A stretch of DNA of 64,000 nucleotides from Actinokineospora bangkokensis. GTDB lineage: Bacteria > Actinomycetota > Actinomycetes > Mycobacteriales > Pseudonocardiaceae. The notes under the pieces were generated by a model, which was given only the letters and a program-made list of their open reading frames with translations, made no database searches and was not told the origin of the DNA. Shown piece after piece: positions 1 through 64,000 of the stretch (positions are counted from its first letter, which is position 1; every line of letters starts with the position of its first letter). The stretch is taken from the NCBI RefSeq assembly GCF_001940455.1, contig NZ_MKQR01000026.1, positions 317,577-381,576 on the forward strand, written 5' to 3'. A program made the position numbers and the translations under genes.

Positions 1-2
1 CC

Positions 3-1424
3 CTAGCCGACCACGTCCCGGATGGCGTCGGGCACGGCGTCGACGACCTTGGACGCCGACGTCGGCGCGCCCGCCGCGGCCAGTTCCCCGGCGCGCACGT
101 GCACGAAGGCCGCGGCGCCGCCCGCCAGCACCGGGTCGAGCCCGGCGGCCAGCAGGGCGCCGACGACGCCGGAGAGCACGTCGCCCGAGCCCGCGGTGGC
201 CAGCCAGTGCGAGCGGGCCGGGTTCACCAGCGCGCGCCCGTCCGGGCCCGCGACGACGGTGGCGTGCCCCTTGAGCAGGACGGTCGCGCCCAGCTCGGCG
301 GCCAGCGCCTTCGCCGCAGCCACCCGGTCGGCGCCCAGCTCGATCCCGCGCGGTTCGGCGACCCTGGCGAACTCGCGGTCGTGCGGGGTGAGCAGCACCG
401 GCACCCCCGGGTCGCGGGCGTCCCACAGCTCGGGGTGCTTGGCCAGCAGGGTGATCCCGTCGGCGTCCACGCACACCGGCACGCCCTGCTCCAGCACCGC
501 CCGCAGCACGTCCCTGGCGGGGTGGCCGGTGCCCATGCCGGGCCCGGCGACCCACGCCTGCACCCGCCCGGCGTCGCCCACCGAGCCGGTGACGACGACC
601 TCGGGGTAGCGCCGGTTGACCTCCTCGGCGGCCGACCCGGCGTAGCGGACCATGCCGGAGGTGGCGCGCACGGCCGACCCGGTGGCCAGCACGGCCGCGC
701 CGGGGTAGGTCGAGGAGCCCGCGGTGATGCCCACGACGCCCTGGGTGTACTTGTCGTCGTCGGCGCCGGGCAGCGGCCACGCGGCGGCCACGTCGGCGCG
801 GTCGAGCACGCCGAAGTCGGGGTCGGGCAGGTCCAGGCCCAGGTCGACGAGGGTCAGCGCGCCGCAGCGCTCGGCCGCGAGGAAGTGCACCGGCTTGCAC
901 CCGCCGAAGGTGACCGTGGCCGCGGCGGTGACGGCGGGCCCGTCGACGGCGCCGGTGTCCGGGTCGACGCCGCTGGGCAGGTCGACGGCCAGGACCGGCG
1001 CGTCGAGCCGGGCCACCACCTCGGCGGCGGCGGGGCGCAGCGGGCCGCGCGCGGACAGGCCCACGATCCCGTCGACCGCCAGGTCGGCCCTGGTCGGCGC
1101 CTGCACCACGCGGCCCCCGGCCGACCGCAGCGCGGCCAAGCCCTCGGCGTGGGCGCGCTCGGGGGCGAGCAGCAGGGCGTCGACGGCCACCGCGCGCTTG
1201 CGCAGGAACGCCCCCGCCCACAGCGCGTCGCCGCCGTTGTTGCCCGCGCCGACCAGCAGCAGCACCCGCCGCCCGGCCACCCCGCCGGTGCGCTCGCGCA
1301 GCATGGCCAGCGCCTGCCGGGCGATGCCCCACGCGGCGCGGCGCATCAGCGCGCCGTCGGGGGTGACGGCGAGCACCCGCTCCTCCGCCTCGCGGATCCG
1401 GTGCGTCGACCAGGCGCTTCGCAT
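3..1424 (-). CDS. nnr: Bifunctional NAD(P)H-hydrate epimerase / ADP-dependent NAD(P)H-hydrate dehydratase
   Basis: A 473-residue two-domain metabolite-repair enzyme. The N-terminal half is a YjeF_N (AIBP-like) epimerase that interconverts R- and S-NAD(P)HX; it shows the nucleotide-binding motif GAGNNGGDA near residue 60 and VDLPSGVDPDTG further on. The C-terminal half is a ribokinase-like dehydratase with GPGMGTG, DADGITLL, LLTPHDREF and the catalytic GSGDVLSG near residue 430. Length fits the fused bacterial enzyme. Its start lies 7 bases after the glmS stop, so it is probably co-transcribed with glmS. The stop codon is at the very edge of the window, so what follows cannot be seen. Confidence 0.95.
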   Translation of the reverse strand: MRSAWSTHRIREAEERVLAVTPDGALMRRAAWGIARQALAMLRERTGGVAGRRVLLLVGAGNNGGDALWAGAFLRKRAVAVDALLLAPERAHAEGLAALRSAGGRVVQAPTRADLAVDGIVGLSARGPLRPAAAEVVARLDAPVLAVDLPSGVDPDTGAVDGPAVTAAATVTFGGCKPVHFLAAERCGALTLVDLGLDLPDPDFGVLDRADVAAAWPLPGADDDKYTQGVVGITAGSSTYPGAAVLATGSAVRATSGMVRYAGSAAEEVNRRYPEVVVTGSVGDAGRVQAWVAGPGMGTGHPARDVLRAVLEQGVPVCVDADGITLLAKHPELWDARDPGVPVLLTPHDREFARVAEPRGIELGADRVAAAKALAAELGATVLLKGHATVVAGPDGRALVNPARSHWLATAGSGDVLSGVVGALLAAGLDPVLAGGAAAFVHVRAGELAAAGAPTSASKVVDAVPDAIRDVVG

Positions 1425-1431
1425 ACCGCCG

Positions 1432-3291
1432 CTACTCCACCGTCACGGACTTGGCCAGGTTGCGCGGCTTGTCCACGTCGTACCCGCGGGACCGGGCGAT
1501 CTCCGCGGCCAGCACCTGCAGCGGCACGGTCGAGACCAGCGGTTGCAGCAGCGTCGGGACGGCGGGCACCTCGATCAGCTCGTCGGCGAACGGGCGCACG
1601 GTCTCGTCGCCCTCCTCGGCGATGACGATCGTGCGCGCGCCGCGGGCCTGGATCTCGGAGATGTTCGACACCAGCTTCGAGTGCAGCACCGCCCGGCCCT
1701 TGGGCGAGGGCATGACCACCACGACCGGCAGGCCCGGCTCGATCAGCGCGATCGGGCCGTGCTTGAGCTCACCGGCGGCGAAGCCCTCGGCGTGCATGTA
1801 GGCCAGCTCCTTGAGCTTGAGCGCGCCCTCCAGGGCCACCGGGTAGCCCACGTGGCGGCCCAGGAACAGCACCGCCTTGGCGTCGGCCAGCTCCCGGCCC
1901 AGCGCCTGCACCCTGGCGGTGGTGCCGAGCACGGTCCGCACGGCCTCGGGCATCGCGGCGAGCTCGTGGAACTCCCGCGCCACCTCGTCGGGGTACTTGG
2001 TGCCGCGGGCCTGCGCCAGGGCCAGGCCGACCAGGTAGTTCGCCGCGATCTGGGCGAGGAAGGCCTTGGTGGAGGCCACGCCGATCTCCGGGCCCGCGTG
2101 GGTGTAGAGCACCGCGTCGGACTCGCGCGGGATCTGCGCGCCGTTGGTGTTGCACACCGCCAGCACCCGCGCCTTCTGCTCGCGGGCGTGCCGCACGGCC
2201 TCCAGGGTGTCGGCGGTCTCCCCGGACTGCGACACCGCCACGACCAGGGTGTCGCGGTCGAGCACCGGGTCCCGGTAGCGGAACTCGCTGGCCAGCTCGA
2301 CCTCGACGGGCAGCCGGGTCCAGTGCTCGATGGCGTACTTGGCGACCAGGCCGGAGTGGTAGGCCGAGCCGCAGGCGACGACGAACACCTTGTCCACGTC
2401 GCGCAGGTCCTGGTCGGACAGGCGCTGCTCGTCGAGCACGACGCGCCCGCCCGCGAAGTGCCCGCGCAGGGTGTCGGCGAGCGCGGTGGGCTGCTCGTCG
2501 ATCTCCTTGAGCATGAAGTACTCGTGGCCGCCCTTCTCCGCGGCCGAGAGGTCCCAGTTCACCGTGAACGGCTTGACCGGGGCCGCCTCGCCCGCGAAGT
2601 CGGTGACGTCGTAGCCCTCGCGGGTGATCGTCACCACCTGGTCCTGGCCCAGCTCGACGGCCTCGCGGGTGTGCTCGATGAACGCGGCGACGTCGGAGGC
2701 GACGAAGGTCTCCCCCTCGCCCAGGCCCACCACCAGCGGCGAGGAGCGGCGGGCGGCGACGATCAGGTCCGGCTGGTCGGCGTGGGTGACCACCAGGGTG
2801 AACGCGCCCTCCAGCCTGCGGCACACCGCGCGCACGCTGGCGGGCAGGTCACCGGCGGTCTCGCCGCTGGTGTAGGCGAGCCCCACCAGGTGCGCGGCGG
2901 TCTCGGTGTCGGTGTCGCTGACCAGCTCGACGCCCGCGGCCTCCAGCTCGGCGCGCAGCGCGGCGAAGTTCTCGATGATCCCGTTGTGCACCACCGCGAC
3001 CCGGCCGGTGGTGTCCCGGTGCGGGTGGGAGTTGCGGTCCACCGGCGCGCCGTGGGTGGCCCAGCGGGTGTGGCCCATGCCCGCGGTGCCCGCGAACCCG
3101 TCCCGGCCCACCTCGTCGAGGCGGGCCTCCAGGTTGGCCAACCGGCCCGCCTTGCGCTCGACCGCGAGGCCCTCCCCGGCGAGCACCGCGACGCCCGCCG
3201 AGTCGTACCCCCGGTACTCGAGCCTGCGCAGACCGTCGAGCACGACGTCCAGAGCAGCCCGGTGTCCCACGTATCCCACGATTCCGCACAC
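1432..3291 (-). CDS. glmS: Glutamine-fructose-6-phosphate aminotransferase (isomerizing)
   Basis: Makes glucosamine-6-phosphate from fructose-6-phosphate and glutamine, the first committed step to UDP-GlcNAc and peptidoglycan. The 619-residue protein begins MCGIVGYVG, so Cys2 becomes the N-terminal nucleophile of the class II glutamine amidotransferase domain (about residues 1-230). Two SIS sugar-isomerase domains follow, with SQSGETADTLEA and the C-terminal end KSVTVE. GlmM, the next enzyme of the pathway, is encoded about 7 kb away at 10611-11945; the space between holds a hydrolase and two effector cassettes. No glmS-ribozyme-like structure is evident upstream, and only 91 bases separate it from the divergent hydrolase gene. 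Confidence 0.97.
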   Translation of the reverse strand: MCGIVGYVGHRAALDVVLDGLRRLEYRGYDSAGVAVLAGEGLAVERKAGRLANLEARLDEVGRDGFAGTAGMGHTRWATHGAPVDRNSHPHRDTTGRVAVVHNGIIENFAALRAELEAAGVELVSDTDTETAAHLVGLAYTSGETAGDLPASVRAVCRRLEGAFTLVVTHADQPDLIVAARRSSPLVVGLGEGETFVASDVAAFIEHTREAVELGQDQVVTITREGYDVTDFAGEAAPVKPFTVNWDLSAAEKGGHEYFMLKEIDEQPTALADTLRGHFAGGRVVLDEQRLSDQDLRDVDKVFVVACGSAYHSGLVAKYAIEHWTRLPVEVELASEFRYRDPVLDRDTLVVAVSQSGETADTLEAVRHAREQKARVLAVCNTNGAQIPRESDAVLYTHAGPEIGVASTKAFLAQIAANYLVGLALAQARGTKYPDEVAREFHELAAMPEAVRTVLGTTARVQALGRELADAKAVLFLGRHVGYPVALEGALKLKELAYMHAEGFAAGELKHGPIALIEPGLPVVVVMPSPKGRAVLHSKLVSNISEIQARGARTIVIAEEGDETVRPFADELIEVPAVPTLLQPLVSTVPLQVLAAEIARSRGYDVDKPRNLAKSVTVE

Positions 3292-3382
3292 GCGACCAGA
3301 GTAGCCGGCGCGGCGGCCGACCCCCCAGCCCCGCCCCGGCGGGCCGCGGGCGACCGGTCGGGTGCCCCGCTAGGCTGCGCGC

Positions 3383-4201
3383 ATGGCACGCAAGGCCAAG
3401 GCCCTCCTGGACGAGCTGTCGCGCCCCGGCCCGCACCGGGTGCTGCGCGGCGACCTGGCGCTGGTGGGGATGCCCGGGGTGGTGTGCACCCCCGCCGCGG
3501 GCCTCGGCCTCCCGGCGGTGGCCTTCGGGCACGGCTGGCTCCAGCCCCCGCACCGCTACCACGGCCTGCTGCGCCACCTGGCGTCCTGGGGCATCGTCGC
3601 GGCGGCGCCGGGCACGCACGTGGGCCCGCTGGGCTCGCACCGCCTGCTCGCCGCCGACCTGAGCACCGCGCTGGACGTGTGCGTCGGGGTGCGCCTCGGC
3701 GAGGGCGACATCAGCGTGGACCCGGGCAAGCTCGGGCTGGCGGGCCACTCGACCGGCGGCGGCAGCGCCGTGCTGGCCGCGGCCGCCGACGACCGGGTCA
3801 AGGCCGTGGCGACCCTGGCCGCCGCGCAGACCCGCCCGTTCGCCACCGAGGCGGCCACCGGGTGCACCGCGCCGTCGATCCACCTCGCCGCGGGCAAGGA
3901 CGTCGTGGCCCCGCCGGTGGGCCACGCCGAGGCGATCGCGCGCGCCTGGGCCGGGCCCGCGCGGGTGTGGACGCTGCCCAAGGCCGGGCACATGGGCTTC
4001 ACCGAGGGCAAGCACTGGAGCGGCCTGCTGGTCTCCGGCGGCTCCGAGGGCACGACGCGGCGGGTGGCCCGGTCGCTGCTGACGGCGTTCTTCCTGGCCG
4101 AGCTGGCCGGGCAGCGCCACTACGCCGCGCTGCTGGACAACCCGGTCAAGGGCGCCCAGCTCAGCTACGACAGCGAGGCCGAACTGGCCCCCAGCGCGTG
4201 A
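3383..4201 (+). CDS. Alpha/beta hydrolase, dienelactone hydrolase / chlorophyllase-like
   Basis: A 272-residue soluble alpha/beta-hydrolase with no signal peptide. Visible catalytic set: nucleophile Ser123 in GHSTGGGSAV, probable acid Asp173 in AAGKDVVAPP and His203 in KAGHMGFTEG; the segment FGHGWLQ near residue 48 fits the oxyanion strand. The fold pattern resembles the dienelactone hydrolase/PET-hydrolase-like group, so an esterase activity is likely, but the substrate cannot be told. It is transcribed divergently from glmS across 91 bases and ends in a hairpin shared with the convergent effector cassette. Nothing ties it functionally to the secretion genes. Confidence 0.8.
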   Translation: MARKAKALLDELSRPGPHRVLRGDLALVGMPGVVCTPAAGLGLPAVAFGHGWLQPPHRYHGLLRHLASWGIVAAAPGTHVGPLGSHRLLAADLSTALDVCVGVRLGEGDISVDPGKLGLAGHSTGGGSAVLAAAADDRVKAVATLAAAQTRPFATEAATGCTAPSIHLAAGKDVVAPPVGHAEAIARAWAGPARVWTLPKAGHMGFTEGKHWSGLLVSGGSEGTTRRVARSLLTAFFLAELAGQRHYAALLDNPVKGAQLSYDSEAELAPSA

Positions 4202-4202
4202 G

Positions 4203-4230
4203 GGGGTGGGCCCCGCGCCGGGCCCACCCC
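4203..4230. terminator. Bidirectional terminator hairpin
   Basis: A perfect 11-bp stem (4203-4213 with 4220-4230) and 6-base loop lies directly after the hydrolase stop and 21 bases past the stop of the convergent small gene. It can serve both transcription units. There is no clear T-run, as is common in GC-rich actinomycetes. Confidence 0.6.
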
Positions 4231-4251
4231 ACCCACCGCTCCCCCACGCGG

Positions 4252-4509
4252 TTACTCGTCCTCGTCCGCCCCGAACCGCATCACGTAGGACTTGGGCGCC
4301 GTGGTGCGCTGGTGCTTGCGCTCCTCCTTCTCCGGGGCGAGCTGCACCTGCCCGAACGCCTCGGCCGACGCGCGCGCCACGGCCTCGGTGTTGGCCCTGG
4401 CCCGCGCCGCCGCGGCGGCCAGCGCCTGCTCGGCGTCGGCCTGGGCGTCGCGGGAGGTCGCCGCGGCCGCGGCGAAGCGGGCCCTGGCCCTGCTCAGCAC
4501 GGGGTTCAC
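4252..4509 (-). CDS. Cassette A small acidic-tail helical protein (unknown)
   Basis: An 85-residue protein, last gene of effector cassette A. Residues 1-55 are Ala/Arg/Glu-rich and predicted helical. The tail holds PKSYVMRFGADEDE, which resembles the RYLSFGGEDED and STVLSFGAEE segments in the cassette B counterpart (7333-7893). It starts with GTG overlapping the upstream stop as GTGA (4506-4509), so translation is probably coupled to the large cassette protein. No WXG motif, signal peptide or membrane segment is seen. A chaperone or adaptor for the large protein is a reasonable guess from position only; the function is unknown. Confidence 0.7.
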   Translation of the reverse strand: MNPVLSRARARFAAAAATSRDAQADAEQALAAAAARARANTEAVARASAEAFGQVQLAPEKEERKHQRTTAPKSYVMRFGADEDE

Positions 4510-6884
4510 TGGTTGACCTCCGGTTCGAGCATGCCCTTGAGCCGGGCGAAGCGGTCGAAGTCCTCGTCGAAGACGTCGTCGGCGATGAGGTAGCGGTTCG
4601 GCTCGCGTTCGCCGCCGCCCGCGGCACCGCCGCCGCCCGCGCCGCCCATCATCGGCATGCCGCCGAAGCCGCCGCCGGTCCCGGAGCCGGAACCGCCCGA
4701 GGGGGCGCTCCCGCCCGCGGCCGCCATGCCCTGCGCGGCGGGGGCCGGGCCGCTCGCGCCCGCACCGGCGTAGGAGCCCTCGCCGGTCGGGGCGGAGCCG
4801 GGCGCGCCACCGGTGACGGCACCGCCGCCGCCGAAGCCCGCGCCGCCACCACCGCCGCCGCCCATCGCACCACCGCCACCGCCCGCACCGCCGCCAGCAC
4901 CGGCACCACCGCCGCCAGCGGCGAGGTCGACCGGGGCCGCGGCCGGGACTGCGGCGCCGTCGAGGCGGCCGCTGAACGCCCCGGAGCGCGCGGCGTCGGT
5001 CGGGTCGGCGAAGTCGACGGTGTAGGACTTCGGGTCGGCCCCGTCTGCGCCCGGCGCGGTGAGGACGATCTTGCCGTCCGCGGTGCGCTCGGCGGTGAGG
5101 CCGCCGTCGAGGGCGATCTTGCCCGTCTCCGGGTCCGGGGTGAGCGCCGCGGCCCGGCGCTCGGCGCCCTGCGGCCCGAAGTCGGCACCCTGCCCGGCCT
5201 GGCCCGCGGGGCCGCCCTGGCCGTCCTGCGGGCCGAAGTCGAGCTGGTAGGTCTTGGGCTTGCCGTCGCCGGTGTCCACGGTGAGGGTGGCGCGGCCCTG
5301 GGCGTCGGGCTCGGTGACGGTGTAGGTGGTGTCACCATCGGTGATGGTGACCTCGTCGCGCGGGCCCCGCCCGACGCCGCCGAGCAGGCCGTCGGCGCCG
5401 TCGGTGGCCCCCGGTTCCAGCTCGCTCTTGCCCTTGCCCGCCCCGCGCAGCTCCTCGACCGCCCGCGCCGCCTGCTGCTCGGCGTCGCGCCGCGCCTGCT
5501 CGGCCGCCGCCGCCGCGTCGGTGCCGCCGCCCGCGCCCGCACCGCTGCCCGCCCCGGCACCCGAGCCCGCACCCGCGCCGGACCCCGAGGGCATCCCCGC
5601 GCTGGAGGGCGCCGTCGCGCCGCCGCCGGTGCCCCCACCGCCACCGCCGCTGCCGCCACCGGCGTTCTGCACCTCGCCGGGCCCCTGCTCGCCGGAGGTC
5701 CGCCCCTCCTGCGGGTCGACCTGGATGCCGCCCGCGAGGTCGGTGAACGGGTCGGCGGGGATCTGCGCGAGGCCCTGGGTGATCGCGTCCCAGCACTCCT
5801 GCACGGTCTGCTTGGTGGCCCGGCACACCTCGTCGAAGGACTGCTTCTTCTGGTCGAACAGGGCCACGAAGGTGCCGTTGAGCCACTTCGCGGCGGCCTC
5901 GGCGGCGATCTCGCGCACCTGGGGCCCCGCGAACAGCCAGGTGACCTCGGAGAAGAACATGTCGTTGAAGCCGGAGAACATCGGCCACCCGCGCATCGCG
6001 CGCAGCTCGTCGCGGTCGGCCTCCTGGCGCGCGGCCCGGATGACCCGGAACACGTCCTCGGGGGTCAGCCCGTCGACGGTGTCGCCCTTGAGCGACAGCA
6101 CGGTCTGCGCGCGCCGGGCCACCGCGGTCTCCACGTGCCCGATGCCCTCGGTGACCAGCGTCGAGGCGGTCTCGGCCGCGTCGCCGACCGCGGTGCCGTG
6201 CGCGACGAGCTTGCCGCCGTAGGCGCTCGCGGCGTCGGCGGCCGGGCCCGACCACACCCCGTGCAGGTCGTTGTTGGCGGTGCTGATGTCCAGGGTGGCC
6301 TCGGTCAGCTCCGAGTGCGCGGTGGCCATGGCGGCGGCGTCGGCGCGGAACTTGGCGAAGGCGATGCCCTTGAGCTCGTCGTAGACGGCCTCGACGTCGC
6401 GGTGCAGGTCCGGGCCGCCGCCGCGCCAGTCGTTGTGCGGGGGGATGAAGTAGTTGAAGAACATCATCCCGCGCGAGCCGGGTTCGAGCAGCTCGTCGGA
6501 AGTGGCCACCCCCGGCCCGCCCGCCTCGGCGGTGCGCCCGGCGGCGTCGGCCAGGTCGTCCTCGGCCTGCGCGGTGGCCCGGTCCCAGCCCGCCCGCCGC
6601 AGCTGCTCGTCGAGGGTCTGCTGCGCGGCGTCGCGGTCGTCCTCGGAGCGCCTGTGGAACTGGCCCCCGAACACCTCGTCCGCGACGCCGTAGCGCTCGG
6701 CGTACTCCAGCACCTCGTCGCGGTTGTGGTTGAAGTCGTCGGTGCCCTTGTCGCCGCCGAAGGCCAGCGGCGACCCGCCGCTGGCCTCGGCGTAGGACCG
6801 CAGGATGCGCGCCTTGTCGTCGTCGGAGACGCTGGGGTCGTCCAGGACGGCCTTGACCTCGTCCCAGGTGCTGCGCTCGGCCAT
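4506..6884 (-). CDS. Cassette A large WXG-domain protein with beta-repeats and Gly-rich tail (putative T7SS substrate)
   Basis: A 792-residue protein without signal peptide or membrane helix. Order: helical region 1-400 with a WXG motif (VWSGPAADAA, W211); Gly/Ala-rich linker 405-455; Ala/Glu helix 457-482; beta-type repeat 1 at about 511-551 (ending GDGKPKTYQLDF); repeat 2 at about 581-626 (ending ADPKSYTVDF); a long Gly-rich stretch to 760; and the C-terminal signature RYLIADDVFDEDFDRF. Cassette B's 757-residue protein has the same architecture. The WXG region and Gly-rich tail resemble large type VII/PPE-like substrates of actinomycetes. No recognisable toxin domain is present. The start ATG overlaps the upstream stop by one base (TGATG). 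Confidence 0.8.
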   Translation of the reverse strand: MAERSTWDEVKAVLDDPSVSDDDKARILRSYAEASGGSPLAFGGDKGTDDFNHNRDEVLEYAERYGVADEVFGGQFHRRSEDDRDAAQQTLDEQLRRAGWDRATAQAEDDLADAAGRTAEAGGPGVATSDELLEPGSRGMMFFNYFIPPHNDWRGGGPDLHRDVEAVYDELKGIAFAKFRADAAAMATAHSELTEATLDISTANNDLHGVWSGPAADAASAYGGKLVAHGTAVGDAAETASTLVTEGIGHVETAVARRAQTVLSLKGDTVDGLTPEDVFRVIRAARQEADRDELRAMRGWPMFSGFNDMFFSEVTWLFAGPQVREIAAEAAAKWLNGTFVALFDQKKQSFDEVCRATKQTVQECWDAITQGLAQIPADPFTDLAGGIQVDPQEGRTSGEQGPGEVQNAGGGSGGGGGGTGGGATAPSSAGMPSGSGAGAGSGAGAGSGAGAGGGTDAAAAAEQARRDAEQQAARAVEELRGAGKGKSELEPGATDGADGLLGGVGRGPRDEVTITDGDTTYTVTEPDAQGRATLTVDTGDGKPKTYQLDFGPQDGQGGPAGQAGQGADFGPQGAERRAAALTPDPETGKIALDGGLTAERTADGKIVLTAPGADGADPKSYTVDFADPTDAARSGAFSGRLDGAAVPAAAPVDLAAGGGGAGAGGGAGGGGGAMGGGGGGGAGFGGGGAVTGGAPGSAPTGEGSYAGAGASGPAPAAQGMAAAGGSAPSGGSGSGTGGGFGGMPMMGGAGGGGAAGGGEREPNRYLIADDVFDEDFDRFARLKGMLEPEVNQ

Positions 6885-7189
6885 CAGTGCATCGCCCCCT
6901 GGACGTTCCCGGTGTTGGCCTGCTCGGTCTCGGCGTACTGGCGGTGGGTGTCGGTCAACCGGTCGCCGTAGGTGCTCGTCGCCGTCGCGTACGCCCGGAT
7001 GCTGTGCACCAGGTGGTCGCGCAGCGCGGCGGTGTAGGCGCTCCCGGTCCCGGCGAACGCCCGCCCGAAGTCGGCGTCGCCCACCTGCCCGTGGTCCACC
7101 GCGTCCGCCTGCGCCCCGATGGGCTCGGCCTGCGCCTTGACCCTCCCGGCGATCCCGGCGAGCTCACCCCCGGTCGTGTACCCGTCCAC
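6884..7189 (-). CDS. Cassette A EspC-like small ESX protein
   Basis: A 101-residue helical protein, first gene of cassette A. I chose the GTG at 7189 because GGAAGAGG lies 8 bases upstream; an in-frame GTG 15 codons further up lacks this. It has a central FG (GDADFGRAFAG, residues 41-42) where WXG100 proteins have WXG, matching the FG positions of the cassette B and C partners. YAETE at 85-89 fits the YxxxD/E type VII export motif. This pattern fits the EspC-like family whose members pair with larger substrates. The stop overlaps the next ATG by one base. Pairing with the 792-residue protein is inferred from order. Confidence 0.75.
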   Translation of the reverse strand: MDGYTTGGELAGIAGRVKAQAEPIGAQADAVDHGQVGDADFGRAFAGTGSAYTAALRDHLVHSIRAYATATSTYGDRLTDTHRQYAETEQANTGNVQGAMH

Positions 7190-7276
7190 AACGATCGCCT
7201 CTTCCCGCTGTCCGCCTTTGCCCACTGCGACGACCGGACCCCGCCGCCCGGTTCCGCTTCCTTCACCAGTGCAAAA

Positions 7277-7316
7277 CGGACGCCCCACCCCCGAGGTGAC
7301 GGGGGTGGGGCGTCCG
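7277..7316 (-). terminator. Terminator of cassette B
   Basis: A perfect 16-bp stem (7277-7292 with 7301-7316) and 8-base loop sits 17 bases beyond the cassette B stop. On the minus strand it is followed by TTTTGC, a short T-run. It separates cassette B from cassette A, so cassette A should have its own promoter in 7190-7276; no clear -10/-35 pair was found there. Confidence 0.75.
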
Positions 7317-7332
7317 GTGTCGTCCACAGTGG

Positions 7333-7893
7333 TCAGCGGTTCATCCAGCTCCGCTCGGACCAGTCGCCGTCGTCGTCCTCGGACCGGGCCGCGGGCCGGG
7401 GGGACCGCCGCTGCGGGGCGTGCGGCGGGGGCGGGCTCACCGGCGGCACCGGCGGTGCCACCCGCTCGGCCACGTCCTCGTCCTCGCCCCCGAACGACAG
7501 GTACCGCTCCGCCCGCGGCCGCTCCACCACGACCGGCGGCGGCTCCGGCGCCCGCACCGGGGGCGGGGCGGGCTGCTGCACCGGGAAGGCGTCCGTGGGT
7601 GCGGCGCTGCCCTGCTGCAACTCCTCCGCCCCGAAGGACAGCACCGTCGACCGCTCTTCCCGCTGCCACGTCGCCTTCGGCTGCTCCTGGGCCTGCCCCC
7701 GGTCCTGCTGCGCGGTGGCCCGCGCGACCATGCCCTCCACCTGGGCGCGCTCCTGCGCCCGCTGCTCGGCCGTGCGCTCCGCGCGGGCGGCGAAGTCGCC
7801 GTCGACCTGGGCGAGCGAGGCGCGGCGGGCGTAGGCGGACTCCTCGAACGGGGCCTGCGCGGCCCGGTACAGCGGGTGCTCCTCGATGCTCAT
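7333..7893 (-). CDS. Cassette B small acidic/proline-rich protein (unknown)
   Basis: A 186-residue protein, last gene of cassette B. Residues 1-85 are charged and helical (many Ala, Glu, Arg, Gln). Two short motifs follow, STVLSFGAEE and ERYLSFGGEDED, then a Pro-rich region and the end SEDDDGDWSERSWMNR. The FG-acidic motif is shared with the 85-residue protein of cassette A, and the EDDDG ending with the 170-residue protein at 14441-14953. The start ATG overlaps the stop of the large protein as ATGA (7890-7893). No known domain is recognised. Its repeated place after the large WXG protein suggests a dedicated partner. Confidence 0.7.
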   Translation of the reverse strand: MSIEEHPLYRAAQAPFEESAYARRASLAQVDGDFAARAERTAEQRAQERAQVEGMVARATAQQDRGQAQEQPKATWQREERSTVLSFGAEELQQGSAAPTDAFPVQQPAPPPVRAPEPPPVVVERPRAERYLSFGGEDEDVAERVAPPVPPVSPPPPHAPQRRSPRPAARSEDDDGDWSERSWMNR

Positions 7894-10163
7894 CGCCGCA
7901 CCTCACCGCCGATCGGGCCCGCGGGCCACTCGTCGTCGGCGTCGAACAGGTTGCCGATGGTGCGCCACGGGCTCGCCTGCCGCTCGGAGTCACCGCCCTG
8001 GCCGCCACCGCCCCCGCCGCCGCCCATGCCCCCGCCGCCCATCACGCCCCCGCCGCCGAGCGCCGAACCCGCCTGCTGTCCGGGCTGGTCGCCCTGCGGG
8101 GACGCGCTGGCCAGGCCTGCCTCACCGGCGCCTGCGGCCTGCATGCCCTGGTCGGTGCCGCCATCGTCGTGCGGCGCACCGGATCCCGGGTCCTGGTCGG
8201 CGAACAGGCCCGAGCCCGCCGACCCCCACTGGTCGTCGGTGGACGTGAACGCCGACGACGCGTGCGTGCTCCCCCAGTCCGCTGTGGCGGGTTGGGCGAA
8301 GGCCTGGTCGGGCTGGGCGGGAACGGCCTGCGGCTGGGCGAACGAGACCGGCTGGGCGCTGGGTGCCGCGCCACTGTGGACCGGTGCGCCCTGCTGCTGG
8401 GCGGTGGGCTGCTCGGGTCGGCCGTGACCGCCCGGGACCTGCCCGGCGGCCTGCTGCGGGTCGGCGGCCTGGCCCTGCAGGTCGACCGCGTACGTCGTCG
8501 GCTTGCCGCTGCCGTCGTCCAGGGTCAGGGCGACGCCGTCGCCCTCCCGCACCGCGGACACCGCCAACCCGCCGTCCTGGAAGTGCGCCACCCCGTCCGC
8601 CCCGGCCTGCACGAATTGACCGGGCTGACCGGGCACCTGCCCGCCATCCGGCCCGAACGCCTGCTGCGGCAGCGACCCGGGCTGGCCCGCGGCGCCGGGC
8701 AGCCCGGGGGCGCCCGGCGTGCCCGGGCCCGCGGCGCCCGCCCCGGTGGTCTGCTGGTCGGCGAAGGAGAGGGTGTAGTGCTTGGGCTGCCCGGACCCGT
8801 CGTCGATGGTGACCTCGACCTGGCCGCGGCTGTCCGGGCTGGACACGGTGATCTGCCGGTCGCCATCGGTGATCGTCACCGTGCTGGGCTGCGCCGCGCC
8901 GGGCTGGCCGAGGCCGGGCACCTGGTCGGCGCCGGGGCCGGTCAGCCCGCCGGGGTCGGTGAGCCCGCTCGGGTCGGTCGTGCCCGCTGCCGGGTCCTCC
9001 GGCGCGCCGGGCGGTTCGAAGATCCCGGTGGTGTCGGGGGGCTCGGGCACCTTGGCCGCGACGGGCTGCGACCCGCCTCCGCCACCGCCCTGGTTGCCGC
9101 CACCACCACCACCGCCTCCGCCTCCGGTGTCGACGGCCTGCGCACCGCCGCCGTCGTGCTTCCCGGCGTCCTTCTTGCCCGCGTCGTCCTTCTTCTCACC
9201 GCCGCCGTCATCCGGCGGGGGCTGCTGGGCCTGCGGCGGGGGTGCCACCTCGGCGAAGGGGTTGGTGGCGGTCGGCTCGCCCACCTTGGCGATGGTGTCG
9301 ATGCCGCTGACGGTCGTGGCGAACTGGTCGAAGTCGCGCTTGATGGCGTCGACGGCGGTCTTGATCCGCGCCCGCCACTCGGTCACCACGTCGTCGTACT
9401 CGCCGCAGAGCTTGTTGAACACCTCGATGAAGACCTGGATCGCCTGCAGGTTCTGCATGCCCTCGGGGAAGGAGTCCACCGAACCGAAGAAGGTGAGCGC
9501 GTCCTCCTCGATGCACTTGATGATCACGTCTTCCATCTTGGGGTGCATCGCCGCGATCCGGTCGAGCTTGTCCAGCTGCTCGTGCAGCCCCTGCTCGGAC
9601 CCCGCGGCGCTGCCGGTGTTGTACGTGCCGCCGCGCTGGCCCGCGTCGCCGAACGCCGCCAGCTCCAGCAGCGAGTCGCGCACGTTGTGCCAGAGCCCGT
9701 CGATGGCCCCCGACAGCAGGGCGTTGCTGTCCTCGTACTGCTTGGCACCGCCGACCACCTGGTCGAACTTGGCCATCGCCGCGTCGGCGGCCTCGCCCTT
9801 CCACACCGCGGAGATGCCGGTCTTGGCGCCGGTGAACGCGTCGGTGAGCTTGGAGCCGATGGTGGCCATGTTCGCCAGGCGCCCGCGCATGTCCCACCAC
9901 GCGCCGAAGTTGATCGGCTCCAGCTTCGGCAGGTCCTTCTCCTCGTCGCCGTCGCCGTAGACCCAGGCACCCCAGTTCGCGCCGCGCAGCGGGTTGCGGC
10001 GCCAGCGGTCGTAGACCCCGCCCAGGTGCTCCCGCTTGAGCTTGTCGCGCAGCGTCTGCACCCGGCCCAGGATGCTCGCGCCGGTGTCGCCGGTGTTCAC
10101 GTGGGGCGGCGGGTTGTCGGTGACCCCGAAGATCTCGTTCGCGGAGTTGGTGACCGCGCCCAT
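7890..10163 (-). CDS. Cassette B large WXG-domain protein with beta-repeats (putative T7SS substrate)
   Basis: A 757-residue paralogue of the cassette A protein. Order: helical region 1-295 with WXG (VWKGEAADAA, W121); a Pro/Lys/Gly-rich linker with a Gly-run near 347-364; beta-repeat 1 at about 427-468 (VTITDGDRQITV ... GQPKHYTLSF); Pro/Gly/Gln linker; repeat 2 at about 528-562 (ending GKPTTYAVDL); Gln-rich and Gly/Met-rich segments; C-terminal PWRTIGNLFDADDEWP. VTITDGD is identical between the first repeats of the two proteins. No signal peptide or membrane helix is seen, which fits export by a type VII system. The stop region overlaps the next start as ATGA; its own ATG overlaps the upstream stop as TGATG. 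Confidence 0.8.
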   Translation of the reverse strand: MGAVTNSANEIFGVTDNPPPHVNTGDTGASILGRVQTLRDKLKREHLGGVYDRWRRNPLRGANWGAWVYGDGDEEKDLPKLEPINFGAWWDMRGRLANMATIGSKLTDAFTGAKTGISAVWKGEAADAAMAKFDQVVGGAKQYEDSNALLSGAIDGLWHNVRDSLLELAAFGDAGQRGGTYNTGSAAGSEQGLHEQLDKLDRIAAMHPKMEDVIIKCIEEDALTFFGSVDSFPEGMQNLQAIQVFIEVFNKLCGEYDDVVTEWRARIKTAVDAIKRDFDQFATTVSGIDTIAKVGEPTATNPFAEVAPPPQAQQPPPDDGGGEKKDDAGKKDAGKHDGGGAQAVDTGGGGGGGGGGNQGGGGGGSQPVAAKVPEPPDTTGIFEPPGAPEDPAAGTTDPSGLTDPGGLTGPGADQVPGLGQPGAAQPSTVTITDGDRQITVSSPDSRGQVEVTIDDGSGQPKHYTLSFADQQTTGAGAAGPGTPGAPGLPGAAGQPGSLPQQAFGPDGGQVPGQPGQFVQAGADGVAHFQDGGLAVSAVREGDGVALTLDDGSGKPTTYAVDLQGQAADPQQAAGQVPGGHGRPEQPTAQQQGAPVHSGAAPSAQPVSFAQPQAVPAQPDQAFAQPATADWGSTHASSAFTSTDDQWGSAGSGLFADQDPGSGAPHDDGGTDQGMQAAGAGEAGLASASPQGDQPGQQAGSALGGGGVMGGGGMGGGGGGGGQGGDSERQASPWRTIGNLFDADDEWPAGPIGGEVRR

Positions 10164-10522
10164 CAGATCGCGCCCCCCGGCCGCCCGAGCGGGCTGCTGC
10201 CGCTGCTGTAGCGGGCCGCCTCGGTGGTCTCGGTGGTGTCCTGCAGGCCCGCCGACGACAGCAGCGCCTGCTCGGTGGCCGTGGCGAGCTGGCTGACGTA
10301 CCCCAGCGACGTGCCCAGCGCCGTCACCGCCGCCATGAACTGCTCCCCCGTGCGCGCGGCGACCGGCAGCTCACCGAACTGCTCGGCGGTCAGCGGGCTC
10401 GCCACCGCGTACCCCGCCGCCGCCTGCAGCGCCTCGGCCAGGTGCCCGAACTCGCGGCCGATCTGCTCGACGGCGGCCGGGTCCATCTGCGTGCCGCCAC
10501 CGCCCTGGTTCCCCTCCGGCAT
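10163..10522 (-). CDS. Cassette B EspC-like small ESX protein
   Basis: A 119-residue helical protein, first gene of cassette B. It carries a central FG (LTAEQFGELPVAA, residues 49-50) at the position used by the cassette A and C partners. Unlike them it lacks a clear YxxxD/E motif: the tyrosines near the end of the helical part read YVSQL and YSSGS. The ATG at 10522 is preceded by AGGGGG 6 bases upstream. That ribosome-binding site lies in one arm of an inverted repeat (10526-10557). Pairing with the 757-residue protein is inferred from order and from the parallel in cassette A. Confidence 0.75.
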   Translation of the reverse strand: MPEGNQGGGGTQMDPAAVEQIGREFGHLAEALQAAAGYAVASPLTAEQFGELPVAARTGEQFMAAVTALGTSLGYVSQLATATEQALLSSAGLQDTTETTEAARYSSGSSPLGRPGGAI

Positions 10523-10525
10523 GGC

Positions 10526-10560
10526 ATTCCCCCTTGTCCACGGTGTTCAGGGGGAATCTA
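10526..10560 (-). promoter_or_regulatory. Candidate -10 and inverted repeat over the ribosome-binding site of cassette B
   Basis: A perfect 9-bp inverted repeat (10526-10534 and 10549-10557, ATTCCCCCT/AGGGGGAAT, 14 bases apart) covers the Shine-Dalgarno sequence of the 119-residue gene. A -10-like TAGATT lies at 10560-10555 on the minus strand; no matching -35 was seen. Depending on the true transcript start, the repeat is either an operator or an RNA hairpin that hides the ribosome-binding site. Confidence 0.4.
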
Positions 10561-10610
10561 CCGAGGGTGGTGGGGTGGCACGGGGGGAACGGCGTCACCG
10601 GGGGTGGGGT

Positions 10611-11945
10611 TCACCCGGCTGCGGACACCACCGCGGCGAGGCGGTCGGCGCAGGACTGGGCGAGGTCCTGGGTGGGGGCCTCGACCATGACGCGGACGAG
10701 CTGCTCGGTGCCGGAGGGGCGGAGCAGGACGCGGCCGGTGTCGCCGAGCTCGGTCTCGACCTCGGCGACGGCCTGGCCGACGGCGGTGGAGGCGGCGACG
10801 GCGGCCTTGTCCGCGACGCGGACGTTGACCAGGACCTGGGGGAGCTTGCGCATGACGCCCGCGAGCTCGGCGAGGGGCTTGCCGGTGGCGGCGATCCTGG
10901 CCATCAGGCGCATGGCGGTGAGCAGGCCGTCGCCGGTGGTGGCGTAGGCGGGCAGCACGACGTGGCCGGACTGCTCGCCGCCGAGGGCCAGGCCGGCGCC
11001 GCGCAGCTCCTCCAGCACGTAGCGGTCGCCCACGGCGGTGCTGCGCAGCTTGACGCCCGCGTCGCGCATGGCCAGGTGCAGGCCGAGGTTGCTCATCACG
11101 GTGACGACCAGGGTGTCGTCGACCAGCTCGCCGGACTCGCGCAGGGCCAGGGCCAGCACGGCCATGATCTGGTCGCCGTCGACGACCTCGCCAGCGGCGT
11201 CCACGGCCAGGCAGCGGTCGGCGTCGCCGTCGTGGGCGATGCCCAGGTCGGCGCCCTCGGCCAGCACGGCGGCGCGCAGCGGTTCGAGGTGGGTGGAGCC
11301 GCAGCCGTCGTTGATGTTCTCGCCGTCGGGCAGGGCGTTGATCGCGATGACCTCCGCGCCCGCCTCCCGGTAGGCCTGCGGGGCGGCGGCCCAGGCGGCG
11401 CCGTTGGCGCAGTCCACCACGACCTTGAGCCCGTCGAGCCGGTTGGGGGTGCTCGCGAGCAGGTGGGTGACGTAGCGGTCGTGGGCGTCGGTGATGTCGT
11501 AGATGCGGCCGACGCCCGCGCCGGTGGGCCGGGCGGCGGGGGCGGCCACCGCGGCCTCGATGGCGTCCTCGACGGCGTCGTCGAGCTTGTGCCCGCCCGC
11601 GGCGAAGACCTTGATGCCGTTGTCGGGCATCGGGTTGTGCGAGGCGGAGATCATCACGCCGAGGTCGGCGCCGAGCGCGCCGACCAGGTGCGCCACGCCC
11701 GGGGTGGGCAGCACGCCGACCTGCAGCACGTCCGCGCCCGCGGCGGCCAGGCCCGCGCACACCGCGGCCTGGAGCATCTCGCCGCTGGCCCGCGGGTCGC
11801 GGCCGACCACGGCGACCGGGCGGTGCGCGGCGCCCGCGGGGGCCAGCACGGACGCGGCGGCCGCGGCGACCGACAGCGCCAGCTCGGGGGTCAGGTCGCG
11901 GTTGGCGAGCCCCCGGATTCCGTCGGTGCCGAACAGGCGTGCCAT
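10611..11945 (-). CDS. glmM: Phosphoglucosamine mutase
   Basis: Converts glucosamine-6-phosphate to glucosamine-1-phosphate in UDP-GlcNAc synthesis, so it acts directly after GlmS. The 444-residue protein begins [12 protein letters not shown] and has the phosphoserine loop [12 protein letters not shown], the metal loop DGDADR and the C-terminal phosphate-binding [12 protein letters not shown] chose the ATG at 11945 because GGAGG lies 9 bases upstream; the ATG three codons earlier abuts GGAGG and would be poorly initiated. It follows the rpsI terminator, as in the mycobacterial order rplM-rpsI-glmM. Confidence 0.96.
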
Positions 11946-12029
11946 GTGGTGCATCCTCCGCTGCGGTGGGGTGTGGGGGCAACTGGGGTGGGGGAGGTCG
12001 AACGGCCGGGGTGGACGGTCCCCGGAACG

Positions 12030-12068
12030 CCGGAAGGAGCGGCAGGCCGTGCCTGCCGCTCCTTCCGG
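12030..12068 (-). terminator. Terminator of the rplM-rpsI operon
   Basis: A perfect 18-bp stem (12030-12047 with 12051-12068) and 3-base loop begins 13 bases after the rpsI stop. There is no T-run. It lies between rpsI and the glmM start, so glmM is probably expressed from its own signal in 11946-12029 or by read-through. Confidence 0.75.
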
Positions 12069-12081
12069 GTGAAGCCCTGGG

Positions 12082-12684
12082 TCAGCGCTTGCTGTACTGG
12101 GGCGCCTTGCGGGCCTTCTTCAGGCCGTACTTCTTGCGCTCCTTGGCCCGCGGGTCGCGGGTGAGGAAGCCTGCCTTCTTCAGCGTCGGGCGGTCCTCGG
12201 CGTCGAGCTCGATGAGCGCGCGCGCGATCGCCAGGCGCAGCGCACCGGCCTGGCCGGTGATGCCGCCGCCGTGCAGGTTGGCGCGGATGTCGAACGACTC
12301 CGGCTTCTCGGTGATCACCAGCGGCTCGCGGATGAGCTGCTGGTGCACCTTGTTCGGGAAGTACTCCTCCAGCGAGCGGCCGTTCAGGGTGAACTGGCCG
12401 GAGCCGGGGGTGATCCGCACGCGGACGATCGCCTGCTTGCGGCGGCCGACGGTCTGCGCGGACTCGGCGCCCAGGCGCGGCAGGACCGGCGCGGGCTCGT
12501 CGGCGGCGTCGTAGCCGTCGGCGTCCACCGCGCCGTCGGCGTCGTCCGCCGCGTACTCGGTGGCCTCGGCCTCGACGGCCTCGGGGGCGTCGGTGGCCTC
12601 GGCGGCGTCGGTGGTCTCGGCCTCGGGGGTCTCGTCGACCTCAGGGGCCTCGACGGCCTCGGGGGTCACGGCGTCCTCGCTCAC
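12082..12684 (-). CDS. rpsI: 30S ribosomal protein S9 with long acidic N-terminal extension
   Basis: S9 sits in the 30S head and its C-terminal tail reaches P-site tRNA; the tail here is the canonical KAPQYSKR. The S9 core starts near residue 78 ([14 protein letters not shown]). Ahead of it is an extension of about 75 residues made largely of Ala, Glu, Asp, Thr and Val with low sequence complexity; most bacterial S9 proteins have about 130 residues in total and this one has 200. Actinobacteria often have such extensions, but this is at the long end. The start is a GTG overlapping the rplM stop as GTGA (12681-12684). Confidence 0.95.
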
Positions 12685-13124
12685 TTGGCGACCTTCGCAA
12701 TCTCGAACGGCTTGGGCTGCTGGGCGGCGTGCGGGTGCTCCGGGCCTGCGTAGACCTTGAGCTTCTTGCCCTGCGCGCGGCCGAGCTTGTTCTTGGGGAG
12801 CATGCCCTTGACGACCTTCTCGAGCAGCCGGTCGGGGCGGGTGTCCAGCAGCTCGCCGAAGGACCGCTTGCGCAGACCGCCCGGGTAACCGCTGTGCCGG
12901 TAGGCGAACGCGGTGTCCCGCTTGGTGCCGGTGAGCACGACCTTCTCGGCGTTGACGATGACGACGAAGTCGCCGGTGTCCACGTGCGGTGCGAAGGTGG
13001 GCTTGTGCTTGCCGCGGAGCAGGTTCGCGACCTGCGTGGCGAGACGGCCGAGCACCACGTCCTCGGCATCGATCACGTGCCAGGCGCGCTCGACCTCGCC
13101 GGGCTTAGGGCTGTACGTGGGCAC
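12681..13124 (-). CDS. rplM: 50S ribosomal protein L13
   Basis: An early 50S assembly protein. The 147 residues begin [20 protein letters not shown] and contain the L13 signatures [11 protein letters not shown] and [11 protein letters not shown]. The GTG start at 13124 gives the usual actinobacterial N-terminus. It is first in the rplM-rpsI operon and lies downstream of a strong promoter at 13272-13300, leaving a leader of about 140 bases. The ESX proteins at 13517-14203 are the next genes on the same strand but are cut off by a hairpin at 13439-13476. Confidence 0.97.
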
Positions 13125-13271
13125 GGGTCTACCTCATCGTCAACTTGCGTCATGGGTGCCTGTGCGGGCCTCACCCCCGGGCAGGATCAGGCCTGCTCAG
13201 GGGCGCGCAACGCCACTCGACCCAGCTTCGTCCAGTCGAGCTTCACGCCCCGCGCCGCACAACAACGAAAG

Positions 13272-13300
13272 AAGATACCCGGTCGCCCCGAGGGGGTCAA
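13272..13300 (-). promoter_or_regulatory. rplM promoter
   Basis: On the minus strand, TTGACC (13300-13295), a 17-base spacer and TATCTT (13277-13272) form a good housekeeping sigma promoter. It is preceded by TTT and followed by CTTTC. The hexamers and the flanking bases around both of them are the same as in the rpsL promoter at 56062-56091. Confidence 0.75.
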
Positions 13301-13438
13301 AACCGCCCCCCGCGACGGCCTCCCGGGGCCGGTGGATCGGGGTGCGACCCGCCGTGGCGGGCCGCCCGCGCGACCGCGTGGCGGCGGGCCCGGGCACCGG
13401 GCGCGGGGTGTGGTGGAAAACACCCCCGGACGCGCGAA

Positions 13439-13476
13439 ACCCGAGCGGGTCCCGGTGCACCGGGTCCCGCTCGGGT
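13439..13476 (-). terminator. Terminator of the esx pair
   Basis: A long near-perfect palindrome (11-bp outer arms 13439-13449/13466-13476, one mismatch, then a 5-bp inner stem) begins 41 bases past the stop of the 97-residue WXG100 gene. The minus strand continues GGTTTCG, a weak T-run. It insulates the very strongly expressed rplM unit from the esx genes. Confidence 0.65.
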
Positions 13477-13516
13477 CAAGGCGTGGACGACCTACCGCCT
13501 CAGCGGCGGGGGGCGG

Positions 13517-13810
13517 TCAGCCCCACTTCGAGGCGTTGGCCTTCTCGGTGGCCTCGTAGTTCTCGCCCGACTGCTGCACGGCCACGGCGATGGAGCTCAG
13601 GACCTGCTTGAGCTCGTCGTAGGCCTTGTCCCACTCGGCCTGCTTGGCCTGCCACGCCTCGGAGGCGGCACCGGTGTAGCCGGCGGCCAGCGGGGCCAGG
13701 CGGGCCTTGAGGTCGCCCAGCAGGGTCTCCAGCTGGCCGGAGGTGGAGGCGAGCGACGCCGAGGCGTTCGCGACCTCCGCGAAGTTGACGCTGATCATGT
13801 CGCCGTTCAT
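13517..13810 (-). CDS. WXG100-family protein (EsxT position), YTG in place of WXG
   Basis: A 97-residue helical-hairpin protein of the ESAT-6/CFP-10 superfamily and probable secreted substrate of the adjacent ESX-4-type system. Two helices flank the turn LAAGYTGAASEAWQ: the WXG turn reads YTG (45-47), with a Trp at 53. YEATE at 85-89 is a YxxxD/E export motif. It follows the 103-residue gene on the same strand 81 bases downstream, in the place where M. tuberculosis has esxT next to rplM. AGGGAG lies 8 bases before the ATG. It likely forms a heterodimer with the 103-residue partner. Confidence 0.9.
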   Translation of the reverse strand: MNGDMISVNFAEVANASASLASTSGQLETLLGDLKARLAPLAAGYTGAASEAWQAKQAEWDKAYDELKQVLSSIAVAVQQSGENYEATEKANASKWG

Positions 13811-13891
13811 TGGGGTTCTCCCTTGGGGAAGGTCTGCGGTGTCACTGCGGGGTACTGCGAATCAGCTGCGAAGAGCCGGGGCGAGCGGAGC

Positions 13892-14203
13892 TCAGCCACC
13901 CAGGACGTTGGTGATGTTCGACAGCGAGGAGGAGGACTCCTCCTCCTGCTGGACGTACGCCGCGTTCGACTGCTTCAGCTGCTCGGAGATGGCCTGCAGG
14001 GCGTCGTGCAGCTTCGCCGCGTCGGTGTTGTAGCGCTCCATCAGCGTGGCGAAGGCGCGCGCCGCGGCACCCTTCCAGTTGTCGTGCAGCGGGGCGAGGG
14101 CGCCACCGAGGGACTTGAGCGCGTTCTGGCTCTCCTCGTTGACGTTGTCGACGTCGACGGCGGCCTTGGCCATCTCTTCGGGCGTGATTCCGTAACCGGA
14201 CAT
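13892..14203 (-). CDS. WXG100-family protein (EsxU position)
   Basis: A 103-residue helical-hairpin protein with a canonical WXG turn (DNWKGAAARAF, W43) and a YxxxE export motif (YVQQE, 83-87). I chose the ATG at 14203, giving MSGYGITPEEM. A start further upstream would add about 50 residues, basic and unlike WXG100 proteins, through the leader. It lies first of the esx pair; partner and order match esxU-esxT of mycobacterial ESX-4. Two identical 9-bp direct repeats lie upstream (14231-14256). Confidence 0.92.
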   Translation of the reverse strand: MSGYGITPEEMAKAAVDVDNVNEESQNALKSLGGALAPLHDNWKGAAARAFATLMERYNTDAAKLHDALQAISEQLKQSNAAYVQQEEESSSSLSNITNVLGG

Positions 14204-14230
14204 TGGGAGAACCCCCTGGTGGGTAGTGGG

Positions 14231-14256
14231 TCGTACGCCTTCTTCGTTCGTACGCC
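14231..14256. repeat. Direct repeat upstream of the esx pair
   Basis: TCGTACGCC occurs at 14231-14239 and again at 14248-14256, 17 bases apart start to start, 28-53 bases upstream of the esx start codon. The spacing and place suit an operator or activator site. No regulator is known, and no convincing -10/-35 pair was identified around it. Confidence 0.35.
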
Positions 14257-14440
14257 GCTTACGACGAGAACCCTGCCAGGTTCGGTTCCGCTCGTGCCGC
14301 AGTTGCCGGGAGGTAGTTGCTCCCGTAAACGCAGGACCGGGGAACCCGCAGGTCACAGCCGGTTCACCGGGCGCGGGGCGGTCCGCGCGGACTTCACCAA
14401 CGCGAAGCCGCCGTGTGCGTTCGCGACGCTGCGGCGCAGG

Positions 14441-14953
14441 TCAGCCGCCTTCGAGCAGGATCTGCTGGTCGGCGAAGTAGCCGTCGTCGTCCTCCGGCGG
14501 GCGCCGGTCGGGCTTGGGCCCGCGCCGGGGCGGGCGCTGCTCGGCCACCGGCTCGGCGGCGGGCTCCGGCCGGGCGGGCAGCGGCTCGTCGCGCTCGATG
14601 ACGACCGGCTCGTGCTCGGCGTCCGGGTCCTCCACCGGCACCGGCGGCGGGGGCGGCGGGGCGGGCTTGTCGGCCACCAGTTCGGCCGCGGGTGGGTACT
14701 CCTCGACCGGCAGCCCCCGCTCCCGGCGGAACCGCGCCGCCCGCTCGCGCGTGGCGGGGTCGGTCAGCTCACCGGGGTCGACCTTGAGCCTGCCGTCGCG
14801 GGCCTGGGCGGCCAGGGTGCTGTTGTCCCGGAGGAACTGGCCCAGCTTGTCCTTGGCCTCGGCCGACGCGCGGTGGGCCCGGGTGACCGCGGCGGACACC
14901 TCGGACTTGAACCGGGCGACCGACTCGGCGAAGCCCTCGTTGGGCGCGTTCAT
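14441..14953 (-). CDS. ESX-4-associated acidic/proline-rich protein (unknown)
   Basis: A 170-residue protein between the Hsp70-like gene and the esx pair. Residues 1-95 are charged and probably helical; 100-155 are rich in Pro, Glu and Arg; the end is PEDDDGYFADQQILLEGG. The start ATG at 14953 has GGAGG 6 bases upstream and follows the Hsp70-like stop by 10 bases, so the two form an operon. The EDDDG ending resembles that of the cassette B small protein. No membrane segment, signal peptide or known domain is seen. An ESX accessory or substrate-partner role is inferred only from context. Confidence 0.75.
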   Translation of the reverse strand: MNAPNEGFAESVARFKSEVSAAVTRAHRASAEAKDKLGQFLRDNSTLAAQARDGRLKVDPGELTDPATRERAARFRRERGLPVEEYPPAAELVADKPAPPPPPPVPVEDPDAEHEPVVIERDEPLPARPEPAAEPVAEQRPPRRGPKPDRRPPEDDDGYFADQQILLEGG

Positions 14954-14963
14954 CCCGCTCCTC

Positions 14964-16826
14964 CTACCCGGTGACCACCATCGACCGCACGACCGCCTCG
15001 CACGCCCGCCCGACCCGGTCCGCGCCCCCGTCGGTGTGCTGGCAGCCGACGCTGACCTGCGAGGTGCCCTGGAACAGGACGTACCAGTCGACGGTAGCGC
15101 CTCGGTCGTCCAGGCGTTCGCGATAGCGCACAACGTCGCGGCCCGCGTAGGTCGCGGGCTCGGTGAACCCCGAGAAGCTGTCCCCGCCGGACTCGTAGTC
15201 CGCGCGCAGCTTCTGCACCGCCCGGCCCCGGTCGGCGCTGCTGTCGAAGCTGAGCCGCCGCTCCTGCACCAGCACCAGGTCGGCGCCGTCGGTGGCGTCG
15301 GCGGGCTTGATCTCGGTCCGCAGCAGCTGCGCGTCGCCGCCGGTCTGGGTCCACCCGTCGGGCAGGGAGAACCGGTACTCGTACTGCGCGATCACCCGCC
15401 CGGGGTCGGCGGGCGGCTGGTCCTGGCGCCCGAGCAGCACGACGACCCCCACGGCGACCGCCGCGGCCAGCACCGCGGCGCCGATCCCGACGAGCACCCC
15501 GACCCGCTTGCGCCCGGACCGCGCCGGGGCCCCGGCGGGCGGGGTCGGGAACCGCCCGCCCGGGGGCGGGGCGCCGGCGCCGGACCACGGGTCGCCGGGG
15601 CCCGCCTGCCGCGCGGGGGCGGCGCCGGGCCAGGGGTCGCCCAGGGGCCTGCCCTGGGCGGCCGGGCCCGCTGGGGGCGAGGGGCGGCCCGCGGGGTGCT
15701 GGGCGGCGGCCGGGGCGCCCCGGGTGGTGCCCTGCGGGGCACGGGCGACCGCGGGCGCGGGGCGCTCAGGACCCGCGGGGACCGCGCGCAGGGCACCGCG
15801 GGCGACGACGGTCTCAGGCTGGTCGAGGGTCACCGGGACGACCCCGGTGCGGTCGGCCACCCGCCGGGCGACCAGGGGGATGCGGCTGGAGCCGCCGACC
15901 AGGAACACCGCCGCCAGCTCCGCCGGTGCCAGGCCCGCGTCGGCGACCGCCGCGGCGACCATGCCCGCGGCCCGGCTGACCGGCTCGTCGATCAGCCGCT
16001 CCAGGTCGTCGCGGGTGACGTGCGCGTCGGGGAACGGCGCGGGCAGCGGGACGTCGGCGTAGGTGTGCCGCGACAGCGTCTCCTTGGCCCCGCGCACGTC
16101 CTGGCGCAGCACCCGCCTGCGCCGCCGCTCGGCCAGGTCGCGGCCCTCCACCAGGTCGCGCCAGGCCCGCGGGTGCCCGGCGTGCGCGCCGATGTGCTCC
16201 AGCAGCAGCTGGTCGACGTCCGCCCCGCCGAACGACGGGTCGCCCCGGGTCGCGAGCACCGCGTGCGCGGGCGGCCGGGACCGCACCACGCCCACGTCGA
16301 CCGTCCCGCCGCCGAGGTCGAGCACCGCGATCGCCCGCTCCGGCGGCCCGGGGGAGGTCGCCGCGTGGAACACCGCCGCGGCCACCGGCTCCGGCACCAG
16401 CACCACCCGGTCGGCCAACCCGGCGGCGGCCGAGCGCAGCACCTGGGTCCGGCGCACCCCCCAGTCGGCGGGGTGGGTGAGCACCAGCTGGTCCACCGGC
16501 GCGCCCCCGGCCACCCGCCGCGCCTCCCCCACCGCCCTGGCCAGCACCGCGTGGAAGGCCGCGCGCACCGGCACCACGGTGTCGCCCAGCAGCAGCTCCG
16601 GCTCGTCCACCCGCCGCTTCGGGTGCGGCTCGAACCGGGACGGGTCCAGCGCCGCCTGCCGCTCGGCCTCCTGCCCCACGAACAGCGTGCCGTCCTGCCC
16701 GGCGTAGACGGCCGAGCTCAGCAGCGGCTGCCCGTCCACCACCACGACCTGCGGCTCCCGGCCCCCCACCGCCACCGCCACGCAGGTGCTGGAGGTGCCG
16801 AAGTCCACCGCAACGCGCAGAGCCAC
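14964..16826 (-). CDS. Hsp70-like, membrane-anchored type VII secretion-associated protein (Rv3446c-type)
   Basis: A 620-residue protein. Residues 1-350 are an Hsp70/actin-fold ATPase domain with VAVDFGTSST (phosphate 1), LDLGGGTVDVGVV (phosphate 2) and LVGGSSRIPLV (adenosine); there is no substrate-binding domain. A Pro/Ala-rich linker (350-438) and one membrane helix (about 441-466) lead to an outside domain (about 477-620) resembling the TIGR03931/Rv3446c-type C-terminal region. M. tuberculosis has Rv3446c in the same place between eccC4 and esxU. The start is GTG with GGAGG 6 bases upstream. An ATP-dependent role coupled to the ESX channel is likely but unproven. Confidence 0.88.
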   Translation of the reverse strand: MALRVAVDFGTSSTCVAVAVGGREPQVVVVDGQPLLSSAVYAGQDGTLFVGQEAERQAALDPSRFEPHPKRRVDEPELLLGDTVVPVRAAFHAVLARAVGEARRVAGGAPVDQLVLTHPADWGVRRTQVLRSAAAGLADRVVLVPEPVAAAVFHAATSPGPPERAIAVLDLGGGTVDVGVVRSRPPAHAVLATRGDPSFGGADVDQLLLEHIGAHAGHPRAWRDLVEGRDLAERRRRRVLRQDVRGAKETLSRHTYADVPLPAPFPDAHVTRDDLERLIDEPVSRAAGMVAAAVADAGLAPAELAAVFLVGGSSRIPLVARRVADRTGVVPVTLDQPETVVARGALRAVPAGPERPAPAVARAPQGTTRGAPAAAQHPAGRPSPPAGPAAQGRPLGDPWPGAAPARQAGPGDPWSGAGAPPPGGRFPTPPAGAPARSGRKRVGVLVGIGAAVLAAAVAVGVVVLLGRQDQPPADPGRVIAQYEYRFSLPDGWTQTGGDAQLLRTEIKPADATDGADLVLVQERRLSFDSSADRGRAVQKLRADYESGGDSFSGFTEPATYAGRDVVRYRERLDDRGATVDWYVLFQGTSQVSVGCQHTDGGADRVGRACEAVVRSMVVTG

Positions 16827-16983
16827 GACCCGCCTCCCCCTCGGTGCCTGCCAGCCACCCTACGACGGATGCGCGGCGCCGCGACTCGTGCGGACGGGGG
16901 GTGCTGGGTGCTGCCGCGCCGGGGGACTTGGGTGGTGGGCCCGTTTGGGTGGGTGGTCGCCTTGTGGGAAAGGCCGAAATGGG

Positions 16984-17027
16984 GGACGGGGAGGGGTGGC
17001 TGCTGGGCAGCCGACCCCTCCCCGTCC
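16984..17027 (-). terminator. Terminator after eccC
   Basis: A perfect 14-bp stem (16984-16997 with 17014-17027) encloses a smaller GGCTGC/GCAGCC-type hairpin and begins 10 bases past the eccC stop. The minus strand continues CCCCATTTCGG. The Hsp70-like gene downstream therefore probably has its own promoter in 16827-16983. Confidence 0.7.
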
Positions 17028-17037
17028 TCGGTGGTGC

Positions 17038-20000
17038 TTATTCGGGGTTGATCCAGGCGATCTGCATGAGGGCCTGGCCGACCTTGCGGCTGACGAGGGT
17101 GCCGCGGCCGGGGGGCAGGGCGCTGGGCTTGACGGTGCCGAGGAGGGCGCCCTCGTCCTTGTTGCCGGAGCCGACCATGCCGGGGGAGGCGATTTCGCGG
17201 AGCTTGCCCAGGACGGGGTCGAACATCGCGCGGGCGGCGCCGCCGGTGCGGCGGACGGCGACGACGTGCAGGCCGACGTCCTTGGCCTGGGGGAGGAACT
17301 CGGCGAGGGGGGCCAGGGGGTTGTTGCCCTGGGTGGCGACGAGGTCGTAGTCGTCGACGATGAGGAAGAGCTCGGGGCCCTTCCACCAGGAGCGGTTCTT
17401 GAGCTGCTCCTGGGTGACGTCGGGGCCGGGGAGGCGCTTGAGCATGGAGCCCTTGACGTCCTTGACCATGTCGCCGAGCTGGTTGGACGAGACCGCGTAG
17501 CCCAGCAGGTGGTCGGTGTCGACGAAGCCGAGCATGGTGCGGCGGTAGTCGACCAGGATGATGACCGCTTCCTTGGGGGTGTAGCGGGTCATGATGCCGC
17601 GGACCACCGTGCGCAGCAGGTTCGTCTTGCCGGACTCGCCGTCGGCGAAGGCGAAGAAGTGCGGGTCGGCGTCGAAGTCCAGGTAGACCGGGGCCAGCTC
17701 GTTCTCGTCCACGCCGATCGGCACCAGCCGGGTGTCCTTGCGGGTGTCCTGGGCCAGCAGGTCCTCGTAGGCCATCAGCTCGGGCAGCAGGCGGACCTTC
17801 GGCGCGTGCCTGCCGCGCCAGCCCTGGTTGATCCTGGCCACCGCGTCCTGCACGCCCGCGGCGACGTCCTGGTCGTTGGACGAGCCGTCGATGCGCGGCA
17901 GGCCCACCAGGAAGTGCAGCTTGTCGCGGGACAGGCCGCGGCCGGGGCGGCCCGCGGGGACGTTGACCGCGACGCGGCGGTCCACGTCGGACTCGCTGGG
18001 GTCACCCAGGCGCAGCTCGAACCGGGTGCCCAGCAGGTCCTTGAGCGCGGGCCGGATCTCCGCCCACCGGTTCGCCGCCACGACCACGTGGATGCCGAAC
18101 GACAGGCCCTGCGCGGCCAGGTTGACGACCTGCATCTCCAGCGCCTCGAACTCCTGGCGGAAGTTCAGCCAGCCGTCGACGAGCAGGAACACGTCGCCGA
18201 ACGGGTCGTCGCGCAGCTGCCCCGCGCGCTTGCGGTTGCGGTAGTCGGCCATCGAGTCGATGCCCAGGTCGCGGAAGCGCTGCTCGCGGTCGGTCACCAG
18301 GCTGGTCACCTCGGCGACCATGCGGCGGGCCTTGTCCGGGTCGAGCCTGCCAGCCACCCCGCCGACGTGCGGCAGGTTCTCCAGCGAGGCGAGCGTGCCG
18401 CCACCGAGGTCGAGGCAGTAGAACTGCACCTCCTCGGGGGTGTGCGTGAGCGCCATCGACATGATCAGCGTGCGCAGCAGCATCGACTTGCCCGACTGCG
18501 GGCCGCCCGCGATGGCCGCGTGGCCCGCTGCGCCGGAGAAGTCGGCCATCAGCAGGTCGCGGCGCTGCTCGTAGGGCTTGTCGATGATGCCCAGCGGCAC
18601 CACCAGCCGCCCGTTGTGGTAGTACCCGACCGGCGACAGGCCCCGGTCCTCGGTGGGCTGGAGCGGGGGGAACAGGGTGTCCAGCGAGTTGGGCTCGTTC
18701 AGCGGCGGCAGCCACACCTCGTGCGCGGGCGGGCCCTGGCCCACCAGCCGCTGCACGATGACGTCGAGCTCGGAGGCCTCGGTGGGCGTGTCCGGCTTCT
18801 TCTCCTCCACCACCGGGGCGGCGGCGGGCACCTCCGGCTCCACGGGGACCTCGACGTAGTCCGGGACGAACAGCTTCGCCCGGCGGTCGCCGGTCACCGG
18901 GGCAGAGGGCCCCGCGGCCTGCATGCCCGCGGGCCGGTAGGCGCCGGAGACGTAGGCGGCCTTGAACCGGTGCATCGTCGAGGTGTCGAACTTGAGGTAC
19001 CCCGAGCCCGGGATGGACGGCAGCTCGAAGGCGTCCGGCACGCCGATGGCCGCGCGGGACTCCGCGGCGGAGAAGGTCTTGAGGCCGATGCGGTAGGACA
19101 GGTGCGAGTCCAGGCCGCGCAGCTTGCCCTCCTCCAGCCGCTGCGAGGCGAGCAGCATGTGCATCTGCAGCGACCGGCCCAGGCGGCCGATGGCGACGAA
19201 CAGGTCGATGAAGTCCGGCTTGGCGCTGAGCAGCTCGGAGAACTCGTCGACGACGATGAACAGCGCGGGCAGCGGGTCGAGGTCGGCGCCGTTCTCGCGG
19301 GCCTTCTCGTACTCCCACACGTTCTTGAAGTTGCCGCCGTTCTTCAGCGCCTCCTGGCGCCGGTTCATCTCCCCGGCCAGCGCGTCCTTCATGCGGTCGA
19401 CCAGGGTCAGGTCGCCCTGCAGGTTGGTGATGACGGCGGCGACGTGCGGGGCGCTGTCGAGGCCGAGGAAGGTCGCGCCACCCTTGAAGTCGACCAGGAT
19501 GAAGTTCAGCGTGGTCGAGGAGTGCGTGGCCAGCATGCCCAGCACCAGGGTGCGCAGGAACTCCGACTTGCCGGACCCGGTCGCGCCGATGCACAGCCCG
19601 TGCGGGCCCATGCCCTCCATCGCCGCTTCCTTGATGTCGAGCTCGACCGGCTGGCCGAACTCGCCGACGCCGAAGGGCACCCGGTAGCGGTCGCGCACCG
19701 GGCGCGGGCGCCAGGCCTGGGCCACGTCGAAGGTCATCGGGTCGCCGGGGATGCCCAGCAGCTCCAGCAGCGTCGGGTTGGACAGCAGCGGCTCCTCGTC
19801 GCCGGAGTCCGCGGCCGCCGCGCCCAGCCGGTAGGGCGAGAGCTTGCGGGCCAGCGCCTCGGCCTCGGCCACCGAGAGCCGGTCGGGGGAGGCGAACCAC
19901 TCCACGCCGGAGGCGCTGCGCGCGCCGAGCCGGTCGCCCTCGACGACCAGCCGCAGGCCGCGGCGGGCGGTGAGGTTGCCCAGGCACTCCGACAGGTCCA

Positions 20001-21033
20001 CCAGGGTGACCCCGACCAGGCCCTCCTCCAGGATGACCTGCTCCTCGCGGGTGACCTCGCCGTCGTCGACGACGATCACCACGTGCGGCTGGTCGGGCTG
20101 CGGCGGGGCGTTGCGGGTGAACCGCTGCCGGTCGCGCAGCTCGTCGTCGAGCCACTCCTCGACCTGGGCCAGCGAGCTGGCCATCATGCGCAGCTGGCCG
20201 ATGCCGTCGAGCAGGGTGGGGTGCTGGGTGTGCGGCAGCCACTTGGCCCACTCCCACTCCGCCTTGGCCTTGCCCGAGGTGACCACGGCGACCAGCACGT
20301 CGTCGGGGGTGTGGAAGGTGACCAGCTGGGCGATGAGCGCGCGGGCCAGGGCGCGGGCGCGGTCCTTGTCGCCCGCGATGCCCACCGCGGCGAAGCCGCG
20401 CACGGCGACCTGGATGGGCAGCTCGGGCACGATCGAGTGCGCGCGCACGAACCGGCGCAGCGCCAGGGTGGCGATCGGCTCCAGCTCGTCGACCGGGCCG
20501 GTCTGCGGCGGGACGAGCCGGGTGGCCAGCCGCTGCGAGCCCCGGCCCGCGCGCAGGTGGCAGAAGTCCGGGTCGGCCTGGCGGCGCTCCCACATCCGGC
20601 GGCTGGTGGCGATCGACCACAGCGCCTGCGGGTCGGGGTGGGTCCACTCCAGCGACGCGCGCTGCTCCAGCGAGGCCTCGCGGGCGCGGTCGCGCATCTG
20701 GCCGAGGTAGCGCAGGTAGTCCTTGCGGTCCTCGTTCATCTCGGCCTTCTTCTGGCCGCCGCCCCGACCGCCCATGCCCCCGGCCATCATGCCGACCGTC
20801 GACATCAGGAACATGCCGCCGAAGAGCAGGGAGCTCGGGTTGCGGCCCCCCACCACGAACATGAAGACCATCATCCCGACCGAGGCCACGATCATGACCG
20901 CGGGCAGCATCTTGAGCATGATGTTGCCCGGGATGACCCTGGGCACCTCGGGCGGCGGCTCCAGGTGGACCTCGCCCCCGGGCTGCCGGGGCGCGGCCAG
21001 GCGGGGCGACCGCTTGAACTGCAGCGTGCTCAC
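17038..21033 (-). CDS. eccC: Type VII secretion ATPase EccC (ESX-4 type)
   Basis: The FtsK/SpoIIIE-family motor of the ESX channel, 1331 residues in one chain. Two membrane helices (about 40-62 and 67-88) are followed by three nucleotide-binding domains with Walker A at GATGSGKSE (K489), GGPQSGKSM (K849) and DGESGKTN (K1136). Walker B is full in domain 1 (VVDEFSELL) and degenerate in domain 2 (LLVDGWL), as usual for EccC; domain 3 reads LIVDDYD. I chose GTG at 21033 (VSTLQFKRSPRL) because it gives the family N-terminus; upstream extension is low-complexity read-through. The C-terminal domain would bind the EsxB-type signal. It runs divergently from eccD. Confidence 0.97.
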   Translation of the reverse strand: MSTLQFKRSPRLAAPRQPGGEVHLEPPPEVPRVIPGNIMLKMLPAVMIVASVGMMVFMFVVGGRNPSSLLFGGMFLMSTVGMMAGGMGGRGGGQKKAEMNEDRKDYLRYLGQMRDRAREASLEQRASLEWTHPDPQALWSIATSRRMWERRQADPDFCHLRAGRGSQRLATRLVPPQTGPVDELEPIATLALRRFVRAHSIVPELPIQVAVRGFAAVGIAGDKDRARALARALIAQLVTFHTPDDVLVAVVTSGKAKAEWEWAKWLPHTQHPTLLDGIGQLRMMASSLAQVEEWLDDELRDRQRFTRNAPPQPDQPHVVIVVDDGEVTREEQVILEEGLVGVTLVDLSECLGNLTARRGLRLVVEGDRLGARSASGVEWFASPDRLSVAEAEALARKLSPYRLGAAAADSGDEEPLLSNPTLLELLGIPGDPMTFDVAQAWRPRPVRDRYRVPFGVGEFGQPVELDIKEAAMEGMGPHGLCIGATGSGKSEFLRTLVLGMLATHSSTTLNFILVDFKGGATFLGLDSAPHVAAVITNLQGDLTLVDRMKDALAGEMNRRQEALKNGGNFKNVWEYEKARENGADLDPLPALFIVVDEFSELLSAKPDFIDLFVAIGRLGRSLQMHMLLASQRLEEGKLRGLDSHLSYRIGLKTFSAAESRAAIGVPDAFELPSIPGSGYLKFDTSTMHRFKAAYVSGAYRPAGMQAAGPSAPVTGDRRAKLFVPDYVEVPVEPEVPAAAPVVEEKKPDTPTEASELDVIVQRLVGQGPPAHEVWLPPLNEPNSLDTLFPPLQPTEDRGLSPVGYYHNGRLVVPLGIIDKPYEQRRDLLMADFSGAAGHAAIAGGPQSGKSMLLRTLIMSMALTHTPEEVQFYCLDLGGGTLASLENLPHVGGVAGRLDPDKARRMVAEVTSLVTDREQRFRDLGIDSMADYRNRKRAGQLRDDPFGDVFLLVDGWLNFRQEFEALEMQVVNLAAQGLSFGIHVVVAANRWAEIRPALKDLLGTRFELRLGDPSESDVDRRVAVNVPAGRPGRGLSRDKLHFLVGLPRIDGSSNDQDVAAGVQDAVARINQGWRGRHAPKVRLLPELMAYEDLLAQDTRKDTRLVPIGVDENELAPVYLDFDADPHFFAFADGESGKTNLLRTVVRGIMTRYTPKEAVIILVDYRRTMLGFVDTDHLLGYAVSSNQLGDMVKDVKGSMLKRLPGPDVTQEQLKNRSWWKGPELFLIVDDYDLVATQGNNPLAPLAEFLPQAKDVGLHVVAVRRTGGAARAMFDPVLGKLREIASPGMVGSGNKDEGALLGTVKPSALPPGRGTLVSRKVGQALMQIAWINPE

Positions 21034-21110
21034 CGGGTGGACACCTTCTTCGAGTCGAGAACTGCGGGGGCTGGCCAGCCGGGCCGGTCGGGCCAGTCCT
21101 GGCTGAGAAG

Positions 21111-21800
21111 CTACCGAACCGGGCGGTCGGACCCGGTCGGTTCGGTGGAGTTGGCCGCGGGCAGCGACCCGATGAGGGCCACCACCACGACCGCGCCCAG
21201 CGCGACGGGCACCACGCCGCCGCCGGACACCGCGAGGAAGTACACGACGGCCACCGCCACCGCGCACACCAGCGCGCCGACGGCGAAGCGGCCAGGGCCC
21301 TCGGCGCGCCTGCCCGCCAGGAACACCGCGACCGCGATGAGCAGCAGGCTGCCGTGGACGAGCGCGCCGGGCTCGCCGCCGGTGGCGACCAACCGCCACG
21401 GCGCCACCGCGCCCGCCGCCACCGCGGCCACCGGCGGCAGCGCGGCGGCCAGCACCGGCGACCCGCCGGGGCGCACCGCCGAGCCGACCAGCAGCACCGC
21501 GGTGGCCAGCAGCATGAGCACCACCGCCAGCAGCGGCCGCAGGGTGCGCCCGCCGAGGAAGAACAGCTCCGCGGTGACCGCGACCGACGCGGACACCAGC
21601 ACCAGGCCGAGCGCGACCCGGTCCGGCAGCACGTGCCCGCTGCCGGAGAGCACCAGCACGAGCACCCCGACCAGGAAGGCGACCGCGGGCAACGCGGCGG
21701 CCGGGTGCCCGTGCGCCACCACCACCAGGTACGCGCCGAGGGCGACCGAGCCCAGGACGGACAGCACCGCCACCGCGCGGTACCCGCTGCGTCCTGCCAT
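21111..21800 (-). CDS. Eight-helix membrane protein in the ESX-4 locus (unknown)
   Basis: A 229-residue polytopic membrane protein with about eight hydrophobic segments and short, mostly uncharged loops; the ends RSGYRA and STEPTGSDRPVR are polar. The ATG at 21800 was chosen because upstream codons in frame offer no good start. It sits 77 bases upstream of eccC on the same strand, so both are probably transcribed from the eccC/eccD divergent region. M. tuberculosis has no gene at this place. No domain is recognised. It could be a channel accessory or a chance neighbour; its constant hydrophobic pattern supports a real gene. Confidence 0.8.
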   Translation of the reverse strand: MAGRSGYRAVAVLSVLGSVALGAYLVVVAHGHPAAALPAVAFLVGVLVLVLSGSGHVLPDRVALGLVLVSASVAVTAELFFLGGRTLRPLLAVVLMLLATAVLLVGSAVRPGGSPVLAAALPPVAAVAAGAVAPWRLVATGGEPGALVHGSLLLIAVAVFLAGRRAEGPGRFAVGALVCAVAVAVVYFLAVSGGGVVPVALGAVVVVALIGSLPAANSTEPTGSDRPVR

Positions 21801-21992
21801 GCGCCCACCCCCGTGCCCAGCGACCTCCCGGCGAACGCGCCCGCACCGGGGGCGGGACCCCGGCGTGCCCGTGCTCGACGACTTTCCCGGAACCGCCGCA
21901 CCAGCCGATCCCGGTGCGGCCATACTAGGACCGATCCCCGCCGGACCGGTTGGCGTCCGGCGACCCTGTGGACAACCCGAGGGGACTGGCGA
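21801..21992. promoter_or_regulatory. Divergent promoter region of the ESX-4 core
   Basis: These 192 bases separate the 229-residue gene and eccC (minus) from eccD-mycP (plus). The only AT-richer island is CATACTAGGA at 21921-21930, which could supply a -10 in either direction. No strong -35 is seen. Both halves of the secretion core must be expressed from this region. Confidence 0.35.
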
Positions 21993-23390
21993 GTGGCAAC
22001 CGGGACGACCGTGTTCAGCCGGGTGACCGTGGTCGCGCCGAGGACGCGCATCGACGTCGCGCTGCCTGCAGACGTCTCGGTGGCTGACCTGCTGCCGATG
22101 CTGCTGGAGATGGCCAAGGAGACGACCACCGACGGTGGCGCGCGGCACGGCGGCTGGTGCCTGGCCAAGCTCGGTGACGCGCCGCTGGACCCCAGCCGCA
22201 CGCTGGGCTCGCTGGGCGTGGTCGACGGCGACATGCTCCAGCTGCGCAAGCGCTCGGAGAACCCGCCGCCGCCGCTGTACGACGACGTCGTGGACGCCAT
22301 CGCCGAGTCCGCCCCGGACAGCTTCCGGCCGTGGACGAAGGAGACCGCCCACCGCATCGGGCACATCGCGGGCGCGCTGGCGCTGCTGCTCGGCGCGGTG
22401 GCGGTGCTGCTGGCGGGCCCGGTCGGCGGCGTGGCGGGCAACCTCGCCCCCGCGGTGACCGCGGGCGCGGCGGCGGTGGTGTTCGTGGCCTTGGGCGCGG
22501 TGCTGGCCAAGGGCTACCAGGCCCCGACGACCGGGGTGCTGGTCGCGGCCGCGGGCGGGCTGCCGATGGCGTTCGTCTCCGGGCTCTACATCGTCCCCGG
22601 CGAGCCGGGCCGGGCCAGCCTGCTGCTGGCCTGCGCGCTGGTGCTCATCGTGGCCTCGGCCTCGATCATGCTCATCGGCGCCGGGGTGACCACCTTCGTC
22701 GCGGCGGGCACGGCCGCGCTGCTGGGCGTCGGCGCGTTCACCGTGGCGACCCTGGTGGCCCACCCGGCCCCGGGCATCGGCGCGGGCGCGGTGGCCGTCG
22801 CGCTGGCCGCGCTGTCGGTGCTGCCCCGGCTGACCATCCAGCTGGCCAGGCTGCCGCTGCCGAACGTGCCGGGCTCGGCCGAGGACCTCAAGGAGGACAC
22901 CGGCTTCCCCGACTACCGCTCCATCGAGCGGCGGGCGGGCCTGGCGCACGAGTACATGACCGGCATGATCATCGGCTGCGGGGTGGCCGCGGCGGTGGGC
23001 GCGATCGTCAGCGCCGGGTCGCCGAAGGTCTGGGGCGTGCTCCTGGGCGTGGTGGCCACCCTGGTGCTGCTGCTGCGCGCGCGCACCTACGCCAACGGCA
23101 GCCAGGCGGTCGCGCTGCTGGCGACCGGCATGCTCAGCGCCGCGGGCATCCTCGTCGGCTGGCTGATGCAGGCCGACGGCTTCGAGCGGCTGCTGTGGGT
23201 CTTCGGCGCGCTGGTGCTGCTGGCCGCGGCCGCGATGGTGCTCGGCGTGGTGTTCCCCGACCAGCGCTTCTCCCCGCCGCTGCGGCGCACGGTGGAGGTG
23301 TTCGAGGCCATCTTCATCGCGGTCGTGCTGCCGCTGGCGCTGGCCGTGATGGACCTGTACGCGACCCTGCGGCAGGTGAGCTTCGGGTGA
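21993..23390 (+). CDS. eccD: Type VII secretion membrane channel protein EccD
   Basis: The polytopic channel subunit of the ESX inner-membrane complex, 465 residues. Residues 1-90 form the ubiquitin-like cytosolic domain (ATGTTVFSRVTVVAPRTRID ... VVDGDMLQLR). A linker then leads to about eleven membrane helices from residue 125 to the end. Length and layout match the family. I chose GTG at 21993 with GAGGGG 8 bases upstream; upstream codons in frame are noncoding. The stop overlaps the mycP start as GTGA, so the two are translationally coupled, in the same order as Rv3448-Rv3449 in ESX-4. Confidence 0.95.
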   Translation: MATGTTVFSRVTVVAPRTRIDVALPADVSVADLLPMLLEMAKETTTDGGARHGGWCLAKLGDAPLDPSRTLGSLGVVDGDMLQLRKRSENPPPPLYDDVVDAIAESAPDSFRPWTKETAHRIGHIAGALALLLGAVAVLLAGPVGGVAGNLAPAVTAGAAAVVFVALGAVLAKGYQAPTTGVLVAAAGGLPMAFVSGLYIVPGEPGRASLLLACALVLIVASASIMLIGAGVTTFVAAGTAALLGVGAFTVATLVAHPAPGIGAGAVAVALAALSVLPRLTIQLARLPLPNVPGSAEDLKEDTGFPDYRSIERRAGLAHEYMTGMIIGCGVAAAVGAIVSAGSPKVWGVLLGVVATLVLLLRARTYANGSQAVALLATGMLSAAGILVGWLMQADGFERLLWVFGALVLLAAAAMVLGVVFPDQRFSPPLRRTVEVFEAIFIAVVLPLALAVMDLYATLRQVSFG

Positions 23391-24865
23391 CCGGGCGCAG
23401 GACCGGCAGGCGGCTCGGCGCGCTGCTCGGCGCCGCGGCCATCGCCGCGGCGCTGCCCGCGGTGCCCGCCGCCGCGCAGCAGGCGCCCGCGACCTCGGCC
23501 CCGTCGGGCAAGCCGACCCCGGTGGAGGCGATGGCGGTGCCGCCGCCGCTGGAGCCCGGCTGGCCGGTGCCCAGGGCGACCAACCAGCCGGACGCGGCCT
23601 ACGAGCTCAAGACCCCCTGCATCGCCCCGGCGGGCCAGCCGTTCGACCTGAAGAACAAGCCGTGGGGCCAGAACCAGATGCAGTTCGACGACCTGCACAA
23701 GTTCTCCCGGGGCGCGGGCGTGACCGTCGCGGTGATCGACACCGGGGTGGCGCCGCACGACTACCTGACCGTGCGCGGCGGCGGCGACTACGTGCGCACC
23801 GACGAGCAGAACGGCCTCAAGGACTGCGACGGGCACGGCACCGAGGTCGCGGGCATCATCGCCGCGCACCCGCCGGAGAACAGCGACATCGGCTTCGTCG
23901 GCATCGCCCCGGACGCGGAGATCCTGTCCATCCGCCAGTCCAGCGCCAACTACAAGGGCAAGCGGATCACCCCGGACAACCCGGACCCGCAGGAGGACAA
24001 GGCGGGCACGCTGGAGACCCTGGCGCAGTCCATCGTGGCGGCGGCCGACCAGGGCGCGAAGGTCATCAACATGTCGGTCGACAGCTGCAGGCAGGTCGCC
24101 ATCAACGGCGTGAAGCTGCCGATCCAGGCCTCGGAGAAGAACCTGCAGGCCGCCCTGCGCTACGCCCACGACACGAAGGACGTCGTGCTGGTGGCCTCGG
24201 CCGGCAACTACGGCACGGACACCGCCTGCACCCAGGGCATCAACACCGGCGACCCGTCCCAGCCCAGCCACCTCATCCTGCCGCCGTGGTTCTCCGAGTA
24301 CGTCATCTCGGTGGCCGCGATCCAGGACAACGGCGACCCCGCCGACTTCTCCATCCCCGGCCCCTGGGTCACCGTCGCCGCCCCCGGCACCAGGATCATC
24401 TCGCTGGACCCGACCACCCGCACCGGCCTGGTCAACCTCCAGATCGTCGACGGCAAGCCCCAGCCCATCCAGGGCACCAGCTTCGCCGCCCCCTACGTCG
24501 CGGGCCTGGCCGCGCTGATCCGCTCCGCGAAGCCGGAGCTCAAGGCCGCCCAGGTCGCCGAGCGGATCAAGACCACCGCGATCCACCCCGCCGCCCCCGG
24601 CGGCCGGGACAACCGCATCGGCTACGGGATGATCAACCCGATGGCCGCGCTCACCGCCGTCATCCCCAGCGAGCGCGGCGTGCGGCCGGACGCGGCCCTG
24701 GACATGAAGGCGGACCTGCCCGGCCCGGTCGTGCACAACTGGCTGCCCATGCAGGTCGCCGTCGTCGGCTCGGCGGGCGGGGTGCTCCTGCTGCTGCTGA
24801 CCCTGTTCATCGTGCACACGGTGCGGCGGAACAAGGGCAGGCGCGAGGTCCGGGGCTCGGCCTAG
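23387..24865 (+). CDS. mycP: Membrane-anchored mycosin, subtilisin-like protease MycP
   Basis: The S8-family protease required to stabilise and support ESX complexes, 492 residues. Signal sequence at 1-30 (ending PAVPAAA), catalytic Asp118 (VIDTGVAPH), His150 (DCDGHGTEVAG), oxyanion Asn273 (SAGNYG) and Ser365 (GTSFAAPYVAG). A C-terminal membrane helix (about 455-478) is followed by a basic cytosolic tail. Cys78 and Cys147 flank the N-terminal region, and Cys234 and Cys281 may also pair, as in known mycosins. GTG at 23387 overlaps the eccD stop. All catalytic residues are present. A hairpin ends the unit before the convergent effector pair. Confidence 0.96.
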   Translation: MTGRRTGRRLGALLGAAAIAAALPAVPAAAQQAPATSAPSGKPTPVEAMAVPPPLEPGWPVPRATNQPDAAYELKTPCIAPAGQPFDLKNKPWGQNQMQFDDLHKFSRGAGVTVAVIDTGVAPHDYLTVRGGGDYVRTDEQNGLKDCDGHGTEVAGIIAAHPPENSDIGFVGIAPDAEILSIRQSSANYKGKRITPDNPDPQEDKAGTLETLAQSIVAAADQGAKVINMSVDSCRQVAINGVKLPIQASEKNLQAALRYAHDTKDVVLVASAGNYGTDTACTQGINTGDPSQPSHLILPPWFSEYVISVAAIQDNGDPADFSIPGPWVTVAAPGTRIISLDPTTRTGLVNLQIVDGKPQPIQGTSFAAPYVAGLAALIRSAKPELKAAQVAERIKTTAIHPAAPGGRDNRIGYGMINPMAALTAVIPSERGVRPDAALDMKADLPGPVVHNWLPMQVAVVGSAGGVLLLLLTLFIVHTVRRNKGRREVRGSA

Positions 24866-24887
24866 ACCCGCCCAGGGAACGGGCGAG

Positions 24888-24946
24888 CTGACGCCGTCCC
24901 CTGAGGGGGAGCGGGGCTGCGGCCCCGCCCCCGCCTGCGGCGTCAG
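24888..24946. terminator. Bidirectional terminator between mycP and effector pair C
   Basis: Nested stems: outer 9-bp arms (24888-24896 with 24938-24946) and an inner GC-rich stem (GGGGGAGCGGGGC with GCCCCGCCCCC-type pairing). The right outer arm overlaps the last codons of the convergent gene ending at 24943. It can end both units. Confidence 0.55.
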
Positions 24947-26220
24947 TCGTCGCCGATGACCGCGGGGCTCGCCTTGGCGGGCTTGCCGAAGATGTCCTCG
25001 GCGTTGCCCGCCACCTTCGTCTTGGCCTTGTGCTCGTTGCCGCCGCCCTGGCCACCGGCCATGCCGCCGCCCATCGGCATCCCGCCGCCCATCATGCCGC
25101 CGCGGCCACCGCCGCCGTCGGACCCGCCCGCGGGGGCGCCCCCGACGGGCATCCCGCCCGGCTTGCCCGGCGCGGCCTCACCGATCCCGGTGGCCGCACC
25201 GCCGCTCAGCGGGGAGGCCGACACGGCAGCGCCGCCCGCACCCCCGCCGAGGCCGCCGCCACCGAAGCCACCGCCACCACCGCCGAAGCCCGAACCGCCG
25301 CCGCCGAGTCCGCTGAGGTCCGCGGCGGCAGCGGGGCTGACGGTCCCCGGTCCGGGGGCGCCGACGTCGACCGGGGGGACGTCGGGGGCCATGGACCAGT
25401 TCTCGGTGGGGAACTGGTGGGCCATGGTGATCTTGTCGAAGACCTGGGACCCGTCGATGCCCTCGCACAGCTTGACCAGGCCGTCGAGGACCTGGCGGGT
25501 GGCCTCGAACAGCTCGCGGGTCGGGTGCTTCATCTGCTCGAGGTACTGGCGGGTGCGCTCCTCGCCCGACACCGCGCCGGAGAGGGCCTGGGAGGTGACC
25601 TCGGCCATCTCCACCAGCACGTCGGCCATGTCGGTGACGATCTTGCGGATGCCGTCGGCGGTGAGGTCGAGCACCTCGCCCATGGCGATCATGGCGTCGG
25701 CCATGTCGTGCCCGGCGAGGCCGACGCGGGTGACGTAGTCGATGAAGGAGTCGGCGTCGGCGCCCTGCCAGGCGGCGTCGAGGCCGGCCAGCGGCTCGGT
25801 GAGGTTCTGCGCGACGAGCTCGCCCACCGCGCCCACCGCGCGCCAGCGGTCGGCCTCGGCGTGCAGGTCGCTCCACCGGCCGACGACCGGGGCGAAGTAC
25901 TCCTGCACCGGGTCCGGCACGCCGAGCTCGGCGCAGACCTGGCTGAGGAAGTCCAGGTACTGCGACACCTCGGACTGGATCTGCTGGCCGTCCGGGCCGC
26001 CCTCGGCCTGGCTGGGCCGCGGGCTGGGGGCGCCGACGGGCAGGTACGGCGAGGGCAGCCCCGGGGCGGCCGAGGCCAGCGCGGGCTCGCCCGCGGTCGG
26101 CGCGGGCGCGCCGGACATCACCGCGGAGGGGGCGGCCACGTCGTCGTCGAGGACACCGCTGATGGGCCTGGGCTGCCAGCCGCCCAGGTCACCGGAGAAG
26201 CCGGGTTCGCGCGTGCGCAT
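24943..26220 (-). CDS. Effector pair C large WXG/PPE-like protein (putative T7SS substrate)
   Basis: A 425-residue protein without signal peptide. Residues 1-78 are Pro/Ala-rich. A helical domain spans about 80-270 with a WXG motif (AAWQGADADSF, W151). Residues 280-395 are Gly/Pro-rich with Met-containing GMPMGGG stretches. The end, AEDIFGKPAKASPAVIGDD, resembles the tail of PPE-like proteins of other actinomycetes as I remember them. It lacks the beta-repeats of the cassette A and B proteins but shares their WXG region, Gly/Met tract and acidic C-terminal signature. It follows the EspC-like partner by 13 bases. Lying between mycP and eccB, it is the most obvious native cargo. Confidence 0.82.
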   Translation of the reverse strand: MRTREPGFSGDLGGWQPRPISGVLDDDVAAPSAVMSGAPAPTAGEPALASAAPGLPSPYLPVGAPSPRPSQAEGGPDGQQIQSEVSQYLDFLSQVCAELGVPDPVQEYFAPVVGRWSDLHAEADRWRAVGAVGELVAQNLTEPLAGLDAAWQGADADSFIDYVTRVGLAGHDMADAMIAMGEVLDLTADGIRKIVTDMADVLVEMAEVTSQALSGAVSGEERTRQYLEQMKHPTRELFEATRQVLDGLVKLCEGIDGSQVFDKITMAHQFPTENWSMAPDVPPVDVGAPGPGTVSPAAAADLSGLGGGGSGFGGGGGGFGGGGLGGGAGGAAVSASPLSGGAATGIGEAAPGKPGGMPVGGAPAGGSDGGGGRGGMMGGGMPMGGGMAGGQGGGNEHKAKTKVAGNAEDIFGKPAKASPAVIGDD

Positions 26221-26233
26221 GGGGGCTCCCTGT

Positions 26234-26551
26234 TCAGGCCTGGCCGCTGCGGTTGAGGGAGACGACGCCGTCGTCGTCGGAGGTCTGGTACTTCTCGGCG
26301 ACCTGGCCCAGGCTGGCGGAGGCGGACTTGAGCGCCTCGACGCCCCTGGCCAGCTGCGTGCGCAGCGCGTCGGCCGCGCGCAGGTAGGACTCGGTGACCC
26401 GCACCTGGTTGCCCAGCGCGCCGAACGACTCGGCGGTCAGCGGCGCCTGCTGGAGCGTCGTCGAGCAGGACGCCAGCACCTCCGACGCGTCCCCGACGCT
26501 CTTGGCGTACTGCCCGACCCACGTCGGGTCGACCCTGATGGACTCGGCCAC
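26234..26551 (-). CDS. Effector pair C EspC-like small ESX protein
   Basis: A 105-residue helical protein with central FG (LTAESFGALGNQV, residues 43-44) and the export motif YQTSD at 88-92, followed by an acidic DDD. The start is GTG at 26551 with AGGAGG 7 bases upstream. TAESFGAL and the cassette B segment TAEQFGEL are nearly the same, which supports common descent of the EspC-like partners. It probably dimerises with the 425-residue protein encoded next. It lies 106 bases after eccB on the same strand. Confidence 0.8.
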   Translation of the reverse strand: MAESIRVDPTWVGQYAKSVGDASEVLASCSTTLQQAPLTAESFGALGNQVRVTESYLRAADALRTQLARGVEALKSASASLGQVAEKYQTSDDDGVVSLNRSGQA

Positions 26552-26636
26552 GGGCGCACCTCCTCGCTCGACGTCACCGGCGGTCCCCCGACTGTGACGG
26601 TAGCCGCCCGCCGGTGGTTCCCGGGACCCCCGATCA

Positions 26637-26652
26637 GCCGCCGCGCGGCGGC
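26637..26652 (-). terminator. GC-rich palindrome after eccB
   Basis: The 16-base perfect palindrome GCCGCCGCGCGGCGGC begins 5 bases after the eccB stop. It may form a weak terminator or a processing hairpin between eccB and effector pair C. A -10-like TACCGT lies further down on the same strand (near 26600), so pair C may also have its own promoter. Confidence 0.35.
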
Positions 26653-26657
26653 CCCGA

Positions 26658-28292
26658 TCAGCCCCCGCCACCCTGCCCGGTGACGGTGTTGCTCCCACCG
26701 CCCGCGGTGCTCGGGAACTGCCCGGACTCCACCGGCACGGTGTCGTAGGTCTGGAGCACGTCGGTCGTGTTGAGCGACGCGCCGTCCGGCAGCAGCTGCA
26801 CGATGCTGACCGGCGCGGGCAGCTGGTCGTTGAGGCCCAGCGCGGCGGCCGTGCGGGCGTCGCGCACCCCGTACTTCACGCCGCGGTCGGAGATCAGGTA
26901 GATCGGGCCGGTCTGGAAGTTGTCCCGGTTCGTCGACCCGCGCACGACCGCGGCGCGGCCGGGGGGCATGTAGAACGACGAGATCCGGGTGCCGGTGGTG
27001 CCCGCGGTGCTGATCGGCACCACCGCCGGGCTGCCGTCGCGGTTCTTGCGGTCGATCGGCAGCGCCTTGCCGACGTGCACCTTGGTCTGCTGGTCGGCGT
27101 CCTGGCCGCTGCCGACCAGGCCCCAGCCCAGGCAGGCGACCGGGAAGTTCACCGGGGTCAGCACCTCGGGCACCACCGCGGGGAAGGACTTGTCGTCGAA
27201 GGCGGGCGGGTTCACCGGCTGCGGCAGGTCGTCCGGGGACACCGAGTCGATCCGCGCGCCGCCCGCGGTGCGGGTGAACCGGATGAGGTCGGCGGTGGTC
27301 TTCTTGATCTGCTGCACGCCGCCCTTGAGCACCACGTAGTAGTCGATGCCGCCGGTGCCCGCGCGCTCGACCTGCACCACCTGGCCGACGGTGAACTGCC
27401 CGACCTGCTGGCCGGAGTCGGGGATGTTCGGGGCGCGCAGGTCGGCCACCGCCGGGATCGCGTTGAGCAGGCCCGGGGTGATGTTGCGGGTGATGTTCGG
27501 GGTGTTGAGGTTCAGCGCCGAGCGGGTGGCGCTGTTGGTCATGTCCACCAGCGCGCGCACGGTGCTGGCGTTGGGCAGGTTCGCCGTGGCGGGCGTGCGG
27601 TAGACCAGGTAGGTGCGGTTGTCCTGGGTGTCCTTGACCAGCAGCGACTCGTTCTCCGCCAGCTCCGGGCCGAGGTCGGCCACCCCGCCGATGACGGTGG
27701 TCTGGATCTTGTCCTCGTTCGCGCTCGCCTTGAGCGAGGGGTCGATCTGGTAGGCGTCGCAGACCGCCCAGTTCGCGCTGATCCGCTGGTCGGGACCGGG
27801 CAGCAGCTGCGGGCCGTCCTGGATGCCGGTCAGCCGCTCGCGCGGGATGTCGACGAGCTTGTCGTCGGGCACGACCTCGGGCTGCTGGGCCTCGCCCGCG
27901 CCGGAGGCGTCGGTGTTCGAGGCCTGCTGCTGGTTGCCGCCGGAGGTGCTGCGGGCCAGCAGCAGCAGCCGGGCGGAGGCCAGGTTGAAGGTCGGGATGA
28001 GCACGTCGCCCTTGACCGGGTCCTGCCACTTGACGTAGACGGCGCCGGAGGGCTTGCCGATGACGATGCCGGTCTTGTCCGGGGCCGTGGGCGAGGGGCT
28101 GAGCAGGCCGAAGACGAGGAAGCCGACGCAGGCGATGGCGGCGATGCAGATGCCGACCACGGTGGCGCGCGAGTGGGTGCGCATGGGGTCGTGCAGCATC
28201 ACCGCGTCCTTGCGGACCAGCGCGGACTGCATCCGGCGCAGCACGAAGCGGTACGCCTGGACTTGGGACTTCGTTGTGGGTGTTGATGGCAT
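26658..28292 (-). CDS. eccB: Type VII secretion membrane protein EccB
   Basis: The single-pass ESX channel subunit with a large periplasmic domain, 544 residues. The family N-terminus MPSTPTTKSQVQAYRFVLRR fixes the ATG at 28292; a membrane helix spans about 45-67. The outside part carries the conserved cysteines in WAVCDAY and PVACLGWG, which form a disulfide in known EccB, and ends in a Gly-rich tail with no known role. It is transcribed divergently from eccE and toward effector pair C, as eccB4 is relative to mycP4 in mycobacteria. Confidence 0.96.
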   Translation of the reverse strand: MPSTPTTKSQVQAYRFVLRRMQSALVRKDAVMLHDPMRTHSRATVVGICIAAIACVGFLVFGLLSPSPTAPDKTGIVIGKPSGAVYVKWQDPVKGDVLIPTFNLASARLLLLARSTSGGNQQQASNTDASGAGEAQQPEVVPDDKLVDIPRERLTGIQDGPQLLPGPDQRISANWAVCDAYQIDPSLKASANEDKIQTTVIGGVADLGPELAENESLLVKDTQDNRTYLVYRTPATANLPNASTVRALVDMTNSATRSALNLNTPNITRNITPGLLNAIPAVADLRAPNIPDSGQQVGQFTVGQVVQVERAGTGGIDYYVVLKGGVQQIKKTTADLIRFTRTAGGARIDSVSPDDLPQPVNPPAFDDKSFPAVVPEVLTPVNFPVACLGWGLVGSGQDADQQTKVHVGKALPIDRKNRDGSPAVVPISTAGTTGTRISSFYMPPGRAAVVRGSTNRDNFQTGPIYLISDRGVKYGVRDARTAAALGLNDQLPAPVSIVQLLPDGASLNTTDVLQTYDTVPVESGQFPSTAGGGSNTVTGQGGGG

Positions 28293-28440
28293 TCTCGGCC
28301 TGCTGCTCTCCCCGTCGCGGTACCGTTCCGCAGGATAGCCGCACGGGTGCGGCCGCAGGCGGGTCTTGGGCCAAGCCGCGGGAAACCCACCCGTCCGCCG
28401 CGGCGGGCGAGCACGCAGTCGAGGGGAAGAGACCGATCGG

Positions 28441-29913
28441 ATGTCCGTGACGACGCCACCACGACAGGGCAGGCCACCAGGACCCCCCGGGCCGCCGCGC
28501 CCCGGCGGACCGGGCGGCGGGCCCGGTGGACCCGGCCGCCCCGGTGGCCCCGGCGGTCCCGGCCCCGGCGGGCCAGGTGGACCGGGTGGACCCGGCGGTC
28601 CGGGTGGACCCGGTGGCCCAGGCGGTCCCGGCAGGCCCCCCGGCCCGCCCCCGGCACCCGAGCCGCCCCGCGCCAGGGTCGCCGCGCGCAGGCGCACCCG
28701 CGGCGCGAGCCTGGGCTCGCTGCCGGTGGCGAACCTGGTGGTGCTGGAGGTCGGCGTCGCCATCGGCCTGCTGCTGCTGGCCATCGACCTCGACCTGCTC
28801 TACGTCGCGATCGGCGTGGCCGTGGTGGCCCTGGTCGTGGCGGCGCTGCGCTGGCGCGGCCGCTGGTTCACCCAGTGGATCGGGCTCACCACCCGCTACA
28901 CCTTCCGCTCGCACGCGCGCACCACCCGGCCCGCCGACACCGCGACCATGGAGGAGCAGCTCGCCGAGGACGGCGCGCCCTCGGTGACCGGCCCGGACGA
29001 CGCGCGGGTGGCGCTGCTGCGGCTGGCCGTGCCGGACCTGGTGGTCGCGCACGGGCAGGACCACGAGCGCAAGCCGGTGGGCCTGGCCTGGCACGAGGGC
29101 ACCTGGACCGCGGTGCTGCTGGTCGACCCGGCGCCCGCGCTGGTCTCCGCCGTGGGCTCCACGCCGAGCCTGCCGCTGGGCGCGCTGGCGCCGTGCCTGG
29201 AGGACCGGGGCGTGGTGCTCGACGCCATCCAGGTCATCTGGCACTGCTACCCCGGCAGCGTCGCGCTGCCCGCGAACTCCCCCGCGCTGGGCTCCTACCT
29301 GGAGGTGCTGGGCCCGCTGCCCGCCGCCGCCCGGCGCACCACCTGGGTCGCGGTCCGGCTGGACCCGGCCCGCTGCCCGGCGGCCGTGCGCGAGCGCGGC
29401 GGCGGCGTCGTCGGCGCGCACCGGGCGCTGATCGGCGCGCTCTCGCGGGTGCGCAACGCGCTGGAGTCGCGCGGGGTCAGCACCCGCCCGCTGGACCCCG
29501 ACGAGCTGCTGCGCGCGGGCATCTCCGCGGCCGAGCTGACCGGCGTCGCGGGCTCGAACACCCGCGTCGGCCTGCGCGAGCGGTGGACCGGGGTGACCGC
29601 GGCGGGCATCGGCCACGCCAGCTACGCGATCACCGGCTGGCCCCAGGGCAAGGTCGCGACCAGCCTCAACGCGCTCACCGGGGTGCGCGCGCTGTCGGCG
29701 ACGGTGGCCATGACGATCTCGCCGGGCACCGACGAGGGCCAGGTGGGCCTGCGCGGCCTGGTCCGGGTCAGCGCCCGCACCCCCGACGAGCTCGCGCTGG
29801 CCGACGACCGGCTGACCGCGATCTCCGACCGCATCGGCATCACCTTGACCCCGCTGCGCGGCCTGCAGGTGGCAGGCCTGGCGGCGACGCTGCCGCTGGG
29901 AGGCAGGGCATGA
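28441..29913 (+). CDS. eccE: Type VII secretion protein EccE with collagen-like N-terminus
   Basis: A 490-residue peripheral subunit of the ESX membrane complex. Two membrane helices (about 93-112 and 115-133) precede a cytosolic/periplasmic EccE domain. Residues 10-69 consist of Gly-Gly-Pro and Gly-Pro-Pro repeats, unlike typical EccE. ATG at 28441 (MSVTTPPRQG) has a GGGGAAG-type site 11 bases upstream; an earlier in-frame start would add Arg-rich read-through. M. tuberculosis ESX-4 lacks EccE, while some other ESX-4 loci (for example M. abscessus) have it, so this locus is of the complete type. The stop overlaps the next start as ATGA. Confidence 0.88.
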   Translation: MSVTTPPRQGRPPGPPGPPRPGGPGGGPGGPGRPGGPGGPGPGGPGGPGGPGGPGGPGGPGGPGRPPGPPPAPEPPRARVAARRRTRGASLGSLPVANLVVLEVGVAIGLLLLAIDLDLLYVAIGVAVVALVVAALRWRGRWFTQWIGLTTRYTFRSHARTTRPADTATMEEQLAEDGAPSVTGPDDARVALLRLAVPDLVVAHGQDHERKPVGLAWHEGTWTAVLLVDPAPALVSAVGSTPSLPLGALAPCLEDRGVVLDAIQVIWHCYPGSVALPANSPALGSYLEVLGPLPAAARRTTWVAVRLDPARCPAAVRERGGGVVGAHRALIGALSRVRNALESRGVSTRPLDPDELLRAGISAAELTGVAGSNTRVGLRERWTGVTAAGIGHASYAITGWPQGKVATSLNALTGVRALSATVAMTISPGTDEGQVGLRGLVRVSARTPDELALADDRLTAISDRIGITLTPLRGLQVAGLAATLPLGGRA

Positions 29914-30641
29914 GCGGTTCCAGCAGGCTCCTGGACACCCAGGGCAGCGCGGCCAGCATCGCGCCGGAGTTCCTGGTCTCCCCGGACATGCTCGACGCGG
30001 TGAGCCCCTCGGGCGACCGGGGCGGCATGGTGCTCGGCTCCGGCCTGCAGGGCGAGCCGCTGACCATCTCGGCGCTGCGCCCGGCGCCCACCCGCATCGT
30101 GCTGGTGGGCGGGCTCTACCTGGCCCGCCAGGTGGCGCTGCGGGCGATGGCGGTCGGCGCGTGGGTCGTGGTGGCCACCGGCCGCCCGGCGGCCTGGCAG
30201 GTGCTGCAGAAGGCCGCGGGCGAGGGTCCCAACGGCCAGCCCGCGCCCCTGGTGCAGATCCGGCGGCTGAGCCCGGTGGAGCTGCCGCGCCCGTCGGAGG
30301 ACGGCCCCCTGCTGGTGGTGCACGACGGCGGCCCCACCCCGCAGGAGCTGTTCCCCCCGCGCACCCCGTGGCAGACCACCGTCTACGTGCTGCCCTACAT
30401 GCACCCGCAGGCCGGGGCCACGGCCAACGCCGCCGACCTGGTGCTGCTCCAGCGGCTGCCGGTGGGCCAGGCGCAGCTGGCGGCCCGGATCTGGCACCTG
30501 CCGCCGCGGATGGTGCAGGAGCTGACCAGCCTGGCCGACGACCAGATCGTCGCCCTCGGCCGCAACCTGTGGAAGCCGCTGCGCCTGGTGACGACCCCGA
30601 AGGAGCAGCAGATCCTGGGCCCGGTCCGCCGCGGCGACTAG
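29910..30641 (+). CDS. ESX-4-associated protein of unknown function, coupled to eccE
   Basis: A 243-residue soluble protein. The middle shows alternating strands and helices (TRIVLVGGLYLARQVALRAM, GAWVVVATGRPAAW, GPLLVVHDGG), like an alpha/beta nucleotide-binding or motor-related fold, but no full Walker A is present. The ATG overlaps the eccE stop as ATGA and has GGGAGG 7 bases upstream, so it is made together with EccE. Its TAG stop lies inside a CTAG that is also the stop of the convergent gene. A role in the ESX complex is inferred from tight coupling only. Confidence 0.78.
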   Translation: MSGSSRLLDTQGSAASIAPEFLVSPDMLDAVSPSGDRGGMVLGSGLQGEPLTISALRPAPTRIVLVGGLYLARQVALRAMAVGAWVVVATGRPAAWQVLQKAAGEGPNGQPAPLVQIRRLSPVELPRPSEDGPLLVVHDGGPTPQELFPPRTPWQTTVYVLPYMHPQAGATANAADLVLLQRLPVGQAQLAARIWHLPPRMVQELTSLADDQIVALGRNLWKPLRLVTTPKEQQILGPVRRGD

Positions 30642-31318
30642 CGCGGCGGGCGACCTGCCTCGACGGCCATGAGGATGCGGTCGGGGTGGGCGTCGAGGAC
30701 GTAGAGCCAGCGCTTGCCCCAGGCCCGCTGCACCGCGACCTCGCCCCTGGTGAAGCCCGCGGGGAGCGGGAAGCGCAGCCGCAGGCCGTCCAGCCGGGTG
30801 CCGTCCCGCAGGTCGACGCGCAGGCCGTGGGGGCCGAGGGCGGTCGCTGTGCCGCGCAGCCACTCACCGCGCTCCACCCGCCGGTTGTGGACGGACAGGA
30901 CCGCGAAGACCAGCAGCAGGAGACCGGTGAAGCCCGCGCCGGTGGTCGTGAACACCAGCAGCCTGCCGTGCAGGGACGCGTCGAGCGGGGTGGCCGTCGT
31001 GGGGTCCTCGGGGTCGTAGTAGACCTCGATGGCGCTGCCCACGGCGCCCCGCGTGCGGCTCAGGTTGGCCGTCCAGGTGCGCCCGCCCGCCTCGAAGCGG
31101 ACGTCCGCCGTGCTGCTGTTGCGGCCGGGGTGGGTGGCGGTGATCGTCGCCGTCGCGCGCTGCTTGCGGGCGTCGAAGCCGTTCTGGTCGGTCCAGCCCC
31201 AGATGGTCGCGCCCAGGGTGACCGCGAACAGGAGCCCGACCGCGGCGAAGGCGCGGTAGCGGCGCGGGCCCTCCCGGCGGAAGCGGCGGAAGGCGGGGTC
31301 AGCGGGTCGGTTGTCCAC
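30638..31318 (-). CDS. DUF3592-like membrane protein
   Basis: A 226-residue protein with two membrane helices, YRAFAAVGLLFAVTLGATIW (about 21-40) and LLVFTTTGAGFTGLLLLVFA (about 120-140), and a beta-rich loop between them containing VYYDPEDP, the hallmark of DUF3592-type proteins. The C-terminal part is a second beta-rich domain. The start is taken as GTG at 31318 (VDNRPADP); there is no good Shine-Dalgarno, so it is the weakest start in this area. It follows truA by 36 bases on the same strand and ends head-on into the eccE-linked gene, sharing CTAG. Function unknown. Confidence 0.72.
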   Translation of the reverse strand: MDNRPADPAFRRFRREGPRRYRAFAAVGLLFAVTLGATIWGWTDQNGFDARKQRATATITATHPGRNSSTADVRFEAGGRTWTANLSRTRGAVGSAIEVYYDPEDPTTATPLDASLHGRLLVFTTTGAGFTGLLLLVFAVLSVHNRRVERGEWLRGTATALGPHGLRVDLRDGTRLDGLRLRFPLPAGFTRGEVAVQRAWGKRWLYVLDAHPDRILMAVEAGRPPR

Positions 31319-31354
31319 CCCGGTACGAGTGCGCCGGGGCCCGGCGGGTTCCCG

Positions 31355-32200
31355 CTAGCGGGTGCGGACCCGGCGGGTGACCTCGGCGCGGCTCGCCAGC
31401 TCGGCGTCGGCGGGGTAGTCCACGCCGACGAGGGTCAGGCCGTGCGCGGGGGCGACGGTGATGGCGCTGGGGCGCTCGGTGGCGGTCAGCATCGTCGACG
31501 GCCACCCCACGGGCTTGCGGCCCTCCCCCACGGCCAGCAGGGCCCCGACCAGGCTGCGCACCATCGAGTGGCAGAAGGCGTCGGCGGAGACGTGCGCGAC
31601 CAGGGTGCCGTCGGCCAGCCGCTCCCAGTCCAGGCGTTGCAGCTCGCGGATGGTGGTGGCGCCCTCGCGGCGCTTGCAGAAGGCCACGAAGTCGTGCTCG
31701 CCCAGCAGCAGCGCCGACGCCTGGTTCAGCGCCGCCAGGTCCAGCGGCCGGGGCCAGGTGACCACGTGGTTGCGGCGCAGCGGGTCGGCGCTGACCTGCC
31801 GGTCGCAGACGCGGTAGGCGTAGTGCCTGCGCAGGGCGGCGAACCGGGCGTCGAACTCCGGCGGCACCACCCGCGCGCTGGTGACCCGCACGTCCGCGGG
31901 CAGCGCCCTGGCCAGGCGGTCGACCAGCCGGTCGAGGTCGAGCCCGGCGGGCAGGTCGACGTGGGCGACCTGGCCGCTGGCGTGCACCCCGGCGTCGGTG
32001 CGCCCGGCCACGGTCAGCCGGGCGGGCGCGCGCAGCACCAGGCCCAGGGTGTCCTCCAGGACCCCGCAGACCGTGCGCCGCTCGGGCTGGCGGGCCCAGC
32101 CGGAGAAGTCGGTGCCGTCGTAGCTGATGCCCAGGCGGATGCGGACGAGCCCGCCACCCTCGGGGGTGGCGGGCTCGTCAGCGGTGCTGCGCGGGGTCAG
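31355..32200 (-). CDS. truA: tRNA pseudouridine synthase A, apparent CTG start
   Basis: Modifies U38-U40 in the tRNA anticodon stem. Catalytic Asp lies in [16 protein letters not shown], and [14 protein letters not shown] marks the first strand. From the last usable GTG (32038) the protein would lack this strand, so the frame must begin upstream. There the only start-like codon before the rplQ stop is CTG at 32200-32198, overlapping the rplQ stop as CTGA and preceded by an AAGGAC site. This gives 281 residues, close to the family. A 16-bp perfect hairpin (32144-32179) lies inside the first codons. The start is uncertain; the gene itself is clear. Confidence 0.9.
32144..32179 (-). promoter_or_regulatory. 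Strong hairpin at the rplQ-truA junction
   Basis: A perfect 16-bp stem (32144-32159 with 32164-32179) with a 4-base loop lies 17-52 bases after the rplQ stop, within the apparent truA N-terminal codons. No T-run follows. It may end or reduce transcription after rplQ, or control truA translation. Confidence 0.6.
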
Positions 32201-32769
32201 GACTTGTCCTTGTCCTCGGCGGTCTCCTCGGCCGGGGCCGGGGCGGCGCCGTCGACCTTGGCCTCGTCGTCGGCCTTGGTCTCCACGGCCTCCGGGGTGT
32301 CGACCGCGGTGTCGTCCTCGGCCGGGGTCTCCGCGGCGGCGGGGGCCTCGGTCTTGGCCTCGTCCTTGGCGAACCGCGTCTTGCGCGCGGCCTCGGCCTC
32401 GGCGGTGACGGTCTTCTCCTGGATCAGCTCGATCACGGCCATGGGGGCGTTGTCGCCCTTGCGCGGCAGGGTCTTGGTGATCCGGGTGTAGCCGCCCTGG
32501 CGGTCGGCGTAGAACGGGCCCAGCTCGACGATCAGGCGCTGGACGACGTCCTTGTCGCGGATCACCTTCATGATCTCGCGGCGGTTGTGCAGGTCACCGA
32601 CCTTGGCCTTGGTGATCAGGCGCTCGGCGTACGGGCGCAGCCGCTTCGCCTTGGCCTCGGTGGTGGTGATCCGCCCGTGCTGGAACAGCGCCGTGGCCAG
32701 GTTGGCCAGCAGCAGCCGCTCGTGCGCGGGGCCCCCGCCGAGGCGGGCACCCTTAGTGGGGGTGGGCAT
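32197..32769 (-). CDS. rplQ: 50S ribosomal protein L17 with acidic C-terminal extension
   Basis: L17 lies near the exit tunnel of the 50S subunit. The core (about 1-120, [20 protein letters not shown] ... [11 protein letters not shown]) is standard. Residues 130-190 form an extension rich in Ala, Glu, Asp, Lys and Thr ending AEDKDKS, in composition like the S9 extension. It follows rpoA by 45 bases. Its TGA overlaps the apparent CTG start of truA. Confidence 0.96.
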
Positions 32770-32814
32770 TGCTTGCTCCTTGTGGAAATCCGCTGCTCAG
32801 GCAGTCCCGCGGGA

Positions 32815-33867
32815 CTAGAGCTGCTCGGTCTCTGCGTAGTCCTGGCCGTCGTCGTTGCCGGTGTCCGCGCTGGTGTCCGACCAGGTGTCGGTCGCGTAGT
32901 CCGCCGCGGCGGCCGTCGGGTCGAACCCGGGGGGGCTGTCCTTGAGCGCCAGGCCCAGGCCGACGAGCTTCATCTTGACCTCGTCGATGGACTTGGCACC
33001 GAAGTTGCGGATGTCCAGCAGGTCCGCCTCGGAGCGGGAGACGAGCTCACCCACGGTGTGGATGCCCTCGCGCTTGAGGCAGTTGTAGGAGCGCACGGTG
33101 AGGTCGAGGTCCTCGATCGGCATCGCGTAGGCGGCGATGGTGTCCGCCTCCTGCGGCGAGGGGCCGATCTCGATGCCCTCGGCGTCGACGTTGAGCTCGC
33201 GCGCCAGCCCGAACAGCTCGACCAGCGTCTTGCCCGCCGAGGCCACCGCGTCGCGCGGGGTGATCGACGGCTTGGTCTCGACGTCCAGGATGAGCTTGTC
33301 GAAGTCGGTGCGCTGCTCGACGCGGGTGGCCTCGACCTTGTAGGTCACCTTGAGCACGGGCGAGTAGATGGAGTCGACCGGGATGCGGCCGATCTCCGCG
33401 CCCGCCTGCTTGTTCTGCACGGCCGGGACGTAGCCGCGACCGCGCTCGACCACGAGCTCGATCTCCAGCTTGCCCTTGCCGTTCAGGGTGGCGATGTGCA
33501 GGTCGGGGTTGTGCACGGTGACGCCCGCGGGCGGCACGATGTCACCCGCGGTGACCTCACCGGGGCCCTGCTTGCGCAGGTACATCGTCACCGGCTCGTC
33601 CTCCTCGGAGGAGACCACGAGCTCCTTGAGGTTGAGGATGATGTCGGTGACGTCCTCCTTGACCCCCGGCACGGTGGTGAACTCGTGCAGCACGCCGTCG
33701 ATGCGGATGCTGGTGACCGAGGCACCGGGGATCGAGGACAGCAGCGTGCGGCGCAGCGAGTTGCCGAGCGTGTAGCCGAAGCCGGGCTCCAGCGGCTCGA
33801 TGACGAAGCGGGAGCGGGTCTCGGCGACCGGCTCCTCGGCCAGGGTGGGACGCTGTGAGATGAGCAC
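32815..33867 (-). CDS. rpoA: DNA-directed RNA polymerase alpha subunit
   Basis: Scaffold of RNA polymerase assembly and target of activators, 350 residues. The N-terminal domain holds [20 protein letters not shown] (dimerisation and beta/beta-prime contact), and the C-terminal domain the helix-hairpin-helix segment [20 protein letters not shown]. The start is GTG at 33867 ([12 protein letters not shown]). It lies between rpsD and rplQ as in the actinobacterial alpha operon. Two hairpins fill the 127 bases before it, so part of the transcripts may be processed or attenuated there. Confidence 0.97.
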
Positions 33868-33959
33868 TCTGGGTTCTTCCTTCCCTTGGGCGCCCGCTAT
33901 TTGACGCCCGTCGTGAACGGGATGCCCCTGCGCGCACCGCCGGGTGCGGGCGCAGGAGC

Positions 33960-33987
33960 GGGGAGGCGGCCATGGGACCGCCTCCCC
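33960..33987 (-). promoter_or_regulatory. Hairpin between rpsD and rpoA
   Basis: A 10-bp stem (33960-33969 with 33978-33987, GGGGAGGCGG/CCGCCTCCCC) starts 8 bases after the rpsD stop. A second imperfect stem (CCTGCGC/GCGCAGG, about 33927-33956) follows. Together they could set the ratio of rpsD to rpoA message by attenuation or processing. Confidence 0.45.
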
Positions 33988-33994
33988 CGGTGCG

Positions 33995-34600
33995 TCACTT
34001 CGAGTAGAACTCGACGATCAGCTGCTCCTGCACGGGGACGTCGATCTGCGCGCGCTCGGGCAGCTGGTGCACGAGGATGCGCAGGTTCGACTGGACGACC
34101 TGCAGCCAGCCCGGGATCGGGCGGTCGCCGTAGGACTCCTTGGCGTCGACGAAGGGCAGCGTCGGCAGGGACTTGGGCTTGACATCGATGATGTCGAACT
34201 TGCTCACCTGGTACGACGGGATGTTGACCTTCTTGCCGTTCACGGTGAAGTGCCCGTGGCTGACCAGCTGGCGCGCCTGGCGGCGGGTGCGCGCGAGACC
34301 CGCGCGGTACACCACGTTGTCCAGGCGGGACTCCAGCAGCTGGAGCAGGACCTCACCGGTCTTGCCCTTGCGGCGGACGGCTTCCTCGTAGTAGCGGCGG
34401 AACTGCTTCTCGAGGATGCCGTAGGTGTAGCGGGCCTTCTGCTTCTCCTGGAGCTGAAGCAGGTACTCGCTCTCCTTGACCCGACCGCGGCCGTGCTGGC
34501 CGGGCGGGTACGGGCGGCGCTCGAAGGCCTGGTCGCCGCCGACGAGGTCGACCTTCAGGCGGCGCGAGATGCGCGTCGCGGGGCCGGTGTAGCGTGCCAT
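33995..34600 (-). CDS. rpsD: 30S ribosomal protein S4
   Basis: A primary 16S rRNA binder that nucleates 30S assembly, 201 residues. It starts [20 protein letters not shown] and has the S4 RNA-binding domain [20 protein letters not shown] ... [14 protein letters not shown]. No zinc-binding cysteines are present, as in many high-GC Gram-positives. It follows rpsK by 22 bases. In other bacteria S4 represses its own operon; no known S4 site was recognised here. Confidence 0.97.
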
Positions 34601-34622
34601 TTCTGTTGCTCCTCCCGCTTCC

Positions 34623-35030
34623 TCAGACCCGGCGCCGCTTGGGCGGGCGGCAGCCGTTGTGGGGCTGCGGGGTCACGTCCTGGATGGTGCCGACCTCAAG
34701 GCCCGCCGCCGACAGCGAGCGGATCGCGGTCTCCCGGCCGGAGCCGGGGCCCTTGACGAAGACGTCGACCTTCTTCATGCCGTGCTCGGCCGCCTTGCGG
34801 GCGGCGTTCTCGGCGGCCATCTGCGCGGCGAACGGGGTCGACTTGCGCGAGCCCTTGAAGCCGACGTGCCCGGAGGACGCCCAGGAGATCACGGCGCCGG
34901 TCGGGTCGGTGATGGAGACGATGGTGTTGTTGAACGTGCTCTTGATGTGGGCGTGCCCGTACGAGACGTTCTTCTTTTCCTTGCGCCGGACCTTCTTGAC
35001 TCCGGCGCCCTGGCGAGACTTGGGGGGCAT
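34623..35030 (-). CDS. rpsK: 30S ribosomal protein S11
   Basis: Part of the 30S platform near the mRNA exit, 135 residues. Signatures: [40 protein letters not shown] and the end [19 protein letters not shown] lies 14 bases before the ATG. In most actinobacteria it directly follows rpsM; here a 60-codon ORF is placed between the two. Confidence 0.97.
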
Positions 35031-35045
35031 GTCTTCGGGTTTCTC

Positions 35046-35228
35046 CTACTCGGGCCGCGAGGTGGTGATCTCAGGAGCAGCGTCCCGGATGATGGATCCG
35101 GCGTCCTTGTACAGCTCGCGCAGCGCCGCGGGGCGGGCGCACTTGGGCGCGACGGTGTAGGCCATGAACGACCGGCGACCGCGCCGCTGGGGCGCCATGG
35201 TCGCCACGGACTGACGGGAGATGCTCAC
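35046..35228 (-). CDS. Small ORF between rpsM and rpsK (unknown)
   Basis: A 60-codon frame whose GTG overlaps the rpsM TGA as GTGA and whose TAG lies 15 bases before the rpsK start. It therefore fills exactly the 194-base gap in an operon where the two neighbours are normally close together. Nearly all third positions are G or C, as in neighbouring genes. The product is basic at the N-terminus ([10 protein letters not shown]), then has a likely helix ([20 protein letters not shown]). Internal starts exist at ATG codons 11 and 22. No match to a known ribosomal or assembly protein is recognised. It might be a real small protein or a degenerate spacer. Confidence 0.55.
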
Positions 35229-35605
35229 TTCTTGCCGGCCTTCTTCTTGCCGGCGACCGTCTTCTTCGGACCCTTGCGGGTGCGGGCGTTGGTCTTGGTG
35301 CGCTGACCGCGCACCGGCAGACCGCGGCGCCACCGCAGGCCCTCGTAGCAGCCGATCTCGATCTTGCGGCGGATGTCCGCCTGCACCTCGCGCCGGAGGT
35401 CACCCTCGACCTTCCAGTGCTCTTCCATGTACTCCCGGAGCTTGACCAGGTCCTCGTCGGAGAGGTCCTTGGCGCGCAGGTCCGGGTCGACTCCGGTGGC
35501 CGCCAGCAGCTCCTGGCTGCGGGTGCGGCCGATCCCGAAGATGTAGGTCAGCGCGATCTCCATCCGCTTCTCGCGGGGGAGGTCGACGCCGGCGAGTCGT
35601 GCCAT
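35225..35605 (-). CDS. rpsM: 30S ribosomal protein S13
   Basis: An S13 head protein that contacts tRNA and forms intersubunit bridges, 126 residues. It begins [20 protein letters not shown], contains the helix-hairpin-helix [12 protein letters not shown] and [20 protein letters not shown], and ends in a Lys-rich tail. The ATG at 35605 gives the conserved N-terminus; the frame is open 15 codons further up but noncoding. The stop overlaps the start of the 60-codon ORF. Confidence 0.97.
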
Positions 35606-35679
35606 CTCGGCGTGTTCTCCTCTGTCTCGTCCCCAGGTTTTCTCCCCCACCGCCCCGGGACCGACTCAAGGTCCAGGGA

Positions 35680-35722
35680 CCCGGCCTGGGGGCCGGGCGC
35701 GCACCGGGTCCGTGTGACCCGG
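35680..35722 (-). promoter_or_regulatory. Paired hairpins between rpmJ and rpsM
   Basis: Two short stems, CCCGGCC/GGCCGGG (35680-35686 with 35691-35697) and CCGGGTC/GACCCGG (35704-35722), lie in the 167-base gap between rpmJ and rpsM. They could be processing or attenuation elements. No gene is seen in the gap. Confidence 0.4.
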
Positions 35723-35772
35723 CAGGTCGGGGGAGGCCTTCGCAGTGCGTCAGACCGCTGGAGTGCGGGTGA

Positions 35773-35886
35773 TCAGCCCTGGCGCTGCTTGTGGCGCAGG
35801 TTCTCGCAGATCACCATGACCCGGCCGTGGCGGCGGATCACCTTGCACTTGTCGCAGATCTTCTTGACGCTCGGGTTGACCTTCAC
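35773..35886 (-). CDS. rpmJ: 50S ribosomal protein L36
   Basis: A 37-residue zinc-ribbon protein of the 50S subunit. It reads [19 protein letters not shown] and ends [11 protein letters not shown]; CxxC (C11, C14), a third Cys and His give the zinc-binding (C+) form. The start is GTG at 35886. Placed between infA and rpsM, as usual. Confidence 0.95.
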
Positions 35887-35942
35887 GTCTGCTTCCTCGT
35901 TTTTTCCGGCCCGTGGCGTCCCGGTCAGCGACCGGGGCCTCG

Positions 35943-36164
35943 TCACTTGTAGCGGTAGACGATGCGGCCGCGGGACAGGTCGTAGGGCGACAGCTCCACG
36001 ACCACCCGGTCCTCGGGCAGGATGCGGATGTAGTGCTGCCGCATCTTGCCGCTGATGTGTGCCAGGACCTTGTGGCCGTTCTCCAACTCGACGCGGAACA
36101 TCGCGTTGGGGAGTGGCTCGACCACGCGGCCTTCGACCTCGATGGCCCCGTCCTTCTTGCCCAT
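35943..36164 (-). CDS. infA: Translation initiation factor IF-1
   Basis: A 73-residue OB-fold factor that binds the 30S A site during initiation. The sequence [20 protein letters not shown] ... [20 protein letters not shown] is typical of actinobacterial IF-1. GGAGG lies only 3 bases before the ATG at 36164. It heads the infA-rpmJ-rpsM-rpsK-rpsD-rpoA-rplQ unit. The 285-base gap up to map holds a -10-like TACACT near 36340 on the minus strand and a small hairpin near 36365, but no strong promoter was found. Confidence 0.97.
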
Positions 36165-36449
36165 GTCCTCCGCGTTTCGTGACGTGGTGATGTGGCTTCG
36201 GTCTTCGTGCGTTGCGTGCGGTGCTTCACGTGCGTTGCGTGCGGTGCCCGGCGGGCGCGCGAGACGGCAGGTGCTCTCGCACCGGGCTCGACGCACGACG
36301 GGGACGGCGCTGAGGTACCGCGCCACCGGTCAAGTGTACGCACGGCGGCAGGGGCGTGCGAAATCGGGGTTACCCCCGCGTCAAGAACCCGGGCGCGTCG
36401 TCCACCCGCAGGTGTGGACCCGGTGTCGTCCGCGCAGGTCAGGGGTGGT

Positions 36450-37277
36450 TCAGGCGCCCTCGGGGGCGGTGAGCACCCAGGGCCCGGACTCGGTGATGGC
36501 CACCGTGTGCTCCCAGTGCGCGGCGCGGCTGCCGTCGGTCGTCACGACCGTCCAGCCGTCGTCGAGCTCCAGGGTCTCCTCGGTGCCGAGGGTGAGCATC
36601 GGCTCGATGGCGATGGCCATGCCGACCCGCAGCTTGGGGCCGCGCCCGGGCTTGCCGTGGTTGGGCAGGAACGGGTCCATGTGCATCGAGGTGCCGATGC
36701 CGTGGCCGCCGTACTCGCGGACGATGCCGTAGCGGCGGCCGTGCTCGCGCTCGGCGGCGTGGGTGGCCCGCTCGATGGCGTGCGAGACGTCGGAGAGCTT
36801 GGCCCCGGCGACGGCCGCGGCGATGCCCGCCTCCATCGACAGCTTCGTCGCCGCGGACAGCTGCCGGTCGGCCTCGCCCGCCTCGCCGACGTGCAGGGTG
36901 ACCGCGGAGTCGCCGTGCCAGCCGTCGAGGATCGCCCCGCAGTCGACCGAGACCAGGTCGCCGTCGGCGAGCACCTGGTCGCGGGACGGGATGCCGTGCA
37001 CGATCTGCTCGTTCACCGAGGCGCAGATGCTGGCCGGGAAGCCGTGGTAGCCCAGGAACGAGGGCACCGCGCCCGCGTCGCGGATGACCTGCTCGGCCAC
37101 CTCGTCCAGCTCGCCGGTGGACACCCCGGCCTTGGCGGCGGCGGTGACCTCGGCCAGGGCGCGGGCGACCACGATCCCGGCCGCCCGCATCGCCTCCAGC
37201 TCACCTGCGGACTTGATCTCGATCATGCGGGCGCGCCAGGACGCGACGGCCATGCGCCAGAAGCCTGCACCGGTCAT
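36450..37277 (-). CDS. map: Methionine aminopeptidase type I
   Basis: Removes the initiator Met from new proteins. Metal ligands are visible in [16 protein letters not shown] (two Asp), [10 protein letters not shown] (His), AIEPMLTLG (Glu) and HWEHTVAIT (Glu). The ATG at 37277 overlaps the adk stop as ATGA and gives 275 residues. A second ATG at 37226 gives 258 residues beginning [17 protein letters not shown], the more typical N-terminus. I kept the overlapping start because it would be coupled to adk; the shorter form is equally possible. Confidence 0.94.
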
Positions 37278-37819
37278 CCCCGCGAGCGCAGCGCGGACAG
37301 CACGCGCCCGGTCACCTCGTCGACGGCGCCCACCGCGTCCACGGTGATGAGCTGGTCGGCGTAGTGGTCCAGCAGCGGGGCGGTCTCCTTGCGGTAGACC
37401 TCGAGCCGGTGGCGGATGACGTCCTCGGTGTCGTCCGCCCGGCCGCGGCCGAGCAGCCGCTCGACCACCACGTCCTCGTCGATCCGGAACTCGACCACGG
37501 CGTCGAGCTCGACGCCGAGCTCGCGGGCCAGGAAGTCGGCCTGGCCGGTGTTGCGGGGGAAGCCGTCGAGCAGGAAGCCGCCCCGGGCGTCCTCGGCGCC
37601 CAGCCGGTCCCGGACCATCTCGTTGGTCACCTCGTCGGGCACCAGGCCACCGGCGTCCATGATCGCCTTGACCTGCCTGCCGAGCTCGGTGTTGTTCGCG
37701 ATGTGCGCCCGGAACAGGTCACCCGTGGAGATGTGCGGCACGCCGAGCTGGGAGCTGAGCGCAGCGGCCTGGGTGCCCTTGCCAGCACCGGGCGGGCCAA
37801 CGAGAACAACACGAGTCAC
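37274..37819 (-). CDS. adk: Adenylate kinase (short form)
   Basis: Balances ATP, ADP and AMP. The 181 residues start with the P-loop segment [17 protein letters not shown]; further motifs are [18 protein letters not shown] and [16 protein letters not shown]. It is the short form without the long LID insertion, as in M. tuberculosis. GTG at 37819 overlaps the secY stop as GTGA, so secY-adk-map are coupled in series. Confidence 0.97.
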
Positions 37820-39120
37820 TTGAGGAACCCTTCGTAGTTTCGCTGCATGAGCTGGCTCTCGATCTGCTTCACCGTGTCCAGGCCGACGCCGACCATGATC
37901 AGCACCGCGGTGCCGCCGAACGGGAAGTTCTGGTTGTTGCCCTGCCCGCCGGTCACGTCGAGGAAGAAGTTGGGCAGCACGGCGATGATGCCGAGGTAGA
38001 TCGAGCCGGGCAGGGTGATCCGGCTCAGCACGAAGCTCAGGTATTCCGAGGTGGGGCGACCCGGGCGGATGCCGGGGATGAAGCCGCCGAACTTCTTCAT
38101 CTCGTCGGCGCGCTCGTTCACGTTGAACGTGATGGTGATGTAGAAGTACGTGAAGAAGATGATCAGCGCGAAGTACAGCCCGATGTGCACCCAGCTGCTC
38201 TGCTTGACCACGTAGTTGGCGATGAAGTTCTGCCAGCCGGAGTTGCCAGCGCCCACCAGCCGCGAGATCAGGTCGGGCAGGTAGAGCAGCGACGAGGCGA
38301 AGATGACCGGGATGACGCCCGCCTGGTTGACCTTCAGCGGCAGGTAGGTCGAGGTCCCGCCGTACATGCGGCGGCCGATCATGCGCTTGGCGTACTGCAC
38401 CGGGATCCGGCGCTGGCCCTGCTCGACGAAGATGACGCTGGCGATGATGACCAGGCCGAAGAAGCAGACCAGCGCGAAGACCACGCCGCCCTGGTTCTCC
38501 AGGATGTTGGCGCCCTCGGCCGGGATCCGCGCGGCGATGTTGACGAACATCAGCAGGGACATGCCGTTGCCGATGCCGCGCTCGGTGATGAGCTCGCCGA
38601 ACCACATGATCACCGCGGTGCCCGCGGTCATCGTGATGACGATGACCGAGAGGGTGAAGATGTTGCTGCCCGGGATGATCGGGTCGGGGCAGTTGGCGAA
38701 CAGCTGCCCGCGGTCGGCCAGCGCCACGATGCCGGTGGCCTGCAGGACCGCCAGGGCGATCGTCAGGTACCGGGTGTACTGGGTCAGCTTGGCCTGGCCG
38801 GACTGGCCTTCCTTCTTCAGCTGCTCGAAGCGCGGGATGACCACCGTGAGCAGCTGGATGATGATGCTCGCGGTGATGTAGGGCATGATCCCGAGCGCGA
38901 ACAGCGACAGCTGGAGCAGCGCACCGCCGCTGAACAGGTTCAGCAGCTGGACGACGCCCTGGTCCTCGACCGTGTTCAGGCACTTCTGGACGTTCGCGTA
39001 GGACACGCCAGGGGACGGGATGGTCGCGCCGATGCGGTAGACCACGATGATCATCAGCGTGAACAGGATCTTGCGGCGCAGGTCCGGCGTCGCGAGAGCC
39101 GAGCGGAAGGCGCTGAGCAC
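37816..39120 (-). CDS. secY: Preprotein translocase subunit SecY
   Basis: The central Sec channel protein, 434 residues with ten membrane helices. Signatures: the N-terminal [18 protein letters not shown], plug-region [25 protein letters not shown] and the cytosolic loop [20 protein letters not shown] chose GTG at 39120 ([14 protein letters not shown]) with GGAGG 7 bases upstream; frames above it are not family-like. In many actinobacteria secY directly follows rplO; here they are about 2.2 kb apart with a plus-strand 5'-nucleotidase gene between them. Confidence 0.97.
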
Positions 39121-39486
39121 GCAGGAACCTCCATCGGCGTCACCGGCGCTCATCACCGGTGAACGGGCTTCCACCGACCGGGCGGCCGGCGCTTGCACAT
39201 GCTCCCCGCGCACCGCCTGGTGGCAAGCCGGGGGCGCTCCGGGGGACAGGGCTCCCGCAGCGTGCTCCCGACTGTAACAGCACGACTGGTCGGTACAGCA
39301 CCCCCCGGCCCCGCCGCCGTCCGCCCTCAGCGGAACGTGCGCGCCGGGTGAGCAGGACGTCCGCGGCCTTGCTCCGGCTCGCCCACGACCCCCGTGCGGG
39401 TCCCGACGTCAGCAGGTGGTGCCGCGCCGGGGGCACGGGGTGGGATGGGGGTGCACATCCCCCGATCGGGAAGGGAACACGCGCCC
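39121..39486. other. Intergenic region between secY and the 5'-nucleotidase gene
   Basis: These 366 bases must hold the divergent promoters of secY (minus) and the 5'-nucleotidase gene (plus). An inverted pair CTGTA/TACAG (39272-39276 and 39294-39298) flanks the most AT-rich part, and GCTCCCG is repeated at 39251 and 39264. No convincing -35/-10 pair and no gene were found. Confidence 0.4.
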
Positions 39487-41256
39487 ATGCGCCCATCGAG
39501 ACTCGCGGTGCTGGCGGGCCTGGCCGCAGGCGTCGTGGTGGCCTCGGCCGCCGCCGCGCCGCAGGCCGCCGCCGGTGCGCCCGCCCGGGCGACCATCACC
39601 CTGATGGAGAGCTCGGACCTGCACGGCAACGCGCTGAACTGGGACTACTTCCGCAACACCGAGTACGACGACAGCGCGCACAACGACGTGGGCCTGGCCA
39701 AGGTCGCCACCCTGGTCGACCGGGTCAGGGCCGACCGGGGCCGCGGTCGGACCCTGCTGCTCGACTCCGGCGACACCCTGCAGGGCACCTCGCTGGACTA
39801 CTACTACGCCAAGGTCGAGCCCATCACCAGCACCGGCGCGGTGCACCCGATGGCCGCCGCCATGAACGCGATCGGCTACGACGCCGTCACGCTGGGCAAC
39901 CACGAGTTCAACTACGGCCTCCCGCTGCTCGCCGAGTGGGTGAAGCAGATGAAGGCCCCGGTGCTCGGCGCCAACGCCGTCGACGCGCGCACCGGGCTGC
40001 CGAAGTACCAGCCGTTCGTGATGAAGCGGATGGACGCGGGCGGCAAGCGGCCGGTCACCGTCGGCGTCCTCGGCCTGACCAACCCCGGCATCGCGCTGTG
40101 GGACAAGGCCAACGTCGACGGCAAGCTCAAGTTCCACGACCTGGTGCAGACCGCGCGCTTCTGGGTGCCGGTCATGAAGCTGCTGGGCGCCGACGTCGTC
40201 GTGGTCACCGCGCACGCCGGTGACAACGGCATGTCCTCCTACACCGGCGACATCCCCGTCGAGAACGCCTCGGCCATGGTCGCCGAGGAGGTCCCCGGCA
40301 TCGACGCGGTGCTGTTCGGCCACGCCCACAACGACGTCCCGCAGCGGTTCGTCACCAACAAGAAGACCGGCAAGCAGGTGCTGCTCACCGAGCCGAGCAA
40401 GTGGGGGCAGCGGCTGTCGGTCGTGGACTTCACCCTGCAGGAGTCCCGCGGCGGCTGGGCGGTGGTCGACAAGCGCTCGACGACGCTGAACACCAACACC
40501 GTCCCCGAGGACCCGAAGATCAAGGCCCTGGTCCAGGGGGCGCACGACAAGACCGTGGCCTACGTCAACCAGACGGTCGCCCAGTCCACCGAAGAGCTGT
40601 CCGCGGCCCAGTCCCCCTACCGCGACACCGCCATCCTCGACTACATCCAGCAGGTGCAGACCGAGACGGTGACGGCGGCCCTGGCGGGCACCCCGCAAGC
40701 GGGCCTGCCCGTGCTGTCCATCGCCGCCCCGTTCAGCCGCACCGCGGTCTTCCCCGCGGGCCCCGTCAGCATCCGCGACATCGCGGGGCTCTACATCTAC
40801 GACAACACCCTGCAAGCGGTCACCCTGACCGGCAGCCAGGTCAAGGACTACCTGGAGCACTCGGCCCGGTACTTCAACCAGCTGCCCGCGGGTGCGCCGG
40901 TCGACCCGGCGACCCTGACCAACGCCCACGGCCTCCCGGACTACAACTACGACGTGCTGTCCGGGGTCACCTACGACATCGACATCTCCAAGCCCGAGGG
41001 CTCCCGCATCACCGGCCTGTCCTACGGCGGCGCGCCGGTGACCCCCGACCAGCAGTTCGCGGTGGCCATCAACAACTACCGCCAGAGCGGCGGCGGGGGC
41101 TTCCCGCACGTGTCGACGGCCCCGGTCGTCTACAACGCGCAGGTGGAGATCCGCCAAGCCCTGATCGATTACGCCACCGCAAAGGGCACCATCAACCCCG
41201 CGGACTTCTACCGCGAGAACTGGCGCCTGACCCGCGAGGGCGTGCCGGTGTTCTGA
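39487..41256 (+). CDS. Secreted bifunctional 5'-nucleotidase / metallophosphoesterase (UshA/CpdB type)
   Basis: A 589-residue exported enzyme that releases phosphate and nucleosides from nucleotides, and perhaps sugar nucleotides or cyclic nucleotides. A signal peptide ends near residue 30 (AAAPQAAAGA). The calcineurin-like domain has SSDLHGN (D44, H46), DSGDT (D93/D96), GNHEF (N138, H139), VVTAHAGD and FGHAHND. The C-terminal 5'-nucleotidase domain has the substrate segment NNYRQSGGGGFP. No membrane anchor or sortase signal is seen, so it is probably released. It interrupts the usual rplO-secY arrangement in opposite orientation and ends at a bidirectional terminator. Confidence 0.9.
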   Translation: MRPSRLAVLAGLAAGVVVASAAAAPQAAAGAPARATITLMESSDLHGNALNWDYFRNTEYDDSAHNDVGLAKVATLVDRVRADRGRGRTLLLDSGDTLQGTSLDYYYAKVEPITSTGAVHPMAAAMNAIGYDAVTLGNHEFNYGLPLLAEWVKQMKAPVLGANAVDARTGLPKYQPFVMKRMDAGGKRPVTVGVLGLTNPGIALWDKANVDGKLKFHDLVQTARFWVPVMKLLGADVVVVTAHAGDNGMSSYTGDIPVENASAMVAEEVPGIDAVLFGHAHNDVPQRFVTNKKTGKQVLLTEPSKWGQRLSVVDFTLQESRGGWAVVDKRSTTLNTNTVPEDPKIKALVQGAHDKTVAYVNQTVAQSTEELSAAQSPYRDTAILDYIQQVQTETVTAALAGTPQAGLPVLSIAAPFSRTAVFPAGPVSIRDIAGLYIYDNTLQAVTLTGSQVKDYLEHSARYFNQLPAGAPVDPATLTNAHGLPDYNYDVLSGVTYDIDISKPEGSRITGLSYGGAPVTPDQQFAVAINNYRQSGGGGFPHVSTAPVVYNAQVEIRQALIDYATAKGTINPADFYRENWRLTREGVPVF

Positions 41257-41272
41257 GCCGGTCCCGGGGACG

Positions 41273-41311
41273 CGACGAGGGCCGGGAGCGATCCGCTCCC
41301 GGCCCTCGTCG
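41273..41311. terminator. Bidirectional terminator between the 5'-nucleotidase gene and rplO
   Basis: A perfect 18-bp stem (41273-41290 with 41294-41311) and 3-base loop lies 16 bases after one stop and 18 bases after the other. It ends the spc operon on the minus strand at rplO, so secY is a separate transcription unit here. Confidence 0.8.
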
Positions 41312-41329
41312 TGCTGCTGCCGTGCGCCC

Positions 41330-41779
41330 TCAGGCGGTCGTCGCGGTGGCGGTGCCACCGGCGGCCGACAGCTTCTCCGAGGCGGAGCCGGAGAACTTGT
41401 CGGCGGTGACGTCCAGCTTCACGCTGCCGACGTCGCCGTTGCCCAGGACCTTGACCAGGTTGCCCTTGCGGACCAGGCCCTTGGCGACCAGGTCGGCGAT
41501 GCCCACGGAGCCGCCCTCGGGGAAGGCCTCCGCGATGTCGCCGACGTTGACGACCTGGTACTCGACCCGGAAGCGGTTCTTGAAGCCCTTGAGCTTCGGC
41601 AGCCGCATCTGGATCGGCATCTGGCCACCCTCGAAGCGCGCGGGGACGTTCTTGCGCGCCTTGGTGCCCTTGGTACCGCGACCGGCGGTCTTGCCCTTGG
41701 AGCCCTCACCGCGACCCACGCGGGTCTTGGCGGTGTTGGCGCCCGGGGCCGGACGCAGGTGGTGGATCTTGATAGCCAT
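41330..41779 (-). CDS. rplO: 50S ribosomal protein L15
   Basis: A late-assembly 50S protein, 149 residues. It starts [20 protein letters not shown] and contains [20 protein letters not shown] and [20 protein letters not shown]. It is the last gene of the spc operon in this organism, ending at a strong terminator instead of continuing into secY. Confidence 0.97.
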
Positions 41780-41782
41780 GTG

Positions 41783-41962
41783 TCAGACCTCCTCGACCTG
41801 CACGAGGTGGCGGACGGTGTGGATCAGGCCGCGCACCTCGGGGGTGTCGTCGCGGACCGTGGACTGGCGGATCTTCCGCAGGCCCAGGGTGCGCAGCGAC
41901 TCACGGTGGTTGCGCTTGGTGCCGATCGCGCTCTTGACCTGCGTGACCTTCAGCTGAGCCAT
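41783..41962 (-). CDS. rpmD: 50S ribosomal protein L30
   Basis: A 59-residue protein beginning [20 protein letters not shown] and ending RHLVQVEEV, typical of L30. It is set 3 bases before rplO and 3 bases after the rpsE stop, so the three are tightly linked. Confidence 0.95.
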
Positions 41963-41965
41963 GGG

Positions 41966-42622
41966 TCAGGCCCCCGTTCCGGCCGCGGCGGCCGCCCGGG
42001 CGCGCAGCATGCCAGCCGGGGCCACGTCCTCGAGCGGCAGGCCGCGGCGGGCGGCCACCTCCTCGGGGCGCTGCAGGCCCTTGAGGGCCGCCATCGTGGC
42101 GTGCACGATGTTGATCGCGTTGTCCGAGCCCAGGGACTTGGACAGCACGTCCTGGATGCCCGCGCACTCCAGCACGGCGCGCACCGGACCACCGGCGATC
42201 ACACCGGTACCGGCCGACGCCGGGCGCAGCAGCACGACACCGGCCGCCTTCTCGCCCTGGATCGGGTGCGGGATGGTGCCGCCGATGCGGGGGACGCGGA
42301 AGAAGTTCTTCTTCGCCTCCTCGACGCCCTTGGCGATCGCGGCGGGCACCTCCTTGGCCTTGCCGTAGCCGACGCCCACCATGCCGTCGCCGTCGCCGAC
42401 GACCACCAGCGCGGTGAAGCTGAAGCGCCGACCACCCTTGACGACCTTGGCGACGCGGTTGATCGCGACGACGCGCTCGAGGTGCGGGGTCTTGTCCTGG
42501 GCCTGGCCGCGGCCGCCGTCACGCCGGTCGCGGCCGCCACGGCGCTCGCCGCGCTCGTTGCCGCCCTGCTGACCGCCGCCCGGGCCGCCCTGGCCGCCGA
42601 ACTGCCGCGTACGTCCCGGCAT
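41966..42622 (-). CDS. rpsE: 30S ribosomal protein S5 with Gly/Gln/Arg-rich N-terminus
   Basis: S5 supports decoding fidelity and has the mRNA helicase face of the 30S. The core starts near residue 45 ([20 protein letters not shown]) and includes [20 protein letters not shown] and [16 protein letters not shown]. The first 43 residues are Gly/Gln/Arg/Asp-rich ([20 protein letters not shown]), longer than in E. coli but common in actinobacteria. Confidence 0.97.
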
Positions 42623-42650
42623 CAGGCGTTCCTTCCATCGTTGTACGTCA

Positions 42651-43058
42651 TCAGAACTCCAGCCCCGCCTCGCGCGCCGAGTCGGCCAGCGACGCGATGC
42701 GGCCGGTGTACTTGTTGCCGCCGCGGTCGAAGACGACCTTGGCGATGCCCTTGTCCTTGGCGCGGGCGGCGATCAGCTCGCCGACCTTGGCCGCGCGGGC
42801 CTTCTTGTCGCCCTCGACGGCGCGCACGTCGGCCTCCAGCGACGACGCCGCGGCCAGGGTGCGCCCGGCCAGGTCGTCGACGAGCTGGACCGAGATGTGC
42901 CGCGAGGACCGGTTCACGACCAGGCGCGGGCGGACGTCGGTGCCGCTGATCTTCTTGCGGAGCCGGAAGTGCCTGCGGGTCTTGGCGACGCGCCGGGTGG
43001 TGGAGATGTCCTTGCCCACCGGCTTGCGCTTGACGGCGGTTGCTTCGCTCATGGTCAC
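42651..43058 (-). CDS. rplR: 50S ribosomal protein L18
   Basis: Binds 5S rRNA in the central protuberance. The 135 residues include [39 protein letters not shown] and [22 protein letters not shown] at 43058 overlaps the rplF stop as GTGA; the ATG two codons later (43052) is an alternative start. Confidence 0.96.
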
Positions 43059-43594
43059 TTACCCGTCTTCCCGACCTTGCGGCGGATCTTCTCGTCCGCG
43101 TACCGCACGCCCTTGCCCTTGTACGGGTCGGGCTTGCGCAGCTTGCGGATGTTGGCCGCGACCTCGCCGACCTGCTGCTTGTCGATGCCCGAGACGGAGA
43201 ACCGCGTCGGGGTCTCCACCGCGAAGGTGATGCCCTCCGGGGCGACGACCTTCACCGGGTGGCTGTAGCCCAGGGAGAACTCCAGGTCGGAGCCCTTGGC
43301 CTGGACGCGGTAGCCGACGCCGTGGATCTCCAGCTTCTTCTCGAAGCCCTGGGTCACGCCCAGCACGACGTTGTTGACCAGCGAGCGGGTCAGGCCGTGC
43401 AGGGCACGGTTCTGGCGCTCGTCGTCGGGCCGCTTGACCTCGAGGGTGCCGTCCTCGGCGCGCTCGACGGTGATCGGCTCGGACACGCGCAGCGACAGCG
43501 TGCCCTTCGGGCCCTTGACGCTGAGGTCCTGGCCGTCGATGGTGATGTCGACCCCGGACGGGACCGGGATCGGGAGCTTTCCGATGCGAGACAT
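43055..43594 (-). CDS. rplF: 50S ribosomal protein L6
   Basis: L6 lies near the factor-binding site of the 50S. The 179 residues begin [20 protein letters not shown] and contain [20 protein letters not shown] and the C-terminal motif [20 protein letters not shown]. Standard length and neighbours (rpsH upstream, rplR downstream). Confidence 0.97.
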
Positions 43595-43610
43595 GGCTGC
43601 TACCCCTCCC

Positions 43611-44009
43611 CTACCAGACGTAGGCGAGGACTTCGCCGCCCACGCCCTGCTTGCCCGCCTGGCGGTCGGTCAGCAGGCCACCGGACGTGGAGATGATCGC
43701 CACGCCCAGGCCGCCGAGGACCTTCGGCAGGTTGGTCGACTTCGCGTACACCCGCAGACCGGGCTTGGACACCCGGCGCAGACCGGCGATGCTGCGCTCG
43801 CGGTTCGGGCCGTACTTGAGGGTGATGATGAGGTTCTTGCTCTTCTCACCCTGCTCGTCGCGGAAGTCCGCGATGTAGCCCTCGCGCTTGAGGATCTCGG
43901 CGATGTGCGCCTTGAGCTTGGAGTGCGGCAGCACGACCTCGTCGTGGTACGCCGAGTTGGCGTTGCGCAGACGCGTCAGGAAGTCTGCGATCGGGTCGGT
44001 CATCGTCAT
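43611..44009 (-). CDS. rpsH: 30S ribosomal protein S8
   Basis: S8 binds helix 21 of 16S rRNA and in E. coli also represses the spc operon. The 132 residues start [20 protein letters not shown] and end with [20 protein letters not shown] plus EVLAYVW. A 127-base gap with a small GC-rich hairpin separates it from rpsN; no S8 operator-like structure was clearly identified. Confidence 0.97.
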
Positions 44010-44136
44010 GGGTGACCTGTCAACCTTCCTCGCCGTGGTTCCCTCTCGGGCCTGCGGCGAACTGGGGGGGTGTAGCTGGGCGGGCAGCCCCGCGGGGCCC
44101 GCCGACCCACCAGGGTACAGCGGGCCCCGAGGACCA

Positions 44137-44322
44137 CTACCAGCTGGACTTGCTCACGCCGGGCAGCTCGCCCCGGTGCGCCATCTGGCGCAGGCAGATC
44201 CGGCACAGGCCGAACTTGCGGAACACCGAGTGCGGGCGGCCGCAGCGGTTGCAGCGGGTGTACGCGCGCACCGCGAACTTGGGCTTGCGAGCGGCCTTGG
44301 AAACCAGTGCCTTCTTGGCCAT
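44137..44322 (-). CDS. rpsN: 30S ribosomal protein S14, zinc-binding type (type Z)
   Basis: A 61-residue S14 with two CxxC pairs ([10 protein letters not shown] and [10 protein letters not shown]) that bind zinc, so it is the short type Z form found in Gram-positives, located in the spc operon. No zinc-free S14 copy is seen in the window. rplE precedes it, with 1 base between the rplE start side stop and this start. Confidence 0.96.
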
Positions 44323-44323
44323 C

Positions 44324-44887
44324 TCAGTTCTCCTTGAACGGGAAGCCCAGGTGCTTGAGCAGCGCCCGGCCCTCCTCGTCGGTGGTCGCGGTGGTCACGA
44401 CGGTGATGTCCATGCCGCGGGGGCGGTCGATCGAGTCCGGGTCGATCTCGTGGAACATCGACTGCTCGTTGAGACCGAAGGTGTAGTTGCCGTTGCCGTC
44501 GAACTGCTTGCCCGACAGGCCGCGGAAGTCGCGGATGCGGGGCAGGGCGATGGTCAGCAACCGGTCCAGGAACTCCCACATCCGGTCGCCGCGCAGGGTG
44601 ACCCGCGCGCCGATCGGCATGCCCTCGCGGAGCTTGAACTGCGCGATCGACTTGCGCGCCTTGCGGATCTCGGGCTTCTGGCCGGTGATCGTGGCCAGGT
44701 CGCGGACCGCGCCCTCGATGAGCTTGCCCTCGCGCGCGGCGTCGCCGACGCCCATGTTGACGACGACCTTCACCACGCCGGGGATCTGCATCACGTTGGC
44801 GTAGGAGTACTCGTCGCGCAGCGCGGGGGCGATCTCCTCGCGGTAGCGCACCTTGAGCCGGGGGGTGATCTTCTCGATGGTGGTCAT
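44324..44887 (-). CDS. rplE: 50S ribosomal protein L5
   Basis: Binds 5S rRNA and contacts tRNA and S13. The 187 residues include [40 protein letters not shown] and [20 protein letters not shown]. Normal length. It follows rplX with 2 bases between, and rpsN comes next. Confidence 0.97.
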
Positions 44888-44889
44888 GA

Positions 44890-45219
44890 TCAGATCTCCT
44901 TCCCGCCACCGTGCGCGCCGCGCGCGATGCGCACCTTGTTGCCCTCGTCGTCGAACTTGTAGCCGACGCGGACGGCCTTGCCGTCGTGCACGAGCTGGAC
45001 GTTGCTGACGTGGATCGGGGCCTCCTGGGTCACGATCCCGCCGGACTGCGCACCGCGCTGGGTCTGCGAGACCCTGGTGTGCTTCTTGATCCGGTTGACG
45101 CCCTCGACCAGGACGCGGTTGGTGTCCGGGTAGGCCTGGATGACCTTGCCCCGGGCGCCCTTGTCCTTGCCCGCGATCACCAGGACGGTGTCGCCCTTCT
45201 TGATCTTCAGCTTCGCCAT
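44890..45219 (-). CDS. rplX: 50S ribosomal protein L24
   Basis: An assembly initiator of the 50S subunit. The 109 residues show the KOW motif [20 protein letters not shown] and [14 protein letters not shown]. It lies 1 base after the rplN stop and 2 bases before rplE. Confidence 0.97.
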
Positions 45220-45220
45220 G

Positions 45221-45589
45221 TCAGAGCACCTCCGGCGCCAGCGAGATGATCTTCATGAACTTCTTGTCGCGCAGCTCGCGGCCCACCGGGCCGAAGATGC
45301 GCGTGCCCCGGGGCTCACCCTCGTTCTTGATGAGGACCGCGGCGTTCTCGTCGAACCGGATGTAGGACCCGTCCGGACGGCGGCGCTCCTTGACGGTGCG
45401 GACGACGACGGCCTTGACGACGTCGCCCTTCTTCACGCCCGCGCCGGGGATCGCGTCCTTGACGGTGGCGACGATGATGTCGCCGATGCCGGCGTAGCGG
45501 CGCCCGGAGCCACCGAGCACGCGGATGCAAAGGATCTCCTTCGCACCGGTGTTGTCGGCGACGCGGAGCCGCGACTCCTGCTGGATCAC
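45221..45589 (-). CDS. rplN: 50S ribosomal protein L14
   Basis: L14 forms intersubunit bridges. The 122 residues start [20 protein letters not shown] and contain [20 protein letters not shown] and [20 protein letters not shown]. It follows rpsQ after 91 bases that contain an imperfect stem (about 45612-45642) and no gene. Confidence 0.97.
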
Positions 45590-45680
45590 GTGGTACTCCT
45601 GACCATTCGTGGCCCGCCAGATTTCCGACCTGACGGGCTCGGCCTAGCTGCTTGGAGGGGTGGTGCGGTGGTGCGGAGGG

Positions 45681-45965
45681 CTACTTGGCCTTCTCCAGGA
45701 CCTCGACCAGCCGCCACCGCTTGGTGGCCGACAGCGGTCGGGTCTCCATGAGCAGGACGCGGTCGCCCACGCCCGCCGTGTTCTCCTCGTCGTGCGCCTT
45801 CACCTTCGTGGTGAAGCGGATGACCTTGGAGTACCGCGGGTGCTTCTTGCGGTCCTCCAGCGCCACGACGACGGTCTTGTCCATCTTGTCCGACACGACC
45901 AGGCCCTCGCGCACCTTGCGGGTGTTGCGGGGGGTCGCCTCGGTGGTCTCGTTGTTCTCGCTCAT
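45681..45965 (-). CDS. rpsQ: 30S ribosomal protein S17
   Basis: A primary 16S binder, 94 residues, with [37 protein letters not shown] and [21 protein letters not shown] short acidic N-terminal lead ([14 protein letters not shown]) precedes the core. Its ATG overlaps the rpmC stop as ATGA. It is the last gene of the S10-type series before the 91-base gap to rplN. Confidence 0.97.
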
Positions 45966-46207
45966 GCGGCACCCTCACTCGACGCCTCATCGGGGGACAC
46001 CGAGAGCCCGAGCTCGCGCTCGCGCATCACGGTGTAGACGCGCGCGATGTCGTGCTTGACGGTGCGCAGCCTGCGGTTGTTGTCGAGCTGACCGGTCGCC
46101 ATCTGGAAGCGCAGGTTGAACAGCTCTTCCTTCGCCTCGCGCAACCGCTGCACGAGCTCCTCGTCGGTGAGCTCGCGCAGGTCCGCCGCGGTGGTACCCG
46201 CCGCCAT
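45962..46207 (-). CDS. rpmC: 50S ribosomal protein L29
   Basis: L29 sits at the tunnel exit near L23 and the signal recognition particle site. The 81 residues contain [40 protein letters not shown] and a short Ser/Glu/Ala tail ([11 protein letters not shown]). The ATG overlaps the rplP stop by one base, and its stop overlaps the rpsQ start. Confidence 0.96.
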
Positions 46208-46626
46208 CAGAAGTCACCACCCTCACGCGTGACGATGCGGCACTTCATCGGGAGCTTGTGGATGGCTCGGCGCAGTGCCTCGCGCGCGATCTGCTCGTTC
46301 GGGAAGCTCATCTCGAAGACGACGCGACCCGGCTTGACGTTGGCCACCCAGTACTCGGGCGAGCCCTTGCCGGAACCCATGCGGGTCTCGGCGGGCTTCT
46401 TGGTGAGCGGGCGGTCCGGGAAGATGTTGATCCAGACCTTGCCACCGCGGCGGATGTGCCGGTTGATGGCGATACGGGCGGACTCGATCTGGCGGTTGGT
46501 CACGTAGGCGGGTTCGAGCGCCTGGATGCCGAACTCGCCGAAGGTGACCTTGGTGCCGCCCTTGGCAGCGCCACTCCGGCTGGGGTGGTGCTGCTTGCGG
46601 TGCTTGACCCTGCGCGGGATGAGCAC
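46207..46626 (-). CDS. rplP: 50S ribosomal protein L16
   Basis: Needed for A-site tRNA binding and late 50S assembly. The 139 residues begin [20 protein letters not shown] and include [20 protein letters not shown] and [20 protein letters not shown]. It follows rpsC by 3 bases. Confidence 0.97.
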
Positions 46627-46629
46627 TGG

Positions 46630-47454
<825 letters not shown>

Positions 47455-47865
47455 TTAGCGGGCACCACCCTTCTTGGCCTTGGCGGCCTGCTTCGGCCGG
47501 GACTCGACCTCGACCGTGATGTGGCTCGTGCGCTTGCGGATCCGGTAGGCGCGGCCCTGGGCGCGCGGCCGGAAGCGCTTCAGCGTCGGGCCCTCGTCGA
47601 CGAACACCGTCTTGATCCAGAGGGTGTCCGGGTCGAGGTTGAGGTTGTTCTCTGCGTTGGCGATAGCGCTGGCGAGCACCTTCGCGACGGGCGTGCTGGC
47701 CGCCTGCGGCGCGAACTGGAGCACGGCCAGGGCTTCGCTGGCGCTACGACCCCTGATGAGCTCGACGACGCGACGGACCTTCATGGGCGTGTCGCGGACG
47801 TAGCGAGCCCGAGCGATGGCGCTGGGGTACTCCTCCTGCGCCACAGCCTCGTTGCGGGCGTTCAT
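47455..47865 (-). CDS. rplV: 50S ribosomal protein L22
   Basis: L22 lines the exit tunnel; its hairpin is a macrolide-resistance hotspot. The 136 residues contain [20 protein letters not shown] and [20 protein letters not shown] plus [10 protein letters not shown]. The tunnel hairpin appears intact. TAA is used as stop, rare in this GC-rich region. Confidence 0.97.
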
Positions 47866-47911
47866 CGCTGCTTCCCCTTAGCTTTCTTCTCTGCTCTGGT
47901 GTTCGCGCCGA

Positions 47912-48193
47912 CTAGCGGCGGCGGGCCTTGCGGTCGTCCTTGACGTGCCCCTTGAAGGTGCGCGTCGGGGCGAACTCGCCGAGCTTGTGCCCGACCATGG
48001 ACTCGTTGACGAAGACCGGGACGTGCTTGCGGCCGTCGTGCACCGCGATGGTGTGGCCCAGCATGTCCGGGATGATCGTGGACCGGCGGGACCAGGTCTT
48101 GATGACGGTCTTCTTGCCCGATTCGTTGAGAGCGTCCACCTTCTTGAGCAGGTGGTCGTCCACGAACGGGCCCTTCTTCAGGCTGCGTGGCAT
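47912..48193 (-). CDS. rpsS: 30S ribosomal protein S19
   Basis: An S13 partner in the 30S head, 93 residues. [40 protein letters not shown] and [20 protein letters not shown] are typical. It lies between rplB and rplV as usual. Confidence 0.97.
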
Positions 48194-48211
48194 GTGCTTC
48201 TACCTCCCTGC

Positions 48212-49045
48212 TCAGCGCTTCTTGCCGGTGCGGCGGCGGCGGACGATCAGCTTGTCGGATGCCTTGCGGCGGCGGGTGCGGCCCTCGGGCTTGCCCGCGG
48301 GGTTCACCGGGTGGCGACCACCGGAGGTCTTGCCCTCACCACCACCGTGCGGGTGGTCGACCGGGTTCATCGCGACACCGCGGACGGTCGGGCGCTTGCC
48401 CTTCCAGCGCATGCGCCCGGCCTTGCCCCAGTTGATGTTGGCGTGCTCGGAGTTGCCCACCTCGCCGACGGTGGCGCGGCAGCGCACGTCGACGTTGCGG
48501 ATCTCGCCGGACGGCATGCGCAGCTGCGCGTAGGGGCCGTCCTTGGCCACCAGCTGCACCGAGGCACCGGCGGAGCGGGCGATCTTGGCGCCGCCACCGG
48601 GGCGGAGCTCGATCGCGTGCACCGTGGTGCCGACCGGGATGTTGCGCAGCGGCAGGTTGTTGCCCGGCTTGATGTCGGCCCGGGGGCCGTTCTCGATCGG
48701 GTCGCCCTGCTTGAGCAGCTTCGGCGCGATGATGTAGCGCTTCTCGCCGTCTGCGTAGTGCAGCAGCGCGATGCGGGCGGTGCGGTTGGGGTCGTACTCG
48801 ATGTGAGCGACCTTGGCCGGCACGCCGTCCTTGTCGTTGCGGCGGAAGTCGATCAGGCGGTAGGCGCGCTTGTGGCCGCCACCCTTGTGCCGGGTGGTGA
48901 TCTTGCCGTGCGCGTTGCGCCCGCCCGTGCCGTGCAGGGGACGGATCAGCGACTTCTCCGGGGTCGAGCGGGTGATCTCGGCGAAGTCCGAGACGCTCGA
49001 ACCGCGGCGACCGGGGGTCGTCGGCTTGTACTTGCGGATACCCAT
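48212..49045 (-). CDS. rplB: 50S ribosomal protein L2
   Basis: A core 50S protein near the peptidyl-transferase centre, 277 residues. It starts [20 protein letters not shown] and includes the conserved [20 protein letters not shown] with the essential His. The C-terminal [17 protein letters not shown] is typical of actinobacteria. Confidence 0.97.
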
Positions 49046-49059
49046 GTCAGCTCAGTCCC

Positions 49060-49359
49060 TTACGCGGCCGGGCCGCCGAAGATCTCGATCGGCTTGCTCT
49101 CGGCGGACAGCGTCACGATCGCTCGCTTGGTGTCCTTGCGCTTGCCGTACCCGGTGCGGGTGCGCTTGCGCTTGCCGTTGCGGTTGAGCGTGTTCACGCT
49201 CGTCACCTTGACGCCGAACACCTTCTCGACCGCGATCTTGATCTCGGTCTTGTTCGCGTCCGGGGACACCACGAAGGTGTACTTGTTCTCCTCGAGCAGC
49301 CCGTAGGACTTCTCGGAGATCACCGGCGCGAGGAGGATGTCGCGGTGGTCGGGGATCAC
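49060..49359 (-). CDS. rplW: 50S ribosomal protein L23
   Basis: Docking site for trigger factor and the signal recognition particle at the tunnel exit. I chose GTG at 49359 ([20 protein letters not shown]), which overlaps the rplD stop as GTGA and yields 99 residues, the usual length. [20 protein letters not shown] and [19 protein letters not shown] follow. Confidence 0.96.
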
Positions 49360-50039
49360 TTGTCCTCCTCGGAGGTCACGACCTCGGCCTCGGTGGCGCG
49401 CGCCTTGGCGACCTTGACCGGCCGGGCGAGGAACGCGTCGAGAGCGGCCTTGGTGAACACGACGTCGTCGTTGACGAGGACGTCGTAGGTGTTCAGCTGG
49501 TCCGGCGCGATGACGTGCACGTCGGGCAGGTTGCGCAGGGAGATCCACGCGACGTCCTGCTCGCGGGTCAGCACGACCAGCACCCGGCGGGCGGAGGTCA
49601 CCGCCGCCAGCAGCTTGCGCGCGGTCTTGGTGGACGGGGTGTCGCCCTCGACGAGGTCGCTCACCACGTGCACCTGGCCCGCGCGGGCGCGGTCGGACAG
49701 CGCGCCGCGCAGCGCGGCGGCCTTCATCTTCTTCGGGGTCCGCTGGGTGTAGTCGCGCGGCTGCGGGCCGTGGACGGTGCCACCGCCGACGAACTGCGGC
49801 GCGCGGGTCGAACCCTGGCGGGCGCGGCCGGTGCCCTTCTGCCGGTAGGGCTTCTTGCCACCACCGGAGACCTCGCCGCGGGTCTTGGTCGAGTGCGTGC
49901 CCTGGCGGGCCGCGGCCAGCTGGGCCACGACGACCTGGTGCATCAGCGGCACGTTCGCCTGGACGTCGAAGACCTCGGCGGGCAGCTCGGCCGTGCCGTC
50001 GGTCGTGCCCGCGGGCGTCTTGATGTCAACGCTGGTCAT
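49356..50039 (-). CDS. rplD: 50S ribosomal protein L4
   Basis: Lines the tunnel constriction together with L22; in E. coli it autoregulates the S10 operon. The 227 residues contain [40 protein letters not shown] and [21 protein letters not shown] short acidic tail ends TSEEDK. It lies 2 bases after rplC. Confidence 0.97.
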
Positions 50040-50041
50040 GC

Positions 50042-50692
50042 TCAGGCACCGCCCTTCGCAGCGGTCTTGAGGAACACCAGGCCGCCCTTGGGGCCGGGGA
50101 CGGCGCCCTTGAGCAGGATCAGGCCGGACTCGCCGTCGACCTGGTGGACCTTGAGGTTCTGGGTGGTCACCTTGACGTGGCCCATGCGACCCGCCATGCG
50201 CAGGCCCTTGAAGACCCGGCCGGGGGTGGCGCAGCCGCCGATGGAACCCGGCGAGCGGTGCTTGCGCTGGGTGCCGTGCGAGGCGCTGAGGCCCTTGAAG
50301 CCGTGCCGCTTCATCACACCGGCGGTGCCCTTGCCCTTGGTGGTGCCGGTCGCGTCCACGACCTGCCCGGCCTCGAACACCTCGGCGGTGATCTCCTGGC
50401 CCAGGGCGTACTCGGCGGCGTCGGCGGTGCGCAGCTCGACGAGGACCTTGCGCGGGGTGACCCCGGCCTTGGCGAAGTGCCCGGCCTCCGGCTTGTTCAC
50501 CTTGCGCGGGTCGACCTGGCCGAAGGCCAGCTGCACGGCGGCGTAGCCGTCGGTCTCCTGGCTGCGGATCTGGGTGACCACGTTCGGACCGGCCTTCACG
50601 ACGGTCACCGGGACGACCCGGTTGTTCTCGTCGAAGACCTGGGTCATCCCGAGCTTGGTGCCCAGGATCCCCTTCATCTGCCTGTCAGACAT
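50042..50692 (-). CDS. rplC: 50S ribosomal protein L3
   Basis: An early 50S assembly protein, 216 residues. It begins [20 protein letters not shown] and contains the conserved [20 protein letters not shown] and [20 protein letters not shown]. It follows rpsJ by 24 bases. Confidence 0.97.
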
Positions 50693-50716
50693 GATTGTTT
50701 GCTCTCCGCCGCGCGC

Positions 50717-51022
50717 TTACTGGATGTTCACGTCGACGCTGGCCGGCAGGTCGATGCGCATGAGCGCGTCGACCGTCTTCGGCGTCGGGTCGAGGATGTC
50801 GATCAGACGCTTGTGCGTCCGCATCTCGAAGTGCTCGCGCGAGTCCTTGTACTTGTGCGGCGAGCGGATGACGCAGTAGACGTTCTTCTCGGTCGGCAGC
50901 GGCACCGGGCCGACCACGCGGGCGCCGGTGCGCGTCACCGTCTCCACGATCTTGCGCGCGGACGCGTCGATCGCCTCGTGGTCGTAGGCCTTGAGCCGGA
51001 TGCGGATCTTCTGTCCCGCCAT
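50717..51022 (-). CDS. rpsJ: 30S ribosomal protein S10
   Basis: S10 (NusE), 101 residues, also takes part in transcription antitermination. [40 protein letters not shown] and [20 protein letters not shown] are typical. It heads the S10 operon after a 367-base gap from tuf. Confidence 0.97.
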
Positions 51023-51389
51023 GGTGGCTTGCCGTTCCTCTTCTCGTTGCGATGCCGGCAGGCCGTCTCAGGCCACAACCGCGCCGCTTCCCTGTTCACA
51101 AGTCAATGCGCCGGTGCAGGTGGCCCCGGTCCACGCGGTCGGGCGTGTCGCGCTCGCTCCGCATAACCGTCCCTGGGACCTTGCCCCCGTCCCCGAAGGG
51201 TGGAGGCGGAGCCGCGCGGGTGGGGTCCTGCTCCGAGGGGCCGTGGTGGCCCCGGCTGTCCGACGCGGGGCGGCCGGTGTCGGAATCCCGATCGACCGCG
51301 CCCGCGACGAGCAACCCGTCAAGGATGCCACACGAGCTCGCGGGCACCCAAACCGGGGTGGCCGGAATCATCCGGCCACCCCGCGGCAA
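51023..51389. other. Intergenic region between tuf and rpsJ
   Basis: These 367 bases hold the tuf terminator (51354-51383) and the S10 operon promoter region. The best -35 candidate on the minus strand is TTGACT (51106-51101), but no good -10 lies 16-18 bases after it. No gene is seen, and no L4-responsive leader was recognised. Confidence 0.45.
51354..51383 (-). terminator. Terminator of the str operon after tuf
   Basis: A perfect 13-bp stem (51354-51366 with 51371-51383) with an ATCA loop starts 6 bases after the tuf stop. The minus strand then reads CGGTTTGGG, a short T-run. Confidence 0.8.
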
Positions 51390-52583
<1,194 letters not shown>

Positions 52584-52694
52584 TGGACTGTCCTCCTGGA
52601 CTGGATGTGCTTTCTTCCGCTTTGCCGCCGGACGTTAGCCCGTCCGGGGGTGCTGCGGCTCATCGGGGGTCTGTGCGGTTCGCCGGGGCCTGCG

Positions 52695-52731
52695 CCCCGG
52701 AGCGCCGCACTTACTGTGCGGTGCTCCGGGG
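52695..52731 (-). terminator. Hairpin between fusA and tuf
   Basis: A 16-bp stem with one wobble (52695-52710 with 52716-52731) and a TTACT loop starts 33 bases after the fusA stop. No T-run follows. It may be a partial terminator or a processing site that allows different fusA and tuf levels; no separate tuf promoter was identified in the rest of the gap. Confidence 0.55.
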
Positions 52732-52763
52732 AGCAGCCCCACGAACTCGGGGGTACCGCGAGG

Positions 52764-54863
<2,100 letters not shown>

Positions 54864-54935
54864 GGGTGTTTCCCCTGTCCTAGATGCAGTGCTACGGCGC
54901 CGCTGGGCCCCCGGCCGGGTCGGCCGGGGACGTGC

Positions 54936-55406
54936 TCACCAGCGGTAGTGGGCGAAGGCCTTGTTGGACTCGGCCATCTTGTGCGTGTCCTCGCGGCGCT
55001 TGACGCTGGCGCCAAGGCCGTTGGAGGCGTCGAGCAGCTCGTTCATGAGGCGCTCGACCATGGTCTTCTCGCGGCGGGCCCGGGAGAACGACACGAGCCA
55101 GCGCAGCGCGAGGGTCACCGAGCGGCCGGGCTTGACCTCGATCGGCACCTGGTAGGTGGCGCCACCGACGCGGCGGGACTTCACCTCGATCGCGGGCTTG
55201 ACGTTGTCCAGCGCGCGCTTGAGCGTCACCACGGGGTCGGTGCCGGTCTTCTCCCGGGCACCCTCCAGGGCCCCGTAGACGATGCGCTCGGCGACCGAGC
55301 GCTTGCCGTCCTTGAGGACCTTGTTGATGAGCTGGGTGACCAGCGGCGAGCTGTACACCGGGTCGGAGATCAGCGGCCGCTTCGGGGCCGGTCCCTTGCG
55401 GGGCAT
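54936..55406 (-). CDS. rpsG: 30S ribosomal protein S7
   Basis: A primary 16S binder that organises the 30S head, 156 residues. [40 protein letters not shown] and NKAFAHYRW are typical. It starts 1 base after the rpsL stop, and 72 bases separate it from fusA. Confidence 0.97.
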
Positions 55407-55407
55407 G

Positions 55408-55782
55408 TCAGCTCTTCTCCTTCTTCGCGCCGTAGTGGCTGCGCGCCTGCTTGCGGTTCTTCACGCCCTGCGTGTCCAGCGAACCCCGGATGATCTTGTA
55501 GCGGACACCCGGGAGGTCCTTCACTCGGCCACCGCGGACGAGCACCATCGAGTGCTCCTGCAGGTTGTGACCCTCACCGGGGATGTAGGCCGTGACCTCG
55601 ATGCCGCTGGTCAGGCGCACGCGGGCGACCTTGCGGAGCGCGGAGTTCGGCTTCTTCGGGGTCGTGGTGTACACGCGGGTGCACACGCCTCGACGCTGCG
55701 GGCTCCCCTTGAGAGCCGCAGTCTTCTGCTTGGCGACCTTGTCCTGGCGGCCCTTGCGGACCAGCTGCTGGATCGTGGGCAT
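55408..55782 (-). CDS. rpsL: 30S ribosomal protein S12
   Basis: S12 controls decoding accuracy; streptomycin resistance maps here. The 124 residues contain [17 protein letters not shown] and [20 protein letters not shown] with both resistance-associated lysines (K43 and K88 in the usual numbering) in the sensitive form. It heads the str operon under the promoter at 56062-56091, with a leader of about 270 bases. Confidence 0.97.
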
Positions 55783-56061
55783 AGACCGGCTTTCTCTATC
55801 TCACTCCCGACGGCCCTGCCGGCCGCCGAAGGCACTGTGTACTTGCGGTTCCTGCTGCTCCGCCCGTCCCCCGAGGTCGGGCGTGTCGCCCGGCCCCGAA
55901 GCGCCCGGGGGGTATCGCACCACCCCTGCGGTGTTCGGGAGGAACTCCGGCGTGACTGGCAGGAGTCCGACCGCGGGCGTGGAGGTGAACTCCCCGCCTG
56001 CGCTCCGACCGCGCGGCACAGGCACACGGACCGACCCGACATGGGTCGGGCACGAGTAGCA

Positions 56062-56091
56062 AAGATACCTCGCCGCGATCCGGGGGGTCAA
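56062..56091 (-). promoter_or_regulatory. rpsL (str operon) promoter
   Basis: On the minus strand, TTGACC (56091-56086), an 18-base spacer and TATCTT (56067-56062). The flanks GTTTTGACCCCC and GGTATCTT are the same as in the rplM promoter. This gives a leader of about 270 bases before rpsL. Confidence 0.8.
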
Positions 56092-56167
56092 AACGGGGTC
56101 CCCCTACACCCGCCGCGCGGCCCCGGCGCCCGCGTCCCAGGTGGTGTCGCCGTGTCGTGCAACACAA

Positions 56168-56199
56168 ACCCCCGCCGGGGTATTCCCACCGGCGGGGGT
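56168..56199 (-). terminator. Terminator of the M15 carboxypeptidase gene
   Basis: An 11-bp stem (56168-56178 with 56189-56199) and a 10-base loop begin 26 bases after the stop. The minus strand continues TTTGTGTT, the best T-rich tail among the terminators in the window. Confidence 0.75.
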
Positions 56200-56225
56200 C
56201 GTGTGCAGGGGCGCGGGACGGGGTG

Positions 56226-56960
56226 TCAGATCCCGCAGCTGGGCGCCGACCAGAACCGGCCGGAGCGGTTGGCCACGTGGGTGTGGTCGTTGTGGTCGGG
56301 GTAGCCGGGGCCGAGGATCTCGTTGAAGCCGTGGTTGCGCGCCTGCTGGGCCAGCTTGCAGAAGCCGATCGTGCCCGCGCCCAGGTCAGCGGCGTCGCCG
56401 TAGAGGTGGCGGCTGCCCGCGGCACCGCCGACGGCGTTGTTGCACGCCACGCTGCGGAAGCCGCCGTTGACCACGATCGGCCGGTCGCCCAGGGCGTGCC
56501 GCATGGCCTGGAGCTTCCACATCGTCACCAGCGCGTTCGACTTCGCCGTGGCCGCGGACACCGCACCGCCGGACCAGTCGCCGTTGCACCGGTTGAGCTC
56601 GGCGTAGCTGAAGTTCACCGGGGTGCAGTCGGAGTCCTCCAGCGACGACAGCTTGCTGAAGGTGGCCGCACCCGCGACGCCGTCCGCGGCGAGGCCGTAG
56701 GCCTGCTGGAAGCGGGTGACGGCGGCCTTGGTGCCCGCCCCGAACTGGCCGTCGATCGCCAGCACGGCGCCGTAGCCGGGGTAGCCGGAGACGCGGATCT
56801 GGAGCTGGCGGACGTCCTCCCCGGAGGCGCCCTGGGACAGGGTGCGGGAGAAGCCGTAGCAGGACGCCGCGGACGCGGGCGCGGCGCTGAGGGTGATGGT
56901 CGTCAGGACGGTGGCGGCGAGCAGGGGCAGGACCGCCAGGAGCTTGGCGAGTCGCTTCAC
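56226..56960 (-). CDS. Secreted zinc D-Ala-D-Ala carboxypeptidase (M15) with peptidoglycan-binding domain
   Basis: A 244-residue exported cell-wall hydrolase similar in layout to the Streptomyces albus G enzyme. Signal peptide 1-32 (APASAAS), peptidoglycan-binding domain about 40-105 (EDVRQLQIRVSGYPGYG ... IDGQFGAGTKAAVTRFQ), then the M15 domain with zinc ligands H185 and D192 in SRHLYGDAADLG and H228 in DHNDHTHV. Several Cys suggest disulfides. GTG at 56960 has GGAGG 6 bases upstream; a longer start would add Arg-rich read-through. It stands alone between the rpoBC and str operons with its own promoter and terminator. Confidence 0.9.
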   Translation of the reverse strand: MKRLAKLLAVLPLLAATVLTTITLSAAPASAASCYGFSRTLSQGASGEDVRQLQIRVSGYPGYGAVLAIDGQFGAGTKAAVTRFQQAYGLAADGVAGAATFSKLSSLEDSDCTPVNFSYAELNRCNGDWSGGAVSAATAKSNALVTMWKLQAMRHALGDRPIVVNGGFRSVACNNAVGGAAGSRHLYGDAADLGAGTIGFCKLAQQARNHGFNEILGPGYPDHNDHTHVANRSGRFWSAPSCGI

Positions 56961-56994
56961 AGAGCACCTCCGTTGGGAAGGGGAGACACCCCGG

Positions 56995-57023
56995 ATCCTG
57001 GCGGCGCGCCACCGGCCGGTCAA
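56995..57023 (-). promoter_or_regulatory. Promoter of the M15 carboxypeptidase gene
   Basis: TTGACC (57023-57018 on the minus strand), a 17-base spacer and CAGGAT (57000-56995). The -35 is strong and the -10 moderate. The predicted leader of about 28 bases carries GGAGG. Confidence 0.45.
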
Positions 57024-57276
57024 CGATTCACGGACCGAATAGGGGGTGGGTGGAGGTTGCCCTGAACGGGTGCCCGCCGAATGCGCGGCACTCCCATTGC
57101 ACCCCTTCTCCGAAAGCCCGTGGAGAACCGGCGACGTGGCCCGCAGCTATTCGGGACGCGGGCAATCCGAATTTGTCTCGCCTACGCCGGAGGAGGTCAC
57201 GGACTTCGCATTGTGCTCCGCCGCACGGGGATCGGGTAATGCGCAAAGGTTTTCGTTCACGGCTTCGCACACGGGA

Positions 57277-57307
57277 AGGCCCCGCACACCAGTGGCGTGC
57301 GGGGCCT
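57277..57307 (-). terminator. Second hairpin downstream of rpoC
   Basis: A perfect 11-bp stem (57277-57287 with 57297-57307, AGGCCCCGCAC/GTGCGGGGCCT) with a 9-base loop lies about 120 bases after the rpoC stop. It looks like a back-up terminator for the highly expressed rpoBC unit. Confidence 0.5.
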
Positions 57308-57377
57308 CTCCTGGGCCGTGTGAACACCCCGTCGGTCCAGTTCTCCGCTGCTCCGGACGTCGTTTCCCCCGGCAAAG

Positions 57378-57414
57378 GGAAAGCCCCCCGGCACAGCGTG
57401 CCGGGGGGCTTTCC
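57378..57414 (-). terminator. rpoBC terminator
   Basis: A perfect 17-bp stem (57378-57394 with 57398-57414) with a 3-base loop starts 15 bases after the rpoC stop; the minus strand ends the stem in CTTTCC and continues CTTTGCC. Confidence 0.85.
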
Positions 57415-57429
57415 TCGCTACCGAGCAGA

Positions 57430-61329
<3,900 letters not shown>

Positions 61330-61380
61330 GTCTGGTCTTCTCCCCTTCTTGGTTACAGCTCAGATAAGAGGGCCAGCGGG

Positions 61381-61407
61381 CCGGGGGGCGGTGTGCCCGC
61401 CCCCCGG
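61381..61407 (-). promoter_or_regulatory. Hairpin between rpoB and rpoC
   Basis: A perfect 11-bp stem (61381-61391 with 61397-61407) with a 5-base loop starts 8 bases after the rpoB stop. It may be an RNA-processing or partial attenuation element within the rpoBC message. Confidence 0.45.
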
Positions 61408-61415
61408 CGGCGAGG

Positions 61416-64000
<2,585 letters not shown>

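What the first reader, a model, noticed from the sequence alone, without database searches (positions are those of the whole stretch)
4252..10522. Two tandem paralogous three-gene effector cassettes between glmS and glmM
Both units have the same order: small EspC-like protein, 750-800 residue WXG-domain protein, small acidic protein. The junctions are also alike: TGATG between genes 1 and 2, and GTGA or ATGA between genes 2 and 3. A strong terminator separates the units. They look like dedicated secreted complexes for the nearby ESX-4-type channel, which in mycobacteria has few known substrates. I do not recognise this cassette as a described system.
Basis: partly seen in the sequence, partly recalled or inferred. 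Interest (0 to 1): 0.78.

Follow-up and report, generated by a model that had tools for sequence, protein, structure and literature searches.

The report
ESX-4-linked EspC/WXG secretion cassettes
Two neighbouring three-gene units in a soil actinomycete encode what look like dedicated export partners of the oldest type VII secretion channel (ESX-4), a channel whose cargo is hardly known, and a simpler version of the unit appears to sit at the same place in mycobacteria.

Summary
Two minus-strand trios lie between glmM and glmS: gene 1 (101-119 aa, EspC/WXG100-like), gene 2 (757 and 792 aa, WXG domain plus disordered tail), gene 3 (186 and 85 aa). Overlaps are TGATG and ATGA/GTGA; a 17-bp hairpin terminator separates the units. 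Profiles show genes 1 and 2 are paralogous pairs (91%, 98%); the gene-3 pair shares only a 20-column motif. Units A and B belong to two old clades. Of 59 family genomes read, all 53 with a full-length EccB of the glmM-linked kind carry gene 2 (one cut by a contig end); the 6 others (4 genera; ESX-4 lost, broken or divergent) carry none or one remnant. A gene 1-gene 2 pair lies near glmM in 7 of 8 genomes of a second family; by recalled gene order this is Rv3440c-Rv3439c of M. tuberculosis. Gene 2B's N-domain models well (pLDDT 89) and looks PPE-like; its C-terminal half carries two beta repeats without a Pfam family. Gene 1 has the YxxxD/E export signal in 0 of 14 A-like units and 50 of 52 others. 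Best reading: dedicated ESX-4 substrate pair plus accessory protein; export untested. New variant of a known kind.

The parts
10163..10522 (-). unit A gene 1 (P0001, 119 aa): small helical EspC/WXG100-like protein, without YxxxD/E signal
7890..10163 (-). unit A gene 2 (P0002, 757 aa): WXG-domain protein of clade A, two beta repeats, Gly/Met-rich tail ending ER..PWRTIGNLFDADDE
7333..7893 (-). unit A gene 3 (P0003, 186 aa, pI 4.95): charged start, LSFGAEE and LSFGGEDED motifs, Pro-rich, C-terminal DDDGDWSERSWM
7277..7316 (-). intrinsic terminator between the units (17-bp stem, then GUUUUG)
6884..7189 (-). unit B gene 1 (P0004; 101 aa if GTG at 7189 is the start, chosen by alignment with homologues): YxxxE near the C-terminus
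4506..6884 (-). unit B gene 2 (P0005, 792 aa): 160-aa helical extension, PPE-like WXG domain (W211, G213), disordered part, two beta repeats, tail
5232..5345 (-). beta repeat 1 of gene 2B (residues 514-551)
5010..5099 (-). beta repeat 2 of gene 2B (residues 596-625)
8763..8873 (-). beta repeat 1 of gene 2A (residues 431-467)
8481..8579 (-). beta repeat 2 of gene 2A (residues 529-561)
4252..4509 (-). unit B gene 3 (P0006, 85 aa, pI 8.4): keeps the Ala/Arg-rich start and YVMRFGADEDE, lacks the Pro-rich part and DDDDFSNxSWL end
13517..13810 (-). WXG100 protein of the ESX locus (EsxU/EsxT position)
13892..14203 (-). second WXG100 protein of the ESX locus (start read by eye)
14964..16826 (-). Hsp70-like ATPase fused to an Rv3446c-type C-terminal domain (TIGR03931, over its cut-off)
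17038..21846 (-). EccC (open frame; EccCa and EccCb models)
21354..23390 (+). EccD (open frame; domain from about residue 222)
23387..24865 (+). mycosin-type subtilase (Peptidase_S8)
24943..26220 (-). P0007, third WXG-like protein with Gly/Met-rich tail, inside the ESX locus
26234..26551 (-). P0008, third EspC-like protein, closest to gene 1A (90%, 27% identity); start at GTG 26551 proposed
26658..28784 (-). EccB
28366..29913 (+). EccE domain protein (open frame)

Best explanation
Each unit encodes a dedicated substrate complex of the glmM-linked ESX-4 type VII secretion system. Gene 1 and gene 2 would pair as helical hairpins, as PE-PPE or EspC-EspA do: in the units other than clade A, gene 1 carries the YxxxD/E signal and gene 2 the WxG turn, which together form the recognised export signal. 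The pair is passed to EccC and exported; the Gly/Met-rich linker and the two-repeat beta module of gene 2 would be the working end in the cell envelope or outside. Gene 3, encoded directly after gene 2, is most likely a cytosolic chaperone or adaptor that keeps gene 2 soluble or docks it, filling the place of EspG (passages of PMC4791881 give espG to ESX-1, -2 and -5 and do not list it among the ESX-4 parts). Shown: gene order, homology, WXG domain, signal, ESX-4 co-retention, the fold model. Inferred: pairing, export, the role of gene 3 and of the beta module.
For: WXG100 domain in gene 2: W and G invariant in the 29-row alignment; PF06013 matched by 30 of 31 N-domains at E up to 1, best 6.6e-9; TIGR03930 by 25 of 31 at E up to 0.01; profile matches EsxB at 3.6e-5. 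Model pLDDT 89.3; PPE41 and PPE15 are the Foldseek rows with the highest probability, 0.96-0.99, and with PPE4 align at Z 8.7-9.8, rmsd 3.2-3.6. Gene 1: EspC 16 of 26 and WXG100 17 of 26 at E up to 0.1; EsxA, EsxB and PE25 in the PDB profile search; YxxxD/E in 54 of 70, shuffles 10.4. Co-retention: gene 2 in 53 of 53 with a full EccB of the glmM-linked kind against no intact gene 2 in 6. Gene 3 follows gene 2 within 250 nt in 53 of 69 and ends in a common pattern in 51 of 54.
Against: No export data exist. Gene 1 of the clade-A-like units lacks YxxxD/E in 14 of 14, so unit A may use another signal or not be exported alike. All Foldseek E-values exceed 0.05, BAR domains reach Z 10.6, and the tool warns that Z under about 13 can be chance for helical bundles. 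In the gene 1 PDB search two coiled-coil or cytochrome constructs score above EsxA. The window's own six proteins have no convincing Pfam or NCBIfam match (the best, ChaB for P0002, is 16.2 bits against a cut-off of 27). No gene-3-family gene was found with any of the 7 pairs of the second family, so gene 3 is not universally needed. Co-retention rests on 4 genera; shared ancestry and linkage could explain part. G089 has an ESX locus beside glmM and no cassette. In the order, 28 of the 31 other-family genomes with an EccB were read and none has the cassette at glmM.
Confidence: 0.7

Rival explanations
1. The trio is an envelope or regulatory complex that works beside ESX-4 without being its cargo: gene 2 would bind an envelope protease or other periplasmic partner, as the recalled mycobacterial counterpart Rv3439c (Ppr2) binds the PDZ domain of Rip1 in a two-hybrid screen.
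For: A review passage names Rv3439c as Ppr2, a Rip1 PDZ interactor (PMC6963305). Gene 2 has no enzyme domain. SigM is reported to activate esx-4 genes in passages of PMC10117145.
Against: Two-hybrid only, seen here in a review; the Rv3439c link is by recalled gene order. A periplasmic partner would still need a route out of the cytosol, and the WXG / YxxxD/E signature points to ESX itself.
Confidence: 0.15
2. Antibacterial or host-directed toxins: gene 2 a polymorphic T7SS toxin and gene 3 its immunity protein.
For: A WXG-type N-domain followed by a tail of varying length is the layout of T7SS toxins (recalled); small gene 3 directly downstream.
Against: Gene 2 C-termini are not polymorphic: two beta repeats in 61 of 70 and one in a 62nd, a common ER..WRTxGxLF tail in 42 of 66 (shuffles 0.0). 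No toxin family in Pfam or NCBIfam for the window proteins or in Pfam for the repeat region. Gene 3 ends are much alike (51 of 54), unlike immunity proteins.
Confidence: 0.07
3. Passive hitch-hiking: the cassette is merely conserved filler near ESX-4 and its loss with ESX-4 reflects local deletions.
For: glmM and EccB are usually 11-27 kb apart.
Against: glmM, rpsI and rplM, which lie between them, are still found in all 6 genomes without an intact cassette. Where no ESX locus lies beside glmM but ESX-4-like genes exist elsewhere (G066, G079; EccB of G031 is on another contig) the genes are kept. More than one gene 2 occurs in 11 of 59 genomes.
Confidence: 0.08

Closest known systems
PE/PPE pairs with EspG (ESX-3, ESX-5)
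   Same: Small helical YxxxD/E partner encoded directly upstream of a WxG partner; the gene 2B N-domain model resembles PPE41/PPE15 and PPE4.
   Different: No Pro-Pro-Glu start, Pfam PPE hits only 3 of 31 at best 0.012, 160-aa N-terminal extension, beta repeats, and gene 3 in the place of espG.
EspC-EspA type partners (ESX-1; recalled)
   Same: Gene 1 matches the EspC family in 16 of 26 members at E up to 0.1.
   Different: Gene 2 is about twice as long as EspA (recalled) and linked to ESX-4; the window's own gene 1 proteins give no Pfam hit.
Rv3440c-Rv3439c (Ppr2) of M. tuberculosis (identity by recalled gene order)
   Different: No beta repeats in the three gene 2 proteins tested, no gene 3 found, Ala/Pro-rich tail.
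EsxU/EsxT, the reported ESX-4 substrates
   Same: WXG superfamily; a WXG100 pair lies in the same locus.
   Different: About 100 aa each, no long C-terminal part.

Membership tests
ESX-4 type secretion locus (the neighbour) | EccB, EccC, EccD, mycosin, Rv3446c-type protein and two WXG100 genes together | tested here: met
   composition as in passages of PMC4791881. An EccE domain is also present
WXG100 superfamily (gene 2 domain) | helical hairpin with W-x-G turn | tested here: met
   W211/G213 invariant; PF06013 in 30 of 31 members, the window's own being the one without a hit; helices 176-210 and 214-264 in the model
PPE family | Pfam PPE match above cut-off and Pro-Pro-Glu start | tested here: not met
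   3 of 31 at best 0.012; no PPE motif at the start of P0005
PPE family | PPE-like fold | tested here: inconclusive
   prob 0.96-0.99 but E-values 0.34-0.62; Z 8.7-9.8, no better than BAR domains
EspC family (gene 1) | PF10824 match | tested here: inconclusive
   16 of 26 at E up to 0.1, best 7.7e-9; none for P0001 and P0004
T7SS-signal partner (gene 1, units outside clade A) | YxxxD/E after the second helix | tested here: met
   50 of 52; 54 of 70 over all units, shuffles 10.4
T7SS-signal partner (gene 1, clade-A-like units) | YxxxD/E after the second helix | tested here: not met
   0 of 14
ESX-4 substrate | EccC4-dependent export | not testable with these tools
   needs secretion assays
Polymorphic T7SS toxin with immunity gene | variable C-terminal toxin domain and cognate immunity protein | tested here: not met
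   C-terminal half uniform, no toxin family found

The most novel reading that the evidence does not exclude
Gene 3 is the first member of a new class of dedicated type VII chaperone/adaptors that replaces EspG in ESX-4, docking through its DDDDFSNxSWL end. The exported gene 2 reports channel activity to an envelope protease, with the mycobacterial counterpart (Ppr2/Rip1) linking ESX-4 export to SigM control of esx-4 genes. Unit A would use a signal other than YxxxD/E.
Probability: 0.15. Interest if true: 0.82.

Novelty: new variant of a known kind. Interest (0 to 1): 0.6.

Why it matters
ESX-4 is the ancestral actinobacterial type VII system and the search for its cargo is open: a 2025 study says that identifying substrates beyond EsxU/T is still needed (PMC11791044, passages). 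This locus gives a conserved candidate in non-pathogens with named, held genomes, with a likely counterpart pair in mycobacteria; no listing or passage that I saw ties that pair to ESX-4 (searches; open-licence papers only). It also offers a small protein family with a strongly conserved end that could be a new chaperone type, a two-repeat beta module without a Pfam family, and a natural comparison of units with and without the YxxxD/E signal.

Tried and rejected
Single-protein Pfam and NCBIfam scans of the six proteins gave nothing useful. Pairwise BLAST missed gene 1 homology, saw chiefly the beta repeat in gene 2, and gave 6e-4 for gene 3 over a stretch with the SFGAEE motif; profiles were needed. 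A recent tandem duplication was rejected by the tree (16 of 64 inner branches are unresolved and some rows are long or poorly filled). P0009, the acidic protein beside the WXG100 genes, has a layout like gene 3 but no significant relation. The fold search of the beta module found nothing convincing (best Z 5.5, mixed folds); that does not show a new fold. A single-protein scan of genome contigs found nothing. The iterated gene 1 and gene 2 profiles also pick up the EsxU/T-like proteins, so convergence alone is superfamily-level; one search is the cleaner test. The motif patterns were written after looking at the sequences; a looser middle motif of gene 3 fitted 36 of 54 and had no control. Not tested: whether gene 3 is cytosolic, complexes, and how often the family occurs away from glmM (L219 and L222 suggest that some does).
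Full report
WHAT IS THERE. The window (G000 contig C26) holds glmS (1432-3291), a plus-strand alpha/beta hydrolase (3383-4201), six minus-strand genes and glmM (10611-11954). The six genes form two trios. Unit A: 119, 757 and 186 aa. Unit B: about 101, 792 and 85 aa (the start of gene 1B was chosen from the alignment). The same-genus genome G045 matches Actinokineospora spheciospongiae: its contig has the same length, 38007, as that of named locus L217 and the gene 2 position agrees, so the window's genus is inferred to be Actinokineospora.

PARALOGY. First-round profiles give gene 1 A-B 91% over 89 columns, gene 2 A-B 98% over 229 columns, gene 3 A-B 39% over 20 columns; the sets were shown disjoint for genes 1 and 2, and four non-matching pairs gave 0.05-2.3%. 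Gene 3B is a gene-3-like start plus the FG-acidic motif without the Pro-rich part and the conserved end. The gene 2 tree (67 rows) places 2A in a starred clade of 12 (97/81) and 2B in another starred clade of 4 (100/99); the larger side also holds the three rows of the second family. The root is a midpoint and 16 of 64 inner branches are open. The two units are therefore old paralogues. In 11 of 59 family genomes, the window's included, more than one gene 2 lies in the interval, in mixed clade combinations.

DISTRIBUTION IN THE FAMILY. glmM was found in 59 of 60 genomes (the miss, G011, is 74% complete), and the stretch next to it was read in all 59 (58 fetched, plus the window). 'Cassette' below means gene 2. 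It passed 1e-10 in 53, of which one, G042, is a 297-aa remnant; G028 failed only because its contig ends inside the gene, which one search shows (2.1e-6). A full-length EccB (1e-93 or better) lies near glmM in 50 genomes and on another contig in 3: G045 and G009, whose contigs end nearby, and G031, where the locus may have moved (not read). All 53 have the cassette (52, G028). I checked EccB in each, not the rest of the locus. The other six: G037 has no EccB, and rplM and truA are neighbours; G002 has an EccB stump and EccC in two pieces; G048 has an EccB stump although EccC is whole on another contig; G042 has EccC in two pieces 12 kb apart; G050 has EccC in two pieces and a divergent EccB; G004 has a whole EccC and a divergent EccB. 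None has an intact cassette. Fisher p on genome counts is 2e-8, but these six are only 4 genera.

OUTSIDE THE FAMILY. In the order sample (81 genomes) 9 are of this family and all have the cassette. Of the other 72, 67 were fetched; 5 were not (G064 without a glmM match, G072, G107 and G126 at contig ends, and G106, which I left out). In family f8, 7 of 8 carry the gene 1-gene 2 pair near glmM (G116 lies about 10 kb off with no glmS in reach) and G128, with EccC and EccD but no EccB beside glmM, has a weak 186-aa remnant. In the other 59 none was found between glmM and glmS; glmS was not reached in 4 of them (L100, L131, L138, L154). Weak matches lie beyond glmS in L092, L102, L118 and L121. 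An EccB exists in 31 other-family genomes (48 of 81 in all); 28 of these were read. In the class sample 12 of the 16 EccB-bearing genomes outside this family and f8 were read and none had it; glmS was not reached in 4. In G066 and G079 no ESX locus was seen beside glmM, but EccC genes 48% and 56% identical to the window's exist elsewhere, and the pair is kept. Against the rule, G089 has ESX next to glmM and no cassette. Of 33 named loci (some are the same genomes), 31 show glmM in reach; L219 and L222, two Amycolatopsis species, do not.

GENE 2. The N-domain of 2B (residues 1-385) is all but wholly helical at pLDDT 89.3. Its part from about residue 161 aligns with PPE41 and PPE15 (Foldseek prob 0.96-0.99, E 0.34-0.62) and, with PPE4, at VIA Z 8.7-9.8, rmsd 3.2-3.6; but BAR domains reach Z 10.6 and the tool warns about helical bundles, so the claim rests on the WXG sequence evidence as well. 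The rest is low-complexity linker plus two 38-residue beta repeats, found in 62 of 70 gene 2 proteins (61 with two copies, one with one); the eight without are listed. Each repeat is modelled as four strands at about pLDDT 90, the linker below 50, with no Pfam family above chance for the repeats. A Gly/Met-rich segment and an ER..WRTxGxLF tail follow (42 of 66, shuffles 0.0; pattern written after looking).

GENE 1. Members match EspC and WXG100. YxxxD/E occurs in 54 of 70 (shuffles 10.4). Split by the tree, it is in 50 of 52 other units and 0 of 14 clade-A-like units; that set of 14 is the clade of 12 plus two rows near the root, L034_376 and L065_507. This is the clearest functional difference between the two units of the window.

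GENE 3. 53 of 69 gene 2 genes have a gene-3-family gene within 250 nt. Of 54 family members 51 end in the acidic-FSNxSWL pattern (shuffled tails 0.4; pattern written after looking); two of the three misses, one of them P0003, differ only slightly.

A THIRD PAIR. Inside the ESX locus P0008 (EspC-like) and P0007 (WXG-like, Gly/Met tail) form a third pair. P0008 is closest to gene 1A (90%, 27% identity; only 2.1% to gene 1B) and P0007 to gene 2B (76% over 90 columns, 14% identity; 24% to gene 2A). P0008 has a YxxxD (read by eye).

MECHANISM. Best supported: a gene 1-gene 2 heterodimer recognised by EccC through YxxxD/E plus WxG, exported by ESX-4, with gene 3 as chaperone or adaptor. Export, pairing and the gene 3 role are inference.

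LITERATURE. Rv3439c or Rv3440c appears in 6 papers of the library. I read passages of two: Ppr2, a Rip1 PDZ interactor (PMC6963305), and a gene table (PMC7771538); the other four I saw in the listing only. Passages of PMC4791881 list ESX-4 parts without this cassette (12 of 14 places shown). Passages of PMC11791044 and PMC10117145 name EsxU/T as the ESX-4 substrates or expected substrates. That the f8 pair is Rv3440c-Rv3439c rests on recalled gene order. Subscription papers were not searched.

Noticed in passing
window 14964-16826: An Hsp70-like ATPase half is fused to an Rv3446c-type C-terminal domain (TIGR03931 over its cut-off), beside the WXG100 genes of the ESX-4 locus.
   Followed up: partly
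window 24943-26551: A third EspC-like / WXG-like pair (P0008, P0007) sits inside the ESX locus between the mycosin and EccB genes, with the same Gly/Met-rich tail style.
   Followed up: partly
window 14441-14953: P0009, a small acidic Pro-rich protein beside the WXG100 genes, has a layout like gene 3 (Pro-rich, RR, DDDGYF end) but no significant similarity.
   Followed up: partly
L178 (G042 upstream of glmM): EccC of the glmM-linked ESX-4 lies in two pieces 12 kb apart and the cassette gene 2 is a 297-aa remnant: a natural case of joint decay.
   Followed up: partly
L173 and L192 (G066, G079): No ESX genes were seen beside glmM; EccC genes like the window's exist elsewhere in these genomes, and the gene 1-gene 2 pair stayed by glmM.
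   Followed up: partly
window 3383-4201: A PETase/chlorophyllase-like hydrolase stands beside glmS; relatives were found in 30 of the 33 named loci.
   Followed up: no
L219 and L222: Gene 2 relatives in two Amycolatopsis species lie away from glmM (none within 6.5 kb).
   Followed up: no
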